From Nocardiopsis alba DSM 43377 (GTDB lineage Bacteria > Actinomycetota > Actinomycetes > Streptosporangiales > Streptosporangiaceae), in contig NZ_ANAC01000007.1 in NCBI RefSeq assembly GCF_000341225.1, positions 248,001 to 312,000 of the forward strand: 64,000 bases of DNA. The letters are read 5' to 3'. Shown here piece by piece: positions 1 to 64,000 of this stretch (position 1 is its first letter; every line of letters begins with the position of its first letter). A program made the position numbers and the translations under genes. The notes under the pieces are model-generated. The model searched no databases, was not told the origin of the DNA, and saw only the letters and a program-made list of their open reading frames with translations.

Positions 1-4
1 CCTG

Positions 5-1411
5 GTGGGCACGGTCGCCGTCGTGGTTCCGGAGACGGTCACCCTGGGGAGCAACCCGCTGCTCCACCCCTTCTTCGGCCTCCACTACTGGCTCGTCACC
101 CTCGCCGTCACCGCCTTCATGTGGTGGCGCCAGGGCATGGTGATGGTCCCCGAGGGCTGCCAGGCGATCGTCACCCGCTTCGGCAAGATGGAGAACCTCT
201 TCCAGCCGGGTCGGGTCACTCTGCTCAACCCGTGGAAGCGCGTCTCCTACATCGTCAACACCACGCGCGAGTACCCCTTCAACGCCCCCATCCGCTCCGC
301 CCCCACCAAGAGCGGCGTGCAGGCCTCCGTCGACCTGTTCGTGCAGTTCAAGATCGAGAACGCCACGGACTTCGTCTACACCCTGGGCGGCGTGCCCGGT
401 TTCCAGGAGAAGCTCAACAACGCGATCTCCGAGACGACCCGGAGCCTCATCTACGAGCAGGAGGCCTCGGCGATCTACGACATGGTCGGCGAGTCCACCC
501 ACGGTCTCCTGGAGGCCCTCAACCGGCAGTTCAGCGGGATCGTCGTCCTCACCAGCGCGAACATCACCCACGCCGAGCCCTCCAGCCAGGAGTACCGGAT
601 GGACCTGGCCGCCCCGGAGATGGTGCGGGTGGCCAAGGACGCCTACACGTTCGAGTACGAGCTGCAACTGCGCAAGGAACAGAACGAGGGTGACCTGAAC
701 AAGGAGCTCGCCACCCTCAACGAGACCCTGTCGGCGATCCAGGCCGACATCGCCCAGTACCAGGCGCAGATGGACACCGCCCTGGAGCGCGAGACCAACC
801 GGGCCCGTGCCCTGGCACGGCAGCGCTTCGTGGAGGCCGAGTCCGAGGCCAACGCCAACTCGGCGCTCCTCCAGGCCCAGGCCCTGGACATCCGCGCCGT
901 CAGCGCGGCCGAGGCCCCGGAGATCCTCAACTACCGCTTCCGGGAGAACCTCCTGGACAAGCTGGAGGCGGTCGCCGACAGCCTGCCCCAGGTGCTGCGC
1001 ATCGGCTCCGGAGACGCGGCCAGCGTCGACTACCTGCGCATCGCCCAGGAGATCATCGGCCAGGCCGACACCGCCCTGTTCTCCGACGAGGACATGGCCG
1101 CGATCCGCGGTCGCCTCGGCGAGATCCAGGACCGGATCGCCCGGCGTCAGCAGGAGATCGAGGAGATCGTCGAGGGCGACTCCGAGGACGTCCGCGGCCC
1201 GGCCGCGGAGGACCCGGGCCAGGACCTGGTCGAGGAGATCCGCCAGTCGGTGAGCGACGACGCCATCGACGAGCGTCTGTCCGAGGCCGCTCAGGAGGAC
1301 GCCGAGGCCGACGCCTCCGCCCTCCCGTCCCCCGACACCACGCCGCAGAACCCGCAGGACCCGCCGTTGCCCCCGTGGGCGCAGGGCGGCCAGAACCCGG
1401 GAGGTCAGTAG
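5..1411 (+). CDS. SPFH/Band 7 membrane protein 1
   Basis: Membrane-anchored SPFH (stomatin/prohibitin-like) protein, probably a scaffold in membrane microdomains. One hydrophobic segment (about residues 23-41) is followed by an SPFH core starting at VPEGCQAIVTRFGK, then a long charged coiled coil (about 210-300) and an acidic, Pro-rich tail. The GTG at 5 is the first start in the window, but the frame is open to the left edge, so the gene may begin upstream. The stop abuts the ATG of a second SPFH gene, which indicates co-transcription and probable hetero-oligomers. The biological role is unknown. Confidence 0.8.
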   Translation: MGTVAVVVPETVTLGSNPLLHPFFGLHYWLVTLAVTAFMWWRQGMVMVPEGCQAIVTRFGKMENLFQPGRVTLLNPWKRVSYIVNTTREYPFNAPIRSAPTKSGVQASVDLFVQFKIENATDFVYTLGGVPGFQEKLNNAISETTRSLIYEQEASAIYDMVGESTHGLLEALNRQFSGIVVLTSANITHAEPSSQEYRMDLAAPEMVRVAKDAYTFEYELQLRKEQNEGDLNKELATLNETLSAIQADIAQYQAQMDTALERETNRARALARQRFVEAESEANANSALLQAQALDIRAVSAAEAPEILNYRFRENLLDKLEAVADSLPQVLRIGSGDAASVDYLRIAQEIIGQADTALFSDEDMAAIRGRLGEIQDRIARRQQEIEEIVEGDSEDVRGPAAEDPGQDLVEEIRQSVSDDAIDERLSEAAQEDAEADASALPSPDTTPQNPQDPPLPPWAQGGQNPGGQ

Positions 1412-2869
1412 ATGAGCGAGTCCTTCAACCCCGGTAGCGGCTCCAACATCAAGGAGTCCCTCGCCTCGTGGGGCGACCTCGCCGGCCTTCTACGGGGTGG
1501 AGACCAGGGGGCCATCGTCCCCGTCGTCATCCCGCGCGACAACCGGGGCCTGCGCTGGATGATCCTGGTCTGGTTCGGCCTGTTCGCGCTGCTCTCCGCG
1601 CTGGTCATGTCCATCCGCGTCGTGATCGGCGAGGGGCTGGGGGCCTCGTCCCTGTTGGCCGTGCCCACCCTGATCGTCGGTGTCCTCAGCGTGCTGGCCG
1701 CCGTCCTGTGGTGGTGGCGCGGATCGATCGTCGAGATCGAGGAGGGCACCACCGGCATCCTCACCAAGTACGGCGCCTACGCCAGGAGCATCGGCCCGGG
1801 CCGCCACTACCTGTGGCACCCGTGGGCCCGCGTCGACTTCGTGGTCGACACCCGTACGGAGATCCCCTACACGGCGCCGGTCCTGGCCTGCCCCACGCGG
1901 GAGAACGTGCCGCTGAAGTCGATCGAGTTCTTCCTGAAGTTCCGCATCGACGAGCCGTACGCGTTCGTGACCACCATCGGCGCGAGCAACTTCGACCTGG
2001 TGCTGTCCAGCGCGGTGCAGGACGCCATCCGTCAGCGCAGCCGTCAGGTGAACACCGAGTCCGCCTACGACCTGCGCGGATCCAACGTCGAGGACATGCG
2101 CCGCCTGCTCAACGAGCAGCTGCGCAAGTACGGCGTGGTCATCACCGGCTGCAACATCCCCGACGTGCAGCTGCCCAACCAGTACCAGCAGCACCTGGCC
2201 ACCCGGGAACGGGTCGCCAAGGAGCTGGTCGCCTACGAGCAGGAGTGGGAGCTCACCCGCAAGCGTCGTATCGACACCCTGCTCATGGACATCGAGCGCT
2301 CCAAGAAGACCCGTGACGCCAAGATCGTCGAGGTCAACGCCTCCCTCAACAAGGCGCGCAAGGACGTCGCCCAGATGCTGGAGGAGCAGGAGACCGAGGC
2401 CCAGCGGGTGCGGTACGAGATCGAGACGCGCGGCCGGGCCGACCTGGTGGCCGCCGAGAACGAGGCCAAGGCGCAGCAGCGTCTGGCCACCGCCTACCGG
2501 GACAACCGGGCGGTCCTGGAGTACGAGCTGGCCCGCCGTCGCCTGGACGTGGGCGCGGTGCTGGCCGAGCGGGCCCCGCGCCCGGTCGTGGTCCAGACCG
2601 AGGGGGGTACCGGAGACGGTTCGGCGCTGTCCACCCTGCTGACCGCCCAGTTGCTGCCGCAGGTCATGAACGGCGCGAGCGGCTCGCGCGCGTCGCTGTC
2701 CGCGCAGGGGGCCCAGGACGCCCTCGGTTCGGCGCAGGGCGCGGTGGCCGCGGCGGCCGCGCGCCAGCAGCAGATGTCCGAGGAGTACCAGCAGCAGCAG
2801 GACACCGCGATGCGTCAGCAGTTCGAGCGGGGAGAGGGCTACGGGGACCAGGGGCGTCGTCGCCGCTGA
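1412..2869 (+). CDS. SPFH/Band 7 membrane protein 2
   Basis: Second SPFH protein of 485 aa. Two hydrophobic segments (about residues 50-71 and 80-101) precede an SPFH core beginning near residue 104 (IVEIEEGTTGILTKYG). A coiled coil (about 270-370) and a Gln/Ala-rich tail with repeated QQQ follow. The ATG directly follows the TAG of the upstream gene, and GGAGG at 1400-1404 inside that gene serves as its ribosome site, so the two are translationally linked. Pairing suggests a mixed oligomeric ring or scaffold at the membrane. No enzymatic motif is seen. A strong terminator hairpin follows. Confidence 0.82.
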   Translation: MSESFNPGSGSNIKESLASWGDLAGLLRGGDQGAIVPVVIPRDNRGLRWMILVWFGLFALLSALVMSIRVVIGEGLGASSLLAVPTLIVGVLSVLAAVLWWWRGSIVEIEEGTTGILTKYGAYARSIGPGRHYLWHPWARVDFVVDTRTEIPYTAPVLACPTRENVPLKSIEFFLKFRIDEPYAFVTTIGASNFDLVLSSAVQDAIRQRSRQVNTESAYDLRGSNVEDMRRLLNEQLRKYGVVITGCNIPDVQLPNQYQQHLATRERVAKELVAYEQEWELTRKRRIDTLLMDIERSKKTRDAKIVEVNASLNKARKDVAQMLEEQETEAQRVRYEIETRGRADLVAAENEAKAQQRLATAYRDNRAVLEYELARRRLDVGAVLAERAPRPVVVQTEGGTGDGSALSTLLTAQLLPQVMNGASGSRASLSAQGAQDALGSAQGAVAAAAARQQQMSEEYQQQQDTAMRQQFERGEGYGDQGRRRR

Positions 2870-2889
2870 CCGTACCCCCGCGAGGAGAA

Positions 2890-2939
2890 GGGCCCCGCGC
2901 CCGCCGTCCGGATCTCCGGTGTCGGCGGGCACGGGGCCC
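2890..2939. terminator. bidirectional terminator between convergent genes
   Basis: Arms of 17 bases (2890-2906 and 2923-2939, GGGCCCCGCGCCCGCCG against its near-perfect complement) form a GC-rich hairpin between the SPFH gene and the convergent small gene. Confidence 0.8.
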
Positions 2940-2969
2940 TCGTCGTCCCTCGTGCCCTCGCGCGGGTCC

Positions 2970-3158
2970 TCAGCCGGTGGGGGAGAGGGCGGCGTAGCCG
3001 GCGATATCGATGCCGTGGCGGGCCGCGATCTCCACCAGGTCCTCCACCTCGCCCGCCTGGGCGGTGGCCAGATCGTCGTCTCCTATGGCGTGGGCCCGAC
3101 GCAGGGCCGTGATGGAGTCGTGGATACGAACGTGGAGGGTGAGGGCGAACTCGCGCAT
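2970..3158 (-). CDS. small hypothetical protein
   Basis: Encodes 62 aa with no recognised domain, predicted mostly helical and soluble (begins MREFALTLHVRI). The ATG at 3158 is preferred because AGGAG lies seven bases upstream. An in-frame TTG at 3164 would sit on top of that ribosome site. The gene converges on the SPFH operon across a shared terminator. No function can be assigned. Confidence 0.55.
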   Translation of the reverse strand: MREFALTLHVRIHDSITALRRAHAIGDDDLATAQAGEVEDLVEIAARHGIDIAGYAALSPTG

Positions 3159-3310
3159 GGACAATCTCCTCGGGTGAGTGGACCTACCTGGGGGAGAACC
3201 TCGTCGGGGGTCTCCCTGGGGGCTCCACCATCCCTATCGGTCGAGGGTGAGAGTCCGGTTGGATCCGGGCAGTATTGAGCAAAGAACCGGGTAAGAGTCG
3301 GCGCGCGGGG

Positions 3311-3967
3311 TCAGTGGTCGACCCAGACGTACCAGTCTCCGGACACGTGCTCGTAGACCCGCGACCCCTGGCCGGGGACGAAGACCCCGGTGGGGATCTC
3401 CTCGGTGCTGTAGGCCAGCCCCGAGGGCTGGAACAGCCCGGCGCCCTCGACCGTGTAGTGGACGGTCTCCCCGTCATCGGAGACGCTGGTCAGGGGATAG
3501 AGGCCCGTCCACTCCCCGTTGAGGGGGATGGTGGTCGCGGCGCCGGTCTCCTCGCGCAGCTCGATGAGGCTCTCGGAGGACAGGTCGATCCGGGTCCGCA
3601 GCGGGACGTCGGCCACGGCCAGGCCCAGGGCCACCGTGGCGATCAGCGGGGCGCTGATCCAGCGCAGCCAGTAACGGCGGATCATCGGACGGGCGACGGC
3701 GAGGGCGATCCCGAGCCGGAGGGCGCCCATCCCGGCCAGCAGCAGACCGCCGCCGAGACCGATGACGAACGAGGGAAGGTGCCCGGCGGGCACGCTGTCC
3801 TCGAAGAGCAGGACCAGTCCGACCAGCGCGCAGGCGGGAATGTAGAGCCGCCCCGGAGGGCGCGAGGCCCAGTCGATCAGGCGCCGGCCCGGAGTGGGCT
3901 TCTCCGAGATCTCGATCAGCTTGGCCACGGACCCGTCAGGGTGTGTGCCGGGAGCTGAGGCGGACAT
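3311..3967 (-). CDS. hypothetical membrane protein
   Basis: Encodes 218 aa. Hydrophobic stretches at about residues 43-60, 65-95 and 108-122 suggest two to four membrane helices. They are followed by a C-terminal domain of about 90 residues rich in Gly, Thr and aromatics, possibly outside the membrane. GGGGGG lies just upstream of the ATG. No family was recognised. The gene lies 73 bases downstream of another membrane-protein gene on the same strand, so the two may be co-transcribed. Confidence 0.6.
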   Translation of the reverse strand: MSASAPGTHPDGSVAKLIEISEKPTPGRRLIDWASRPPGRLYIPACALVGLVLLFEDSVPAGHLPSFVIGLGGGLLLAGMGALRLGIALAVARPMIRRYWLRWISAPLIATVALGLAVADVPLRTRIDLSSESLIELREETGAATTIPLNGEWTGLYPLTSVSDDGETVHYTVEGAGLFQPSGLAYSTEEIPTGVFVPGQGSRVYEHVSGDWYVWVDH

Positions 3968-4040
3968 GGCGTTCCCCCCACCGAATCCGAGTCGTGGTGA
4001 CGCGGCCGGCGGAACGGCACGAGGCGCGAGGTGGGCCGCG

Positions 4041-4649
4041 TCACAGGCGAGACGGCCGTCGTAGCGCGGCCTGGTCCACAGGATAGAGCAGCGGTGGCGC
4101 GTGTTCGGGGCGACGGGGAGAAATGGCGGGGGAGCCCCTCCCGACGGTCGAGGTCGAGCGACGTCCGCGGCGTCGGACCCCGGTGGCCCCGGTGCCGAGG
4201 ATCAGATGGTCCCAGGACCACCGTCCGCCGCCCACCGCCAAGAGGGCGCATACCGCTGTGACCAGCATGGTCGCCCCCCAGGAGCCGAACAGGGAGAGCG
4301 GTTCGGTCCCGGCGGTGAAGGTGCCGACGAGGGCGGCCAGGGCGAGCAGAGGGCCGGTCAGCCATGTGAGCAGCCCCACTGCGAAGGAGATCGAGAGCGC
4401 CACGAGGAGAGGAGGGACGAGAGGAGAGACGAAGGCGATCGGAGAGAGGCCGGCGTCGATCAGGCGCTCGGCGACCACGTCCTCCCGGCCGCGAAGGGCG
4501 AGGCCGTACTCGGCGAACACCCATCCCACGCCCACCCTGGCCCCGGCGGAGACGACGTCGTACAGGCGGCCGCGCGAGATCCGGGCGAAGGGGCGTCTGC
4601 GGGGGCGCGGCCTGGGCCCGGTCGTGGGCCGGGGCCTGCTCTGCTGCAT
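4041..4649 (-). CDS. DoxX-like membrane protein
   Basis: Encodes about 202 aa. An Arg/Pro-rich N-terminus precedes four probable membrane helices, starting with [15 protein letters not shown], which is laid out like DoxX-family proteins. The C-terminal 40 residues are Arg-rich. The ATG at 4649 is chosen because GGGAGG sits seven bases upstream. ATGs at 4655 and 4676 are in frame but poorly spaced from it. DoxX-family assignment is tentative, and quinone or redox roles known for some relatives cannot be inferred here. Confidence 0.55.
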
Positions 4650-4819
4650 GTCCATTCCTCCCGGGGGACCCGGCATGGCGATGATGACAAGCGCAAACTA
4701 CCTAAAGTGATGAGTCATGACCGAGTGTCATGGTCGGTGGGTCGCGCAAAACCCCGGGGAAACGCCTCGTTCGCCCCCGCCGGGCCGGGAAAGCGACACG
4801 GAAGGTGTTCGGGCCGCCC

Positions 4820-4835
4820 TAGGGTGGGAGCCGTG
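4820..4835 (+). promoter_or_regulatory. leaderless-type promoter of rnhB
   Basis: TAGGGT (4820-4825) is followed by seven bases and then the GTG start at 4833, the spacing expected if transcription starts at the first base of the start codon. GGGAG also lies just upstream, so leadered translation is not excluded. Confidence 0.5.
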
Positions 4836-5531
4836 TCGACGACTTCCCAGAAGAACAGCCCCCCGCCCGCCCCCACCTTCGAGGTGGAGAACGAACTGCG
4901 CGCCGCGGGCGCGCGGGTGGTGGCGGGGATGGACGAGGTGGGGCGCGGGGCCTGGGCCGGACCACTGCTGGTCTGCGCCGCGATCCCCGGAGAGGGCGAG
5001 CCTCCCGCCGGTCTCACCGACTCCAAGCGCCTCACCCCCAAGCGCCGCAGGGAACTGGCCGTCCAGATCGAACCCTGGGTCGCCGCCCACGCCTTCGGCT
5101 GGTCCTCACCCGCCGAGATCGACGAGGTCGGCATGACCGAGGCCCTGCACCGCGCCGCCCGCCGCGCCCTGGAGGCCCTCGACCCCCGCCCCGACGCCGT
5201 CGTCCTGGACGGCCGGCACGACTTCATCGGAGCCCCCTGGAGGGTGAGGACCCAGGTCAAGGGCGACCTGACCTGCGTCAGTGTGGCCGCCGCCGCGATC
5301 CTGGCCAAGGTCCACCGTGACGCCCATATGGCCGAGCTCGCCGAGGACCACCCCGGCTACGGTTTCGAGAAGGCCGCGGGCTACCCCTCGCCCGTCCATC
5401 GGGCGACCCTCGCCGAAGCCGGGCCCACCCCCCACCACAGGATGAGCTGGTCCTACCTGGACGCCCTGCCCCGCTGGCGTCACCTGCGCGTCACCCGTTC
5501 GGTCCCCGCCACCCCGGCCCCGCTCTTCTGA
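4833..5531 (+). CDS. rnhB: ribonuclease HII
   Basis: Encodes 232 aa. RNase HII removes the RNA strand of RNA-DNA hybrids and single ribonucleotides misincorporated in DNA. The family motifs are present: [13 protein letters not shown] carrying the first Asp-Glu pair, [11 protein letters not shown], a central VVLDGRHD, and [14 protein letters not shown] with the late acidic residue. The GTG at 4833 gives a normal family length. Further in-frame sequence upstream has no family similarity and is non-coding. An Arg/Pro-rich tail ends the protein. Confidence 0.92.
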
Positions 5532-5585
5532 CCCCGAGGGCGGCCGACGACACGCCGCCCCGCACTGGACATCCTGCCCCGGTTG

Positions 5586-5606
5586 GGGCAAGGCTGTTCC
5601 TTGCCC
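5586..5606 (+). terminator. hairpin after rnhB
   Basis: GGGCAAGG (5586-5593) and CCTTGCCC (5599-5606) form a perfect 8-bp stem with a 5-base loop. It overlaps a smaller GCCCC/GGGGC hairpin (5576-5589), so the two folds exclude each other. Confidence 0.5.
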
Positions 5607-5665
5607 GATACCCTCCGGCCCGCCCCCGGGCCGGTCACGCGACCCCCACGCAGGAAGGGGCATGG

Positions 5666-8131
5666 ATGACGCGCGAGACGAGCTCCACCGCCGCGGCGCG
5701 TTCGGCACCCACCTCGGGGCTGGACCGTCTACGGGCGGTCTACCACCGTGTCCCCCTGGGGCGTCGCCTCGTCGCCGCCCTGGTCCTGCTCACGGTGGTG
5801 GGCGTCGTCTCCCTCATCCTGGGCCTGCCGGTGATGTCGATCCTGTTCGGCGCGCTGCTGCTGCTCATCGCCTTCGGTGCCCTGATGCGCTCCCTCGACG
5901 CGTTCCTCACCGTCGTGGTCTCCGCCGTCTGGTTGATCCTCGCGGTCCCCCTGTTCCAGATCCCGCTGCCCGGACGGCCGGTGGTCCTTCTGGTCCTGCC
6001 GCTGCCTCTGCTGGTGACCCTCGCCGCCTCCCGGGTCCGGGAATTCCCGGTCTGGCACACCGGGCTGCTCTGTCTGACCGCGGGGCTGGTGGCCGGCTTC
6101 TCGGTGGCCCTGTTCGGCATGCTCGTCGAACCCTTCCCCGCCGAGGCCGGGATCGCCGCGCTCTACGTCGCGGCGGGGGCCTGCCTGCTGTGGCGTCTGC
6201 TCGCCTCGGGACAGGTGGTCAAGGAGAGCAGGGAGAACGACCGTAAACGACGTGAGAGCGGGGCCGTGAGCCGCGACGGGACGGCGGCTCCGGTGGGGGG
6301 CGTCCGCAAGGACACCGCCCAGGCGCCGCCTCTGCGCGGTCGGGGCTCCGACGCGCCCCGAAGAGGGGCCCCCGAACGGGACGAGGAAGAGGCCGAACCG
6401 ATCCCCGTCGACCAGGCCCTGGCCGAGCTGGAGGACATGATCGGCCTCGACCCGGTCAAACAGCAGGTACGGGGGCTGGCCGCCTCCATCGAGGCCGCCC
6501 GACTGCGCGCCGACGCCGGCCTCTCCGTCGAACGCCCCCTGCGTCACCTGGTCTTCTCCGGGCCGCCGGGTACCGGCAAGACCAGTGTCGCCCGCACCCT
6601 CGCCACCATCTTCCACTCCTTCGGGCTGTTGCCCACCTCCCGGGTCGTCGAGGCCCAGCGCGCCGACCTGGTCGGCGAGTACCTGGGTGCCACCGCCATC
6701 AAGACCAACGAGCTCATCGACCGCGCGCTCGGCGGGGTCCTGTTCATCGACGAGGCCTACTCCCTGGTCAACGAGGGCGACGGGCAGGCCGACCGGTTCG
6801 GCAACGAGGCCGTCCAGACCCTGCTCAAGCGGGCCGAGGACGATCGCGACGGCCTCGTCATCGTCCTGGCCGGCTACGAGAAGGAGATGGACTCCTTCCT
6901 GGCCTCCAACCCCGGTCTCGCCTCCCGGTTCGCCACCCGCATCAACTTCCCCGGCTACTCGGCCGACGAACTGTTCCGGATCTTCGAGCGACTCGTCTCC
7001 CACAGAGGCGACCTGCTCGACGCCGACGCCGCCCGTACCCTGCGGCTCAGGTTCGACCAGGCCGTTCAACGCCAGGCCGTGGACGAGCTGGGCAACGGAC
7101 GTTTCGCCCGCTCCATGGTGGAGAAGAGCTGCCAGGCCCGGGACGTACGCGTGGTCACCTCCGGGGCCGAGGGCGACGAACCGGTCCGCCGTCCGAGCGC
7201 GGACGACCTCGTCACCGTGCGCGCGGTCGACGTCGAGACCGCCTACACCGAGCTCACCTCGCGCCTGCCCGGCTTCGGCGAGTCGCCGGGGCTGGAGGAG
7301 GCGATGGCCGAACTCGACGGCATGATCGGGCTGGAGCCGGTCAAGGAACAGGTGCGTTCCCTGGTCGCGCAGTTGCGGGTGGCCCGTCTGCGCGAGGAAC
7401 AGGGGCTGCCGCACCAGCCTCCCCTGCGCCACCTGGTCTTCACCGGCCCTCCCGGCACCGGCAAGACCACGGTGGCCCGTGTGCTCGGCCGGGTCTTCGC
7501 GGCCCTGGGCATGCTCGGGCGCGCCGAGGTGGTCGAGGCCCAGCGCGCCGACCTGGTGGGGGAGCACCTGGGGGCCACGGCGGTCAAGACCAACAGGCTC
7601 ATCGACCGGGCCCTGGGCGGCGTACTGTTCGTCGACGAGGCCTACTCCCTGGTCAACCCCGGCTACAGTGGTGGCGACGCCTTCGGGGCCGAGGCCATCC
7701 AGACCCTGCTCAAGCGGGCCGAGGACGATCGGGACCGGCTCGTCGTGGTGTTGGCGGGCTACACCGCCGAGATGGACCGGTTCCTGGCCTCCAACGCGGG
7801 GCTGTCCTCACGGTTCAACGTACGCGTGCGTTTCCCCTCCTACACGCCCTGGGAGCTGTCCGAGATCGCCGACACGGTGGCCGCCCGCAACGGCGACACC
7901 TTCGACGACACCGCGCACGAGGACCTGTCCAGCATCTTCACGCACGTGTGCGAGGCGGGCTGGATCGACGAGCTGGGCAACGGACGTTTCGCCCGCTCCC
8001 TGTACGAGCGCTCCTGTTCCCACCGCGACCTCAGGGTCTCCCAGGAGGTGGGGGAGTCGGCCACCGCCGCCGAGCTGACGGTGATCACCAGCGAGGACGT
8101 GCGCAAGGCCTATTCCGACGCCACCCAGTAG
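5666..8131 (+). CDS. membrane-anchored tandem AAA+ ATPase (CbbX/SpoVK type)
   Basis: Encodes 821 aa. The N-terminal 185 residues carry four to six membrane helices. A charged linker leads to two homologous AAA+ modules. Module 1 has Walker A GPPGTGKT at 299-306 and Walker B GGVLFIDEAYSL. Module 2 has Walker A at 594-601 and Walker B GGVLFVDEAYSL. Both share VEAQRADLVGE, LLKRAEDDRD and a late ELGNGRFARS. This is the CbbX/SpoVK/EccA branch, whose members remodel protein complexes. No ESX or RuBisCO gene is nearby, so the substrate is unknown. GGAAGGGG precedes the ATG at 5666. Confidence 0.85.
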   Translation: MTRETSSTAAARSAPTSGLDRLRAVYHRVPLGRRLVAALVLLTVVGVVSLILGLPVMSILFGALLLLIAFGALMRSLDAFLTVVVSAVWLILAVPLFQIPLPGRPVVLLVLPLPLLVTLAASRVREFPVWHTGLLCLTAGLVAGFSVALFGMLVEPFPAEAGIAALYVAAGACLLWRLLASGQVVKESRENDRKRRESGAVSRDGTAAPVGGVRKDTAQAPPLRGRGSDAPRRGAPERDEEEAEPIPVDQALAELEDMIGLDPVKQQVRGLAASIEAARLRADAGLSVERPLRHLVFSGPPGTGKTSVARTLATIFHSFGLLPTSRVVEAQRADLVGEYLGATAIKTNELIDRALGGVLFIDEAYSLVNEGDGQADRFGNEAVQTLLKRAEDDRDGLVIVLAGYEKEMDSFLASNPGLASRFATRINFPGYSADELFRIFERLVSHRGDLLDADAARTLRLRFDQAVQRQAVDELGNGRFARSMVEKSCQARDVRVVTSGAEGDEPVRRPSADDLVTVRAVDVETAYTELTSRLPGFGESPGLEEAMAELDGMIGLEPVKEQVRSLVAQLRVARLREEQGLPHQPPLRHLVFTGPPGTGKTTVARVLGRVFAALGMLGRAEVVEAQRADLVGEHLGATAVKTNRLIDRALGGVLFVDEAYSLVNPGYSGGDAFGAEAIQTLLKRAEDDRDRLVVVLAGYTAEMDRFLASNAGLSSRFNVRVRFPSYTPWELSEIADTVAARNGDTFDDTAHEDLSSIFTHVCEAGWIDELGNGRFARSLYERSCSHRDLRVSQEVGESATAAELTVITSEDVRKAYSDATQ

Positions 8132-8158
8132 AGGCCGGGAATCCCGACCCGACGATGC

Positions 8159-8174
8159 TACTGTCCGGTACATG
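8159..8174 (+). promoter_or_regulatory. leaderless-type promoter of the nucleotidyltransferase gene
   Basis: TACTGT (8159-8164), seven bases, then ATG at 8172. No ribosome binding site is visible. Confidence 0.55.
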
Positions 8175-8906
8175 ACCGCCTCATCCTCATCCACCGGGTC
8201 CCCCGTCACGCAGGCACTGATCCTCGCCGGCGGACAGGCCACCCGGTTGCGGCCCTACACCGACACCCGCCCCAAGGCGATGGTGGAGGTGGCCGGACGG
8301 CCGATCATCGACTACCAACTGGAGTGGTTGGCCTCGCACGGGGTCGAGCACGTCGTCGTCTCCTGCGGTTACAAGGCCGAGGTCCTGCGCGAGCACCTCC
8401 AAGAGCGCACCGAGGGGCCCGAGATCACCCTGAGGGTGGAGGACGAACCGCTCGGCCGCGGCGGCGCCCTACGATACGCCGCCGAGGGACTGCGCGACAC
8501 CGACGCCCCCTACTTCGCCCTCAACGGCGATGTCCTCACCTGGTTCCCGCTGGACGAGCTCACCGCCCGCCACCGGAACGGGGGTGGTCTGGCCACCCTC
8601 GCCCTCGCCCGCTTCCGCACGACCTGGGGCATCGTCGACGTCGACGACCAGGACCGGATCGAGGGGTTCACCCAGAGCCCCCTGCTCCCGGTCTGGATCA
8701 ACGCGGGCGTCTACCTCTTCGAGGCGGGCATCACCCCGCTCCTGCCGGTCAAGGGCGACCACGAGTCCTCGACCTTCCCCGAACTGGCCGAGGCCGGGCG
8801 GCTGACCGCCTACCGCATCGACGGGTTCTGGCGCGGTGTGGACACCGCCAAGGACGTCAAGGAGGCCGGTTCGGAGATCGAGGCCATGCGGGAGAACGCG
8901 GCCTGA
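8172..8906 (+). CDS. NDP-sugar pyrophosphorylase family nucleotidyltransferase
   Basis: Encodes 244 aa. This family transfers NMP from an NTP to a sugar-1-phosphate. The signature LILAGGQATRLRP (about residues 15-27) and the following RPKAMVEVAGRPI are intact, as is the metal-site region FALNGDVLTWF. The length is that of a lone catalytic domain without the left-handed beta-helix of GlmU or mannose-1-phosphate guanylyltransferases. The sugar substrate cannot be told. The start is supported by a TACTGT hexamer seven bases upstream. Confidence 0.85.
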   Translation: MTASSSSTGSPVTQALILAGGQATRLRPYTDTRPKAMVEVAGRPIIDYQLEWLASHGVEHVVVSCGYKAEVLREHLQERTEGPEITLRVEDEPLGRGGALRYAAEGLRDTDAPYFALNGDVLTWFPLDELTARHRNGGGLATLALARFRTTWGIVDVDDQDRIEGFTQSPLLPVWINAGVYLFEAGITPLLPVKGDHESSTFPELAEAGRLTAYRIDGFWRGVDTAKDVKEAGSEIEAMRENAA

Positions 8907-8931
8907 ACCTTCGAGCGCGTCGGGGCGGGTG

Positions 8932-8971
8932 ATGACGGGGCGCCGGGTCGGTGGGTAGTGTCGCCATCGTG
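8932..8971 (+). promoter_or_regulatory. leaderless-type promoter of the phosphatase gene
   Basis: ATGACG (8932-8937), an 18-base spacer, TAGTGT (8956-8961), seven bases, then GTG at 8969. This is the best-formed promoter of the group, because the -35 resembles TTGACG. Confidence 0.6.
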
Positions 8972-9748
8972 ACGAATGACGGTTTCCTCCTCTCCAGCGC
9001 CCCCAACTTCCGTGACCTCGGCGGCCACCGTACGCGAGAAGGCCGTACCGTGCGCGAGGGTCTCCTCTACCGTTCCGACGCGCTCCACACCCTTTCCGAA
9101 CCGGACCTGACCACCTACAACGGGTTCGGCATCCGCCAGCTGATCGACCTGCGCACCTCCCACGAGCGGGACCGTCTCCCCGACGTGATCCCCGACGGCG
9201 CCGAGTACGCGGCGATCGGGGTCCAGAACGCCGAGGCGGCCGGCGCCAACTTCGTCGACCTCCTGTCCGACCCCGAACGGGCCCGCGCCGTGTTCGGCGA
9301 CGGCGCCGCGGAACGGTTCATGTTCGCGGTCTACCGCGACCTGGTCACCGAGGGCGAGGCACTCCAGGGCTACCGGGAGCTGGTCGAACGCGCCGCCAAG
9401 GGGCCGACAGCGCTGGTCTTCCATTGCAGCGCCGGCAAGGACCGCACCGGATGGGGCGCCGCGCTGCTGCTCACCCTCCTGGGGGTCGAGCGCGAGACCA
9501 TCGTCGCCGACTACCTCGTCAGCAACGACCGCCAGGCCGCCACCGACCACTGGATGCGCACGATCTCGGCGGACAGCGGCCTGCCCTGGGAGGACATCGC
9601 GCCGATGACCCGGGTGCGGGCCGACTACCTGGAGAAGGCCTTCACCACCGTCGACACGGTGTACGGCTCCTTCGACGCCTACGTGGCCGAGGGGCTGGGC
9701 CTCTCACAGGCCACCCTGGAGGAGTTCGCCGACCGCATGCTCGACTGA
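8969..9748 (+). CDS. tyrosine-protein phosphatase (PtpB-like)
   Basis: Encodes about 259 aa of the atypical tyrosine/serine phosphatase family to which mycobacterial PtpB belongs. The N-terminal NFRDLGG motif and the P-loop HCSAGKDRTGWG with nucleophilic Cys about residue 153 are both present. The family dephosphorylates Tyr or Ser/Thr residues and, in some members, phosphoinositides. Here the likely role is intracellular signalling. GTG 8969 is chosen over GTG 8951 because a TAGTGT hexamer lies seven bases before it and homologues begin close to the NFRDLGG motif. Confidence 0.87.
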   Translation: MTNDGFLLSSAPNFRDLGGHRTREGRTVREGLLYRSDALHTLSEPDLTTYNGFGIRQLIDLRTSHERDRLPDVIPDGAEYAAIGVQNAEAAGANFVDLLSDPERARAVFGDGAAERFMFAVYRDLVTEGEALQGYRELVERAAKGPTALVFHCSAGKDRTGWGAALLLTLLGVERETIVADYLVSNDRQAATDHWMRTISADSGLPWEDIAPMTRVRADYLEKAFTTVDTVYGSFDAYVAEGLGLSQATLEEFADRMLD

Positions 9749-9758
9749 GCCGCGAGGG

Positions 9759-11429
9759 TCACAGGGCGTCGAGTCGGCGGCGCAGGTCGCTCTCGCCGGT
9801 GGACTCGAACAGCACCTCGCTCAGCGACGACAGCACCGTGGGGCGGTCCACCCCTCGGTCCAACAGGCGTCGTGCGGCGGCCCACAGGTTGGCGGGGCGG
9901 CCGTCCCAGAGCCGCTCGGCCAGCCGCTCGTGGCGGTCCAGCTCCCGCTCGCGTTCGGGATCGGTCCCGCTCACCGGCCGGTACCAGTGGTCCTGGCCGG
10001 TGGAGTGGTGTCGACCGCTGTGCGGGGTGGCCGCCTCGTACTCGCCGTAGTGGTCCAGCCTCAGCAGGGCCCGGCGGCCGCGGGAGGTGGCCGGGTCGAA
10101 CTCCTCGGGGTCCCCGGTCATGAGCTCGCTGGCCAGCAGCGGGAAGGCGAACATCCGACGGGCGAGAGAGGCGAAGTCACCGTCGGGCAGAAGACGGCGT
10201 ACCGCCTCGTGGCGCAGGCCCAAGGGGCGGGCCGGGTCCCGATAGACACGGGAGAAGGCCGAGGTCGCCTCCCACACGGCGTCCAACGTGGCGCCCACGG
10301 CCGGTTCGGGCAGCCGGCTCCGCTCCCCGGCCCAGCGCACCCAGGCCGCCAGCACGTGCGGCATCGCCTCCTGCTCCTCGGGCAGCAGGACCACCCGTCC
10401 GGGCAGCCAGTGGAGAAGGAACGACTCGACCTTGCGCGGGCTGACTCTGAGCGGACGTCCGGAGTCCACGTCGCATCCGTGCGCGATGATGTGGTCGACG
10501 CACCGGCTCGCCGCGTAGGAGTCCGACAACTCGGCCGCCTGCTCCGACGCGAGGAAGCGGGCGGCCAGCACGGCACGACGGTCGCGTCTCCACACCGGGA
10601 CCGTGTCGGGCACCCCCTCGGGCGGGGACGGCAGACGCTTGACGCGAGCCGAGGCCAACGCGAAGTGCGCGGCCAGCGAGCCGCCGGTCAGATCGGCCGA
10701 GGAGATCCCCACCGGTTCCACGATCGGACCGGTCGAGGGGTCGGACTCGACCCCGGTGGCCACCCTCTCGGTCCGGTCCAAGGCGCGGACCAGCACGGAA
10801 CGGGCCTCGCTCAGCTCCCACTGCTCGAAGCGGACGAAGTCGTCGGCTCGCGCCCGTTCACGGCACTGGTCCAGGAGGAGGTCGACCTTGGTGGTCACCC
10901 AGGCGTCGCGCAGCAGGCCGCCGCTGTTGTGGTCCAGCACCAGGATCAACGCGTGTTCGGGCGGCAGCGCCCCGCTGTGGTCGGGCGCGTCCCTGCTGAA
11001 CACGCACACCACGTCGTCGGTGTCTCCGAAGAGATCGCCGTGGACGTAGGCGGCGACCGGGGTGACCGCGCCGAGCTGGTCCGCCCAGGCGGGGGCCTGA
11101 AGGCCTCGCTCACGCAGGGCGATCATGCCCTGTTCCGCCAGATCGCGTTGGGAGGACGAGGTGCCCAGGGCGGTGATCGCGGCGAGGATCCCCAGGCCGG
11201 CGGGTTTTCCGGAGGCGGTGGCGTGGGTGATCAGGCCCTCGCCGAGGAGTCGCTCCACGTCCACTCCGGGCAGCCGGGCGCCCCACCAGGAACCCAGGAG
11301 TTCGCTGAAGGACAGCTCGGCGTCGAGCGGGTGTCGCATGGCGAGCAGCGCTCGGGCCGCGCGCAGCATCTCCTCGAAGGCTGCGGCGGGAACGTCGGGT
11401 CCTGTGGGCGGGGGCGTCGCGGAGGGCAC
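9759..11429 (-). CDS. uncharacterised actinobacterial protein, 556 aa
   Basis: No known domain was recognised. The protein is soluble, helical-looking, and rich in Arg, Leu, Ala and Glu. It has Trp-rich patches (SWWGARLPG near residue 48, AAWVRWAGER near 366) and a late HHSTGQDHWYRP segment. It lacks a signal peptide and membrane helices. The GTG start at 11429 follows a TACGCT hexamer by six bases. It is convergent with the phosphatase gene with ten bases between the stops. Confidence 0.7.
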   Translation of the reverse strand: MPSATPPPTGPDVPAAAFEEMLRAARALLAMRHPLDAELSFSELLGSWWGARLPGVDVERLLGEGLITHATASGKPAGLGILAAITALGTSSSQRDLAEQGMIALRERGLQAPAWADQLGAVTPVAAYVHGDLFGDTDDVVCVFSRDAPDHSGALPPEHALILVLDHNSGGLLRDAWVTTKVDLLLDQCRERARADDFVRFEQWELSEARSVLVRALDRTERVATGVESDPSTGPIVEPVGISSADLTGGSLAAHFALASARVKRLPSPPEGVPDTVPVWRRDRRAVLAARFLASEQAAELSDSYAASRCVDHIIAHGCDVDSGRPLRVSPRKVESFLLHWLPGRVVLLPEEQEAMPHVLAAWVRWAGERSRLPEPAVGATLDAVWEATSAFSRVYRDPARPLGLRHEAVRRLLPDGDFASLARRMFAFPLLASELMTGDPEEFDPATSRGRRALLRLDHYGEYEAATPHSGRHHSTGQDHWYRPVSGTDPERERELDRHERLAERLWDGRPANLWAAARRLLDRGVDRPTVLSSLSEVLFESTGESDLRRRLDAL

Positions 11430-11441
11430 GTCCCGAGCGTA
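11427..11441 (-). promoter_or_regulatory. leaderless-type promoter of the 556-aa gene
   Basis: On the minus strand TACGCT (11441-11436), six bases, then GTG at 11429. No ribosome binding site is visible. Confidence 0.5.
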
Positions 11442-11499
11442 TGCCAGTCGGCGCGGGGAGTGAGCCCGCGTACGGTCTCGGAGAGTCTCCGGTCGCGGG

Positions 11500-11787
11500 T
11501 CAGCGCGGCTCGGGGACGGTGCGGTGACCGGTGAACAGGGTGGTGCCGGAGCGGCGTGGGGCCTTCCTCGTGACCTGCGAGGGCGGTACGGAGTTCACCA
11601 TCGCCTCCAGGTGCTCGCGGGCCACCCTTTCGACCAGGGGCGGTGTGACCTCGATGCCCAGGTGTTCGGCGCAGTTCCAGGCGTCGCTGACACAGCGCTC
11701 GACACAGCGGTGGGACAGCCCGCTGAACTCGTCGTGAAGCCTGGCCGAGATCCGCCTGAGATCCTGGACCGGGAAGGTCTGGAGCAT
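11500..11787 (-). CDS. small three-helix protein
   Basis: Encodes 95 aa. It looks like the actinobacterial three-helix-bundle dimerisation family: helix one RRISARLHDEFSG, helix two RCVERCVSDAWNCAEHLG with three cysteines, helix three PPLVERVAREHLEAMV. A basic tail of about 25 residues follows. No catalytic motif is present, and the family's role is undefined. AGGAG lies eleven bases before the ATG, which is a long spacing. The cysteine trio in helix two could bind metal, but that is only a guess. Confidence 0.6.
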   Translation of the reverse strand: MLQTFPVQDLRRISARLHDEFSGLSHRCVERCVSDAWNCAEHLGIEVTPPLVERVAREHLEAMVNSVPPSQVTRKAPRRSGTTLFTGHRTVPEPR

Positions 11788-12368
11788 TCTCGCTCACACT
11801 CCTGGCTGAAGATGGTCGGGAAGGTGACCTCCACCCATTTCACTTGTTCTGAACGCACTGTCAACCCCTCGACCGGCGTGCTGAGGATAAAACCTGAGGG
11901 GGACGATGTTTACTCAGGTCACGTCGTTATCGCGTGTCATCTCGACGAAAAGGGTGTTTCGGGCACACAACGGCCCTGTTCTGCGGTGTTCGCCGCCGAT
12001 CGTCGATATCCGTCCGTCGGTGGGAATGGCCGGAGAACACGCCGGTGAAACCCCGGATCCGAGGAGGCACGGTCGGCTCGTGGCCTATTATTTACCTTCC
12101 GCGGGCAACCCGGACCCCCGCCACCATGGCCGTTGCGCCCGGCCGGGTGTGTCTTATGCTTGAGCCGTGACAGCGGCCGAGAGGAGTCATGGGGACATGA
12201 CCCTCGGGAGCCGCGGAGCCCCCCGATCGGAATCGGCGCCGCGCACCCCGAGCGGCGGCGCCACCGGGAACGGGTGGCGCGCACGATGCGCAGGGACCAC
12301 GTGGTCCGAGAACGACCCCCAACGAAACCCGGCTGGGGATTTCCGACGGCTCCGGAGGTGTCGAGCAG
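11788..12368. other. 581-bp intergenic region
   Basis: No convincing gene was found. Short open frames here have poor codon bias and no family match. The region has less GC-rich patches (for example around 12086-12100). A TATGCT hexamer at 12155-12160 lies six bases before a GTG at 12167 and may be the promoter of the downstream phosphatase, giving a leader of about 200 bases. Confidence 0.5.
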
Positions 12369-14426
12369 TTGAGCGCCGAGACGTCCATTCCCCCACCTCG
12401 GATCAGCGTGGCGGAATTGCCAGACGCGGTGAGAACCCTTCTCACCGACGCTCCGATCGGGTTCGCCCTGCTCGGTCCCGACGACGCCTTCGGCTCGATC
12501 AACCCGCGCATGGCCGCGGTCTTCGGCAGCACCCCCGAACGCTGCCTGGGGCGCACCCCCGGCCAGGTCCTGGAGGAGGCCGGCGACACCGCCGGAGCCT
12601 CGGCCCAGGTCGCCTGTCTGACCGGTGCGCGTGAGGGCGGGCGCGCCGTCCGCGGACGGCACCGCACCTCCGACGGTCGGGTCTGGGATCTGACCTGGTT
12701 CCCCGTCGAGGACCCGACCGACGGGGGAGAGCACATCGCCCTGATCGCGGCCCGCGACGTCGACGACGACGGCGCCCGCCGCGGCGAACAGCGCCTGCGC
12801 GCCCTCCTCCAGGCGGGCAACCAGATCGTCTGGTCGGCGGGTCCCGGTGGAGAGATCCGCGAGGACTGCCCCCAGTGGCGCACGCTCACCGGCCAGGACC
12901 TGGACTCCTACCTCGGCCACGGTTGGCTGGACGCCCTCCACCCCGAGGACCGGCCCCGGGTGGAGCGCGCCTGGGAGGACGCCGTCCTGGACGTCACCCC
13001 CTTCGACGCACTCTTCCGCGTGCGCACGCGCGTGGGCGGACACCACCACTACCGGGCGCGGGCGCATCCGATCATGGACGGGACCGAGACCGTCGAATGG
13101 GTCGGCACGCTGATCGACGTCACCACCGAGCGTGAGGCCGACGAACTGCGGCAGCGCCTCAACCAGCAGCTCAGCGAGGCGGCCATGCGCACCGCCCGGC
13201 TCCAGAAGGCCACCTCCGACCTGGCCGAGGCGCTCACCGCCGACGAGGTCGTCCAGGCCATGGCGGAGATCGGCCGCTCGGGCGTGGGCGCCGACCACAC
13301 CTCGCTGGTCCTCTTCGATCGCGATCGGCTGCGGCTGCGCATGCTCTCCGCGGACGGTCGGCAGGGGCCGCCCGAGCGCGGGTTCGATCTGGACTATCCC
13401 GACATCGCGGCCAAGGCGGTCGCCGATCGCACGCCCTGCCTGGTCGCGGGACCGGCCGAGCTGCGCGCGCTCTTCGACGGGGCTCCCGAGGTCGAGGCGC
13501 TCATCGAACGCACCCGGGAACGCGCCTGGGTGGCGTTGCCGATGATGACGGCGGGCCGGCCCATCGGCGCCCTGCGCTTCTCCTTCGACGCCCAGCGCGA
13601 GGTCGCCGACGAGGAACGCGTCTTCCTCGAAGCGCTCGCCGGGCAGTGCGCCCTGGCCATCGGCCGGGCCATCGTCTACGAGCGCGAGCACGGCACCGCC
13701 GAGGAGCTCCAGCGCAGCCTGTTGCCGGAGGCGCTGCCCGAGGTGCGCGGGGTGCGACTGGCCGCCTACTACCGGTCGGGTTCCCAGCACGTTCAGGTGG
13801 GCGGCGACTGGTACGACGCCTTCCCTCTACCGGACGGCCGCGTGGCCGGCGTCCTCGGCGACGTCATGGGCAAGGGCATCCCGGCCGCCGCGGGAATGAG
13901 TCGGATCCGCAACGCGTTGCGCGCCTTGGCGTTCTCCATGCCCGAACCCGCGGACGTCCTGACCGGACTGGACCGCATGTTCACGGCCACGGAGGGTATG
14001 GATCAGGTGACGACCCTGGTCTACTTCGTGTTGGACCCGGTGACCGGACAACTCGACCTCAGCAACGCGGGACACCTTCCGCCGCTGGTGGTCGCCGGCA
14101 ACGCCGGGCCCTCGCTGCTCGACACCGAGCCCGATACACCGCTCGGGGTCAGCTCCGACCGGGGCCATCACAAATTCTTCGTACAACCCGGTAACACGGT
14201 CGCCCTCTACTCCGATGGACTGGTTGAGAACCGCAAACGATCGGTCGACGCCGGTCTCGACGAACTCGTGCGGAAGGCTGCCGAGGCCCGGCCCGACGTG
14301 GTGGGCGATCCACAGCAGATGCTGGAGTACCTTGTTGAGAGCATGCTGAAGGGGTATGAGCAGGACGATGATGTCACGCTGCTGGCCGTTCAGCTTCCGG
14401 TGATCGATTCCGTGTCGGAGCGGTAG
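12369..14426 (+). CDS. PAS-PAS-GAF-PP2C (SpoIIE-type) serine phosphatase
   Basis: Encodes 685 aa. Two PAS-like sensor domains (about 12-130 and 135-255) are joined by a short coiled coil to a GAF domain (about 280-430). A SpoIIE/RsbU PP2C domain (about 445-675) follows, with GGDWYDAF, GDVMGKGIPAAAGM and YSDGLVENR. Such enzymes dephosphorylate anti-anti-sigma factors and so control stress or developmental sigma factors. No N-terminal histidine-kinase-like RsbW domain is fused here. The start is TTG, with GGAGG at 12354-12358, ten bases before it. hrdB follows in the same direction. Confidence 0.88.
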   Translation: MSAETSIPPPRISVAELPDAVRTLLTDAPIGFALLGPDDAFGSINPRMAAVFGSTPERCLGRTPGQVLEEAGDTAGASAQVACLTGAREGGRAVRGRHRTSDGRVWDLTWFPVEDPTDGGEHIALIAARDVDDDGARRGEQRLRALLQAGNQIVWSAGPGGEIREDCPQWRTLTGQDLDSYLGHGWLDALHPEDRPRVERAWEDAVLDVTPFDALFRVRTRVGGHHHYRARAHPIMDGTETVEWVGTLIDVTTEREADELRQRLNQQLSEAAMRTARLQKATSDLAEALTADEVVQAMAEIGRSGVGADHTSLVLFDRDRLRLRMLSADGRQGPPERGFDLDYPDIAAKAVADRTPCLVAGPAELRALFDGAPEVEALIERTRERAWVALPMMTAGRPIGALRFSFDAQREVADEERVFLEALAGQCALAIGRAIVYEREHGTAEELQRSLLPEALPEVRGVRLAAYYRSGSQHVQVGGDWYDAFPLPDGRVAGVLGDVMGKGIPAAAGMSRIRNALRALAFSMPEPADVLTGLDRMFTATEGMDQVTTLVYFVLDPVTGQLDLSNAGHLPPLVVAGNAGPSLLDTEPDTPLGVSSDRGHHKFFVQPGNTVALYSDGLVENRKRSVDAGLDELVRKAAEARPDVVGDPQQMLEYLVESMLKGYEQDDDVTLLAVQLPVIDSVSER

Positions 14427-14621
14427 ATCGTACGAACAAGTCCATTGCCTTGCCTACAGTGAAGAAGCCGCCGCGCCCCGCGAAGCGGAGGTGACCCCGG
14501 CTTCCCCGCCCAGTGGGGACGATCCAGGCCACAGGTGGGAGAGGGTGCAGTGCCCGGTCCCGGCCAACGACGGACCACCGGGTCCGACAAATCTCGCCAC
14601 ACGTCCGTTCGAGAGGTGTTT

Positions 14622-16292
14622 GTGTCATCTGCCAGTTCGACTCGCTCGAAGCAGTCCGAGTCACTGCAAGAGCCCGTCATTCAGCAGCTGATCGAGCGTG
14701 GGCGGTCCCAGGGCTTTCTTGAGCCCGAGGACGTGCGCCGTGCCTTCGAAGAGGCCGAAATCCCGATGTCGCAGGCGCAGTCCGTGCTCCGCAGCCTGGC
14801 CAAGGAGGGCGTGACCGTACTCGTCCCCGAGTCGGCCTCCTCGCGGCGCAAGACCACGCGGCGCAAGACGACGACCTCTCGATCCGCCACCACCCGCTCG
14901 ACCACGACCCGGTCGGCCAAGGTCACCCGGACCACCACCCGCGCGGCGGCGGCCCAGGAGCAGCCGGAGACGGTCACCGCCGTCGTCGACGACTCCGAGG
15001 GCGCGCCCGCCGAGAAGCCCGCGGCCAAGAAGACCACCGCCAAGCGCGCGGCGGCCCCGAAGAAGGCGGCCGCGGCCAAGAAGCCCGCCGCCAAGAAGGC
15101 GACCGCCACCAAGAAGACCGCGACCAAGAAGTCCGCCAAGAAGGACCTCGAACTGGCCTCGGACGCGGGCGACTTCGCGGAGGAGGGTCTGGAGGACGAC
15201 CTCGAGCACACCGGCGCCGAGCTGGAGCTGGTCGAGGACACCCCCGACACCGAGACCAACGTCAAGCCGGTCAAGCCCGAGACGGTCGGCGCCCCCGTCA
15301 AGCCGAGCAAGGACGACGACTCCTTCGTCCTGTACGACGATGACGACGACGCCCCCGCCGCCCAGGTGGTCGCGGCCGGCGCCACCGCCGACCCGGTCAA
15401 GGACTACCTGAAGCAGATCGGTAAGGTCCCGCTGCTCAACGCGGAGCAGGAGGTCGAGCTCGCCAAGCGCATCGAGGCCGGCCTGTTCGCCGAGGAGAAG
15501 CTCTCCGAAGAGGCGGACGTCCTCACCTTCGAGCTGCGGGACGAGCTGGAGTGGATCGCCGAGGACGGCGGCCGCGCCAAGAAGCACCTCCTCGAGGCCA
15601 ACCTGCGTCTGGTCGTCTCCCTGGCCAAGCGTTACACCGGCCGCGGCATGCTGTTCCTGGACCTGATCCAGGAGGGGAACCTGGGTCTGATCCGCGCGGT
15701 GGAGAAGTTCGACTACACCAAGGGCTTCAAGTTCTCGACCTACGCCACCTGGTGGATCCGTCAGGCGATCACCCGCGCCATGGCCGACCAGGCCCGCACC
15801 ATCCGTATCCCGGTGCACATGGTCGAGGTCATCAACAAGCTGGCCCGCGTCCAGCGTCAGATGCTCCAGGACCTGGGCCGCGAGCCCACCCCGGAGGAGC
15901 TGGCCAAGGAACTCGACATGACCCCGGAGAAGGTCGTCGAGGTGCAGAAGTACGGCCGTGAGCCGATCTCCCTGCACACCCCGCTGGGTGAGGACGGCGA
16001 CAGCGAGTTCGGTGACCTGATCGAGGACTCCGAGGCGATCCAGCCGGGCGAGGCGGTCAGCTTCACCCTGCTCCAGGAACAGCTCCACTCGGTCCTGGAC
16101 ACCCTGTCCGAGCGCGAGGCCGGCGTGGTCTCCATGCGCTTCGGGCTCACCGACGGTCAGCCCAAGACTTTAGACGAGATCGGCAAGGTCTACGGGGTCA
16201 CCCGTGAGCGCATCCGGCAGATCGAGAGCAAGACGATGTCGAAGCTCCGTCACCCCTCGCGTTCGCAGGTGCTCCGCGACTACCTGGACTGA
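14622..16292 (+). CDS. hrdB: principal RNA polymerase sigma factor HrdB/SigA
   Basis: Encodes 556 aa and directs RNA polymerase to housekeeping promoters. After a short N-terminal helical region (residues about 10-65) comes a long Lys/Ala/Thr-rich tract (about 76-173) with AAKK and KKTA repeats, then an acidic stretch. Region 1.2 starts near residue 257 ([16 protein letters not shown]). Region 2 has [18 protein letters not shown] and [13 protein letters not shown], and region 4.2 has [21 protein letters not shown] 14622 is used because GAGAGG precedes it by about five bases. The preceding 195 bases are leader and promoter. Confidence 0.96.
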
Positions 16293-16331
16293 TCGGTCGG
16301 CCCAGGATCGGCCCGCTGCCGTGGACCGACA

Positions 16332-16368
16332 CAGGCGCGCCTCCCGCTCCCGCGGGAAGGCGCGCCTG
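16332..16368 (+). terminator. terminator of hrdB
   Basis: A nearly perfect hairpin. CAGGCGCGCCT (16332-16342) pairs with AGGCGCGCCTG (16358-16368), extended inwards by CCCGC/GCGGG. Confidence 0.85.
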
Positions 16369-16575
16369 CGCGTGTGTGTACCCGAAGCTGCTCACGGGCG
16401 TGTGGCGACCCCCGCGTGTCCCTTACAGAGCCGAGTACCTTCTCACCCCCGCACGGAGTCCGATCTCCATCCGATGCGAATCATGGTGCCGGACGCTCTG
16501 TAGGTGTGGCATAAAGTCGCCCTGATCCGCTTTACGGGCACGATCTCCCTGTTCGTGAGGGGCCTCGCCGCGGAC

Positions 16576-17370
16576 TCAGTCGCGTACGACGACGTCCATC
16601 GTGCGGGCTTTGCCCGGCCCGCCCGTCTCCTGGAGTTCCACGGTGTGCCCCAGGTCCCGCAGCGCCGCGACCAGCTCCTCCGGGGTGCGCGCCTCGACGC
16701 CCTCCCGGACCAGGACCCGGGCGATGTCGCCGCGGGTGGCCTTGGCCATGTGGCTGACCACCGAGCGTCGGAGCTCTCCGTCGACCTCCTTCTCCCGAAG
16801 GACGCGCACGGCCACGCTCCGTTCCGCGACCTCCCCGGCCGGCCTGTAGGCCGCGACGTAGGAGGAGGAGCGGCAGTCCACGACCAGACGGTCTCCGACC
16901 AGCTCGTTCAGGGGGCCGGTCAGCGCCTTGCGCCAGTAGGCCCCCAACCCGCCCAGGGACGGCAGTCGTACCCCCATGGACAGACGGTAGGGCGGCAGGT
17001 GGTCGTCCGGCCCCACCACGCCCCACAGTCCGGAGAAGACCAGGATCCGTTCCCGGGTCGCTTCGCCACGCTCGGCCAGGAGGTCGGGCAGCCCCAACCG
17101 GTCGTAGAGGACGCCCGTGTACAGGTCGGCGGCGCGCAACGTGGGCGCGACCGCCAGGTCGAGGTTGCGCTTGATCGCGTCGGTCTGGGAGACCGAGAGA
17201 CCCAGGATCTCGCGCGCGGTGTCCTCGGGGCCGGAGCACACCTCGGTGAGCGCCTCGACGACCCGCTCCCGGGCCGGGGCCAGCCCCGGGAGGGTGAGCG
17301 AGTCCACGTCCAGACGGGGTCCGTCGCCGGATGTGGCCTTGCCCTCGGAGGGCGGGAGCAGGATGAGCAT
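16576..17370 (-). CDS. yaaA: peroxide stress protein YaaA (UPF0246)
   Basis: Encodes 264 aa. The start MLILLPPSEGK is the family signature. Downstream conserved blocks are LYTGVLYDRLG, ILVFSGLWGVV, YRLSMGVRLP and the late VVSHMAKATRGDIAR. In E. coli YaaA lowers intracellular iron and protects DNA during peroxide stress. The fold binds DNA, though the mechanism is unclear. ATG 17370 is chosen because the family always starts at this motif. The longer in-frame sequence upstream is not conserved. GGAAGAG lies ten bases before it. Confidence 0.88.
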   Translation of the reverse strand: MLILLPPSEGKATSGDGPRLDVDSLTLPGLAPARERVVEALTEVCSGPEDTAREILGLSVSQTDAIKRNLDLAVAPTLRAADLYTGVLYDRLGLPDLLAERGEATRERILVFSGLWGVVGPDDHLPPYRLSMGVRLPSLGGLGAYWRKALTGPLNELVGDRLVVDCRSSSYVAAYRPAGEVAERSVAVRVLREKEVDGELRRSVVSHMAKATRGDIARVLVREGVEARTPEELVAALRDLGHTVELQETGGPGKARTMDVVVRD

Positions 17371-17542
17371 GCGTGTTTCTCTTCCGAACGTCGTGTGTCC
17401 TGGGACGGAGCCCATGCTAGGTGTACCGACCACAGAGGTTGAGTACACCTGGGTCGTGTACGGAGGGCCCGGGGTGCCTCCCGGGCGTGGATGCCGGCAG
17501 GGTTCTGAGAGCCGGAGAACACCCCCTCGTGAGGAGACGAAC

Positions 17543-18235
17543 ATGCACCCATGGGCCGCGCGCGTGACCCGGGACTGGCCGCCCTTCCACGTCGAGACGC
17601 GCGCCGGTTGGCGCTTCGGCCTGGCCGACGGCGTCACCAAACGGGCCAACTGCGCCCTGCTGGAGTCCCCGGAGGCCGACGTCGCGGAGGTGACCCGGTT
17701 CTACCGGGACCGTGGGCTGCGTCCCTGCGTCCAGGTGTGGCCCGGCGAGGAGGAGACGGACGCCCGTCTGGCCGAGCACGGGTACGAGCGGGTGGAGCCC
17801 ACCCTGGTGCTCGCCCACGAGCCGCTCGAACGGCCGAAGGCCCCCGGCCGGACCCGGATCCACGACCGGCCCACCGACCGCTGGATCGAGCTGTTCGCCG
17901 GGGCCGGTTCCGATCCCGCGTGGACCGACGGCGTGGTGCGGATCCTGGGGGCGGTGACGGCGGCCTACGGCGTCCACGAGAGCGGGGACGGGCGCGGCTG
18001 CGCGGTCCTGGACGGGGAATCGGTGGCGATCTGCTCGATGGGCACGGTCGAGGCGGCCCGAGGCCGGGGGATCGCCAGGGACGTGCTCGCCGACCTGCTG
18101 GCCTGGGCCCACGACAAGGGGGCCCGCCGGGCCTACCTGTGCGTGGTGGCCGCCAACGGGCCCGCGCTAGGGCTGTACCGGAGTTCGGGTTTCGTGGAGG
18201 TCTCGCGCTACCACAACCGGGTCCTGCCGGACTGA
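17543..18235 (+). CDS. GNAT family N-acetyltransferase
   Basis: Encodes 230 aa. The C-terminal half holds a GNAT acetyltransferase fold: GTVEAARGRGIARDVL is the acetyl-CoA pyrophosphate loop, followed by AYLCVVAANGPALGLYRSSGF. The N-terminal half (about residues 1-100) resembles the degenerate first lobe of tandem GNAT proteins. GGAG precedes the ATG. The substrate is unknown. It is divergent from yaaA with 172 bases between the starts. Confidence 0.82.
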   Translation: MHPWAARVTRDWPPFHVETRAGWRFGLADGVTKRANCALLESPEADVAEVTRFYRDRGLRPCVQVWPGEEETDARLAEHGYERVEPTLVLAHEPLERPKAPGRTRIHDRPTDRWIELFAGAGSDPAWTDGVVRILGAVTAAYGVHESGDGRGCAVLDGESVAICSMGTVEAARGRGIARDVLADLLAWAHDKGARRAYLCVVAANGPALGLYRSSGFVEVSRYHNRVLPD

Positions 18236-18247
18236 GATCCTTCGCAC

Positions 18248-18282
18248 GACGACGGCGGCCCCCTCGGGGACCGCCGTCATCG
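18248..18282. terminator. bidirectional terminator
   Basis: GACGACGGCGGCCCC-type arm (from 18248) pairs with GGGGACCGCCGTC-type arm (to about 18282) with one mismatch. It lies between the GNAT gene and the convergent DUF7455 gene. Confidence 0.7.
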
Positions 18283-18299
18283 TCTCTTGGTCGTCGTGG

Positions 18300-18527
18300 C
18301 TAACGCTCGTCCGCGTTGTCGTTCTTGCTCTCGGTGAGCTTGCTCGTCTCGTCCTGGATGTCCGAGGCGATCTTGCGGATTGAGTCGTCGTGCTTGCGCA
18401 TGTGGTGCGCGCAGAACAGGAGTTCGCCGCCGGAGTTCAGCAGCACCCGGACGTAGGCCTGTGCACCACAACGGTCGCAACGGTCGGCAGCCGTCAGCGG
18501 CTGAGTGGGGGCAAGGGTTCCAGTCAC
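18300..18527 (-). CDS. DUF7455 zinc-ribbon-like small protein
   Basis: Encodes 75 aa. A CDRCGAQAYV motif and a later CAHHMRKH supply four metal-ligand candidates (Cys, Cys, Cys, His), typical of the actinobacterial DUF7455 family found next to hrdB and parE. The acidic/basic tail is probably disordered. The GTG start has GAGGA seven bases upstream. Function is unknown. Zinc binding is inferred from the ligand spacing. Confidence 0.8.
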   Translation of the reverse strand: MTGTLAPTQPLTAADRCDRCGAQAYVRVLLNSGGELLFCAHHMRKHDDSIRKIASDIQDETSKLTESKNDNADER

Positions 18528-18661
18528 TTCGCCATCCTCAATACTCGGCGTTAGTCACCTCTGACAACATCTAACCCGACCCAGACGTTCCCAACCGGGT
18601 TCCGTGTACGCCGACAGCGGAATCCGCCCGGTCCGTGCCTAGAGGGTGCCCCTTGGGGTCT

Positions 18662-18673
18662 TTCCGGCCGGAA
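18662..18673. repeat. 12-bp palindrome TTCCGGCCGGAA
   Basis: A perfect inverted repeat without spacer in the DUF7455-parE intergenic region. The regulator is unknown. Confidence 0.5.
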
Positions 18674-18693
18674 GCCGTATGCACTCCTGGTTG

Positions 18694-18705
18694 TACCCCG
18701 GGGTA
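18694..18705. repeat. 12-bp palindrome TACCCCGGGGTA
   Basis: A perfect inverted repeat 20 bases after the previous one. The half-sites resemble those of CsoR-type operators but without the usual spacer. Confidence 0.5.
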
Positions 18706-19021
18706 AGCCTCGACTATCCCCGGAAAACGGGCGTATCCAGGTAGCGGCCATCAGAGGTGGTAGTCTCGCGCGGAGCGGGCCTGACGGAGCCGATTCGTCG
18801 GTCTGTGCGACCGGTCACAGTAGCTTCCGGAGACGACGTCTCCCGGACGTCGAGGCGAGCGCCTCCCGGGAGGACACGACCCCGCCCGCCACGGCCCTCG
18901 CCACGGCACGGCCCCCCGGCCCGTCGTAGCCTGGCCCCCTCGAACCGTCGGTGCGGCGCGGTACAAAGGGCACACGCCGCATCAGCGCCCCGATGGCCCT
19001 CAAGACGCAGGAGATGTCCGA

Positions 19022-21127
19022 GTGACCGCCTTGACCGCAGCCGTCCACGATCCCGAGGATTACTCCGCCCGACACCTGTCGGTCCTCGAGGGACTCGAAG
19101 CGGTGCGCAAACGGCCGGGCATGTACATCGGGTCCACCGACAGCCGCGGCCTCACCCATTGCATGTGGGAGATCATCGACAACTCCGTCGACGAGGCCCT
19201 GGGCGGCTATTGCGGCCGGATCGACGTGACCCTGCACCCCGACGGCTCCGTCTCCGTGAGCGACGACGGCCGCGGTATCCCCGTGGACATCGAGCCCAAG
19301 TCCGGACTGTCCGGTGTCGAGCTGGTCATGACCAAGCTCCACGCGGGCGGCAAGTTCGGCTCCGGCTCCTACACCGCCACGGGCGGTCTGCACGGCGTGG
19401 GCGCCTCCGTGGTCAACGCGCTCTCGGCCCGGGTGGACGTCGAGGTCGACCGGCAGGGGCACACGCACGCGTTGAGCTTCCGCAGAGGGATCGCCGGACG
19501 CTTCGCCGGCCCCGGCCCCGACGCCGAGTTCACCCCCACCTCCGGGCTGGACCAGGTCCGCAAGATCGCCAAGAAGATCACCGGCACCCGCATCCGCTTC
19601 TGGCCGGACCGGCAGATCTTCCTCAAGGACGCCGAGATCGCCCGGGAGAACCTGCTCGACCGGGCCCGCCAGACCGCCTTCCTCATCCCCGGCCTGACCA
19701 TCGCCGTCCGGGACGAGAGCGTCGAGGGCGAGGAGCCCTACACCGAGACCTTCCACTTCGACGGTGGGATCGGCGAGTTCTGCACCTTCCTGGCCCCCGA
19801 CGACCCCATCAGCGACGTCCTGCGTATCCAGGGCAGCGGTACCTTCACCGAGACCGTCCCGGTCCTGGACGAGTCGGGCCACATGGTGCCCGCCGACGTC
19901 CAACGACGTCTGGACGTCGACGTCGCCCTGCGCTGGGGGACCGGCTACGACACCACCGTCCGCTCCTTCGTCAACGTGATCGCCACCCCCAAGGGCGGCA
20001 CCCACATCAACGGCTTCGAGCGGGCCCTGGTCCGGGTGATCAACGACCAGCTGCGCGCCACCAAGCTGCTGAAGAACAGCGACGACCCGGTCACCAAGGA
20101 CGACACCCAGGAGGGGCTCACCGCGGTCGTCACCGTCCGCCTCCCCGAGCCCCAGTTCGAGGGCCAGACCAAGGAGATCCTCGGCACGTCCGCGGCGTCC
20201 CGGATCGTCTCCCAGGTGGTCGGCCAGGAACTGCGCGAGTTCCTCACCTCCACCAAGAAGACGGAGAAGGCCAAGGCCCGCACCGTCATGGAGAAGGTGG
20301 TGGGCGCCGCCAAGGCCCGCCTGGCCGCCCGCCAGCAGCGCGAGACCCAGCGGCGTAAGAACGCCCTGGAGAGCTCGGCTCTGCCCGCCAAGCTGGTGGA
20401 CTGCCGCAGCGAGGGGCTGGAGCACAGCGAGCTGTTCATCGTCGAGGGGGACTCGGCGCTGGGCACCGCCAAGCTGGCCCGGGACTCGGAGTTCCAGGCC
20501 CTCCTGCCCATCCGGGGTAAGATCCTCAACGTCCAGAAGTCCTCGGTCGCGGACATGCTCAAGAACGCCGAGTGCGCCGCGATCCTCCAGGTCGTCGGGG
20601 CCGGTTCGGGCCGCACCTTCGACCTGGACGCCGCCCGCTACGGCCGCGTCATCCTCATGGCCGACGCCGACGTGGACGGCGCCCACATCCGATGTCTGCT
20701 GCTCACCCTCATCTACCGGTACATGCGTCCGATGCTGGAGGCCGGCCGGGTCTACGCGGCGGTCCCGCCGCTGCACCGGGTGGAGCTGACCAACGTGCGG
20801 CGCAAGCGCGGGGCCAAGCCCGAGGACCGCTACATCTACACCTACTCCGACGCCGAGCTCCAGCGCACCCTGCTCGACCTGGAGAAGCGCAAGGTCGGCT
20901 GGAAGGAGCCGGTCCAGCGGTACAAGGGTCTGGGCGAGATGGACGCCGACCAGCTGGCCGAGACCACCATGGACCCGCGCTACCGGACCCTGCGCCGTAT
21001 CCGGGTGGAGCAGGCCGAGGAGGCCGCCTCGGTGTTCAACCTGCTGATGGGCAACGAGGTGGCCCCGCGCCGCCGGTTCATCCAGGAGGGCGCCCAGGAG
21101 CTGGACCTGGAGCGCATCGACGCCTGA
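19022..21127 (+). CDS. parE: DNA topoisomerase IV subunit B (ParE)
   Basis: Encodes 701 aa. The ATPase subunit of topoisomerase IV, which decatenates daughter chromosomes. The GHKL ATPase is marked by EIIDNSVDEALGG (Asn54), DDGRGIP and GGLHGVGASVVNALS. The TOPRIM domain has VEGDSALGTAK and DADVDGAHIRCLLLT. The length and absence of gyrase-specific inserts, plus linkage to hrdB and a parC homologue 2.3 kb away, favour ParE over a second GyrB. The GTG start has AGGAG eight bases upstream. Confidence 0.92.
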   Translation: MTALTAAVHDPEDYSARHLSVLEGLEAVRKRPGMYIGSTDSRGLTHCMWEIIDNSVDEALGGYCGRIDVTLHPDGSVSVSDDGRGIPVDIEPKSGLSGVELVMTKLHAGGKFGSGSYTATGGLHGVGASVVNALSARVDVEVDRQGHTHALSFRRGIAGRFAGPGPDAEFTPTSGLDQVRKIAKKITGTRIRFWPDRQIFLKDAEIARENLLDRARQTAFLIPGLTIAVRDESVEGEEPYTETFHFDGGIGEFCTFLAPDDPISDVLRIQGSGTFTETVPVLDESGHMVPADVQRRLDVDVALRWGTGYDTTVRSFVNVIATPKGGTHINGFERALVRVINDQLRATKLLKNSDDPVTKDDTQEGLTAVVTVRLPEPQFEGQTKEILGTSAASRIVSQVVGQELREFLTSTKKTEKAKARTVMEKVVGAAKARLAARQQRETQRRKNALESSALPAKLVDCRSEGLEHSELFIVEGDSALGTAKLARDSEFQALLPIRGKILNVQKSSVADMLKNAECAAILQVVGAGSGRTFDLDAARYGRVILMADADVDGAHIRCLLLTLIYRYMRPMLEAGRVYAAVPPLHRVELTNVRRKRGAKPEDRYIYTYSDAELQRTLLDLEKRKVGWKEPVQRYKGLGEMDADQLAETTMDPRYRTLRRIRVEQAEEAASVFNLLMGNEVAPRRRFIQEGAQELDLERIDA

Positions 21128-21137
21128 GTCGTCGCGC

Positions 21138-21170
21138 CCGGCCCCGGCCCCGTCAGGGGTCAGGGGCCGG
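21138..21170. terminator. terminator between parE and the Cds1-like gene
   Basis: CCGGCCCC (21138-21145) pairs with GGGGCCGG (21163-21170), with an inner CCCC/GGGG stem. It overlaps the stop codon of the minus-strand gene. Confidence 0.5.
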
Positions 21171-22296
21171 CCGGCGGCTCCCAGACGCCCTCGGTGAGGA
21201 AACGGTCGATGGCCGCCCGGTAGGGGGCGGGGTCCAGGCCCCGTTCCGACACCCAGGCGTCGTCGTAGTAGCTGTGCTGGTAGCGTTCGCCGCCGTCGCA
21301 GATCAGGGTGACCACGCTGCCCCGGCGTCCCTCACGGAGCATCCGGGCGACCAGGTGCCACACGCCCCACAGGTTGGTCCCGGTGGAACCGCCCGCGCAA
21401 CGTCCGGTCAGATCGTTGAGGTGGCGCATCGCGGCGATGCTCGCCGCGTCGGGGACCGGCATCATCAGGTCGATGACCGAGGGGACGAAGCTCGGCTCCA
21501 TCCGGGGGCGCCCGATCCCCTCGATCCGGGACGGCATGCCGCTGGAGTGGTCCGAGGCCCCCGTGACCCAGCCGGGGAAGAAGGCCGAGTTCTCCGGGTC
21601 CACGACGGCCAGCCGGGTGTGCAGCCGTCGGTAGCGCAGATAACGGCCGATGGTCGCCGACGTGCCGCCGGTGCCCGCCCCCACCACGATCCAGTCCGGG
21701 CAGGGGTGCCGCTCCATCTCCAGCTGCTGGAAGATCGACTCGGCGATGTTGTTGTTCCCCCGCCAGTCGGTGGCCCGCTCGGCGTAGGTGAACTGGTCCA
21801 TGTAGTGGCCGCCGGTCTCGGCCGCCAGCCGCTCGGCCTCGGAGTACATCTCGGGCGGGTGGTCCACGAAATGACAACGGCCCCCGTAGCGCTCGATCAG
21901 CGCGATCTTCTCCGGGCTGGTCCTGCGCGGGACCACCGTGATGAAGTCCAGGCCCAGGAGACGGGCGAAGTAGGCCTCGGAGACCGCCGTCGACCCCGAA
22001 CTGGCCTCCACGATCGTGGTGTGCTCGGTGATCCATCCGTTGGCCAGCCCGTACAGGAACAGGGACCGGGCCAGACGGTGCTTCAGACTGCCGGTGGGAT
22101 GGACCGACTCGTCCTTCAGGTACAGGTCGATCCCCCACTCCGGGGGAAGGGGGAACACGTGCAGGTGGGTGTCGGCCGAGCGGGTGTCGTCGGCGATCAC
22201 CTTGCGCACCGCCTCGTCCGCCCACGCGCGCGCGGGGTTCGAGGAACGGTCGACCCACGCTGAGTCGGGTCCGGGACGGTCGGATGTGGGAGCCAT
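21160..22296 (-). CDS. cds1: PLP-dependent cysteine synthase-family enzyme (Cds1-like cysteine desulfhydrase)
   Basis: Encodes 378 aa. It is a fold type II PLP enzyme resembling mycobacterial Cds1, which degrades L-cysteine to H2S, ammonia and pyruvate. The PLP lysine is Lys72 in [28 protein letters not shown] binds the substrate carboxylate, and [15 protein letters not shown] forms the phosphate loop. The protein is longer than CysK/CysM and carries Cds1-like C-terminal features such as [16 protein letters not shown]. The Cds1 role rather than biosynthesis is inferred from these features. The ATG follows a TACCCT hexamer by six bases. Confidence 0.85.
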
Positions 22297-22308
22297 GACC
22301 GCAGGGTA
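22294..22308 (-). promoter_or_regulatory. leaderless-type promoter of the Cds1-like gene
   Basis: On the minus strand TACCCT (22308-22303), six bases, then ATG at 22296. Confidence 0.5.
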
Positions 22309-22327
22309 ACGCCCCCGCCGGGGGAGA

Positions 22328-22354
22328 GGGGCCGGGCCCTCGGGTTCCGGCCCC
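22328..22354 (-). terminator. hairpin after the TPR gene
   Basis: GGGGCCGG (22328-22335) and CCGGCCCC (22347-22354) form an 8-bp stem just past the stop of the TPR gene. Confidence 0.45.
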
Positions 22355-22366
22355 GGACGGCCCCGG

Positions 22367-22693
22367 TCAGTCCAGGGAGCCCCCGGACATCACGGCGTAC
22401 ATCCTTCGGTAGGTCGCCGCCTCCTCGTGGCGGCTCTGGCGTTCCAGGGTGCGGGCGAGCGCGATGTGCGCCCAGTGGTCCACCGGATCCAGTTCGATCA
22501 GGGACCGGAAGGTCGCCTCGGCCCGGTGGAGCTGGGCGGAGAGGAAGTAGGCGCGTCCCAGGAGCTCCAACAGGGAGCGGCTGCCGGGCTCGTTCTCGAC
22601 CACGGGGGCCAGGATGCGGGCGGCGTAGATCGGGTCGCCCAACTCCAGGTAGATGCGGGCCTGGTTGTAGGTGTCGTAGGTGCTCTCTTCCAC
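22367..22693 (-). CDS. tetratricopeptide repeat protein
   Basis: Encodes 108 aa. Two to three TPR helices pairs cover most of the protein ([56 protein letters not shown]). TPRs mediate protein-protein contacts, and no partner is evident. GAGAGGAG lies five bases before the ATG, giving a strong start. The gene lies between carbonic anhydrase and the Cds1-like gene on the same strand. Confidence 0.78.
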
Positions 22694-22868
22694 GGTGCTC
22701 CTCTCGACGTGTCACACCGTTCGGGGACAACGGTCGCCGAGGTGACCGTGTTCCCCGGGCGGAGGACGAGACGGGCGGGGCCGTACCGGGAGGCGGCCGT
22801 GATCCCACGCCCACCGGAATGATCCCCGGCCCCGTCCGTCTCGACACCTCAGGGCGCCCGGAGCACGC

Positions 22869-23399
22869 TCACAGACCGGTCGGGGCGACCCGTCCGGTGT
22901 CCACGTCGTAGATGGCGCCGGTCACCGGCAGACCCGCGGGAAGCAGCGGGTGGTGACGGATCCGCTCCAGGTCGTGGGCGAGCGCGCCCAACTGGTCGTC
23001 GTTGGTGTGGAACTCCAGGCTGCGGGTGTCCACGCCGTACTCCTCCTGGATGAGGTCGTGCACGGTGTCGTCGCCCGGGACCGAGGCCATCTTGCAGTTG
23101 GTGTGCGGCAGGATCAGCACACGGTCCACGCCCAGCAGGTACACCGCCAGGACCAGGGTGCGCAGGGTGTCGTCCGTGACCCGGGCGCCCGCGTTCCGCA
23201 GGATCTTGGCGTCACCGGGCTTGAGGCCCAGCATCTGCAACGGCTCGATGCGCGAGTCCATGCACGTCACCAGGGCCAGACCGCGGGCGGCCACGGGCTT
23301 GAGGCCGGCCAGCGAGTAGGTCTCGGCGTAGGAGGCGTTGGCCTCGAACACGTCGTCGAAGGCCCCTGGGGGGACGGTGCCGTTCTCGTTCGAGCTCAT
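22869..23399 (-). CDS. beta-class carbonic anhydrase
   Basis: Encodes 176 aa and interconverts CO2 and bicarbonate. Zinc ligands are Cys46 in TCMDSRIEP and His99 with Cys102 in LPHTNCKM. Asp48-Arg50 form the usual catalytic dyad. It is the short cytoplasmic type with no signal peptide. GGGAGAAG precedes the ATG. It starts 21 bases after the parC stop, so it is probably transcribed with parC. Confidence 0.9.
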   Translation of the reverse strand: MSSNENGTVPPGAFDDVFEANASYAETYSLAGLKPVAARGLALVTCMDSRIEPLQMLGLKPGDAKILRNAGARVTDDTLRTLVLAVYLLGVDRVLILPHTNCKMASVPGDDTVHDLIQEEYGVDTRSLEFHTNDDQLGALAHDLERIRHHPLLPAGLPVTGAIYDVDTGRVAPTGL

Positions 23400-23419
23400 G
23401 ATGGTTCTTCTCCCTCGTC

Positions 23420-25915
<2,496 letters not shown>

Positions 25916-25918
<3 letters not shown>

Positions 25919-25931
25919 GTCCGTAATTCTG
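25916..25931 (-). promoter_or_regulatory. leaderless-type promoter of parC
   Basis: On the minus strand CAGAAT (25931-25926), seven bases, then ATG at 25918. No ribosome binding site is visible. Confidence 0.45.
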
Positions 25932-26102
25932 GCGTGCCCCGGTGACTGAAACGTACACGGATGAGCGGTCGGGCGTGTGTGAGCCGCGCGGCACCCGGGT
26001 TCCGCCCCTGTTCCGGGCGGGATCCACCGCGTCCGGAACAGGGTGGGGTGGACGTCTCCGACCGGTGTGTCGGCCCCTCGGTCGGCCTCGGGAACGACGG
26101 GA

Positions 26103-26138
26103 GAGCGTCCCCGCCCGGGGCACGGGGCGGGGACGCTC
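26103..26138 (-). terminator. terminator of the GH81 gene
   Basis: A perfect 14-bp stem: GAGCGTCCCCGCCC (26103-26116) against GGGCGGGGACGCTC (26125-26138), 12 bases past the stop. Confidence 0.85.
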
Positions 26139-26150
26139 GGATCGGTTCGG

Positions 26151-28481
26151 TCAGTTCGTCACGGCGACCTGACGCGCGGGGACCTCCAGGGAGGTGCCGT
26201 CGGAGAAGGTGACGGTGAGCGCCTCCGAGGCGGGGTTGAACGCCGTGTAGGTGCGCTCACCCTCCTTGTCGAAGACCGCGTAGTGCGCGGTGTCGGCGGT
26301 GACGGACACGTCCACGGTCCCGAACGCGGCGAGCGTGGAGACCCACTGGTAGGTGTGCGGCACGGAACCGCCGGCCTCCGGCTCGTAGGTGTCCCACTGC
26401 TCCTCGAACATCCTCAGGGCGTCATCGCCGTCGGAGAGGGCGCGGTGGGCCCAGTGGATGTCGCGCCACACGTCCGGCTCGCCACCGATCTTGTCGACCA
26501 GGGAGTCGTAGACCGCCCCGGCGTGCTCGGGGTCGTGGCCCAGGTACAGGGAGCCCGCGGTGATGGGCAGGTAGTTGATGCCGTAGTGCTCCTCGTGGCC
26601 GCCGTCCCACCAGATCCGGTAGTCGCCGCCGTCGCCCCAGACCATGCCGACCACGTCCTCGGGGTACTCCTCCGGGAAGGTGCCGCCGCCCTGGTTCTGC
26701 CAGTAGCGGGCGACGGTGGAGGCCTGGGTGGTGTGCAGGTAGACGCCGAGGTCGCGCAGTTCCTCGTCTCCCGTCAACGCGCCGAAGTGGGCGGTGGCGG
26801 CGGCGAAGTGCATGCCCTCGGAGGAGGACTCCTGGTTGTTGCCGGAGGCGAAGCCGGCGTGACCGGAGGCCCAGCCGTGTCCGGCGTAGGGCGAGAAGGA
26901 GCGCAGACGGGGGAACATCTCGCTGTCGGGGTCGGTCCCGGCCACGTCCTCGATGAGCAGGCGGATCATGCCGCCCCAGGCATCCTCGTCGGCCCACTCG
27001 GCGTCGTAGCGGGCGACCATGGCCGCCGCCGAGACGAAGTAGCCGTAGTGGAAGTCGTGGTCGTTGAGTTCCGTTGCGGCCCCGAAGCTGTCGGGGAAAC
27101 CGAGCATGGCGCCCCATTCGGCGTCGTGGTGGAACTGGCGGGCGCCCCCGACGGTCAGCCAGTCCTCCAGACGGCCCTTGACCAGGCCCAGGAGTTCGTC
27201 ACGGGCCTCGGTGCGCCCGATCGAGTCGGCGATGGGCACGAGCTGGGCCAGGCGGCCCATGGCCTTGCCGTCCCAGTAGGTGTCGCCGGGTTCGGGGAAG
27301 AGCTCCTCCTCGGCCAGGACCTCGTCGATCAGCGCGGCCATCCGGTCGTGGTCGGCCTCGTCGACGGTGGGCAGCGAGGGCATGATGCCCTGGGTGGTGA
27401 GCGCGGTGGTGAAGGACGCCCCCTCCGAGACCCGCATCTCGCCTCGGGGCGAGGCGTAGGTCAGGTCGGTGAGGTCTCCGGTGGCGTTCTCCCACTGGTG
27501 CGGGTAGAGCGCCATGAGGGTGCCGGTCTCCTCTCCCTCGCGCGCCTCGGTCTCCAGTCGGTAGGTGCTGGTCAGGGTGGCGGCGGACTCGTCGTAGTCG
27601 TACTCCACCACGGAGCCGGTGACGAAGGAGTGGGCGTAGGGGGCGAAACGGTCCAGGTCGTCGGGGGAGGGCAGGAGCGCCGCGGAGTAGTACCCCTCGT
27701 CCCCGGTGGCGGCGGTGAGGGCCTCGCCCTCCAGGGTCCAGGGGGCGTCCGAGGGCGAGAACAGGGCGTAGTGGCGGCCGTTGACGGTGACTCCGACGGT
27801 CGAGCCGTCCTCGTGCCAGACCTCGGGTGCGCCGTCGAAGGTCACCCGGGCGTCCGCTCCGGAGGTCTCGGCGTAGGCGAACGGCAGCCCTTGGCCGAGG
27901 GTGACGCGCAGGGTCGGGCCGCCGCCCTCCCAGTGGGCGGTGACGGTCCAGTCGCCGTGGTCGGCGGTGCGGGTGTCGGGGGAGTCCAGGCCGGTCACGC
28001 CCAGGGTGAGGTCGGAGGCGGCGGTGTACTCGTACTTGAGGTCGTCGCCGACGAGGGTGGGCGTATCGGAGTGCCCCATGTCCAGGCCGCCGGAGTGGGG
28101 CAGGAAGTTGAGCGGGTGGGCGAACAGGTTCTCGCCGTAGGGGTTGTCCGGGTAGCGCTGGAAGATCAGCGAGGACCACCACTCGTTGGTGGGGGCGGGG
28201 CCCTCGAAGTCGTCGGTGACCTTGGGGGAGACCGGGGCGCCGTCGAGGTCGGAGGGGCCGGAGCGCCCTTCGGGAAGGACGGTCGTGTAGCCGCCGGAAC
28301 CCACGGGGACCTCGGTGGATCCCTCGGCGGAGACGGGGGCGGCGTCGTCCGCCCCCGAACCGGTGAGCGCGAGGGCGGAGCCGCCCATCACGAGCGCAGT
28401 GGCCGCGGCGAACAGACCGAGTCCGCCTCCGCGGGACCGCGGGCGTCGGTGGGCGTATCGAGCGGGGGAGAGGGGTTTCAT
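26151..28481 (-). CDS. secreted GH81 endo-1,3-beta-glucanase
   Basis: Encodes 776 aa. An N-terminal signal (Arg-rich n-region, hydrophobic core at about 20-40, AxA-like end) indicates export. The mature part matches glycoside hydrolase family 81, which cleaves beta-1,3-glucans such as laminarin or fungal wall glucan. Early motif PTNEWWSSLIF is followed by DHDFHYGYFVSAAAMV and the catalytic-site block NNQESSSEGMHF (Glu551 and Glu555). There is no extra carbohydrate-binding module, so the protein is essentially catalytic domain. A CelR/CebR-like operator lies 43 bases upstream of the start, implying induction by glucan oligosaccharides. Confidence 0.9.
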   Translation of the reverse strand: MKPLSPARYAHRRPRSRGGGLGLFAAATALVMGGSALALTGSGADDAAPVSAEGSTEVPVGSGGYTTVLPEGRSGPSDLDGAPVSPKVTDDFEGPAPTNEWWSSLIFQRYPDNPYGENLFAHPLNFLPHSGGLDMGHSDTPTLVGDDLKYEYTAASDLTLGVTGLDSPDTRTADHGDWTVTAHWEGGGPTLRVTLGQGLPFAYAETSGADARVTFDGAPEVWHEDGSTVGVTVNGRHYALFSPSDAPWTLEGEALTAATGDEGYYSAALLPSPDDLDRFAPYAHSFVTGSVVEYDYDESAATLTSTYRLETEAREGEETGTLMALYPHQWENATGDLTDLTYASPRGEMRVSEGASFTTALTTQGIMPSLPTVDEADHDRMAALIDEVLAEEELFPEPGDTYWDGKAMGRLAQLVPIADSIGRTEARDELLGLVKGRLEDWLTVGGARQFHHDAEWGAMLGFPDSFGAATELNDHDFHYGYFVSAAAMVARYDAEWADEDAWGGMIRLLIEDVAGTDPDSEMFPRLRSFSPYAGHGWASGHAGFASGNNQESSSEGMHFAAATAHFGALTGDEELRDLGVYLHTTQASTVARYWQNQGGGTFPEEYPEDVVGMVWGDGGDYRIWWDGGHEEHYGINYLPITAGSLYLGHDPEHAGAVYDSLVDKIGGEPDVWRDIHWAHRALSDGDDALRMFEEQWDTYEPEAGGSVPHTYQWVSTLAAFGTVDVSVTADTAHYAVFDKEGERTYTAFNPASEALTVTFSDGTSLEVPARQVAVTN

Positions 28482-28523
28482 ATCGTGTGCCTTTCGTGCT
28501 TCTCAGCGGGAGGCGAAAGGGAG

Positions 28524-28537
28524 CGGGAGCGCTCCCA
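28524..28537 (-). promoter_or_regulatory. CelR/CebR-type LacI-family operator
   Basis: CGGGAGCGCTCCCA matches the known CelR/CebR site TGGGAGCGCTCCCA at 13 of 14 positions and contains the perfect palindrome GGGAGCGCTCCC. It lies in the leader or promoter of the GH81 gene. Confidence 0.75.
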
Positions 28538-28573
28538 TTCGCAGAAGACGGGGCCTTGCGCAAAGTGTTCGGG

Positions 28574-28586
28574 TCACACCGTGTGA
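28574..28586. promoter_or_regulatory. palindrome TCACACCGTGTGA in the GH81 promoter region
   Basis: A perfect 6-1-6 inverted repeat 37 bases upstream of the CelR-like site. It could be a second operator. The regulator is unknown. Confidence 0.45.
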
Positions 28587-28752
28587 ACGCAATGGCACAT
28601 AACGAGAACGTTTCCGTTCTGTGACCCCGGAGCTCGGATCCGGCCCCGCCGCCCCACCGGGCCGCCCGGGGCGGGGACGCTCCGGCGAAAGTGCGGAACC
28701 GTCCCTGTGGACAGGCGCCTGAGGCCCCTCCGTCTCTGGTACCAAAGAGGAC

Positions 28753-30909
28753 ATGGCCACTCCCACGGACCTCACCACCGATCTCGGCGCCCTGCGCGAA
28801 CGCGCCGAGGAACACCTCCGAGCCCTGGCCGGGGACGGCGCCCGGCTGCGCGAGGACCAGTGGACCGCCATCCACGCCCTGGTCGCCGAACGACGCCGGG
28901 CCCTGGTCGTCCAACGCACCGGCTGGGGCAAGTCGGCGGTGTACTTCGTGGCCACCGCCCTGCGCCGTGCCGAGGGGGCCGGGCCCACCGTCATCGTCTC
29001 CCCGCTCCTGGCCCTGATGCGCAACCAGATCGCCGCCGCCGAACGGGCCGGCATCCACGCGCGCACCATCAACAGCTCCAACACCACGGCCTGGGAGGAG
29101 ACCTACGCCGAGGTCGCCCAGGGCCGGGTCGACGTGCTCCTGGTCAGCCCCGAACGGCTCAACAACCCGGAGTTCCGCGACCGGGTGCTGCCCGAACTCG
29201 CCGCCGGGGCCGGGCTGGTCGTGATCGACGAGGCGCACTGCGTCTCCGACTGGGGACACGACTTCCGTCCGGACTACCGCCGGATCCGCTCCCTGCTGCA
29301 CGACCTGCCCGACGGCGTCCCGGTGCTGGCCACCACCGCCACCGCCAACGAACGCGTCACCCACGACGTCGCCGAACAGCTCCAGGCCGGGGACGATCGG
29401 GCCGACACCCTGGTCCTGCGCGGCACCCTGGAGCGCGAGAGCCTGCGTCTGAGCGTGGTCGAGCTGCCCGACGCCACCGCCAGGCTCGGCTGGCTGGCCG
29501 AGCACCTGCCCGAGATCCCCGGTTCGGGCATCGTGTACACGCTCACCGTCTCCGCCGCCCAGGAGACCGCCCGCTTCCTGAACGAGCAGGGTGTGGAGGT
29601 CCTCGCCTACACCGGCCAGACCGACCCCGACGAACGCCGGGCGGCCGAGGACGCTCTCCTGGACAACCGGGTCAAGGCGCTCGTGGCCACCAGCGCCCTG
29701 GGCATGGGCTTCGACAAGCCCGACCTCGGCTTCGTCGCCCACCTGGGCGCGCCGCAGTCGCCGATCTCCTACTACCAGCAGGTCGGCCGTGCCGGACGTG
29801 GCGTCGAACGGGCCGAGGTGATCCTGCTCCCGGGCCGCGAGGACGTGCAGATCTGGGAGTACTTCGCCGGGCTGTCCTTCCCGCCGGAGGAGACCGTCCG
29901 CCGCACCCTCGACGTGCTCGCCGAGGCCGAGGGGCCGCTCTCCCCGGCCCACCTGGAGACCCGGGTGGACCTGCGCCGCACCCGGCTGGAACAGATGCTC
30001 AAGGTGCTGGACGTGGACGGGGCGGTGCGCCGGGTGCGCGGTGGCTGGATCGCCACCGGGCGGCCGTGGACCTACGACTCCGCACGCTACGCGCAGGTCG
30101 CCGCCGCGCGCGAGCGCGAACAGCGGGCCATGCTCGACTACATCGCCACCGACACCTGCCGGATGGAGTTCCTCCGCCGTCAGCTCGACGACCCCGAGGC
30201 CGTGGCCTGCGGACGCTGCGACGTGTGCACCGGCCGGTACTGGCCCACCGAGGTGGACGCGGGCCGGCGCGAGGCCGCCACCGACCACCTGGACCGGCCC
30301 GGAACGCCGATCGCCCCCCGACGCCAGTGGCCGACCGGCATGGACACCCTCGGCGTGCGTCTGTCCGGAAAGATCCCGCCCGAGCTGCGCGCCGACGAGG
30401 GGCGGGCCCTGGGCCGTCTCACCGACATCGGCTGGGGGACCGAGCTGCGCCGTGTGCTCGCCGAGGACGCGCCCGACGCCCCGGTGGACGAACGTGTGCT
30501 CCAGGGCGTGGTGCGGGTACTGGCCTCCTGGAACTGGGAGGAGCGCCCCGTGGGCGTGGTGGCGATGCCCTCGCTCACCAGGCCGACCCTGGTCGCCGAC
30601 CTGGCGTCCCGGCTCTCCTCGTTGGGCAGGCTCACCCCGCTGGGCTCGCTCTCCTACCGCACCGGCCGCGGCCCGGGCACCCGGCGGCACAACAGCGCGA
30701 TGCGCCTGGAACAGGTGTACTCGGAGCTGGTGGCCGACCCCGAACTCCAGGAGAGGGTGGCCGAGTCGCAGCGCACCCGTCCGGGCCCGCTGCTGCTGGT
30801 GGACGACATGGTCGACAGCGGATGGAGCCTGACCGTGGGCGCGGCACTGCTGCGCAAGGCCGGGGCGCCACGGGTCCTGCCGCTCACCCTGGCCACCACC
30901 GGCGGCTGA
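28753..30909 (+). CDS. RecQ-family DNA helicase fused to a PRTase-like domain
   Basis: Encodes 718 aa. The N-terminal SF2 helicase has a variant Walker A RTGWGKSAV (residues 55-63), the VIDEAHCVSDWGHDFRPDY block near 157, and motif VI QQVGRAGRG. Four cysteines (TDTC, VACGRCDVC) give the RecQ zinc site near 460-490. The last 200 residues replace the winged-helix/HRDC region with a phosphoribosyltransferase-like domain bearing LLLVDDMVDSGWS (about 679-691). RecQ enzymes unwind DNA during repair. What the PRTase-like domain binds is not known. AGAGG lies just before the ATG. Confidence 0.88.
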   Translation: MATPTDLTTDLGALRERAEEHLRALAGDGARLREDQWTAIHALVAERRRALVVQRTGWGKSAVYFVATALRRAEGAGPTVIVSPLLALMRNQIAAAERAGIHARTINSSNTTAWEETYAEVAQGRVDVLLVSPERLNNPEFRDRVLPELAAGAGLVVIDEAHCVSDWGHDFRPDYRRIRSLLHDLPDGVPVLATTATANERVTHDVAEQLQAGDDRADTLVLRGTLERESLRLSVVELPDATARLGWLAEHLPEIPGSGIVYTLTVSAAQETARFLNEQGVEVLAYTGQTDPDERRAAEDALLDNRVKALVATSALGMGFDKPDLGFVAHLGAPQSPISYYQQVGRAGRGVERAEVILLPGREDVQIWEYFAGLSFPPEETVRRTLDVLAEAEGPLSPAHLETRVDLRRTRLEQMLKVLDVDGAVRRVRGGWIATGRPWTYDSARYAQVAAAREREQRAMLDYIATDTCRMEFLRRQLDDPEAVACGRCDVCTGRYWPTEVDAGRREAATDHLDRPGTPIAPRRQWPTGMDTLGVRLSGKIPPELRADEGRALGRLTDIGWGTELRRVLAEDAPDAPVDERVLQGVVRVLASWNWEERPVGVVAMPSLTRPTLVADLASRLSSLGRLTPLGSLSYRTGRGPGTRRHNSAMRLEQVYSELVADPELQERVAESQRTRPGPLLLVDDMVDSGWSLTVGAALLRKAGAPRVLPLTLATTGG

Positions 30910-30967
30910 TCCGCCGGCCTCGGGCTCCGGCTCCGGTGCCCGAGGCGCTCCCCGCCCGAGGACGAGA

Positions 30968-31000
30968 GCGGGGCCCGTGGTCGTCGACCACGGGCCCCGC
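30968..31000. terminator. bidirectional terminator
   Basis: A perfect 15-bp stem (30968-30982 with 30986-31000) and a 3-base loop, between the RecQ-like gene and the convergent kinase gene. Confidence 0.88.
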
Positions 31001-31010
31001 GAAGAACGTG

Positions 31011-31955
31011 TCAGCGCAGGCGCTGGCCCCTGGGGGCGCCACGGCGCACCGGCTGCCCCTCGCCCAGGTCGGGACGGGCACCGGGCTGGTGCAGGGCGCG
31101 GGCGGCCAGCCTGCTGGCCCGGCCCAGGGCCTCTTTGGGGTGGCGGCCCGCCAGCCACGCGGGCAGGAACCCGGCGATGAAGGCGTCGCCGGCGCCCACC
31201 GAACCCGGGGACGGATCCACCGGTTCGGCCGGGGCGGTCACACAGTCCTCACGGGTCTTGGAGGCCCACAGTCCGCCCTCCCCGCCGAGCTTGATGACGA
31301 CGTTGGGGAACCAGGCGGTCAACACCTTGGCGGCGGCCTCGGCGTCGTCGCGGCCGGTCAGCACCCGGGCCTGGTCGACGTTGACGAAGAGCAGACGGGC
31401 GCCCTCGGTCCAGTCCAGGAAGTTCTCCGCGCCGGCGCGTTCCAGCGGGGCGTGCGAACCACCGTCCACCGAGATGGACATGCCGCTCTCGCGGGCCATG
31501 CGCAGGGCCACCCGGGCCGCGCGGCGCGAGTCGGAGTTGATCAGGGTGTAGCCGGACACGTGGAGGTGGCCGTCGGAGGAGAAGACGTCTCGGGGCAGGT
31601 CCTCGGGCTGGAGCCTGGCGTTGGCCCCGGGGTCGCTGAGCATCGTCCGGTCGCCCCTGTGCGTGATCATGACGACGCAGGTGCCGGTCGGGCGCTCGGG
31701 GTCCATGACCATGCGCGAGTCCAGGCCGTAGCCCATGAGCTCCATCTCACGCGTACGGCCGGTGATGTCGGAGCCGCGGCGACCCACGAACGTCGTCTCG
31801 GTGCCCTCGACCGCCAGCCAAGAGGCGATGTTGGCCCCCGAACCGCCGCCGTACATGACCACCGAGGCGGGGGTGTCACTGCCCCGGGCCAACGGGTGGA
31901 ATGCGCGCGCGACTGCGTCGGTCATCAGATCACCGATCACGACCACTCGTGTCAT
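31011..31955 (-). CDS. PfkB-family carbohydrate kinase
   Basis: Encodes 314 aa. A ribokinase-fold sugar or nucleoside kinase. The N-terminal GDLMTDAVARA and GGGSGANIASWLA are the first PfkB signature. VGAGDAFIAGFLPAWL near the C-terminus holds the catalytic Asp and anion hole. The substrate cannot be read from the sequence. The ATG at 31955 starts the conserved MTRVVVIGDL. The upstream ribosome site is weak (GGTGG). Confidence 0.87.
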   Translation of the reverse strand: MTRVVVIGDLMTDAVARAFHPLARGSDTPASVVMYGGGSGANIASWLAVEGTETTFVGRRGSDITGRTREMELMGYGLDSRMVMDPERPTGTCVVMITHRGDRTMLSDPGANARLQPEDLPRDVFSSDGHLHVSGYTLINSDSRRAARVALRMARESGMSISVDGGSHAPLERAGAENFLDWTEGARLLFVNVDQARVLTGRDDAEAAAKVLTAWFPNVVIKLGGEGGLWASKTREDCVTAPAEPVDPSPGSVGAGDAFIAGFLPAWLAGRHPKEALGRASRLAARALHQPGARPDLGEGQPVRRGAPRGQRLR

Positions 31956-32197
31956 TTTCGCCAGCCACCACCGAGCGTTGAGAACCTGTGCCCGCCCGAC
32001 GTTAACAGGTGAACGATCAGGGTCGGGTAACGAAGTGACAGCGCTCCGGTACGCGGGAACGTCGGCGCCGTCGGGTCCTGGGACCCACTGGAACAGAGTA
32101 TGCGGAGTCGGGCGGAACCGGCGCCCACGAACCGGCCGTGGGGCGGTGATTTCAGACGGACCGCATGGACTTTCTCCGGATTCGGCCGTTTGTCGTC

Positions 32198-32213
32198 TAG
32201 TCTCACAGTCGTG
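32198..32213 (+). promoter_or_regulatory. leaderless-type promoter of the GNAT/acyl-CoA synthetase gene
   Basis: TAGTCT (32198-32203), seven bases, then GTG at 32211. This also decides the start over an upstream in-frame ATG at 32100. Confidence 0.55.
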
Positions 32214-34931
32214 CAGTCCTACCCGAACCACTGGGAAGCCGACGTCGTTCTGACCGACGGAGGCACCGCGCACCTGCGCCCCATCACCCCTGACGACGCC
32301 GACCTGCTGCGCGAGTTCCACTCCAGGCTCTCGCCGGAGACCATCTACTACCGGTTCTTCGCGCCCTACCCCAAACTCTCCGACCGTGACGTCCAACGTT
32401 TCACCACGGTCGACTACGAGGACCGTGTGGCCCTGGTCGCCACCATCTCCGACTCCCTGGTCGCCGTGGTGCGCTACGACAAGGTCGCCCCGGAGGAGGC
32501 GGAGGTCGCCTTCGTCGTGGAGGACGGACATCAGGGTCGGGGCCTGGCCTCGGTCCTGCTGGAGCACATCGGGGCGGCCGCGCGCGAACGCGGCATGCGC
32601 CGTTTCATCGCCGACGTGCTGCCCGAGAACCGTCGGATGATCAACGTCTTCCGTGAGGCCGGGTACACGGCCCAGCAGACCTTCGACGAGGGCGTCATCC
32701 GGCTGACCCTGGACCTTCAGCCCACGGACGGCTCCCAGGAGGTCATGCGGGCCCGTGAGCAGCGGGCCGAGTCCCGGTCCATAGCCCGCCTGCTCTTCCC
32801 CGAGTCGGTGGCGGTCATCGGGGCCAGCCGCACCGCCCACACCATCGGGCAGACGGCGCTGCGCAACCTTCTGAACGGCGAGTTCCAGGGGCCGGTCTAC
32901 CCGGTCCACCCCGAGGCCAAGGCCGTCGTGGGCGTGCGGGCCTACCCCTCCATCCTGGACGTCCCCGACCAGGTCGATCTGGCGGTGGTGGCGGTCCGCG
33001 CCGACATGGTCGTCGACGTGGTCGAGCAGTGCGCGGAGAAGGGGGTGCACGGTCTGGTCGTGGTCAGTTCGGGCTTCGGTGAGATCGGCCCCGAGGGTCG
33101 GGCCCGCCAGGACGAGCTGGTGCGCACGGCCCGTGCCGCGGGGATGCGCGTGGTGGGCCCCAACTGTCTGGGCGTGGCCAACACCGATCCCGCGATCTCC
33201 CTCAACGCCACCCTCTCCCCGGACCTGCCCGCCCCCGGGCCGATCGGCTTCTTCTCCCAGTCCGGTGCCCTGGGCCGGGCGATCCTCCAGCGGGTCGCCG
33301 AACGCGGGATGGGGCTGTCGACCTTCGTCTCCGCGGGCAACCGCGCCGACGTCTCCGGCAACGACCTCATGCAGTACTGGCAGGAGGACCCCTCCACCAA
33401 GGTCGTGCTCCAGTACCTGGAGTCCCTGGGCAACCCGCGCAAGTTCACCCGGCTGGCCCGGCGTCTGGCCAAGCAGAAGCCGGTCGTGGCGGTGCGCAGC
33501 GGAGGTTCCGCGCAGGCCACCCCCACCGGTCACGCCGCGGGCGGGCTCGCCCTGCCCGACTACGCCGTCACCTCCCTGTTCCAGCAGGCCGGGGTGGTGC
33601 GCGTGGACGACATCACGCAGATGTTCGACGCCGCCCAGCTCTTCGCCTACCAGCCGCTGCCCGCGGGGCCGCGCGTGGGCGTCATCGGCAACTCCGACTC
33701 CCTGGAACTGTTGGTCAAGGACGCCGCCGTGCGTCAGGGGCTCAAGCCCCACGAACCGGTCAACCTGGGTCCGCAGGCCACCGCCGAGGACTTCGACAAC
33801 GCGCTCCGGACCGCCCTGGCCGCCGACGACGTGCACTCGGTCGTGGTGGTGTTCGTCCCGGCCCTGCAACCGATCGGCGACGACGTCGCCCGGGTCCTGC
33901 GCGCCCGCTCCCTGGAGTCGGACAAGCCCATCGTCGCCACCTACCTGGCACGCCAGGGGCTGCCCGAGGAACTGCGCCACGTCGGCGACCTCGGCCAGAC
34001 GCTGCCCGGCTCGGTGCCCTCCTACCCGGCGCCCGAGGACGCGGTGCGCGCCCTGGCCCACGCCACCCGCTACGCCCAGTGGCGCGACCGCAAGCCCGGT
34101 CGCCATCCCGAACTGCCCGACATCGACGGCGCCCGCGCCCGCTCCGTCGTCTCCCGGGCCCTGTCCAAGGCCGACGCGGCCAAGGACGAGGTCGCCTGGT
34201 TCGGCGGCGAACGCCGCTACGACGAGGAGACGGCGATCTCCAACGAGGACACGCACGAGCTGCTGTCCTGCTACGGCATCGCCGCCTACCCCGATATCCG
34301 GGTCCACTCGGCCGACGAGGCCGTGGTCGCCGCCGGAGAGCTGGGCTACCCGGCGGTGGTCAAGGCCGACGCCCCCGACCTGCGGGTCCGCGCCGGAGGC
34401 ACGTTCGTCCGCGCCGACCTGCGCACCCCCGACGACGTGCGCAGCGCCTACCTGTCCCTGTACGACCGCTTCGGCGGCGAAGCCGAGCTGGTGGTGCAGC
34501 GGATGGCGGCCCCGGGCGTGCCCACGGTGGTGCGCGCCGGCGACAACCGCTCCTTCGGTTCGGTGGTCTCCTTCGGGCTGGCCGACGTCACCGCAGAGCT
34601 GTTGGACGACCGCTCCTTCCGGCTGGCCCCGCTGACCGACATGGACGCGGCCGACCTCATCCACGCGGTCCGGGCCGCCCCGCTGCTGTTCGGACTGCCG
34701 GCGGGCGCCACCTCGCTGGCCGAACAGCCCGACGTGGAGGCCTTGGAGGAGCTGCTGGTCCGGGTGTCCCGCCTGGTCGAGGCCTTCCCCGAGATCGGTT
34801 ACGTGGATCTGGACCCGGTTCTGGTGAACGCCACCGGCGCCCACGTCCTCGGAGCCCGCATGTGGCTGCGCGAGGCGCCCGAGGTGCGTCCGGACTCCGG
34901 CCCCAGGAGGTTGCGCGGGGTGACGTTCTGA
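32211..34931 (+). CDS. GNAT acetyltransferase / NDP-forming acyl-CoA synthetase fusion (Pat-like)
   Basis: Encodes 906 aa. An N-terminal GNAT domain (about 1-170, with VEDGHQGRGLASVLLEHI) is fused to an acyl-CoA synthetase (NDP-forming) region: CoA-binding ASRTAHTIGQTALRNL, ligase GFFSQSGALGRAIL, and a C-terminal ATP-grasp part. It resembles bacterial protein lysine acetyltransferases of the Pat/PatZ type, which acetylate acetyl-CoA synthetase. The actinomycete arrangement with GNAT first, as here, is known. Whether the synthetase half is catalytic or only sensory is not clear. Confidence 0.87.
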   Translation: MQSYPNHWEADVVLTDGGTAHLRPITPDDADLLREFHSRLSPETIYYRFFAPYPKLSDRDVQRFTTVDYEDRVALVATISDSLVAVVRYDKVAPEEAEVAFVVEDGHQGRGLASVLLEHIGAAARERGMRRFIADVLPENRRMINVFREAGYTAQQTFDEGVIRLTLDLQPTDGSQEVMRAREQRAESRSIARLLFPESVAVIGASRTAHTIGQTALRNLLNGEFQGPVYPVHPEAKAVVGVRAYPSILDVPDQVDLAVVAVRADMVVDVVEQCAEKGVHGLVVVSSGFGEIGPEGRARQDELVRTARAAGMRVVGPNCLGVANTDPAISLNATLSPDLPAPGPIGFFSQSGALGRAILQRVAERGMGLSTFVSAGNRADVSGNDLMQYWQEDPSTKVVLQYLESLGNPRKFTRLARRLAKQKPVVAVRSGGSAQATPTGHAAGGLALPDYAVTSLFQQAGVVRVDDITQMFDAAQLFAYQPLPAGPRVGVIGNSDSLELLVKDAAVRQGLKPHEPVNLGPQATAEDFDNALRTALAADDVHSVVVVFVPALQPIGDDVARVLRARSLESDKPIVATYLARQGLPEELRHVGDLGQTLPGSVPSYPAPEDAVRALAHATRYAQWRDRKPGRHPELPDIDGARARSVVSRALSKADAAKDEVAWFGGERRYDEETAISNEDTHELLSCYGIAAYPDIRVHSADEAVVAAGELGYPAVVKADAPDLRVRAGGTFVRADLRTPDDVRSAYLSLYDRFGGEAELVVQRMAAPGVPTVVRAGDNRSFGSVVSFGLADVTAELLDDRSFRLAPLTDMDAADLIHAVRAAPLLFGLPAGATSLAEQPDVEALEELLVRVSRLVEAFPEIGYVDLDPVLVNATGAHVLGARMWLREAPEVRPDSGPRRLRGVTF

Positions 34932-34999
34932 TCCGGCAGTGGGTCTCCCGTTTCGGTGGCAGGTCGCGAAGTGTCGCCGGAAGGGGGCAGGATAGAGGT

Positions 35000-35596
35000 A
35001 TGAGGAAAACACGTGCCGTGCCCACGGACTGGCGGCTGGAGATCGAACGGAGCGGGTACTACCCGGCTCTGGTCATCGACGCCGTCGCCACCACCCTGGG
35101 TGATGAGGACGCCGAGGCGTTCATCGTGCACCACGAGGCGACCTTCGACCCGGCGATGGAGATGCGGCGTCACATCACCGTGATGCTGTTGACCGCGACC
35201 CGGCTCGTGGTGTGCCACACCGACGAGCACCCACCGACGGAGCCCGGCGGCGCCTCGCACGCCTCCACCACCACCGACAGCATCCAACTGGGCAACGTCC
35301 AGTCCGTGGCGCTGACCCGGGTGGTGCCCAACCCGGCCCAGTACACGCCGGGGAGCACCCCCAGCGAACTGGTGCTCAGCGTCAACCTGTCGGTGAACTG
35401 GGGTGCCGTCGCCCACATCGACCTGGAACCGGCCTCCTGCGCCGACGAGAGCTGCGAGCTCGACCACGGTTACACCGGTGCCGTCACCGCCGAGCCCCTG
35501 ACCCTGAGGGTCAGTGAGGCGGCCGACGGGGCCGAGGCCGTCGCCTCGATGCTCCACTTCTCGGACGCGTTGTCGCGGGCGGCCCGGGGAAGGTGA
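35000..35596 (+). CDS. DUF5998 family protein
   Basis: Encodes 198 aa. It matches the actinobacterial DUF5998 family: IERSGYYPALVIDAV at the start, EATFDPAMEMRRHITV, a central PAQYTPGSTPSELVLS, and a late CADESCELDHGYTG with two cysteines. It is soluble with no signal. Function is unknown. AGAGG lies directly before the ATG, and a CAGGAT hexamer sits six bases upstream. The gene follows the Pat-like gene by 68 bases, an arrangement I recall from Streptomyces. Confidence 0.8.
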   Translation: MRKTRAVPTDWRLEIERSGYYPALVIDAVATTLGDEDAEAFIVHHEATFDPAMEMRRHITVMLLTATRLVVCHTDEHPPTEPGGASHASTTTDSIQLGNVQSVALTRVVPNPAQYTPGSTPSELVLSVNLSVNWGAVAHIDLEPASCADESCELDHGYTGAVTAEPLTLRVSEAADGAEAVASMLHFSDALSRAARGR

Positions 35597-35607
35597 CCCG
35601 AGGACAC

Positions 35608-35640
35608 GAGGGCCGGGGACCGTCACGGTCCCCGGCCCTC
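35608..35640 (+). terminator. terminator after the DUF5998 gene
   Basis: A perfect 16-bp inverted repeat (35608-35623 with 35625-35640). In practice the loop must open to three or more bases. Confidence 0.85.
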
Positions 35641-35785
35641 GTGCGTGCGGGGTCGGTGTGGGGCCCGCGGGCCGTGGAGCGCTAGCGTGTGATCCACCCG
35701 ACACCCACGGACCGTGGGTCGAACGAGTGTTCCGCGCCGTGATCTCGGCCGGCGTGGGCGCCCAACGGAGAAAGGCGAGTCCGCG

Positions 35786-36610
35786 ATGACGCAGCACCCG
35801 ACGTCCGCGACCCCCTCGGACGACACCCCGCTCGTGCGGTCGAGCGTCGACCGGGCCGTCGCCACGATCACCCTCGACTCCCCGCGCAACCGCAACGCCC
35901 TGTCCGCGCGGCTGCGCGCCGGTCTCTTCGAGGCCCTCGGCGCGGCGATGGACGACGACGAGGTGCGCGCGGTGGTGCTCACCGGCACCGGCCCCGTCTT
36001 CAGCGCGGGCGCGGACCTCAAGGAGGTCGGCGCCGCCCTCAGGGGGGAGCCGGTCGAGCCCGCGCCCGAGCTGCCGGAGATCTTCGAGCGGATCATGGCC
36101 GGCCCCAAACCGGTGGTGGCCCTCCTCAACGGTCCCGCGCGGGCGGGCGGGATCGGCCTGGTCGCCGCAGCCGACATCGCCCTGGCGCCCGCCGAGGCGA
36201 CCTTCGCCTTCACCGAGGTGCGCATCGGCGTCGTTCCGGCGATCATCTCCCTCCCTCTGTCCGCGCGGATGCACCCCCGCCAGTTCAGCCGCTACCTCCT
36301 CACAGGCGAGGTGTTCGACGCCGAGGCCGCGGTCGAGGCCGGGCTCCTCACCCGCGCGGTTCCGGAAGGGGAGATGGAGGAGGAGCTGGAGAACGTGCTC
36401 CAGGGGATGCGGGCCGCCGCCCCGAAGGCGCTGGCCCGGACCAAGAAGCTCATCGGCGAGCTCGCCGGCGGGGAGCGGATCCTTCCCGAGCGGCGCGCGG
36501 ACGAGTTCGCCCGCCTGGGGGAGCTCTCGGCGGAGTTCTTCGCCGGTGAGGACGCGGCCGAGGGGCGGACGGCCTTCTTCGAGAAACGCCCTCCCCGCTG
36601 GTCTCGATGA
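35786..36610 (+). CDS. enoyl-CoA hydratase/isomerase family protein
   Basis: Encodes 274 aa. A crotonase-fold enzyme, probably acting in fatty-acid or branched-chain acyl-CoA breakdown. The oxyanion-hole strands are FSAGADLKEVG and GPARAGGIGLVAAADIALA. The Glu residues of the classical hydratase site are not clearly both present, so the exact reaction is uncertain. The stop (36608-36610) overlaps an in-frame ATG of the next gene, but that gene more likely starts 54 bases later. Confidence 0.85.
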   Translation: MTQHPTSATPSDDTPLVRSSVDRAVATITLDSPRNRNALSARLRAGLFEALGAAMDDDEVRAVVLTGTGPVFSAGADLKEVGAALRGEPVEPAPELPEIFERIMAGPKPVVALLNGPARAGGIGLVAAADIALAPAEATFAFTEVRIGVVPAIISLPLSARMHPRQFSRYLLTGEVFDAEAAVEAGLLTRAVPEGEMEEELENVLQGMRAAAPKALARTKKLIGELAGGERILPERRADEFARLGELSAEFFAGEDAAEGRTAFFEKRPPRWSR

Positions 36611-36663
36611 GCCCGTCGTCGACCTGGGTACACCCGCTCTCCACGACAGGTCACAATGGTCGG

Positions 36664-37317
36664 GTGAGCTACTCCGGAGATACCAGGGTCGGCGGCCCCG
36701 CCGACCTGCGCCAACTACCGCATCTGACGATCACCAAGCTGGCCGTGGGCCCGATGGACAACAACGCCTACCTCCTGCGCTGCCGCGCGACGGGGGAGGC
36801 GGTCCTCATCGACGCCGCGGCCGAACCCGACCGTGTCCTGGAGATGATCGGGGAGGACGGGCTGGCCCGCGTGGTCACGACCCACCGCCACCAGGACCAC
36901 TGGCAGGCTCTGGCCGAGGTCGTGGGCCAGACCGGCGCCCGCACGGTCGCCCACCCCGACGACGCCGACGAGCTTCCGGTGTCGGTGGACGAGCCCGTCA
37001 CCCACGGCAGCACCGTCCCCGTCGGGGACTGCGCGCTCACCGTGATCCACCTGCGCGGCCACACGCCCGGATCGATCGCCCTGCGCTACGACGACCCCGA
37101 GGGGCACACCCACCTGTTCACCGGGGACAGCCTCTTCCCGGGCGGGGTCGGCAAGACCTGGTCCGACGCGGACTTCCGCACCCTGTTCGGCGACGTGTCC
37201 GAGCGTGTGTTCGGCGCTCTGGCCGACGACACCTGGGTCTACCCCGGCCACGGCAAGGACACCACGCTGGGAGCGGAGCGCCCGCACCTGTCCGAGTGGA
37301 GCGAGCGCGGCTGGTAG
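36664..37317 (+). CDS. MBL-fold metallo-hydrolase (glyoxalase II-like)
   Basis: Encodes 217 aa. A binuclear zinc hydrolase with the THRHQDHW signature (HxHxDH), later GHTPGSIAL and FTGDSLFPGGVGKT, and a final YPGHGKDT. Family members hydrolyse thioesters such as S-lactoylglutathione analogues. GTG 36664 (VSYSGDTRVGGP) is preferred because homologues start MTYSG-like and CACAAT lies six bases before it. An ATG at 36607 overlapping the previous stop is the alternative. Confidence 0.87.
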   Translation: MSYSGDTRVGGPADLRQLPHLTITKLAVGPMDNNAYLLRCRATGEAVLIDAAAEPDRVLEMIGEDGLARVVTTHRHQDHWQALAEVVGQTGARTVAHPDDADELPVSVDEPVTHGSTVPVGDCALTVIHLRGHTPGSIALRYDDPEGHTHLFTGDSLFPGGVGKTWSDADFRTLFGDVSERVFGALADDTWVYPGHGKDTTLGAERPHLSEWSERGW

Positions 37318-37326
37318 CCGGGCCGT

Positions 37327-39180
37327 TCAACCGACGTAGCAGCAGAAACCGACCCGTCCGAGATGCGCGGAGACCGCTTCGGACGGGTCGGTCCCTTCGC
37401 GCAGGGCCCGATGGAAGTCGTGCGCGGCCTCGCCGGTGGGCCCGTCGGGGACCGGCAGCGGGCTCGCCACCACGGTGCGCGTGCCCAGGGAGGTCAGGGC
37501 TCCGGGGAACCCGCCCGGTCCGCCCTGCCCGGAGAGGAAGCCGTGTCCGCCCCAGCAGGTGGCCAGGACCACCGTCCTCGGCGCCGAGGGGAGCCGTGTC
37601 AGGTCGCGGGGCAGAAGCGGACCGTCGCTCAGTTCCATCCGGGGGCGGAGCGGGGCGTTCTCGTCGACGCGACCGTGTCCGGCCAGGTGGGCCAGGTCCG
37701 CGCCCGCCAGGGCCTCCAGGAGCCGGCCCCTGCGTACGCTCCGCATGATCCGCGCCTTCGGGTGGATCCCGGACAGGGCGCGCACCTCGGTTCCCGCGCC
37801 CTCGGGGCCCGCCGCGGCGGCCAGCAGGACGCGGCGCGGATCCCGGTCGGGGGAGCGTTCCACGCGTGCCCGGGCCGTGGCGACCACGGTGATCGGGCGG
37901 TCGCGCGCCCCGGGGAACAGCCCCCAGGGCGGATCGCCGAGGTAGGGCTCCCCGGTGACGACCAGGGCCCGGGCGCCCACGAGGGGCAGGATCGGATCGA
38001 GGAGGGCCCGGCCGACCTCGGCCGGGACACGCGGTGGAGCCTCCTCGGTCACCGTCGACGTGTACGTGTACCGCATATGGGCGAGCAGCCGACGTATCCG
38101 TAGGAGCGGGCCCAACGAGACCGAGTGGACCCGTCCGGCCACCGCGACCAGGGCCAGCGCCCGATGTTCGGCCGCGACGTAGTGCACGAAGGCCCGCCCG
38201 TCCAGGGAGGCGAACAGTCGCTCCCGCACCGGTTCGTCCACCGTCCCCGGAGGGGGCGGGGCCGATCGCCCCCGGCGGAGGCGGGCCATCGCCGCCGGCC
38301 GGAGCCCTTCGGCCCATTCCAGCGCGGACGAGGGGTCGCCGTGGGCCAGCGCCCGCTCCAACCCGGCACGCACCAGAGGGAGATCGTGTGCCGCCGGACC
38401 CGACCGGGGAAGGCCCGGGTCCGTGGACCGCCTTCGCCCGGAGGGCGAGGACGCGCGGACCCGCCCCGTCGGACGGCCGGGCGCTCGCAGGGCGACCCTC
38501 TCCAGACGGGAGGCGAGCCGGTGCCAGGCCGTGCCCCGCCCGGTGCGCAGGCGGACCCGACGGGCCAGGTGCAGGGCCGCCCGATGGTCGCCGCACGACA
38601 GATGGAACCCGGCCTCCACCAGGGTGCGGGCGGACCCCGGTTCCCCGTCCCGCCAGGGCGACTCCGCCAGGGTGCGCCCCGCCTCCTCGATCAGTCCGCC
38701 GGCGAGCAGGGCCTCGGCCAGGTCGGTGCGCAGCGCCTCGCGTCGCCTCTCGGGGACCACCGGTACGAGCTCTCGGAAGGTGCCGATGGCCTCGGCGGTC
38801 TCGCCCCGGTACAGGGCCAGGCATCCCTGGTTCTGACGGGCCACCGTGTCGAGCAGGACGAGGTTCCTGGAAGCGGCCAGGGAACGGGCCTCATCCAGGT
38901 GCTCGGCCGCGGCGCCGAAACGGCCGGCCAGCGCCTGGGCCAGCCCCAGATCGACGAGCACGCCCGGTAACACCGAAGGGATCTCGGAGACGGGGTGGCC
39001 GCGCAGTGACCGATGGAGGTTCTCCAGAAGGGTGACGCCCTCCTCGACGCGGCCCGCTCCGGCCAGCCCGACCCCGAGGGAGATCCGGGACAGCAGGGGG
39101 CGGGCGGTGATCAGGACCGCGTGTTCGTCGTGCGATGAGGTGGGGGTGTGCGGGGGATCGGGGAACGCGCAGGGGGACAC
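37327..39180 (-). CDS. TPR-CHAT caspase-like protease
   Basis: Encodes 617 aa. The N-terminal 230 or so residues form helical TPR-like repeats (for example SLGVGLAGAGRVEEGVTLL, GLAQALAGRFGAAAEHLDEA). A basic, Pro/Ser-rich linker (about 230-265) leads to a CHAT domain. The caspase-type dyad is His502 in HLAGHGRVDENAP and Cys542 in LATCWGGHG. CHAT proteases cut specific protein substrates after activation of the TPR part. It is the last gene of a likely operon with a sigma factor and a small beta-rich protein. The GTG start has GAAAGG nine bases upstream. Confidence 0.85.
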   Translation of the reverse strand: MSPCAFPDPPHTPTSSHDEHAVLITARPLLSRISLGVGLAGAGRVEEGVTLLENLHRSLRGHPVSEIPSVLPGVLVDLGLAQALAGRFGAAAEHLDEARSLAASRNLVLLDTVARQNQGCLALYRGETAEAIGTFRELVPVVPERRREALRTDLAEALLAGGLIEEAGRTLAESPWRDGEPGSARTLVEAGFHLSCGDHRAALHLARRVRLRTGRGTAWHRLASRLERVALRAPGRPTGRVRASSPSGRRRSTDPGLPRSGPAAHDLPLVRAGLERALAHGDPSSALEWAEGLRPAAMARLRRGRSAPPPPGTVDEPVRERLFASLDGRAFVHYVAAEHRALALVAVAGRVHSVSLGPLLRIRRLLAHMRYTYTSTVTEEAPPRVPAEVGRALLDPILPLVGARALVVTGEPYLGDPPWGLFPGARDRPITVVATARARVERSPDRDPRRVLLAAAAGPEGAGTEVRALSGIHPKARIMRSVRRGRLLEALAGADLAHLAGHGRVDENAPLRPRMELSDGPLLPRDLTRLPSAPRTVVLATCWGGHGFLSGQGGPGGFPGALTSLGTRTVVASPLPVPDGPTGEAAHDFHRALREGTDPSEAVSAHLGRVGFCCYVG

Positions 39181-39310
39181 GTTCGGCCGCCTTTCACCGA
39201 GGGGGTCGACCGTCTTCAGTGATAGCAGCGGGAAGGGGAGGGAGGAAGCGTTCGTGTGCTGCCTGTGGACGGCCCGACCAGGGTGGATCTCCGGTTGTCC
39301 GGATAAAGGG

Positions 39311-39336
39311 GGACGGTCTTCTGAAGCGGACCGTCC
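39311..39336 (-). terminator. hairpin between the 133-aa gene and the CHAT gene
   Basis: GGACGGTC and GACCGTCC (39311-39318, 39329-39336) form an 8-bp stem in the 184-base gap. On the minus strand it is followed by CCCCCTTTAT, which could give partial termination or RNA stability. Confidence 0.4.
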
Positions 39337-39364
39337 GGCACACCCGGTTTCGGACGCCCCTTCC

Positions 39365-39766
39365 TCAGAGGACGAACCAGTCGCCGGCCACGGGCGGGTG
39401 GCCCGGGCGCTCCACGGTCAGGGAGGCCGGCCCACGTCGAAGACCCTCCGACCGGAAGCCGCCGTCGACCGTGACGAACAGGCGCGGACACCCCCAGGGG
39501 CGGTACAGCCGCACCTCCAGATGATCGAACTCCCCTCTGACGAGACCGGTGAGGGAACGTAGATCCCCTCGTGCCAGGATCAGCGCGTCGATCACCAGAC
39601 CGTCGAGATCCATGCGCAGGGTCGTCGAGGTCGTGTCCTCTCCGGCACGGAACAGGGAGTCCGGTTCCGCCCGGCCCCCGAGGAGGACGGGTGCGGGGGC
39701 GGCTCCGTCGAGGGAGCGGTCGAAGGCGGCCAGGGCGGCGTCTCGCCCGGGTTCGGATTCGTTCAC
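39365..39766 (-). CDS. beta-rich small protein of the CHAT-sigma locus
   Basis: Encodes 133 aa. About 50 disordered, acidic N-terminal residues precede a compact C-terminal domain of alternating hydrophobic strands (DHLEVRLYRPWG, RLFVTVDGGFRSEGLRRG, SLTVERPG, ending GDWFVL). The domain resembles carboxypeptidase-regulatory-like or Ig-like sandwiches seen beside other actinomycete CHAT/sigma genes. It has no membrane helix or signal. Its GTG overlaps the sigma-factor stop (GTGA), so the two are translationally coupled, as with sigma/anti-sigma pairs. A role as sigma inhibitor or protease substrate is inference. Confidence 0.68.
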   Translation of the reverse strand: MNESEPGRDAALAAFDRSLDGAAPAPVLLGGRAEPDSLFRAGEDTTSTTLRMDLDGLVIDALILARGDLRSLTGLVRGEFDHLEVRLYRPWGCPRLFVTVDGGFRSEGLRRGPASLTVERPGHPPVAGDWFVL

Positions 39767-40443
39767 GGGTCGCGCACGCCTTTCGCCGGGGTCGGCACCA
39801 CGCCCAGGGACCTGCGGAGCCTGCGGAACAGGTGCCTGCGTTCGCCGGCGGTGGTGCGTCGGGTGATCGGGGCCGCGTCGGGGGAGTCGTCCAGGTAGTA
39901 GCGGGCGACACGGCGGTCGGCGGGGTCGGTGAGTTCGTCGATGGCCCGGTGGAGTTCGGTGCGCCGTTCCCTGCTCAGGTACTCGTGTTCGGTGTCGGGC
40001 TCGGGCATGGGGTACTCGGCCAGGTCCGAGGGGTCGACCGGGACCGTTCGTCGAAGCGGGTCCCTCTGGCTCGCGCACACGTTCCGGGTCACCCGGCGCA
40101 GCCAGGGGCGGAGCAGGTGGGGGGAGCGCAGTCGGGGCAGATGGCGGTTGAGGTTGAGCCACACGGTCTGGACCGCGTCCTCCCGGTCGGGGGTGGAGAG
40201 CCCGTAGGAGCGGGCGATCCGGTTGACCATGGGCAGGTGCCGGTCCACGATCCCCTCCCAGGCGCGGGGGTCGCCGTTGCAGGCCCTCAGGACGAGTTCG
40301 GCGTCGGAACACGGCGGGAGGTCGGGGCCGATTGTGGCCGGAACCGGGCGAAAAGTGGTGAGAGCATGCCCTGAACCGCCCTTTTGGGGTGTTCGGTGGT
40401 GGGGTTTCGGTGGTGGGATGTCTTCGCGAGACTGGTCTGGCAC
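39763..40443 (-). CDS. ECF-like RNA polymerase sigma factor
   Basis: Encodes about 226 aa. Region 2 is clear: DAELVLRACNGDPRAWEGIV, then TPDREDAVQTVWLNLNRHL and LRPWLRRVTRNVCASQRD. Region 4 is weak: DELTDPADRRVARYYLDD then RRTTAGERRHLFRRLRRSLG, without a typical GxSxGTVKSR helix-turn-helix. No start lies between region 2 and an N-terminal extension, so a GTG must be used. GTG 40443 has GGGGG upstream; GTGs at 40455, 40476 and 40488 are alternatives. It is the first gene of the TPR-CHAT operon. Confidence 0.8.
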   Translation of the reverse strand: MPDQSREDIPPPKPHHRTPQKGGSGHALTTFRPVPATIGPDLPPCSDAELVLRACNGDPRAWEGIVDRHLPMVNRIARSYGLSTPDREDAVQTVWLNLNRHLPRLRSPHLLRPWLRRVTRNVCASQRDPLRRTVPVDPSDLAEYPMPEPDTEHEYLSRERRTELHRAIDELTDPADRRVARYYLDDSPDAAPITRRTTAGERRHLFRRLRRSLGVVPTPAKGVRDP

Positions 40444-40522
40444 ACCCGCCCCCACTATGATCGGACTCCCTGTCACAGCCTGGGGCACAGGCTAGCCCCT
40501 GTGTGGTCCGGGCATGGTGGGA

Positions 40523-40542
40523 ACGCTGGAAAATACCAGCGT
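40523..40542. promoter_or_regulatory. inverted repeat ACGCTGG-N6-CCAGCGT
   Basis: A perfect 7-bp inverted repeat in the gap between the divergent sigma-factor and DUF3145 genes, a likely operator or transcript hairpin. Confidence 0.5.
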
Positions 40543-40564
40543 GCGAGATGGTTCTCAGGGTGCC

Positions 40565-40583
40565 ATTGGGGCACAATGGGGCA
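40565..40583 (+). repeat. helically phased direct repeats TGGGGCA
   Basis: ATTGGGGCA (40565-40573) and AATGGGGCA (40575-40583) repeat with a 10-base period, about one DNA turn, upstream of the DUF3145 gene. Confidence 0.4.
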
Positions 40584-40663
40584 AAAGGTGTTCAAGCGGG
40601 TATGCAACCTTCTCGTGGTACGAGGGCGTCGGGGAAGCGCACTCGTTCGTATCAGGAGGTTCG

Positions 40664-41158
40664 GTGTCCGCACGTGGCGTCTTGTACGTCCACTCCGCGC
40701 CCGCGGCGCTGTGCCCACACGTCGAGTGGGCGGTCGCGGGTGTCGTTGGAGTACCCGTGAAACTCGACTGGGTCGCCCAACCGGCGGCCCCCGGCCATCA
40801 CCGCGCCGAGCTCAACTGGCAGGGAAGGGCGGGGACCGCGGGAGAGGTGGCCTCGGCGTTGAACGCGTGGCAACGCCTGCGTTTCGAGGTGACCGAGGAG
40901 GGGTCGCCCGGCTGTGACGGGGTCCGTTACAGCTACACGCCCTCCCTCGGGGTGTTCACCGCCATCACCAGCGCCGCCGGAGAGGTCCTCGTGCCCGAGG
41001 GACGCCTGCGCGCGGCCATGGAACGGGTCGCCGTGGAGGGCGGAGACCTCGCGGCGGAACTCGACCGACTCACGGGGCGCGCCTGGGACGAGGAACTCGA
41101 ACCCTTCCGCTACGCGGGCGACGGCGCCCCCGTCCGCTGGCTCCACGCCGTCGGCTGA
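40664..41158 (+). CDS. DUF3145 family protein
   Basis: Encodes 164 aa. It matches the actinobacterial DUF3145 family end to end: RGVLYVHSAPAALCPHVEWAV at the start, a central RFEVTEEGSPGCDGVRYSYT, and EELEPFRYAGDGAPVRWLH at the end. It is soluble, single-domain and of unknown function. AGGAGG (40654-40659) lies close upstream of the GTG. It is divergent from the sigma factor of the CHAT locus with a 220-base gap full of repeats. Confidence 0.88.
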   Translation: MSARGVLYVHSAPAALCPHVEWAVAGVVGVPVKLDWVAQPAAPGHHRAELNWQGRAGTAGEVASALNAWQRLRFEVTEEGSPGCDGVRYSYTPSLGVFTAITSAAGEVLVPEGRLRAAMERVAVEGGDLAAELDRLTGRAWDEELEPFRYAGDGAPVRWLHAVG

Positions 41159-41172
41159 CCTCCGAGCCCCTG

Positions 41173-41193
41173 GAACCCCTAGGCCGGGGGTTC
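41173..41193. terminator. hairpin between convergent DUF3145 and DUF1707 genes
   Basis: GAACCCC and GGGGTTC arms (about 41173-41179 and 41187-41193) overlap the DUF1707 stop codon. Confidence 0.5.
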
Positions 41194-41643
41194 GGCGTCG
41201 CCGGGCCAGATGGCCGAGGCCAGCAGGACCGCGGCCCAGATCCCCAGCGGGACCAGCGGCCAGTAAGGGATGAGCTCACCGCCCACCAGACTGGCCGTCG
41301 CCCACATGGCGGTCAGCAGTACCCCGGCCCCCGACCACCACCGCCACTCCTCGCCCCATTCGGAGCGGGCCGGGCCCCGGCCCGTGGGCGTGGGCCGAGA
41401 GGGACGCTCCCGTTCCCGATGCGGTCGCGGCGCGGGAACGACGAGGGCGGGGGCCGGGATGTCGGCGGTCAGGGAGCGCAGCTCACCGACCAGGACCGCG
41501 TTCAGGGCCTCGCCCACCCGACGTTCGTACTCGTCGTGGTCGAGTCGGCCCTCGGTGAAGGCCACGGCCAGACGTTCGATCGTCAGATCGCGGTCGGTGT
41601 CCGAGGCGCGCATCAAGTGCGCCGGCAGACGTCGGACCTCCAT
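41179..41643 (-). CDS. DUF1707 membrane protein
   Basis: Encodes about 154 aa. The N-terminal DUF1707 (SHOCT-like) segment MRASDTDRDLTIERLAV, then TEGRLDHDEYERRVGEAL, is followed by a Pro/Arg linker and two membrane helices (about residues 105-123 and 130-148). Such proteins are common in actinomycetes, and their role is unknown. ATG 41643 is chosen because GGGGGTGG lies about five bases before it. A GTG at 41676 in frame lacks such a site. Confidence 0.72.
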   Translation of the reverse strand: MEVRRLPAHLMRASDTDRDLTIERLAVAFTEGRLDHDEYERRVGEALNAVLVGELRSLTADIPAPALVVPAPRPHRERERPSRPTPTGRGPARSEWGEEWRWWSGAGVLLTAMWATASLVGGELIPYWPLVPLGIWAAVLLASAIWPGDAEPPA

Positions 41644-41709
41644 TTCCCACCCCCTGAGGCGCGAGTCGGTGACCACACGATACGTGGCGCGGACGGCACG
41701 CGAAAGAGC

Positions 41710-42558
41710 TCACGGAGAGCGATTCCCGGAGCCTTCCGGGGACCTCTCCTCGGCCCCTGTCCTCGCAGGTGGAGAGCTCGCCCAGTGGGCCACGGCGCGG
41801 CAGGTGGACGGGTCGGCGGCTCCCACCAGACCGGTGTGCTCATAGGGGCCCCGATAGGTGAAGGCGGAACCGTCCAGCAGGGTCACCCGGCCGCCCGCCT
41901 CGGACAGGACGAGATCGGGGGCGGCCACGTCCCAGTCGCGCACCGGGACGTCTTTGACGAACAGATGGGCCTCGCCCCCGGCGATCCGGCACAGCTTCAA
42001 CGAGATGCTGCCGCTCTCCAGATAGGAGCCGTAGCCGAAGTGGTCGTAGACCCGCCGTGCGATCCCGGAGGGTTCGGGGGTGTTGTCGGTGAGGACCCCC
42101 TCGCCCGGCGCGGTCGTGGCCGTACGGGGCAGTTCCACCCCGTCGCGTCGGGCCCCGAGCCCGCGCACGGCCGTGTACAGGGTGTCGAGCTGCGGGGCGT
42201 AGACCGCCGCCACCTCGGGCCGGTCCCCGATCATCAGGGCGGCCTGGGTGACGTACCCGTCGAAGCCGTGAACGTAGCTGGCGGTCCCGTCGATCGGGTC
42301 GATCAGCCAGTACCGCTCCGGCCGGCTCCGCGACAGCGAGTCGGGGTCCTCCTCGCTCACCACCGGGATCCGTCCGTCGATCCGGGACAGGCGCGCGGAC
42401 AGCTCGCGGTGGGCCAGGGCGTCGGCCTCCGCCTTGAACTGGGAGCCCCGCCAGACCCCGTCGAGCGCGCCCGGGGCGCCGCGCCGTTCGCGCAGGAGCG
42501 CGCCGACCTCGGTGACCGCCTCGGCCACCGCCTCCGAGAGCGGGTGACGGCCGCTCAT
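41710..42558 (-). CDS. inositol monophosphatase family protein
   Basis: Encodes 282 aa. A Mg2+-dependent phosphatase of the IMPase/CysQ superfamily. Metal-site motifs are PVVSEEDPD and WLIDPIDGTASYVHG, with DWDVAAPDLVLSEAGG at the C-terminal site. The substrate could be inositol phosphate, PAP or a sugar phosphate. The ATG overlaps the upstream stop (ATGA), so translation is coupled to the ATP-grasp gene. Confidence 0.85.
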   Translation of the reverse strand: MSGRHPLSEAVAEAVTEVGALLRERRGAPGALDGVWRGSQFKAEADALAHRELSARLSRIDGRIPVVSEEDPDSLSRSRPERYWLIDPIDGTASYVHGFDGYVTQAALMIGDRPEVAAVYAPQLDTLYTAVRGLGARRDGVELPRTATTAPGEGVLTDNTPEPSGIARRVYDHFGYGSYLESGSISLKLCRIAGGEAHLFVKDVPVRDWDVAAPDLVLSEAGGRVTLLDGSAFTYRGPYEHTGLVGAADPSTCRAVAHWASSPPARTGAEERSPEGSGNRSP

Positions 42559-43658
42559 CGCGTACGCGCCGGGGGCGCCGGGGCGGCGGGGCCGGGGATC
42601 GTGGTCCCCGGCAGGACGAGGCCCTCGCCGTTCCGGGTGGGCAGGGGCGCGGGGGAGAGCCCGTGCGAGACGAAGCGCTCCTCGTCGAGGAACTCGTCGG
42701 TCCACCGTCGGACCATGGTCACGCCCTCCCGCCAGTCGTCGGTGAGCCGCCCTCCCGAACCGAGGGCCTGACGCAGTAGCCCGGCGATCTCGTCCACCCC
42801 GGCCGCGGTGGTCAGCGCGGCGGTGGAGGAGAAGCGGGGGTTGATCTCGAAGATCCGGGGCCGCCCCTCGGCGTCCAGGCACAGTTGCACGTTGAACGGC
42901 CCGTCCGCGCGCAGCGCCTCCTGGACGGCGACGCAGGTACGGACCACCTCGGCGTGGCGCCTGGTCACCGCGTACTTGGTGACGCCCTGTTTGAGGAGGA
43001 CCTCCTTGGGGACGACCGCCTGCACCTCGCCGTCGCGCCAGACGACCACCGACACCGTGTACTCGGGGCCGGTGACGCGTTCCTGGACGATCAGTTCGTC
43101 GGCGGCGTATCCGCTCTCGGAGATCGCCCCGGCCAGGTCTCGGACGGAGTCGACGATGGTGACACCGCGGCTGCCCCGACCACTGCGCGGTTTGACGATG
43201 AGACCGCCGGGGGCGTCCTCGATCGCGTCGGCGGGCCACTCCGAGGCCGACCAGGTGCGCGGCACCCCGATCGAGGCCTCCTCCAGCCTCCGGGTCAGGA
43301 CGTACTTGTCCAGGCAGGTCGTCACGAACCCGGCCCGGGGCAGCAGGACGGCGATCCCGTCCTCGGCCAGCTCGCCGATCCGGAGCAGTTCCTCGTCCAC
43401 GAGGGGGATGACGGCGACCGCGCGTTCCTCCTCGCACAGGGCCCGCATCCGGGGGAGGAAGGCGTCGCTGTCGCCCGGGGGCACCAGGTGGCCGCGATCG
43501 GCCAGGTACAGCCCCGGGGCCGTCGGGTCCACGTCGGTGGCCACCACACGGAAACCCTGCTCGCGCAGGCGCAGGATGGTCCCCGGGGTCGGGGCCGAGC
43601 CCGCCGTCGTCACGATGACCGTCGGTTCTCCCGAGTCATCCGAAGCCTTCTGTGCCAC
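42555..43658 (-). CDS. ATP-grasp domain protein (CarB/PylC-like)
   Basis: Encodes 367 aa. An N-terminal Rossmann-like preATP-grasp domain (VIVTTAGSAPTPGTILRL) is followed by an ATP-grasp fold with GGLIVKPRSGRGSRGV, a VQERVTGPEYTVSV block, and a metal/ATP segment PRIFEINPRFSST. Such enzymes join a carboxylate to an amine or thiol using ATP. The substrate is unknown. GTG 43658 has GGAAGGG about ten bases upstream; a TTG at 43667 is less likely. Confidence 0.82.
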   Translation of the reverse strand: MAQKASDDSGEPTVIVTTAGSAPTPGTILRLREQGFRVVATDVDPTAPGLYLADRGHLVPPGDSDAFLPRMRALCEEERAVAVIPLVDEELLRIGELAEDGIAVLLPRAGFVTTCLDKYVLTRRLEEASIGVPRTWSASEWPADAIEDAPGGLIVKPRSGRGSRGVTIVDSVRDLAGAISESGYAADELIVQERVTGPEYTVSVVVWRDGEVQAVVPKEVLLKQGVTKYAVTRRHAEVVRTCVAVQEALRADGPFNVQLCLDAEGRPRIFEINPRFSSTAALTTAAGVDEIAGLLRQALGSGGRLTDDWREGVTMVRRWTDEFLDEERFVSHGLSPAPLPTRNGEGLVLPGTTIPGPAAPAPPARTR

Positions 43659-43821
43659 CGGTGTCAACCCTTCCAGACGTTCGTCGGATCGGTGTGGTGG
43701 GGATGGACCGAGCGTAGACCGAAGGGGCTCGCGGCGGCCCCTGTTTGGCCGGATCCGGCTCACGGGACAACCGAACCCGGCTCTCGCGCGTGTATCCAAC
43801 GACCCCGGGAGGAAAAGGGTC

Positions 43822-43853
43822 GAGGGTGGGGAGCGCGTGCGTTCCCCACCCTC
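43822..43853 (-). terminator. terminator of the PEBP gene
   Basis: GAGGGTGGGGA (43822-43832) pairs perfectly with TCCCCACCCTC (43843-43853), 25 bases past the stop. Confidence 0.8.
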
Positions 43854-43878
43854 GTGGCGTCTCCACCGGTGAGAGGCC

Positions 43879-44409
43879 TCAGCCCTGCTCGTAGACCGGG
43901 GTGATGAGCGCCCGGCCCAGAGCGTGCGAGAACAGGTTGAAGCCCAGGAAGGCCGGGCTCGCGGAGGAGTCCAGGCCCAGGCTGGGCACGTCCACCGCGT
44001 GCACCGCGAAGATGTACCGGTGCGGGCCGTGCCCGGCGGGCGGGGCCGCGCCGATGTAACGGTGGCCTCCGGCGTCGTTGCGCAGGGTCACGGCCTGTTC
44101 CGGCAGGCCGGAACCGTTGCCGGCGTCGGCCGCCAACTCGGTCACGTCGACGGGGATGTCGCACACGACCCAGTGCCAGAACCCGCTCGCGGTGGGGGCG
44201 TCGGGGTCGAAGCAGGTGACGGCGAAGCTCCGCGTCTCCTCGGGGAAGCCGCTCCAGGACAGCTGCGGTGAGACGTCCTGTCCTCCCGCGCCCATGATCC
44301 CGCTGACCTGGGCCGTGGGCAGGGTCTTCCCGTCGGCGACGTCGGTGCTGGTGACGGTGAACGAGGCGACCGGGGGCAGGAAGTCGTAAGGGGAGGGTGG
44401 CGTGGCCAC
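43879..44409 (-). CDS. PEBP family protein (YbhB/YbcL, Raf kinase inhibitor-like)
   Basis: Encodes 176 aa. A phosphatidylethanolamine-binding-protein fold with the hallmark [17 protein letters not shown] and [13 protein letters not shown] anion-pocket segments. Bacterial members have no firm function. There is no signal peptide, so it is cytoplasmic. GTG 44409 is chosen because AAGGAGG lies eight bases upstream. A longer reading upstream is not conserved. Confidence 0.87.
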
Positions 44410-44532
44410 GACGATGGCCTCCTTGGTTCTCGTGGATGTGCGTACCGGCCCGTGATCGGGCCCGCTACGAACATACGCCCCTGGAAGGGGAGGGGCGCGG
44501 AGCACGATGGGAGAGTCCGGCACTGTATCGCC

Positions 44533-45729
44533 TCACTCCAACGGGCCCAGGAGTCGTCGGGCCCGCAACACCAGCCCCAGTTCGAAGCGTGTGTCCGGTT
44601 CGCGTAGTCGGGCTCCGAACAGTTCCTCCAGGCGCCGCATCCGATAGCGCACCGTCTGTGGATGGATGCGCAGACGCTCGGCCGCCTCGTTGGCGTTGAA
44701 GCCCGATTCCAGCCAGGCCAGCAGGGTGTCGGCCATCCGGTCCCGCTGTGGTCCCCGCATCCCCCGCAGGGGAGCCAAGAGCCGGCGGGCCATCGCGGCG
44801 ACCAACGCGGTGTCCCGGGACAACAGCAGTTCGGACAGGTGGTCGTCCCACCGGGAGAGTCCGGCGCCGGGGATCGCGCCCGAGCGCACCAGTTCCGCCA
44901 GCTCCCGGGCGCGCGAGAGCGACAGGGACGCTTCGATGATCGGCACCGTGGGCCCCATGACCGCGCCGAAGCCGCGCAGGGACCGTTCCAGGGAGCGCAG
45001 CCGGCCGGGCCCCTCCGGGTCGGGTATCAGGGCGCACGGCTCCGCCCGTTCCAGGTCCACCAGCACGTCCGACGGCGGCGCCGGGGCCGAAGGGCCCTCG
45101 ACGTCCTCGCGGTACAACAGCGCGACGGCCACCCGCTCCGGGACCCGCCACCGTGCGGAGCGGGCCAGGGTCGCCAAGGCGCCCGGGGTCGGGGCCGTCC
45201 CGGACTCGCCCAGCAGCACCTCCAGTAGCCGGGAGCGACGGCGGCGCAGCTCCTCCACCCCGGCTTCGCGCACCCGGGCGTACCCTTCCGAGGCCGCCGC
45301 CGAGACCTCCTCCTGGAACGCGAAGACCTCGTCTCCCAGGGCGGCCATGCGGTCGGGGGAGACCGCCCCGGAGCCGGCCACCCGCCGCCAGGTCACCGCG
45401 GCGGCCACGCGCATCCCGTGGTGCAGGCACTCCAGGGTGCGGCCCCGCCCGGCCTCGTCGGCGCCGAAGGCACGGAAGACGCGGACGAGGGCGTCACGGT
45501 TCTCCGAGGTGGGGCCGTGCTCGACCCGGTCCAGGAAGGCGCGCAGGGCCGTGGTGAGCACCCGTCGCGTCTCCTCCAGATGTTCCAGGGGGTGAGGGTG
45601 GCCCCTCGCCGTGTACGCGAGTTCGGCCAGCACCTCGTCGACCAGCTCGGAGACCGGTGGGAGCGGCCGTGGGGGCGGCCCCGCGCGGAGGACCTCGGGG
45701 GCGGCGGCCTCCTGCCATCGGTACGTCAT
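44533..45729 (-). CDS. PucR/CdaR-type transcriptional regulator
   Basis: Encodes 398 aa. The C-terminal PucR HTH domain reads GFNANEAAERLRIHPQTVRYR followed by RMRRLEELFGARL. The N-terminal half is a mostly helical sensory region without a named ligand domain, and the middle resembles the GGDEF-like segment of CdaR proteins. Relatives control purine, sugar-acid or stress genes. The target is unknown. GGAGG precedes the ATG. It is divergent from the lipoprotein gene. Confidence 0.85.
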   Translation of the reverse strand: MTYRWQEAAAPEVLRAGPPPRPLPPVSELVDEVLAELAYTARGHPHPLEHLEETRRVLTTALRAFLDRVEHGPTSENRDALVRVFRAFGADEAGRGRTLECLHHGMRVAAAVTWRRVAGSGAVSPDRMAALGDEVFAFQEEVSAAASEGYARVREAGVEELRRRRSRLLEVLLGESGTAPTPGALATLARSARWRVPERVAVALLYREDVEGPSAPAPPSDVLVDLERAEPCALIPDPEGPGRLRSLERSLRGFGAVMGPTVPIIEASLSLSRARELAELVRSGAIPGAGLSRWDDHLSELLLSRDTALVAAMARRLLAPLRGMRGPQRDRMADTLLAWLESGFNANEAAERLRIHPQTVRYRMRRLEELFGARLREPDTRFELGLVLRARRLLGPLE

Positions 45730-45915
45730 GTCACCTCCGGCGCGGACGCACGACGGAGTCGAACGGGCACGCCCGCGCGTGCTCTGTGCGCCAGACGGCG
45801 ACCGTGACCCCGGTCACCTTCCTCCATCCCATCAGAGGCCTTCCCCACGAACAAGACCTCTCTCCGGACCGTTAGGGTGCGATCGAGACGAACCCCCCTT
45901 CCGGAAGGCCTTCCC

Positions 45916-46398
45916 GTGCGACGCTTCCTGCTGTGCTCCCTGCCCCTGGCCCTGGCCCTGACCGCGTGCGGCGAGGCGGAGTCGGACCCCTCGGAGGAGG
46001 GGACCTCCGCGGAGGCCGCGGCGCCCGACGACGTCGCCGAGGTGGAGGCGGCCGCGCGAACCGTCGCCGAGGGGTTCGTCGCCTCCCTGAACGCCGAGGA
46101 CGCCGAGGCGGCCTGCGCCTTCATGGACGTCTCCGCGCAGGAGGCCGTCGCCTCCCTGAGCGAGGGGTCGGATGACTGTGTCGAGGCCTTCCCCGAGTAC
46201 GCGGCGGGCCTTCCCGACGCCGAGGACGTCGAGATCGAGGAGATCACCACCGAGAGCGAGCTGGACGGCGGCGTCGAGGTCGTGGTCGTCACCCTCGTCC
46301 ATCCGGACGAGGAGGTCGGCGCCCTGGAGATGCGCGAGTCCGAGGACGGCGAATGGCGGGCCACCCGTCTTCCCGGGCTCTCCCTCGGAGGCGCGTGA
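45916..46398 (+). CDS. lipoprotein with NTF2-like/DUF4878-type domain
   Basis: Encodes 160 aa. A lipoprotein signal with lipobox LALTAC directs lipid attachment at Cys16 or so. The exported domain is small and acidic (VAEGFVASLNAEDAEAACAF, late GEWRATRLPGL) and looks like the NTF2-like accessory lipoproteins of actinomycetes. Function is unknown. GTG 45916 is chosen because GGAAGG lies seven bases upstream and it begins the signal peptide. A TAGGGT hexamer lies at 45873-45878. Confidence 0.78.
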   Translation: MRRFLLCSLPLALALTACGEAESDPSEEGTSAEAAAPDDVAEVEAAARTVAEGFVASLNAEDAEAACAFMDVSAQEAVASLSEGSDDCVEAFPEYAAGLPDAEDVEIEEITTESELDGGVEVVVVTLVHPDEEVGALEMRESEDGEWRATRLPGLSLGGA

Positions 46399-46551
46399 GC
46401 GGGGGCGATCGGGGCCACGGGCCCGGGTGATCGGACGAACACCGCGCCGGGGCGTTCGGCGGGGCCCGAGACGCTCCGGCTCTGGAAGAGTGGTGACCGG
46501 CGGGCACGGAACGACCGGGTGCCCGTGTTCCAACGAGAAGTGAGGTGCGCG

Positions 46552-46872
46552 ATGATCCTCATCGTCGTCAAGTTCCGCGTCAAGCCCGAGGTCGGGGACG
46601 GTTTCCTCGACGCGGTCGCCGACTTCACCGCGGCCACCCGGGCCGAGCCCGGCAACCTGTGGTTCGAGTGGTCCCGTAGCGTCGAGCGTGAGAACGAGTT
46701 CGTGCTCATCGAGGCGTTCAAGGACGACGCCGCCGAGGCCCACGTGAACAGCGACCACTTCCGGGACGGGCTCGCGGCGATGAAGCCGCTGCTCACCGAG
46801 ACCCCGCTGATCGTCAGCCGCCTGGTCGAGGGCGAGGGCTGGGACCGGATGGGCGAACTCACCATCGACTAG
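46552..46872 (+). CDS. antibiotic biosynthesis monooxygenase (ABM) family protein
   Basis: Encodes 106 aa. A dimeric alpha/beta ABM fold (LIVVKFRVKPEVGDGFLDAV, then EPGNLWFEWSRSVE and NEFVLIEAFKDDAAEAH) as in quinol monooxygenase YgiN and many cofactor-free oxygenases. GAGGTG precedes the ATG 46552. The aldo-keto reductase gene starts 19 bases after the stop, so both are probably one operon handling reactive small molecules such as quinones or carbonyls (inference). Confidence 0.83.
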   Translation: MILIVVKFRVKPEVGDGFLDAVADFTAATRAEPGNLWFEWSRSVERENEFVLIEAFKDDAAEAHVNSDHFRDGLAAMKPLLTETPLIVSRLVEGEGWDRMGELTID

Positions 46873-46891
46873 CCGAGAAGGAGAGCGGGCG

Positions 46892-47941
46892 TTGAGCACC
46901 TATGTGGCGAGCGAGGACCGGTACGAGAGGCTGGAGTACGGGTCCTGTGGGAACAGCGGGCTGAACCTGCCCAGGATCTCCCTGGGCCTGTGGCAGAACT
47001 TCGGTGGGGACCGGGACTTCGAGGGGCAGCGGAGGATCCTCCGGCGCGCCTTCGACCTGGGCGTCTTCCACTTCGACCTGGCCAACAACTACGGTCCGCC
47101 GCCCGGTTCGGCCGAGGAGAACCTGGGTCGGATCCTGGCCCGGGACCTGAAGCCCTACCGGGACGAACTGGTCATCACGACCAAGGCCGGATGGGTCATG
47201 GGTCCGGGTCCGCACCAGCAGGGCGGGTCGCGCAAGTACCTGTTGTCCTCGCTCGACCGCTCCCTTGAGAGGATGGGGCTCGACCACGTCGACATCTTCT
47301 ACAGCCACCGTCCCGACCCGGACACCCCGCTGGAGGAGACCCTGATGGCCCTCCACCACGCGGTGGTGTCCGGGCGGGCGATGTACGCGGGCATCTCCTC
47401 CTACGGGCCTACGCTCAGCCGGCTGGCCGCGGAGATCATGCACGATCTCGGTACGCCCTTGATCGTGCACCAGCCCTCCTACTCCATGCTCAACCGCTGG
47501 GTGGAGGACGGGCTGTTGGACGTCGCCTCCGACAAGGGCATGGGCGTGGTGGCGTTCTCCCCGCTGGCCCAGGGGCTGCTCACCGACCGCTACCTGGACG
47601 GCACCGTGCCCGCCGACTCCCGGGCCGGGGTGGGGCGTCCCAGTTGGCGGGACAACATGCTCACCGAACCGGTCCTGGAGCGGGCGCGGGCCCTCCACGA
47701 GATCGCCTCCCGCCGCGGCCAGACCCTGGCCCAGATGGCGATCGCGTGGGTGCTGCGCGACCAGGGGCCGCGTACGGTCACCACCGCGCTGATCGGCGCC
47801 TCCAGCGTGGAGCAGCTCGAACAGAACCTCGCCGCGGTGGAGAACACCGACTTCACCGACGAGGAGCTGCGCGACATCGACCGTTGGGCGGTCGACTCCG
47901 ACATCAACATCTGGCGGAGGGCGACCGACTTCATGGGGTGA
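46892..47941 (+). CDS. aldo/keto reductase (YghZ-like)
   Basis: Encodes 349 aa. A NADPH-dependent aldo/keto reductase of the YghZ/Kv-beta branch, which in E. coli reduces L-glyceraldehyde 3-phosphate and methylglyoxal. The tetrad is seen as FDLANNYGPP (Asp, Tyr), ITTKAGW (Lys) and FYSHRPD (His). Cofactor-binding segments are GVVAFSPLAQGLL and GASSVEQLEQNL. The TTG start has AAGGAG eight bases upstream. Confidence 0.9.
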   Translation: MSTYVASEDRYERLEYGSCGNSGLNLPRISLGLWQNFGGDRDFEGQRRILRRAFDLGVFHFDLANNYGPPPGSAEENLGRILARDLKPYRDELVITTKAGWVMGPGPHQQGGSRKYLLSSLDRSLERMGLDHVDIFYSHRPDPDTPLEETLMALHHAVVSGRAMYAGISSYGPTLSRLAAEIMHDLGTPLIVHQPSYSMLNRWVEDGLLDVASDKGMGVVAFSPLAQGLLTDRYLDGTVPADSRAGVGRPSWRDNMLTEPVLERARALHEIASRRGQTLAQMAIAWVLRDQGPRTVTTALIGASSVEQLEQNLAAVENTDFTDEELRDIDRWAVDSDINIWRRATDFMG

Positions 47942-47955
47942 TCGTCCCGCGTTCG

Positions 47956-47985
47956 ACGGGCGTCGGTGCTCGCACCGGCGCCCGT
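47956..47985. terminator. bidirectional terminator
   Basis: ACGGGCGTCGGTGC (47956-47969) and GCACCGGCGCCCGT (47972-47985) pair with one G-U, between the reductase gene and the convergent small membrane gene. Confidence 0.75.
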
Positions 47986-47996
47986 TCGCGGTCTCT

Positions 47997-48200
47997 CTAG
48001 GGTTCCGGCGGCTCTTCCCGCTTCTCTTCGCCGCCGTTCTCGGTCGGTCCCTCGTCGTCCTTCTCGTCCGGTTCCTCGGAAGGGTGGCCGGGCTGTTCCG
48101 CCTGGCGTTGGACGATCCGGAAGATCCCCAACACCATGAGGATGATGGCGATGGGGATGGCCAGGGAGAGCAGTACGCCGAACAGGGCCGCTCCTGACAT
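47997..48200 (-). CDS. small single-pass membrane protein
   Basis: Encodes about 67 aa. One N-terminal membrane helix (FGVLLSLAIPIAIILMVLGI) is followed by an acidic, Glu/Pro-rich cytoplasmic or extracellular tail. No family was recognised. ATG 48200 is chosen because GGAGG lies eight bases upstream. Confidence 0.6.
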   Translation of the reverse strand: MSGAALFGVLLSLAIPIAIILMVLGIFRIVQRQAEQPGHPSEEPDEKDDEGPTENGGEEKREEPPEP

Positions 48201-48426
48201 CGATCCCACCTCCTTGTTCGAGCGCGTACCCGTTCGGTCGTGCCCTCACCCGTCCGTCGAACGGTCGTCCCACGCCACGGGCCTGTCCGTTCTGTTCGCG
48301 AACCGCCGTGAGGGGCGGGGGATTCCCCGGTAGGGGCGGGAAAGGGAGGCCTTTCCCTCCTGGTGGGAGATGGTTAGGATTCCGTGAACCCCGGTCGCCC
48401 TCCGAGGAAGCCGTCCAGGAGTATCC

Positions 48427-50229
48427 ATGACCCTCCCTCCCGGAACCGCGAACGACCTCACCCTCGTCGACCTCCTTCGCCGCAACGCGCGCGAACACCC
48501 CGACCTCCCCGCCCTGTCCGGCCCCTCCCGCGATGGTCGGGGGCGGACCACCCTCACCTGGGAACGGGTCCACGCCACCGTCACCTCGCTCGCCGCGGGC
48601 CTGATCGACCTCGGGATCCGTCCCGGGGATCGCGCGCTGCTCATGATGGGCAACCGGCCCGAGCACTGGCTCGCCGACCTGGCCCTGCTCCACACCGGGG
48701 CGGTCCCCGGCAGCGTCTACTCCACCTCCGCCCCCGAGCAGATCGCCCACATCGCCCGACACGGGCGGGCACGGCTGGCCGTGGTCGAGAACCCGACGGT
48801 CGCCGCCGTATGGGAGCCCCTCCTGAGGGACCCGGCCACGCCGTTGGAGTTCCTCGTCGTGGTCGACGGGCCCGACCTCGAACGCGGCCACCTCTCCTAC
48901 GCGGACCTGGTCGGGAGCCCGGGCACGAGGGGAAGGGAGGGCCTCCACGAGCCGGGCCCCGACGACCTGGCCACCGTCATCCACACCTCCGGCACCACGG
49001 GAGCCCCCAAGGGGGTGGCCATCACCCACCGCGCCGTGCTGGCCCAGGCCATCGCGCTGGACCGGAGCGTGGGCGTTCCCGGCCACCCCGACCACGTCTG
49101 CTATCTGCCGCCGGCCCACATCGCCGAACGCGTCCTGGGCCTGTACCTGCCGCTCCTGCGCGCCTCCCACGTGTGGATGTGCCCCGAACTCGCCGACCTG
49201 CCCGCGACCCTGGCCCGGGTCCGCCCTCCGCACTTCCTCGGGGTGCCCCGGGTGTGGGAGAAGCTCGCCGTGGCGGTCCGGCTGGTGATGGCCGGTCTGT
49301 CCGAGGACGAACGGGCCGCCGTCGACGCCGCCCGCCGGATCGCGACCGAGCGGCTGGCCCACGTCGAACGCGGCGACGCGGTCCCCGAAGAGCTGGAGGA
49401 GGGCTACCGGCGGGCCCGGGCCGAGGTCCTCACCCCACTCCTGGCCGGGCTGGGCCTGGATCGGCTGATCCTGGCCGCCGGCGCCTCGGCGCCCCTGCCC
49501 CCCGACCTGGTCCGTTTCTGGGCGGGCCTCGGGGTCGTGATCATGGACGCTTGGGGGCTCACGGAGTCCGTGGGGGTGGCCACCATGAACGTTCCCTCGC
49601 CCGGAGGGTTCCGGATCGGCTCGGTGGGGCGCCCTCTGCCCGGGATCGAGCTCCGTACCGGCGAGGACGGCGAGGTGTTCCTGCGCGGTGACTCGCTCTT
49701 CGAGGGCTACCTGCGCGAGGACGGGACGATCGATCCGGCCGTCGACGACGAGGGCTGGTTCGCCACCGGCGACGTCGGTCGTGTGGACGAGGACGGGTTC
49801 CTGTGGATCACCGACCGCAAGAAGGAGCTCATCGTCACCTCGGGGGGAAAGAACGTCTCACCGGCGCTGGTGGAGAACGCCCTCAAGGAGCATCCTCTGA
49901 TCGGCCAGGCCTTCGTGCACGGTGACGGACGTCCCTATCCGGTCGCCCTGTTGGTCCTGGACCCCGAGGTGACCCCGGTGTGGGCGGTGTCGCGCGGGGT
50001 GGACCCGGGGCCGGATCCGGCCGGGCACCCGGAGATCGTCGCCGAGGTCGAACGCGCCGTCGAGGCCGCCAACGCCCGACTCAGCCGTCCCGAACGGGTC
50101 AAACGCCATCGATTGCTGGCGGGTGAGTGGGGTCCGGGCAGCGGGGAGCTGACCCCCTCCCTCAAGATCCGCCGCCGCGTGGTGGCGGAACGCTACGCCG
50201 GGGAGATCGACGCCCTCTACGAGGAGTGA
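48427..50229 (+). CDS. long-chain fatty-acid--CoA ligase family (AMP-forming)
   Basis: Encodes 600 aa. An adenylate-forming enzyme (FadD15/long-chain acyl-CoA synthetase type). Core motif TVIHTSGTTGAPKGVAITH binds ATP. LILAAGASAPLPPDLVRFW, AWGLTESVG, WFATGDVGRVDEDGFLWI and DRKKELIVTSGGKNVSP are the later adenylation motifs. It activates fatty acids for degradation or lipid synthesis. AGGAG precedes the ATG. The chain-length preference cannot be told. Confidence 0.9.
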   Translation: MTLPPGTANDLTLVDLLRRNAREHPDLPALSGPSRDGRGRTTLTWERVHATVTSLAAGLIDLGIRPGDRALLMMGNRPEHWLADLALLHTGAVPGSVYSTSAPEQIAHIARHGRARLAVVENPTVAAVWEPLLRDPATPLEFLVVVDGPDLERGHLSYADLVGSPGTRGREGLHEPGPDDLATVIHTSGTTGAPKGVAITHRAVLAQAIALDRSVGVPGHPDHVCYLPPAHIAERVLGLYLPLLRASHVWMCPELADLPATLARVRPPHFLGVPRVWEKLAVAVRLVMAGLSEDERAAVDAARRIATERLAHVERGDAVPEELEEGYRRARAEVLTPLLAGLGLDRLILAAGASAPLPPDLVRFWAGLGVVIMDAWGLTESVGVATMNVPSPGGFRIGSVGRPLPGIELRTGEDGEVFLRGDSLFEGYLREDGTIDPAVDDEGWFATGDVGRVDEDGFLWITDRKKELIVTSGGKNVSPALVENALKEHPLIGQAFVHGDGRPYPVALLVLDPEVTPVWAVSRGVDPGPDPAGHPEIVAEVERAVEAANARLSRPERVKRHRLLAGEWGPGSGELTPSLKIRRRVVAERYAGEIDALYEE

Positions 50230-50332
50230 GCACGGCCGCACCGGGAGCACCGTCGGGCCGGTCCGGAAGCAGTATCCTGCCGGAGGAAACCGGTTCCCCG
50301 CGCGGTTCCTCCCCAGCTCTCCCGGAGGCGGC

Positions 50333-51109
50333 ATGAGCCTGCACCCCTTCCGCTTCGATTCCCCCGTGTCCGACCAGGTCGTCACGGTCCAGAAGGACTA
50401 CGACAGCGATACCCCCATGGACACCCACCACCTGAAACCGGGGGAGAACCGTACCTTCGGCCGGGGTGGACGCAACCGCAAGGTCGACATCCTCCTGGCC
50501 ACCGAGGATCGGGCCGTCTCCCGTCTGGCCGGGGAGATCTCCTCGTACGGCGACCACTGGCGGATCACCAACCTGAGCCCCACCAAGTCCTATCTGGTGG
50601 AGAACACCGAACGCCTGGCCGGGTACATCCAGGTGCCGCCGCACACCCAGGGCATGCTGGTGCCCTTCGAGACCTCCCGGGTCCTGGTGCCCGGCGCCCA
50701 AGGGGAGCACGGCTTCCTCGTGATGGCCCCGGCCGCCTGTAGCAGCGTCCTGGTGCCCGACGAGACGGCCCCCTTCGGTGAGGCGGACGAGACCTTCGAC
50801 GAGCGCACCGACCTGCGCAGTTTCCGGATCGACCGGCTGCACACCTACTACCGGGTGCTGGTGGCCTTCTGCGAGCCGCGCCTGCGCAACCCCGGGAGCA
50901 GGGTCATCCCGACCCAGACCGAGGTCGCCGAACGGCTGGGGCTGTCCAAGGCCGCCGTCAACTCCCACATCGACTACCTGCTCAAGAACAAGTTCCAGGT
51001 GGAGCCGGAGGAGGCCAGGCAGGGGCGTGACTGGCGGGCGGACGTGCTCACCGAGAAGGCGCTCCACTACGGTCTGGTGACCGAGCAGGACCTGGCCCGC
51101 CTGCCCTGA
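50333..51109 (+). CDS. FHA-like domain / HTH transcriptional regulator
   Basis: Encodes 258 aa. The N-terminal 120 residues look like an FHA fold (FGRGGRNRKVDI, AVSRLAGEISS, WRITNLSPTKSYLVE), but the usual Ser-x-x-His of phosphothreonine binding is missing. The C-terminal part is a winged-helix HTH (IPTQTEVAERLGLSKAAVNS then HIDYLLKN). This makes it a candidate kinase-linked or degenerate regulator. GGAGG precedes the ATG. No kinase gene is adjacent. The function is inferred from architecture only. Confidence 0.75.
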   Translation: MSLHPFRFDSPVSDQVVTVQKDYDSDTPMDTHHLKPGENRTFGRGGRNRKVDILLATEDRAVSRLAGEISSYGDHWRITNLSPTKSYLVENTERLAGYIQVPPHTQGMLVPFETSRVLVPGAQGEHGFLVMAPAACSSVLVPDETAPFGEADETFDERTDLRSFRIDRLHTYYRVLVAFCEPRLRNPGSRVIPTQTEVAERLGLSKAAVNSHIDYLLKNKFQVEPEEARQGRDWRADVLTEKALHYGLVTEQDLARLP

Positions 51110-51130
51110 GGCAGGGGGTCGCCCCCTCGT

Positions 51131-52036
51131 TCAGGCGCCCCGGGGCCTCGACATGGGGCTCAGGTGGCGGGCCGCGCCCGCCCGGACCCGTTCGGTGACC
51201 TCGTCCAAGAGGGGCGAGCGCAGGTTCCATCGCTGCCAGAACAGTCGGACCAGCACCGGGTGGTCCGGGGCGATGGCCAGCAGGCGCCCGTTCTCCAGGT
51301 CCTCGGCGCACTGGAGTTCGGGCACGGCGCCCCACCCCAGCCCCAGCAGGACCGCCCGGGCGAAGCCCTCGGAGGAGGGGACGTGGTGGCGGGGGCCGGA
51401 CGATCCCCGGCCGGTGAGGTCGCGCAGGAACCGGTCCTGAAGGTCGTCCTTGCGGTCGAAGTCGACCACAGGGGCGTCGACGAGGTCCTCCGGGCCGTGG
51501 ATCCCGTGGCGTTCGGCGAAGTCGGGGGCGCACACCGCCTGGTAGCGCATCACCCCCAGCCCCTCCACGGAACATCCCTGGACCGCGTCGGGGGTGGAGG
51601 TGACCGCGGCCATCACCCGCCCCGAGCGGAGCAGTCCCGTGGTGTGCTCCTCGTCCTCGCGGTGGATCTCGAACACCGCGCCCAGGTCGGAGGGGAGGGC
51701 GGCCAGCGCCTCCAGGAACCAGCTGGCGAGGCTGTCGGCGTTGACCGCGAGCGGCACCTGGTGACGGTGTTCGTCCTCGCCGAGCCGTAGTTCGGAGATG
51801 ACCTCCTGATCCAGCAGCAGGACCTGCCGGGCGTAGCGCAGCACGGCGTCGCCGGCCTCGGTGGGCTCCACCGGGTTGGTCCGCTGGACCAGGACCCGAC
51901 CCGCGCGCTGCTCCATGGCCCGGACCCGTTGGGAGACCGCCGAGGCGGTCACGTGCAGACGTCGCGCCGCGGCCTCGAAGGTGCCCTCGTCGACCAGGGT
52001 GGTCAGGGTGTGCAGGTGGTCGAACTGGAACGGCAT
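51131..52036 (-). CDS. lysG: LysR-family regulator LysG/ArgP
   Basis: Encodes 301 aa. An N-terminal LysR HTH (TFEAAARRLHVTASAVSQRV) precedes a substrate-binding domain. It faces a lysE-type exporter gene across 72 bases, as lysG faces lysE in Corynebacterium, where LysG activates export in response to Lys, Arg or His. AAAGG lies eight bases before the ATG. Family and divergent position both support the name. The ligand is by homology. Confidence 0.88.
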   Translation of the reverse strand: MPFQFDHLHTLTTLVDEGTFEAAARRLHVTASAVSQRVRAMEQRAGRVLVQRTNPVEPTEAGDAVLRYARQVLLLDQEVISELRLGEDEHRHQVPLAVNADSLASWFLEALAALPSDLGAVFEIHREDEEHTTGLLRSGRVMAAVTSTPDAVQGCSVEGLGVMRYQAVCAPDFAERHGIHGPEDLVDAPVVDFDRKDDLQDRFLRDLTGRGSSGPRHHVPSSEGFARAVLLGLGWGAVPELQCAEDLENGRLLAIAPDHPVLVRLFWQRWNLRSPLLDEVTERVRAGAARHLSPMSRPRGA

Positions 52037-52043
52037 CTTAAGC

Positions 52044-52066
52044 CTTTCTCAGGGGTTCTAAGAAAG
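52044..52066. promoter_or_regulatory. inverted repeat in the lysG-lysE gap
   Basis: CTTTCT (52044-52049) and AGAAAG (52061-52066), with an 11-base spacer, lie in the divergent promoter region and are a candidate LysG site. Confidence 0.45.
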
Positions 52067-52108
52067 TTTAGCTTTACTGCATGGGGTGGTTGCGGAAGGC
52101 TGAGGAGG

Positions 52109-52813
52109 GTGAACGAAACACTGCTTCCCGCGCTTCTGGGAATGGGGACCGGACTCGCCCTCATCGTCGCCATCGGCGCCCAGAACGCCTACCTGCTCCG
52201 TCTCGGTATCGACGGGGCTCCCCGCACGGTGCTGGCCGTGGTCCTGATCTGCGCGCTCTCCGACGCCGTGCTCATCCTCGCCGGGGTGGTGGGCATCGGA
52301 GGGCTGATCAGGGCCATGCCCGAGGCCCTGACGGTCATCCGTTTCCTCGGCGCGGGCTTCCTCGTCGTGTACGGGCTGATGGCGGCCCGCCGCGCCCTAC
52401 GCCCGGGGCCCGGCCAGGCTCTGGTGCCGACGGAGGAGGAGCCGGAACACCTCGGCGGCGGCCCGGAGGGCGGCACGGGCACCACCACGATCGTCCGTGG
52501 GGCCGGCACCCGGACCTCCACCACCCTGGGCGCCGCGGTGCTGACCACCCTCGCCCTGACCTGGCTCAACCCGCACGTCTACCTGGACACGGTGGTCTTC
52601 CTGGGGTCGGTCGCCAACCAGCAGGTCGGAGAGGCCCGCTGGTGGTGGGCGGGCGGCGCCGTGACCGGCAGCCTCGTCTGGTTCTTCGCGCTGGGCTTCG
52701 GCGCCCGTCTGCTGCGGCCGGTCTTCGCGCGCCCCGCCGCCTGGCGGGTGCTGGACGGCCTGATCGCGGTCGTCATGATCGCCTTGGGGGCGAGTCTGGC
52801 GTTCGGGGCCTGA
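52109..52813 (+). CDS. lysE: LysE-family amino-acid exporter
   Basis: Encodes 234 aa. An inner-membrane exporter of basic amino acids with about five or six helices. The family motif VAIGAQNAYLLRLGI is near residue 22. TLALTWLNPHVYLDTVV is the second conserved block. An unusually long Gly/Glu-rich loop (about residues 95-140) separates helices three and four. GTG 52109 directly follows GAGGAGG, too close to be ideal; ATG 52142 in frame is an alternative start. Regulation by the divergent LysG is likely. Confidence 0.87.
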   Translation: MNETLLPALLGMGTGLALIVAIGAQNAYLLRLGIDGAPRTVLAVVLICALSDAVLILAGVVGIGGLIRAMPEALTVIRFLGAGFLVVYGLMAARRALRPGPGQALVPTEEEPEHLGGGPEGGTGTTTIVRGAGTRTSTTLGAAVLTTLALTWLNPHVYLDTVVFLGSVANQQVGEARWWWAGGAVTGSLVWFFALGFGARLLRPVFARPAAWRVLDGLIAVVMIALGASLAFGA

Positions 52814-52821
52814 GCCCCGCC

Positions 52822-53667
52822 TCAGGGGCGGCGGGCCTCGGCCAGGGCGCGCAGGACCTCGGAACAGCCCTGGTCGACGGTCAGGGTCGCGAGGCCGTCG
52901 CAGCGGGTCTCCCCGCGGTTGAGGATCACCACCGGTCGGCCCAGTTCGACGGCGCGCTTGACGAACCTGCGGCCGGAGAAGACGGTCAGCGACGATCCCA
53001 CGACCAGCAGGGCCCGCGCCGCCTCGACCATCGCGTAGGCCTCCAGGACCCGGGGCTTGGGGACGTTCTCTCCGAAGTACACGATGTCGGGCTTGAGCGT
53101 CCCGCCGCAGTCGGCGCAGTCGGCCACACGGAAGTGCTCGGTCCGGGCGAGGACGGCGTCCGCGTCCGGGGCGATCTCCACGTCGTCCACCTCGTCGGCG
53201 AACCCCGGGTTGAGCTCCTCCAGGCGTTCGGCCAACGCCGCTCGGTCGCTCACCGTCCGGCAGTCCAGGCAGACGACCCGGTCGTGGCGGCCGTGCAGGT
53301 CGATGACCGGGCTGCTGCCCGCCGCCTCGTGCAGGGTGTCCACGTTCTGGGTGATGATCCCGCCCACGGCCCCGGCCCGTTGGAGTTCGGCCAGGGCGAG
53401 GTGGCCGTCGTTGGGTCGGGTGCGTGTCATATGCCGCAGCCCGATGTGGTTGCGGGCCCAGTAGTGCCGTCGGAACGCCGCGTCGCCGACGAACTCCTGG
53501 TAGGTCATGGGTCTGCGCGGCGGGGAGTCGGGCCCTCGGTAGTCGGGGATCCCCGAGTCGGTCGAGATCCCCGCGCCGGTCAGCACGGCCGTGGGGCCCG
53601 CCCCGAGGACCTCGACGATCCGGGCCGCGGCCTCGACCGCTCCGGGCGTCTCACGTGTCTCGGTCAC
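52822..53667 (-). CDS. Sir2 family NAD-dependent protein deacylase
   Basis: Encodes 281 aa. The NAD site GAGISTDSGIPDYRG (31-45), TQNVDTLH, catalytic His125 in DLHGRHD, and four zinc cysteines (133, 136, 184, 187) are all intact. It removes acetyl or other acyl groups from lysines and could oppose the Pat-like GNAT enzyme encoded 20 kb away (inference). The GTG follows a TATCCT hexamer by six bases. It is convergent with lysE. Confidence 0.93.
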   Translation of the reverse strand: MTETRETPGAVEAAARIVEVLGAGPTAVLTGAGISTDSGIPDYRGPDSPPRRPMTYQEFVGDAAFRRHYWARNHIGLRHMTRTRPNDGHLALAELQRAGAVGGIITQNVDTLHEAAGSSPVIDLHGRHDRVVCLDCRTVSDRAALAERLEELNPGFADEVDDVEIAPDADAVLARTEHFRVADCADCGGTLKPDIVYFGENVPKPRVLEAYAMVEAARALLVVGSSLTVFSGRRFVKRAVELGRPVVILNRGETRCDGLATLTVDQGCSEVLRALAEARRP

Positions 53668-53679
53668 GGTTCGAGGATA
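53665..53679 (-). promoter_or_regulatory. leaderless-type promoter of the sirtuin gene
   Basis: On the minus strand TATCCT (53679-53674), six bases, then GTG at 53667. Confidence 0.55.
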
Positions 53680-53784
53680 GGTGGTCGCCGGAACGCCCCT
53701 TCCTTGTTCCTCCTTGCCTTGGTGGCCGGCCGATCATCGGCCTCCGCAGGCGCGGCGGCCGACAACGTCCAGGTGGTCTCCGGG

Positions 53785-53985
53785 ATGGGGTCGGTGGCCC
53801 TGCGCCGGACGATGCCGTCCCTGTACGTCTTCGCGTTCTGTTACGGAGCGCTGGTGTGCGCGGCCTTCCCCCTGGCCGGGCTCGGCGGCCCGGTCCTGGT
53901 GTGGGCGGGCTACGCGGTGGCCGTCACCGGCCTGGCCCTCGGCCAGACGGTCGCCCTCTGGCGGGCGACCTCCGGGAGGGGGTGA
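53785..53985 (+). CDS. small two-helix membrane protein
   Basis: Encodes about 66 aa from ATG 53785. Two hydrophobic segments (SLYVFAFCYGALVCAAF and VLVWAGYAVAVTGLALG) suggest two membrane helices. No family was recognised. Upstream TTG and GTG codons in frame could extend the N-terminus. It is divergent from the sirtuin gene. Confidence 0.4.
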   Translation: MGSVALRRTMPSLYVFAFCYGALVCAAFPLAGLGGPVLVWAGYAVAVTGLALGQTVALWRATSGRG

Positions 53986-53995
53986 GACGGAGGGG

Positions 53996-54196
53996 TCAGC
54001 CTCGGCAGACCGCTTCCGTGCTCCGTCCTCCATCGCCCTGACGCAGGCAGTCGACCAGGCAGCGGGCGGTGGCCAGGAGACGATCGCGGTCGTGCGCGCC
54101 CTCCCCCGGGGAGGGCGCCGAGCGCAGCGCCTCGTGGGCCGCGGCGAGCGCCCCGGCCAGGGCGATACGCGCCAGCGTCCGGTGTCGGTCGTTCAT
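53996..54196 (-). CDS. small Cys-containing protein under a CsoR-like site
   Basis: Encodes 66 aa, helical, with cysteines in ARCLVDCLRQ and near the C-terminus. No family was recognised; it is not itself a CsoR-type repressor. Its start lies about 70 bases downstream of a perfect CsoR/CstR-type palindrome. A role in metal or sulfide response is possible but only inferred from that site. Confidence 0.45.
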   Translation of the reverse strand: MNDRHRTLARIALAGALAAAHEALRSAPSPGEGAHDRDRLLATARCLVDCLRQGDGGRSTEAVCRG

Positions 54197-54263
54197 CGCG
54201 GTCCCCGACCTTCCCTCGCGTGCGGTGCATCCGGCCCCTCGGCGAGGGACCCTGGACCGAAAG

Positions 54264-54280
54264 ATACCCCAAGGGGGTAT
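54264..54280. promoter_or_regulatory. CsoR/CstR-type operator ATACCCC-AAG-GGGGTAT
   Basis: A perfect 7-3-7 palindrome matching the C-tract/G-tract operators of copper (CsoR) or persulfide (CstR) repressors. On the minus strand it overlaps a TATCTT hexamer that could be the -10 of the 66-aa gene. Confidence 0.65.
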
Positions 54281-54313
54281 ATGATGGCCAGGGTGGCGCC
54301 GAGGGAACGGAAC

Positions 54314-54342
54314 GGCGGACCCGGTCTCGCCTCGGGTCCGCC
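54314..54342 (-). terminator. terminator of the PIG-L gene
   Basis: GGCGGACCCG (54314-54323) pairs perfectly with CGGGTCCGCC (54333-54342), eight bases past the stop. Confidence 0.78.
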
Positions 54343-54349
54343 GCCCGGC

Positions 54350-55057
54350 TCAAGCGGTGTTCACGACCCTGAACACCTCGGCCAGGGAGCCCTCGGGAAG
54401 GCCCGCCCCGGCCGCGTTGGCACCCATCCACTCGCGCAGCATGGGTTCGAGTTCGGCGATGTCGGAGATCTGGCTCTCGTGCGCGGCCAGCGCGGCCACC
54501 TTCCGCTCGAAGACCTCCGTGATGTCCGTGTGGTGACCGGGGCCGCCGATGACCCAGACCTCGGGGACGGTCCACGGGGCCAGCCCCTCCTCGGCGAGCA
54601 GCTCCCGGTGCGCGTGCGGGTTGCGCGCGTCCGGGAAGACCGCGTTCATCGCGGCCTCGCCGGTGGCCATGTGGTCGGGGTGGCTGGCGGCGACGCTGTC
54701 CCAGTCGCGCTCCGGGGAGGGGATGATCACGCGCTGGGGGCGGACCTGACGGATCACCCGGGAGATGTCGCGGCGCAGGTCCAACGTGGCCTCCACGCGA
54801 CCGTCCGGATACCCGAGGAAGCGTACGTCCTTCACCCCCACCTCGGCGGCGGCCCGTCTCTGCTCCTCACGCCGCATGGCCCCGATCTCCGCGCTGTCCA
54901 GGGTCAGCTCGTCCCCGCCGGCCTCGCCGTCGGTGACCATCAGGTACACCACCTCGGTACCGGCGTCGGTCCACAGGGCGACCGTGCCGGCGCAGGAGAA
55001 GTCGGCGTCGTCGGGGTGGGCCATGACCACCAGGGCGCGTTCGGGTGTGTCGGTCAA
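54350..55057 (-). CDS. PIG-L family deacetylase
   Basis: Encodes 235 aa. A zinc-dependent N-acetyl-sugar deacetylase fold (LmbE/MshB/BshB branch). Zinc motif AHPDD (His14, Asp16, Asp17) and the later SHPDHMATG are intact. Candidates include mycothiol-pathway amidase activity or deacetylation of other glycosides. The start is TTG, with AAGGAG six bases upstream. It is on the same strand as the methyltransferase gene upstream, 116 bases away. Confidence 0.86.
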   Translation of the reverse strand: MTDTPERALVVMAHPDDADFSCAGTVALWTDAGTEVVYLMVTDGEAGGDELTLDSAEIGAMRREEQRRAAAEVGVKDVRFLGYPDGRVEATLDLRRDISRVIRQVRPQRVIIPSPERDWDSVAASHPDHMATGEAAMNAVFPDARNPHAHRELLAEEGLAPWTVPEVWVIGGPGHHTDITEVFERKVAALAAHESQISDIAELEPMLREWMGANAAGAGLPEGSLAEVFRVVNTA

Positions 55058-55173
55058 GGCGGGCTCCTTCCATCATGGGAGGACCCGCGGGACCGGGTCC
55101 ATACCCACATTACGGACCCCGGCCCCGTTCACGCCTCCGGTTTTCCGTCACGTCGGGGACGGTCCCTGCCGAC

Positions 55174-55977
55174 TCAGGGCTTGCGGGCCACGGCGGCGTA
55201 CATGTCGGTGTCCGGGGCGGTGCCGAGGTCCAGGGGGTCGGGGCGCCACGAGGGGCAGGGGACCACACCGGGATCGAGCAGGTCCAGCCCCTCGAAGTAG
55301 GAGGCGAACCCCTCTCGCGTGTGGCCCCGGTAGGCCAGGGCGGCCTCCTTGTTCCACTCGTCCAGGGCCTCCATCGCGCTCCCCCGCTCGGGCAGGACCG
55401 CGTCGGCCACCATCAGCAGACTCCCGGAGGGCAGGGCGTCCATGTAGGCATGGACGATCTCGCGCGCCTCCTCCAACGTGGGCACATGTCCCAGGGTTCC
55501 GATGATCGACACCCCGATCGGCCGGTCGAGCCCGAGGAGCGCCTCGACCTCGGCCAGGATCCGTCCGGTGTCGCGGAGGTCGGCGTCGACGAACTCGGTG
55601 GCCCCCTCGGGGGTTCCGTCCAGCAGGGCGCGGGCGTGGGCGAGCACCATGGGGTCGTTGTCGACGTAGACCACCCGGGATTCGGGCGCGGAGGCCTGCG
55701 CGATCTCGTGGGTGTTCTGCTGGGTGGGCAGCCCCGTGCCGATGTCCAGGAACCGGCGCACGCCCTCCTCCCGGACCAGATGGGTGACGGCCCGGCCGAG
55801 GAAGGCCCGACCGGCGCGCGCGTCGACGGCGATCTTGGGGTGGATGGCCAGGATCTGGTCGCCGAGCGCGCGATCGACCGGATAGTTGTCCTTGCCGCCG
55901 AGCCAGTGGTTCCACACCCGCGCCGAGTGCGGGGCGGTGACGTCGACGCCTTCGGGGACTGTGGAGGTGTGGTCCAT
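55174..55977 (-). CDS. SAM-dependent methyltransferase (DUF574/Methyltransf_19)
   Basis: Encodes 267 aa. It matches the actinobacterial Methyltransf_19 (DUF574) family: ARVWNHWLGGKDNYPVDRAL at the N-terminus, FLDIGTGLPTQQNTHEIA for SAM binding, VVYVDNDPMVLAHARALL and a C-terminal YFEGLDLLDPGVV. Streptomycetes carry many paralogues. Substrates are unknown, though links to developmental genes are known. The start is ATG 55977. Confidence 0.88.
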   Translation of the reverse strand: MDHTSTVPEGVDVTAPHSARVWNHWLGGKDNYPVDRALGDQILAIHPKIAVDARAGRAFLGRAVTHLVREEGVRRFLDIGTGLPTQQNTHEIAQASAPESRVVYVDNDPMVLAHARALLDGTPEGATEFVDADLRDTGRILAEVEALLGLDRPIGVSIIGTLGHVPTLEEAREIVHAYMDALPSGSLLMVADAVLPERGSAMEALDEWNKEAALAYRGHTREGFASYFEGLDLLDPGVVPCPSWRPDPLDLGTAPDTDMYAAVARKP

Positions 55978-56049
55978 GGGGATCCGTTCCGGAACGAGGG
56001 GGGAGGCCAGTCTGGCGTGGATCCGCCTCGCGCGAAAGCCCCGAAGGTC

Positions 56050-56083
56050 CCGGTGTCCCGGGGGAGAGGCCCCGGGACACCGG
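56050..56083 (-). terminator. terminator of pyc
   Basis: A perfect 14-bp stem: CCGGTGTCCCGGGG (56050-56063) with CCCCGGGACACCGG (56070-56083), just past the stop. Confidence 0.88.
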
Positions 56084-56090
56084 CGAGGGA

Positions 56091-59000
56091 TCAGCCCAAC
56101 CGGACGATCAGGTCGCCGCCCTCGACGCGACGGACCCCGTCGATCGCCACCCGGGCGATCACACCGTCGCGGGGCGCGGTGATCGAGGCCTCCATCTTCA
56201 TCGCCTCGATGGTGGCGACGGTGTCGCCCGCGCCGACCACGTCGCCCTCGGACACCACCGGCGTGACCACCCCGGCGAAGGGCGCCGCCACCTGCGAGGG
56301 ATCGTCACGGTCGGCCTTCTCCGCCTCGCTCACGTTGGAGGTCAGCGACCGGTCCCGGATGTGCAGCGGACGCAGCTGGTCGTTGAGCGTGGTCATCACG
56401 GTGCGCATGCCGCGCTCGTCCGGCTCGCTCACCGCCTGGAGCCCGATGAGCAGACGCACGCCCGGCTCCAGGTCGACGACGTGCTCCTCGCCCTCCTGGA
56501 GCCCGTAGAAGAAGTCCCGGCTGTCGAGCACGCTGGTGTCGCCGTAGGACGCGCGGTGCGCCTCGAACTCCCTGGTCGGGCCCGCGAACAGCAGTCGGTT
56601 CAGGGTCGACCGGGGCTCCTCGACCAGACCGGCGCGGTCGGTCTCGCTCAGCTCCGCCGTCTCCCTGGGTCCGCCGCGTCCGCGCAGCGCCTTGGTCCGG
56701 AACGGTTCGGGCCACTCGCCCGGGGGGACCCCCAGCTCGCCGTGGAGGAAGCCCACCACCGAGTCGGGGACGTCGAACCGGTCCGGGGCCTCCTCGAACT
56801 TCTCCGGGGACACCCCCGCCCCCACCAGGTGCAGGGCCAGGTCTCCCACCACCTTGGAGGAGGGCGTCACCTTCACCAGGCGGCCCAGCATGCGGTCGGC
56901 CGCCGCGTACATCGCCTCGATCTCCTCGAAACGGTCGCCCAACCCCAACGCGATCGCCTGGGTGCGCAGGTTGGAGAGCTGGCCGCCGGGGATCTCGTGG
57001 TGGTAGACCCGCCCGGTGGGCGAGGCCAGGCCCGCCTCGAAGGGCGCGTAGACGCGGCGGACCGCCTCCCAGTACGGTTCGAGCTCGTTGACCGCGTCCA
57101 GGGACAGCCCGGTCGGGGTCTCGGAGTGGTCGAAGGCGGCCACGATCGCCGACAGGGACGGCTGCGACGTGGTGCCCGACATCGACGCCACCGCCCCGTC
57201 CACCGCGTCCGCGCCCGCCTGGACCGCCGAGAGGTAGGTGGCGAGCTGACCGCCCGCGGTGTCGTGGGTGTGCACGTGGACGGGCAGGTCGAACTCCTGC
57301 CGCAACGCCGTGACCAGGCGTCGGGCCGCCGGGGCGCGCAACAGACCGGCCATGTCCTTGATCGCGAGCACGTGCGCGCCCGCGTCCACGATCCGCTCGG
57401 CCAGCCTCAGGTAGTAGTCGAGGGTGTACAGCCGCTCGGAGGGGTCGGACAGGTCGGCCGTGTAGCACAGGGCGACCTCGGCGACCCCGGTGCCGGTCTC
57501 CCGCACCGCGTCGATGGCGGGCCGCATCTGGTCGACGTCGTTGAGGGCGTCGAAGATCCGGAACACGTCCACACCGGTCGCCGCGGCCTGGCGGACGAAG
57601 GCGTCGGTCACCTCGGTGGGGTAGGGCGTGTAGCCGACCGTGTTACGGCCGCGCAGCAGCATCTGGAGACAGATGTTGGGCACCGCCTCGCGCAGCGCCG
57701 CCAGCCGGTCCCACGGGTCCTCGGCGAGGAAGCGCAGCGCCACGTCGTAGGTGGCCCCGCCCCAGCACTCCAGGGAGAGCAGTTCGGGCAGGGTGTGGGC
57801 GACGGCGGGGGCGGCGGCGAGCAGGTCGCGGGTCCGGACCCGGGTGGCGAGCAGGGACTGGTGGGCGTCGCGGAAGGTGGTGTCGGTGACCCCCAGGGTG
57901 GGGGACTCGCGCAGGTGACGGGCGAACCCCTCCGGCCCCAGCTCGTCCAGGAGCTGCTTGGAACCGGCGGGCGGTGTGCCCTGGGGGACGTCGGGGAGCT
58001 TGGTGGCGGGGTCGATCAACGAGGGGCGCGGGCCGTGCGGCTCGTTCACCGTCACGTCGGCCAGGTAGGTGAGCAGTCGGGTGCCCCGGTCCGCGGAGGG
58101 GCGGGCCGTGAGCAGGTGGGGGCGTTCCTCGATGAAGGAGGTGGTGGCCCGGCCGGCCCGGAAGTCCTCGTCCTCCAGTACCGCCTGGAGGAAGGGGATG
58201 TTGGTGGAGATGCCCCGGATGCGGAACTCGGCCACGGCGCGACGGGCCCGCCGGACCGCGGTGTCGAAGTCGCGGCCTCGACAGGTGAGCTTGACCAGGA
58301 GGGAGTCGAAGTAGGCGCTGACCTCCGAACCGGCCGCGGCGGTCCCGCCGTCCAGCCGGATGCCCGAGCCGCCGGGGGAGCGGTAGGCGCTGATCGTCCC
58401 GGTGTCGGGACGGAAGCCGTCGGCGGGGTCCTCGGTGGTGATCCGGCACTGGAGGGCGGCGCCGTGCACGACGATGTCCTCCTGGGACAGACCCAGGTCG
58501 GCCAGGCTCTCCCCGGCGGCGATCCGGATCTGGGCCTGCACGAGGTCGACGTCGGTGACCTCCTCGGTGACGGTGTGCTCCACCTGGATGCGGGGGTTCA
58601 TCTCGATGAACACGTGCCGGCCGTCCCGGCCGACCAGGAACTCCACCGTGCCGGCGTTGCGGTAGCCGATCTCCTCGGCCAGGCGCACCGCGTCCCGGCA
58701 CATGCGTTCGCGGAGTTCGGGGTCCAGCCCGGGGGCCGGGGCCAGCTCCACGACCTTCTGGTGACGCCGCTGGACCGAACAGTCCCGTTCGTACAGGTGG
58801 ATGACCTCGCCCCGACCGTCGGCGAGGATCTGCACCTCGATGTGGCGGGGGTCGACCACGGCCCGCTCCAGGAAGACCGTCGGGTCGCCGAAGGCCGTCT
58901 CCGCCTCGCGCATGGCGGCCTCGATCGACGCCCGCAGGGTTCCGGGGGAGTCGACCCGGCGCATGCCGCGGCCGCCGCCTCCGGCCACGGCCTTGACGAA

Positions 59001-59465
59001 GAGGGGGAAACCGATCTCGGAGGAGGCGGCCACCAGGGCGTCGAGGTCGGTGGAGGGGTCGGAGGAGTCCAGGACCGGGATCCCGGCTCTCCGGGCCGCG
59101 GCGATGGCCCCGGTCTTGTCGCCGGTCAGTTCCAGGACCTCGGCGGGCGGCCCGACGAAGGTGATGCCCGCCTCCGCGCACGCCCGGGCCAGCCCCGGGT
59201 TCTCGGAGAGGAAGCCGTAACCGGGGTAGACGGCGTCGGCCCCGGACTCCACGGCGGCGCGCACGATCTCCTCGGCCGAGAGGTAGGCGCGGACCGGATG
59301 CCCCGGCTCCCCGATCTGATAGGCCTCGTCGGCCTTGAGCCGGTGGAGGGAGTTGCGGTCCTCGTGGGGGAAGACCGCGACGGTCCTGGCCCCCAGTTCG
59401 TGACCCGCGCGCAGGGCACGGATCGCGATCTCGCCGCGGTTGGCCACCAGTACCTTCTGGAACAT
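56091..59465 (-). CDS. pyc: pyruvate carboxylase
   Basis: Encodes 1124 aa. Carboxylates pyruvate to oxaloacetate with ATP and bicarbonate, refilling the TCA cycle. In order: biotin carboxylase (FQKVLVANRGEIAIRALRAG; KAVAGGGGRGMR; HVFIEMNPRIQVEHTVTEEV), carboxyltransferase (DTTFRDAHQSLLATR; AIKDMAG; HVHTHDTAGG), tetramerisation part and a biotinyl domain with EAMKMEAS (Lys1090, 35 residues from the end). ATG 59465 is chosen because AGGAGG lies eight bases upstream. Single-chain form of full length. Confidence 0.95.
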   Translation of the reverse strand: MFQKVLVANRGEIAIRALRAGHELGARTVAVFPHEDRNSLHRLKADEAYQIGEPGHPVRAYLSAEEIVRAAVESGADAVYPGYGFLSENPGLARACAEAGITFVGPPAEVLELTGDKTGAIAAARRAGIPVLDSSDPSTDLDALVAASSEIGFPLFVKAVAGGGGRGMRRVDSPGTLRASIEAAMREAETAFGDPTVFLERAVVDPRHIEVQILADGRGEVIHLYERDCSVQRRHQKVVELAPAPGLDPELRERMCRDAVRLAEEIGYRNAGTVEFLVGRDGRHVFIEMNPRIQVEHTVTEEVTDVDLVQAQIRIAAGESLADLGLSQEDIVVHGAALQCRITTEDPADGFRPDTGTISAYRSPGGSGIRLDGGTAAAGSEVSAYFDSLLVKLTCRGRDFDTAVRRARRAVAEFRIRGISTNIPFLQAVLEDEDFRAGRATTSFIEERPHLLTARPSADRGTRLLTYLADVTVNEPHGPRPSLIDPATKLPDVPQGTPPAGSKQLLDELGPEGFARHLRESPTLGVTDTTFRDAHQSLLATRVRTRDLLAAAPAVAHTLPELLSLECWGGATYDVALRFLAEDPWDRLAALREAVPNICLQMLLRGRNTVGYTPYPTEVTDAFVRQAAATGVDVFRIFDALNDVDQMRPAIDAVRETGTGVAEVALCYTADLSDPSERLYTLDYYLRLAERIVDAGAHVLAIKDMAGLLRAPAARRLVTALRQEFDLPVHVHTHDTAGGQLATYLSAVQAGADAVDGAVASMSGTTSQPSLSAIVAAFDHSETPTGLSLDAVNELEPYWEAVRRVYAPFEAGLASPTGRVYHHEIPGGQLSNLRTQAIALGLGDRFEEIEAMYAAADRMLGRLVKVTPSSKVVGDLALHLVGAGVSPEKFEEAPDRFDVPDSVVGFLHGELGVPPGEWPEPFRTKALRGRGGPRETAELSETDRAGLVEEPRSTLNRLLFAGPTREFEAHRASYGDTSVLDSRDFFYGLQEGEEHVVDLEPGVRLLIGLQAVSEPDERGMRTVMTTLNDQLRPLHIRDRSLTSNVSEAEKADRDDPSQVAAPFAGVVTPVVSEGDVVGAGDTVATIEAMKMEASITAPRDGVIARVAIDGVRRVEGGDLIVRLG

Positions 59466-59737
59466 GCCGGATGCCTCCTGAACTCGTGCGGTGCCGCCGG
59501 TTCGTCGGTCGTACGGCACCGTCGTCCACTTGTCGCACGCTCGACCAGGGTCATCGGAACCCTAACGATCCGGAACCCACCTATTTCCCCTTGGGGTGGG
59601 CTTAAGGCGGGTTCTTTTCAGGAAATACGAAGAGGCATTTCCGATTATGGAAAGAAAAAGGTTTGTTCTCTTGGGTTTTCCGCTGAGAAGAGCCCGGAGC
59701 GCCGTGCGGGCGGCCCGCCCGCACGGCGTCGAACGTC
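59466..59737. other. 272-bp gap with an AT-rich island
   Basis: No gene was found. About 59600-59690 is far less GC-rich than its surroundings and contains GGAAAT (59621-59626) with ATTTCC (59637-59642), and TTTCC with GGAAA (59638-59653). The pyc promoter probably lies here, followed by the next gene's terminator. Confidence 0.5.
59701..59727 (-). terminator. terminator of the DoxX-like gene
   Basis: GCCGTGCGGGCGG (59701-59713) pairs perfectly with CCGCCCGCACGGC (59715-59727), 10 bases past the stop. Confidence 0.82.
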
Positions 59738-60820
59738 CTACCGGTTGATGGGCGGCCCCGGGGCCCAGGAGAACCCGCGGTCGTAGAGGTAGCGCAGCTC
59801 GGGGTCGGACTCGATGACCAGGTCCAGCCCCTCGCCCACGAGGTGGATACGCCCGTCGTCCAGGACCGTCCAGGTGAGGACGAAGGTCTCCTCGGCCTCC
59901 TGTGTCAGAGGACGGTCGCCCTCCAGGGCCGGGTTCAGGGAGACCTCGATCTCATCGTCGCCGATGTGCCGATACCGACCCTCGTGGAGGACACCGTTGG
60001 CCAGGCGGAGGGTCATCGAGCGGGTCTCCTCCCGCAGGACGTACCGGCCGAAGGCGACCTCCCGCCAGCGTTCGTCCTCCACGAGCAGCGCGGCGGGTTC
60101 GGCGGTGTCCTCGACCACCCGGTGGACGCCGGACAACGGGGTCTCCTCGCTCCGGGGGGCCATCTCCTGGAACACGAGGAGCGGGCTCAGCGCGATCAGC
60201 ACCGCGATCGAGGAGAAGATCCACCGGGTGACGGCGTGCACCCTCGGCCACGGAACGGGGCGGGGGATCGAGGCCGGAGGCGTCGCACGGCCCAGGACGA
60301 AGGCGTACAGGCGCGGCAGGTCCGGCAGCAGGATGAGCGCGCAGGCGATGAGCAGGAAGAGGGCGAGCTGTTTGACCGGGACGTCGTAGAGGAGGTTCAA
60401 CAGCAGAACGGCGCCCATGGCGAAGCTCCCGAGCAGACCGCCCAGCCAGGAGGTGCGCCGCCAGATGAGCAGGACCCCCGCCAGGACCTCGACCAGCCCG
60501 GAGAGGAACTGGAAGACGGGCGCGTAGGCGACGAAGGACCACAGGAGACCCATGGGGCTCTTCTCACCGAAGGCGTAGAGCGCCGCGCTGTAGTCGAGGC
60601 CGCCCATCTGCATCAGGGTCAGCTTGCTCCACCCGTAGATCATCAGATAACCGAAGACCACGACCCTGAGCAGGCCGTGCCCCCACCACAGGAGCGTCTT
60701 CGGGATCGATACGGGGGTGGGCGCGATGGGCGGCGTGGAGGCCTCGGGGCTCGCGGGCTCGGTCGCGGCGGCGGGGGTGACCGTCCCGGGGTCCTCCGGT
60801 CCGTGGGTGTGGGTCGACAC
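59738..60820 (-). CDS. DoxX-like membrane protein with exported domain
   Basis: Encodes 360 aa. A Pro/Thr-rich N-terminus precedes four helices arranged like DoxX (LLRVVVFGYLMIYGWSKL; FLSGLVEVLAGVLLIW; GAVLLLNLLYDVP; LALFLLIACALILLPDL), then a fifth helix (IFSSIAVLIALSPLLVF). The last 130 residues form a beta-rich domain (EVAFGRYVLREET; DDEIEVSLNPAL; RIHLVGEGLDLVI). The DoxX resemblance is good but the biochemical role is open. The GTG start has AGAGG four bases upstream. Confidence 0.78.
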   Translation of the reverse strand: MSTHTHGPEDPGTVTPAAATEPASPEASTPPIAPTPVSIPKTLLWWGHGLLRVVVFGYLMIYGWSKLTLMQMGGLDYSAALYAFGEKSPMGLLWSFVAYAPVFQFLSGLVEVLAGVLLIWRRTSWLGGLLGSFAMGAVLLLNLLYDVPVKQLALFLLIACALILLPDLPRLYAFVLGRATPPASIPRPVPWPRVHAVTRWIFSSIAVLIALSPLLVFQEMAPRSEETPLSGVHRVVEDTAEPAALLVEDERWREVAFGRYVLREETRSMTLRLANGVLHEGRYRHIGDDEIEVSLNPALEGDRPLTQEAEETFVLTWTVLDDGRIHLVGEGLDLVIESDPELRYLYDRGFSWAPGPPINR

Positions 60821-60849
60821 GGATCCTCTTCTGGTCGGATTCGGGGGAT

Positions 60850-60871
60850 GGGCGGGTGACGCCGCCCGCCC
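60850..60871 (-). terminator. hairpin between the Rph-like and DoxX-like genes
   Basis: GGGCGGG (60850-60856) and CCCGCCC (60865-60871) form a 7-bp stem, 56 bases after the stop of the Rph-like gene. Confidence 0.42.
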
Positions 60872-60926
60872 CGTTCGACGTTACCGACGGGTTCGCGGTT
60901 CCCGACGCCCCTGACCGGAACCGGCC

Positions 60927-63404
60927 CTACTCCGGTGGGCGGGGCTCGGCGCGCTCCACGATGACGACGGTGCCCTCGGTACCGTCGATCCGCAGCAGGT
61001 CGCCGGTGTGGATGGCCTCGGTGGCGTCGCGCACGCAGATCACCGCCGGGATGCCGTACTCGCGGGCGACGGTGGGGCCGTGCGCGATCGGCGATCCCGT
61101 GTCGCTCACCAGACCGGCGGCGGTCATGAACAGCGGGGTCCAGCCGGGGTCCGTGGTCGGCGCCACGAGGATCTCCCCGGGCTCCACCCGCGCCCCCATG
61201 GGATCCACCACGACCCGGGCCCGGCCCTCGGCCCGCCCCGGAGAGGCAGGGGCCCCGGCCAGTCCTCCGGCCTCCACCGGCGGGGGCGGCAGGGTGGCGA
61301 CCACGTCGGTTCCGTCGGTCAACAGGGCACCGGGAACACTCTTCCTGCGCAGTTCACGCAGGTGGAAGCGGCGGCGTTCGGCCACCAGCGCCCGACGGTC
61401 GAGACCCTCTGCGGCGGTCGCCCGTGCCTCGTCGACCTCCAGGAAGAAGAGGTCGTCGGCGCGCTCCAACAACCCTCGCGAGGCCAGATCCTCCCCGGCC
61501 AGGAGGAGCTGTCGACGCATCTCGGCGAAGGGCACCAGCCAGGCGAACTTGGCGTACTCCCGCATGCCGCCCAGCTCGCGGGAGCGGCGCATGAGGAAGG
61601 CGGCGATCCGGCCGCGCACCGGGCGGAGCCGTTCCGCGCGCGCGGAGAGCCTCGTGAGTTCGGCCTCGGCCGCTGCCGCCGCCCGCTGGAAGCGCAGGTC
61701 CGGGGCCTGGTCCGGGTCGGTCGAACGCAGATAGTTGGCGATCGTGGCGAAGACGGGCGCGGGATCCTCCCGCCACCGGGGCACCCCGATGTCCACCTCG
61801 GCGGCGGTCCGATGCCCGTAGGCGTCGAGGAAACCCTCCAGGCCGATGTCGGGCAGTTCTCCGGCCGCGTAACGGGCGGCGAGCTCCTCCGGAGGCGTCC
61901 GGGAGAACAGGTCGCCGTGCCCCCGGGCCCGCAGGGTGACCCGCCACAGCTCCAGGTCCATCTCCGTGGTCACGTTGTGGGGCAGGCCGCCCAGGACGGT
62001 GTCGGTCTCCTTCTTCGAGGCGATACCGGAGAGCAGGGCGGCCGGGATCGTATTGGCCAGGATCCCGGCGAACACCGGAACGATCGTCTCCATGAGCTCG
62101 TCGCCGAGCATTCGAGAGAAGGCCTCGCCCAGGACCCAGTCCAGCCGTTCCCGAGCATCGGCCCCGGGGCCGGGACCCCGCATCGTGCGCAGGCGGGCGA
62201 CCGCGGCGTGGGCACGGGCCCGGGCATCGGTGGGCCGGAGTAGAGAACGCCCGACCCCGACCAGGGCGGCGGGGATCAGGGTGCGGGCCAGGGAGGCCAC
62301 GGTCCGCCCCGAGAACGGCGGGCCGGGGCGGGGGGAGAAGCGCGGATCGTCCAGCAGGTGTTCCACCGCCCGACGGATGTGCGGACCGTACACCTCGAGG
62401 CCCGCCGGCACCCTCGCGTGCAGCCACCGGTTGCGCAGGAACGGTGTGAGGTCGATGTAGAGCCGGCGCCCGATGTCGACCATGAGGGAGGAGGAGCTCC
62501 GAGGGGCGTCGCCCGTCCCTTCGATCGACCACCAGCGGACCCACACCTCTTGGAGCAGGGTCAGCCCCATGGGGGTGAAGGGGCGCAGCATGCCCTGCAT
62601 GTGCCCCACCTCCATGTACAGGCGGGGCGGGTCGGGCGGGTCCTGGGGCGGGACGGGGAAGAGCGTGGTGATGGGGCGGGACTGGAGCAGCCACAGGTCC
62701 CCCTCGCGGTCGTAGGCCCATTCGGCGTCCTGGGGCGCGTCGAAGTGCTCCTGGAGTCGGCGTCCGGCCGCGGCCAGTTCGGTGACCTGGGCCCCGGTGA
62801 GGCAACCTTCGACGTCGCCGACCGGGCGTCCGTCCTCGGCGGCGTAGTGGTCCGGTTCGGTCGAGCCGTCGACGACCCCGGTGCCCAGGCCGCGGACCGC
62901 GTCCACCACGGTCCGGGTCCGGGTTCCGGTGAGCGGGTCGGCGGTGAACATGACGCCGGCCGTGGCGGCGTCCACCATCTTCTGGACCACGACCGCCATG
63001 CGCACGTCGGCCCGGTCGATGCCGTTGGCCCTGCGGTAGGAGACGGCGCGCTCGTTGTCGAGGGAGTCCCGACAGCGTCGGACGGCGTCCACGACGGCGT
63101 CATCGCCCTCGACGTTCAGGTAGGTGTCCTGCTGTCCGGCGAAGCTGGCGTCGGGCAGGTCCTCGGCGGTGGCGCTGGAGCGCACCGCGACCGGGCCGCG
63201 TCCCATCCGGCCGTAGGCCCGGACGATCTCCTCGGCGGGCACCTCTTCGGTGTCGAAGGCCGCGGTGGTGACGCAGAACCCCGGTGGGACCCGTTCACCG
63301 GCCGCGATCATCTCCCCCAGATTCGCGGCCTTGCCCCCGACCAGTGTCCCCATGTCCCGACGCACGTCGGCGAGGTCGATGACGGTGACGGCTTCCCTGT
63401 CCAT
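60927..63404 (-). CDS. rifampicin phosphotransferase-like PEP/pyruvate-binding enzyme
   Basis: Encodes about 825 aa. The N-terminal ATP-binding half (GTLVGGKAANLGEM; AVRSSATAEDLPDASFAGQQ; WLLQSRPITTLF) precedes a helical middle part beginning LYMEVGHMQGMLRPFTPMG, as in rifampicin phosphotransferase. A swivelling His domain ends it (DTGSPIAHGPTVARE, His775). In Rph the His carries phosphate from ATP to the antibiotic. The layout and length fit Rph better than PEP synthase, but true substrate is unproven. ATG 63404 has GAAGGG seven bases upstream. Confidence 0.8.
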   Translation of the reverse strand: MDREAVTVIDLADVRRDMGTLVGGKAANLGEMIAAGERVPPGFCVTTAAFDTEEVPAEEIVRAYGRMGRGPVAVRSSATAEDLPDASFAGQQDTYLNVEGDDAVVDAVRRCRDSLDNERAVSYRRANGIDRADVRMAVVVQKMVDAATAGVMFTADPLTGTRTRTVVDAVRGLGTGVVDGSTEPDHYAAEDGRPVGDVEGCLTGAQVTELAAAGRRLQEHFDAPQDAEWAYDREGDLWLLQSRPITTLFPVPPQDPPDPPRLYMEVGHMQGMLRPFTPMGLTLLQEVWVRWWSIEGTGDAPRSSSSLMVDIGRRLYIDLTPFLRNRWLHARVPAGLEVYGPHIRRAVEHLLDDPRFSPRPGPPFSGRTVASLARTLIPAALVGVGRSLLRPTDARARAHAAVARLRTMRGPGPGADARERLDWVLGEAFSRMLGDELMETIVPVFAGILANTIPAALLSGIASKKETDTVLGGLPHNVTTEMDLELWRVTLRARGHGDLFSRTPPEELAARYAAGELPDIGLEGFLDAYGHRTAAEVDIGVPRWREDPAPVFATIANYLRSTDPDQAPDLRFQRAAAAAEAELTRLSARAERLRPVRGRIAAFLMRRSRELGGMREYAKFAWLVPFAEMRRQLLLAGEDLASRGLLERADDLFFLEVDEARATAAEGLDRRALVAERRRFHLRELRRKSVPGALLTDGTDVVATLPPPPVEAGGLAGAPASPGRAEGRARVVVDPMGARVEPGEILVAPTTDPGWTPLFMTAAGLVSDTGSPIAHGPTVAREYGIPAVICVRDATEAIHTGDLLRIDGTEGTVVIVERAEPRPPE

Positions 63405-63517
63405 CGGAGGGCCCTTCCACGAGGTACCGGTCGTCGCGGGCGGCTCCGTGGCGTGGCTCGGCCGGGGCGCGTCCATGGAGGAGTCTTCCCAGAAGAACGC
63501 CCGCGCTCACCCATGGT

Positions 63518-63532
63518 TAGTCTGGGGTCATG
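63518..63532 (+). promoter_or_regulatory. leaderless-type promoter of the GrpB gene
   Basis: TAGTCT (63518-63523), six bases, then ATG at 63530. No ribosome binding site is visible. Confidence 0.5.
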
Positions 63533-64000
63533 CCGTCACGCGAGGAGATCACCCGTCACCACGAGGCCCCGTCCGATGACGACGTCTGGGTGCGGGGACG
63601 CCCCGATCCCGAGCCGATCCACGTGGTCGACCACGACCCCGAGTGGGCCGTATGGTTCTTCCAGGTGGCCGCGCTGGTCCGTTCCGCGCTCGGCGATCGG
63701 GTGAAGGACATCGAACACGTCGGTTCGACCGCGGTCCTCGGGCTGCCGGCCAAACCGATCATCGACGTCGACCTCACCGTCGACGACCCCGCCGACGAGG
63801 ACTCCTACGTGCCCGACCTGGAGGCGCGCGGTTTCGTCCTCACGGTGCGCGAACCGCTCTGGCACGAGCACCGCCTGCTCACGCTGGCCTCTCCAGCCGC
63901 CAACCTGCACGTGTTCGGCCCGGACTGCCCCGAACTCGTCCGGCACCGCATGTTCCGCGACCACCTCGCCTCCCACCCCGAGGACCTGGCCCTCTATCGG
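63530..64000 (+). CDS. GrpB family nucleotidyltransferase-like protein (cut by window edge)
   Basis: The frame runs from ATG 63530 off the right edge without a stop (157 codons). IEHVGSTAVLGLPAKPIIDV is the UPF0157/GrpB hallmark, a nucleotidyltransferase-fold variant with Gly-Ser motif and following Asp. NLHVFGPDCPELVRH and MFRDHLASHPEDLALY complete the family pattern. Biochemistry is mostly unknown. About 20-40 residues are probably missing at the C-terminus. Confidence 0.85.
   Translation, partial: MPSREEITRHHEAPSDDDVWVRGRPDPEPIHVVDHDPEWAVWFFQVAALVRSALGDRVKDIEHVGSTAVLGLPAKPIIDVDLTVDDPADEDSYVPDLEARGFVLTVREPLWHEHRLLTLASPAANLHVFGPDCPELVRHRMFRDHLASHPEDLALYR

Follow-up and report, generated by a model that had tools for sequence, protein, structure and literature searches.

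An ECF-type sigma factor, a small coupled protein and a separase-like TPR-CHAT protease at a conserved actinobacterial locus: a possible proteolytic switch

The window analysed here, the whole stretch of 64,000 nucleotides at C7:248001-312000 in a genome of 5.8 Mb, carries three genes on the minus strand in the order sigma factor, sml and CHAT (Table 1). An earlier note had placed an ECF-like sigma factor, a 133-aa protein and a TPR-CHAT protein here, and reading of the sequence confirmed all three. The GTG of sml overlaps the sigma stop codon by 4 nt, and a start at -4 relative to that stop recurs in 31 of the 39 loci from the genus, Nocardiopsis, in agreement with the translational coupling proposed for the pair. 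The further proposal of a three-gene operon was borne out for sigma and sml alone; CHAT begins 184 bp past sml and has an upstream block of its own, so the three genes are not called one operon. Order and strand are the same in all 38 other genus loci, which bears out the trio as a conserved unit and argues against a chance arrangement.

Table 1. Features of the locus (positions in the window)
Feature	Position	Strand	Remarks
ECF-type sigma factor gene	39763..40443	(-)	226 aa from conserved GTG; aligned upstream DNA, Pfam, TIGR02937
sml	39365..39766	(-)	133 aa; GTG overlapping sigma stop; predicted structure
sml Arg40 codon	39647..39649	(-)	Arg in 117/119 aligned sml; candidate cleavage site, from sequence
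TPR-CHAT (separase/Csx29-like) protein gene	37327..39180	(-)	617 aa; PF12770, structure model
CHAT His502 codon, catalytic	37675..37677	(-)	104/105 aligned rows
CHAT Cys542 codon, catalytic	37555..37557	(-)	104/105 aligned rows
CHAT Asp579 codon	37444..37446	(-)	103/105 rows; candidate S1-pocket aspartate by place after Cys
CGCTGCTATCACTGA block, promoter-like	39216..39230	(-)	36-50 bp before CHAT start
GGGAGTCCGATCATAGTGGGGGCGG conserved block	40446..40470	(-)	just upstream of sigma start; aligned genus DNA

In 38 of the 39 genus loci the homology to CHAT starts 184-1236 bp past sml, the remaining one (L069) having an unmatched CHAT N-terminal part. Long gaps between sml and CHAT were seen in L042 of genome G012 (~0.65 kb) and L037 of genome G009 (1.1-1.2 kb). 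The block upstream of CHAT occurs in loose form across the genus alignment, and in 18 of the 40 genus genomes it lies within one mismatch of CGCTGCTATCACTGG. Nine exact matches to its pattern were located in the genus genomes, each of them beside CHAT. One-mismatch matches elsewhere numbered 17, no excess over the 21 obtained with a reversed control pattern; the block is not a multi-copy motif.

The sigma factor was recognised by its region 2 (Sigma70_r2, PF04542, E 1e-11) and by TIGR02937 (47.2 bits, cut-off 42.9), while region 4 gave no Pfam match, the C-terminal part being weak and the region 4 helix-turn-helix shortened. The start was set at the GTG at 40443, in line with the end coordinate in the earlier note; the frame is also open with a GTG at 40488 (241 aa). 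In the aligned upstream DNA the mark of the start is a GTG or TTG with a CCAGACCAG-like stretch (CC-GA/AA) directly after it, and this pattern is in frame in 19 of 23 named loci. A palindrome, GTGCC-N5-GGCAC, lies at 40560-40574 in the interval that separates DUF3145 from the sigma gene, where several genus rows read GTGCCCCAAGGGCAC; it is a possible operator.

The structure predicted for sml (mean pLDDT 79.9) consists of a helix at residues 6-15, a poorly predicted stretch and an Ig-like beta sandwich from residue 45. Residues 31-40 have a mean pLDDT of 48 in this model, built with 24 related sequences, and the looseness of the linker is a predicted property. Comparison of the modelled sandwich with known structures returned many similar Ig-like folds with no clear relative among them, the sequence matched no PDB chain at E up to 1, and the match to CarboxypepD_reg (E 0.091, 13.6 bits) fell below the cut-off of 32.3. 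Within the linker, Arg40 is nearly invariant: one of the two exceptions has an Arg beside the column, and the other is a match without that region. The surrounding columns 28-47 are variable, none exceeding 51% save an insert column with eight letters. Arg40 is followed by S, A, D, G or C in 112 of 119 sequences and preceded by V, L, I or M in 67 of the 80 rows outside the genus, flanks that resemble those of protease sites. The near-invariance of this Arg within an otherwise variable linker, together with a co-occurring separase-like protease, suggests that Arg40 is a candidate cleavage site; it may equally be a residue that binds sigma or CHAT.

The CHAT protein matched PF12770 with 67.5 bits (cut-off 24) and was the only CHAT match in a search of its own genome. 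Its TPR matches were all under their cut-offs; the intact His502/Cys542 dyad reported earlier is present, and both residues are kept in 36 of the 37 genus CHAT frames ending inside a contig, the exception being the frame-broken L041. Broken CHAT reading frames were seen in L041 (G008) and L103, and with an 84%-complete assembly this could be an assembly error. Asp579, by its position after the cysteine and by analogy with an excerpt of PMC10317155, is a candidate S1-pocket aspartate. In the structure model, the fold resembles those of Csx29 and separase. The C-terminus (window 37330-37350) has a conserved Gly-Phe-Cys-Cys end, in which Gly611, Phe612 and Cys614 are invariant among 21 aligned proteins.

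Across the genus, sml was found once per genome in 39 of 40 genomes; the one without it is an 85%-complete assembly, and all 36 good genomes have it. As far as contigs reach, the flanks are mostly kept: DUF3145 borders the trio at one end, and metallo-hydrolase, enoyl-CoA hydratase and acyl-CoA synthetase-like genes border it at the other. Genus sml proteins are 36-58% identical to that of the window, versus about 80-95% for the DUF3145, metallo-hydrolase and synthetase neighbours within the genus, which indicates a trio evolving fast in a fixed place. The trio forms a core locus of the chromosome, not a defence island. In wider searches, an sml profile matched 216 of 297 genomes and 49 of 62 genera of the order, a broader profile matched 123 of 394 genomes of the class, and 46 of 396 genomes in the phylum set carried sml, 30 of them outside the class. 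Counted over the 394 class genomes, sml and CHAT occurred together in 118, sml alone in 5, CHAT alone in 20 and neither in 251, the figures outside the own order being 70, 5, 20 and 251; as these genomes are related by descent, Fisher values on such counts do not have the meaning of probabilities. Four of the five sml-only genomes carry a CHAT gene in the fetched locus, which indicates that the CHAT search was limiting there; in the 20 CHAT-only genomes sml may be either diverged or absent. Among 80 loci hand-picked to spread over genera (40 of the order and 40 of the class outside it), sigma and sml share a strand in 39 of the order loci and 38 of the class loci, and CHAT lies within the fetched stretch in 39 and 31, respectively. 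One of the nine class loci without CHAT in the stretch also had no sigma match.

The earlier description of the system as CRISPR-free applies to the locus and fails for the genome. Positions 30000-50000 of the window contained no CRISPR-like array, only two families of imperfect direct repeats (3 x 29 nt, 72-79%; 2 x 22 nt), but the genome has nine RAMP (type III CRISPR) matches on contigs C14, C15 and C32. A RAMP protein of family TIGR03986 (351 bits) lies at C15:153000-165000 (L233:2811-5600:-). Of 40 genus genomes, 39 gave PF03787 matches, mostly two each, so that a type III-like RAMP locus seems to be part of the genus core.

In many relatives a subtilase belongs to the same set, and the genus of the window is without it at the locus. 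An extra gene between or beside sigma, sml and CHAT was a Peptidase_S8 subtilase in all five cases tested, and a module subtilase profile built from six such proteins found it in 27 of 40 order loci, in none of 39 genus loci and in 31 of 40 class loci, five of which belong to the training set. The 53 linked subtilases outside the training set scored at least 120.4 bits with this profile. The window's own genome has four S8 genes, none of which scores like the module type, the best reaching 45.7 bits. In G384 (L236), CHAT lies 1.8 Mb from the sigma-sml pair, and divergent beside it are two different S8 frames in tandem, both of module type (443 and 250 bits).

The sigma factor also differs between these loci. 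Most of 22 sigma rows viewed have an ordinary region 4 helix-turn-helix with GSIGPTR-like residues, and at this site the genus proteins show a gap and different residues. A loose form of the signature is missing in 51 of 118 sigma rows, namely every one of the 39 genus rows, 11 further rows from subtilase-free loci (L123-L126, L128, L129, L133, L138, L139, L149 and L151) and L156, which has a subtilase. The signature is kept in 56 of the 57 subtilase loci and also in 11 subtilase-free loci; a stricter signature divided the 57 into 50 and 7. In this lineage, the missing subtilase and the drifted promoter-reading part of sigma go together.

A tentative reading of these results, which we place somewhat short of even, is that the locus forms a core signalling module in which sml restrains sigma until a triggered CHAT cuts sml after Arg40 and frees it. 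Soluble sml, coupled to sigma, would bind and restrain the sigma factor; CHAT, if active and Arg-specific, would be triggered through its TPR part and would cut sml at a point that parts the N-terminal helix from the beta sandwich, and sigma would then be released. The earlier reading along these lines is supported in part: the genes and the dyad have stood, the single operon has been borne out for sigma and sml alone, and freedom from CRISPR applies to the locus but not to the genome. If the mechanism is true, it would explain the job of many actinobacterial CHAT proteases and would provide a concrete on-switch for this kind of sigma factor, with a single-residue cut-site prediction; the CRISPR-linked Csx29/Csx30/sigma circuit would also gain a more widespread chromosomal relative. 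Several observations speak against it: ExxR is nearly missing outside the genus (1 of 80 sml rows); upstream of Arg40, Ala25 (90%) and Ala22 (74% of aligned sml) are conserved too, and Arg40 itself is possibly a binding residue; CHAT is missing from the fetched stretch in the nine class loci mentioned above; and the 20 CHAT-only class genomes lack a detected sml.

A further point against this mechanism is that, for group ECF54, proteolytic control without an anti-sigma factor has been proposed from the neighbouring domains, which include carboxypeptidase, subtilase and CHAT (excerpt of the 2022 review PMC8999054, which cites Huang 2015 and Casas-Pastor 2021). Close to that idea is an explanation in which sigma itself is degraded and held low by CHAT, together with the subtilase in loci that have one, sml being an adaptor or protector. 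Two kinds of protease accompany the sigma-sml pair in many loci, as this would predict, but sigma residues 131-216, including the region 2/4 linker, offer no counterpart of Arg40 (no column above 90% among 118 rows), and sml stays beside sigma where CHAT is unlinked; we regard it as unlikely. The same persistence of the pair, and the coupling of sml to sigma rather than to CHAT, weigh against sml being a regulator of the protease, either a securin-like pseudosubstrate or an adaptor, which would place Arg40 in the active site of CHAT and leave sml no anti-sigma role. Separase offers a precedent, being held by a pseudosubstrate, and sml-positive class genomes nearly always have CHAT (118 of 123); however, securin swaps the P1 Arg for a hydrophobic residue (both points on separase from an excerpt of PMC10317155) and sml keeps its Arg, and this explanation appears quite unlikely.

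CHAT could also be the output of sigma, the sigma-sml pair sensing stress and transcribing a protease that acts on other targets. The separate upstream block of CHAT in the genus, which is not multi-copy (9/9 exact matches at CHAT), is in favour of this explanation. However, a block read by sigma should recur at further target genes, and comparison of the sigma and CHAT upstream regions established no shared motif, which leaves such an arrangement improbable. The cleavage of sml by CHAT and release of sigma remains our preferred reading.

In a comparison with known systems, the wider set of sigma, CHAT and subtilase matches the published ECF54 neighbourhood, as given in the excerpt of PMC8999054, and the association of these three is therefore less new; the window locus is a subtilase-free version of a set partly described already. 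The likeness, drawn by gene neighbourhood, lies in an actinobacterial ECF sigma factor with CHAT nearby and in the subtilase in the loci of relatives; the carboxypeptidase-type match of sml, being sub-threshold, is a possible further likeness. Unlike ECF54, the genus loci have no subtilase and the sigma region 4 is shortened. That excerpt makes no mention for ECF54 of a coupled small protein, an anti-sigma role or a cleavage site, and no paper that describes either a small regulator coupled to sigma or a site of cleavage for this set turned up in our literature search. New here are the predicted architecture of sml (N-terminal helix, linker and Ig-like sandwich) and its near-invariant Arg40 as a candidate site. 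Among anti-sigma factors, DdvA (PDB 8rw5, 8rot) is transmembrane, a membrane protein by its entry title.

Separase is a eukaryotic caspase-like protease of chromosome separation. The modelled catalytic half of CHAT resembles it in fold (rmsd 3.1 over 285 residues to 5fc2_B) and shares the conserved His-Gly, Cys and later Asp. Unlike separase, to which it is 13% identical in the 5fc2_B alignment, CHAT has an Arg specificity that is only predicted.

As the earlier note had argued, the locus has the same kinds of parts as the type III-E CASP/Craspase system (Csx29, Csx30 and CASP-sigma), namely a TPR-CHAT protein whose modelled fold is the same, a sigma factor of ECF-like type and a third protein. 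Unlike that system, it has no Cas7-11 gRAMP or crRNA at the locus and no CRISPR-like array in 30000-50000, and the flanking genes tested are metabolic or DUF genes. The third proteins differ as well, sml having 133 aa, whereas Csx30, according to an excerpt of PMC10028731, is at least 565 residues long, with the cut falling in the C-terminal domain; the same excerpt reports no particular Csx30 loop residue as essential for cleavage by Csx29, which calls for caution on Arg40 as the cut site. A broader proposal, of a separase-like and CRISPR-independent switch throughout the phylum Actinomycetota, in which CHAT cuts a soluble Ig-fold sigma regulator after a single invariant linker Arg and CASP is a specialised case of older sigma/CHAT circuitry, seems to us rather doubtful.
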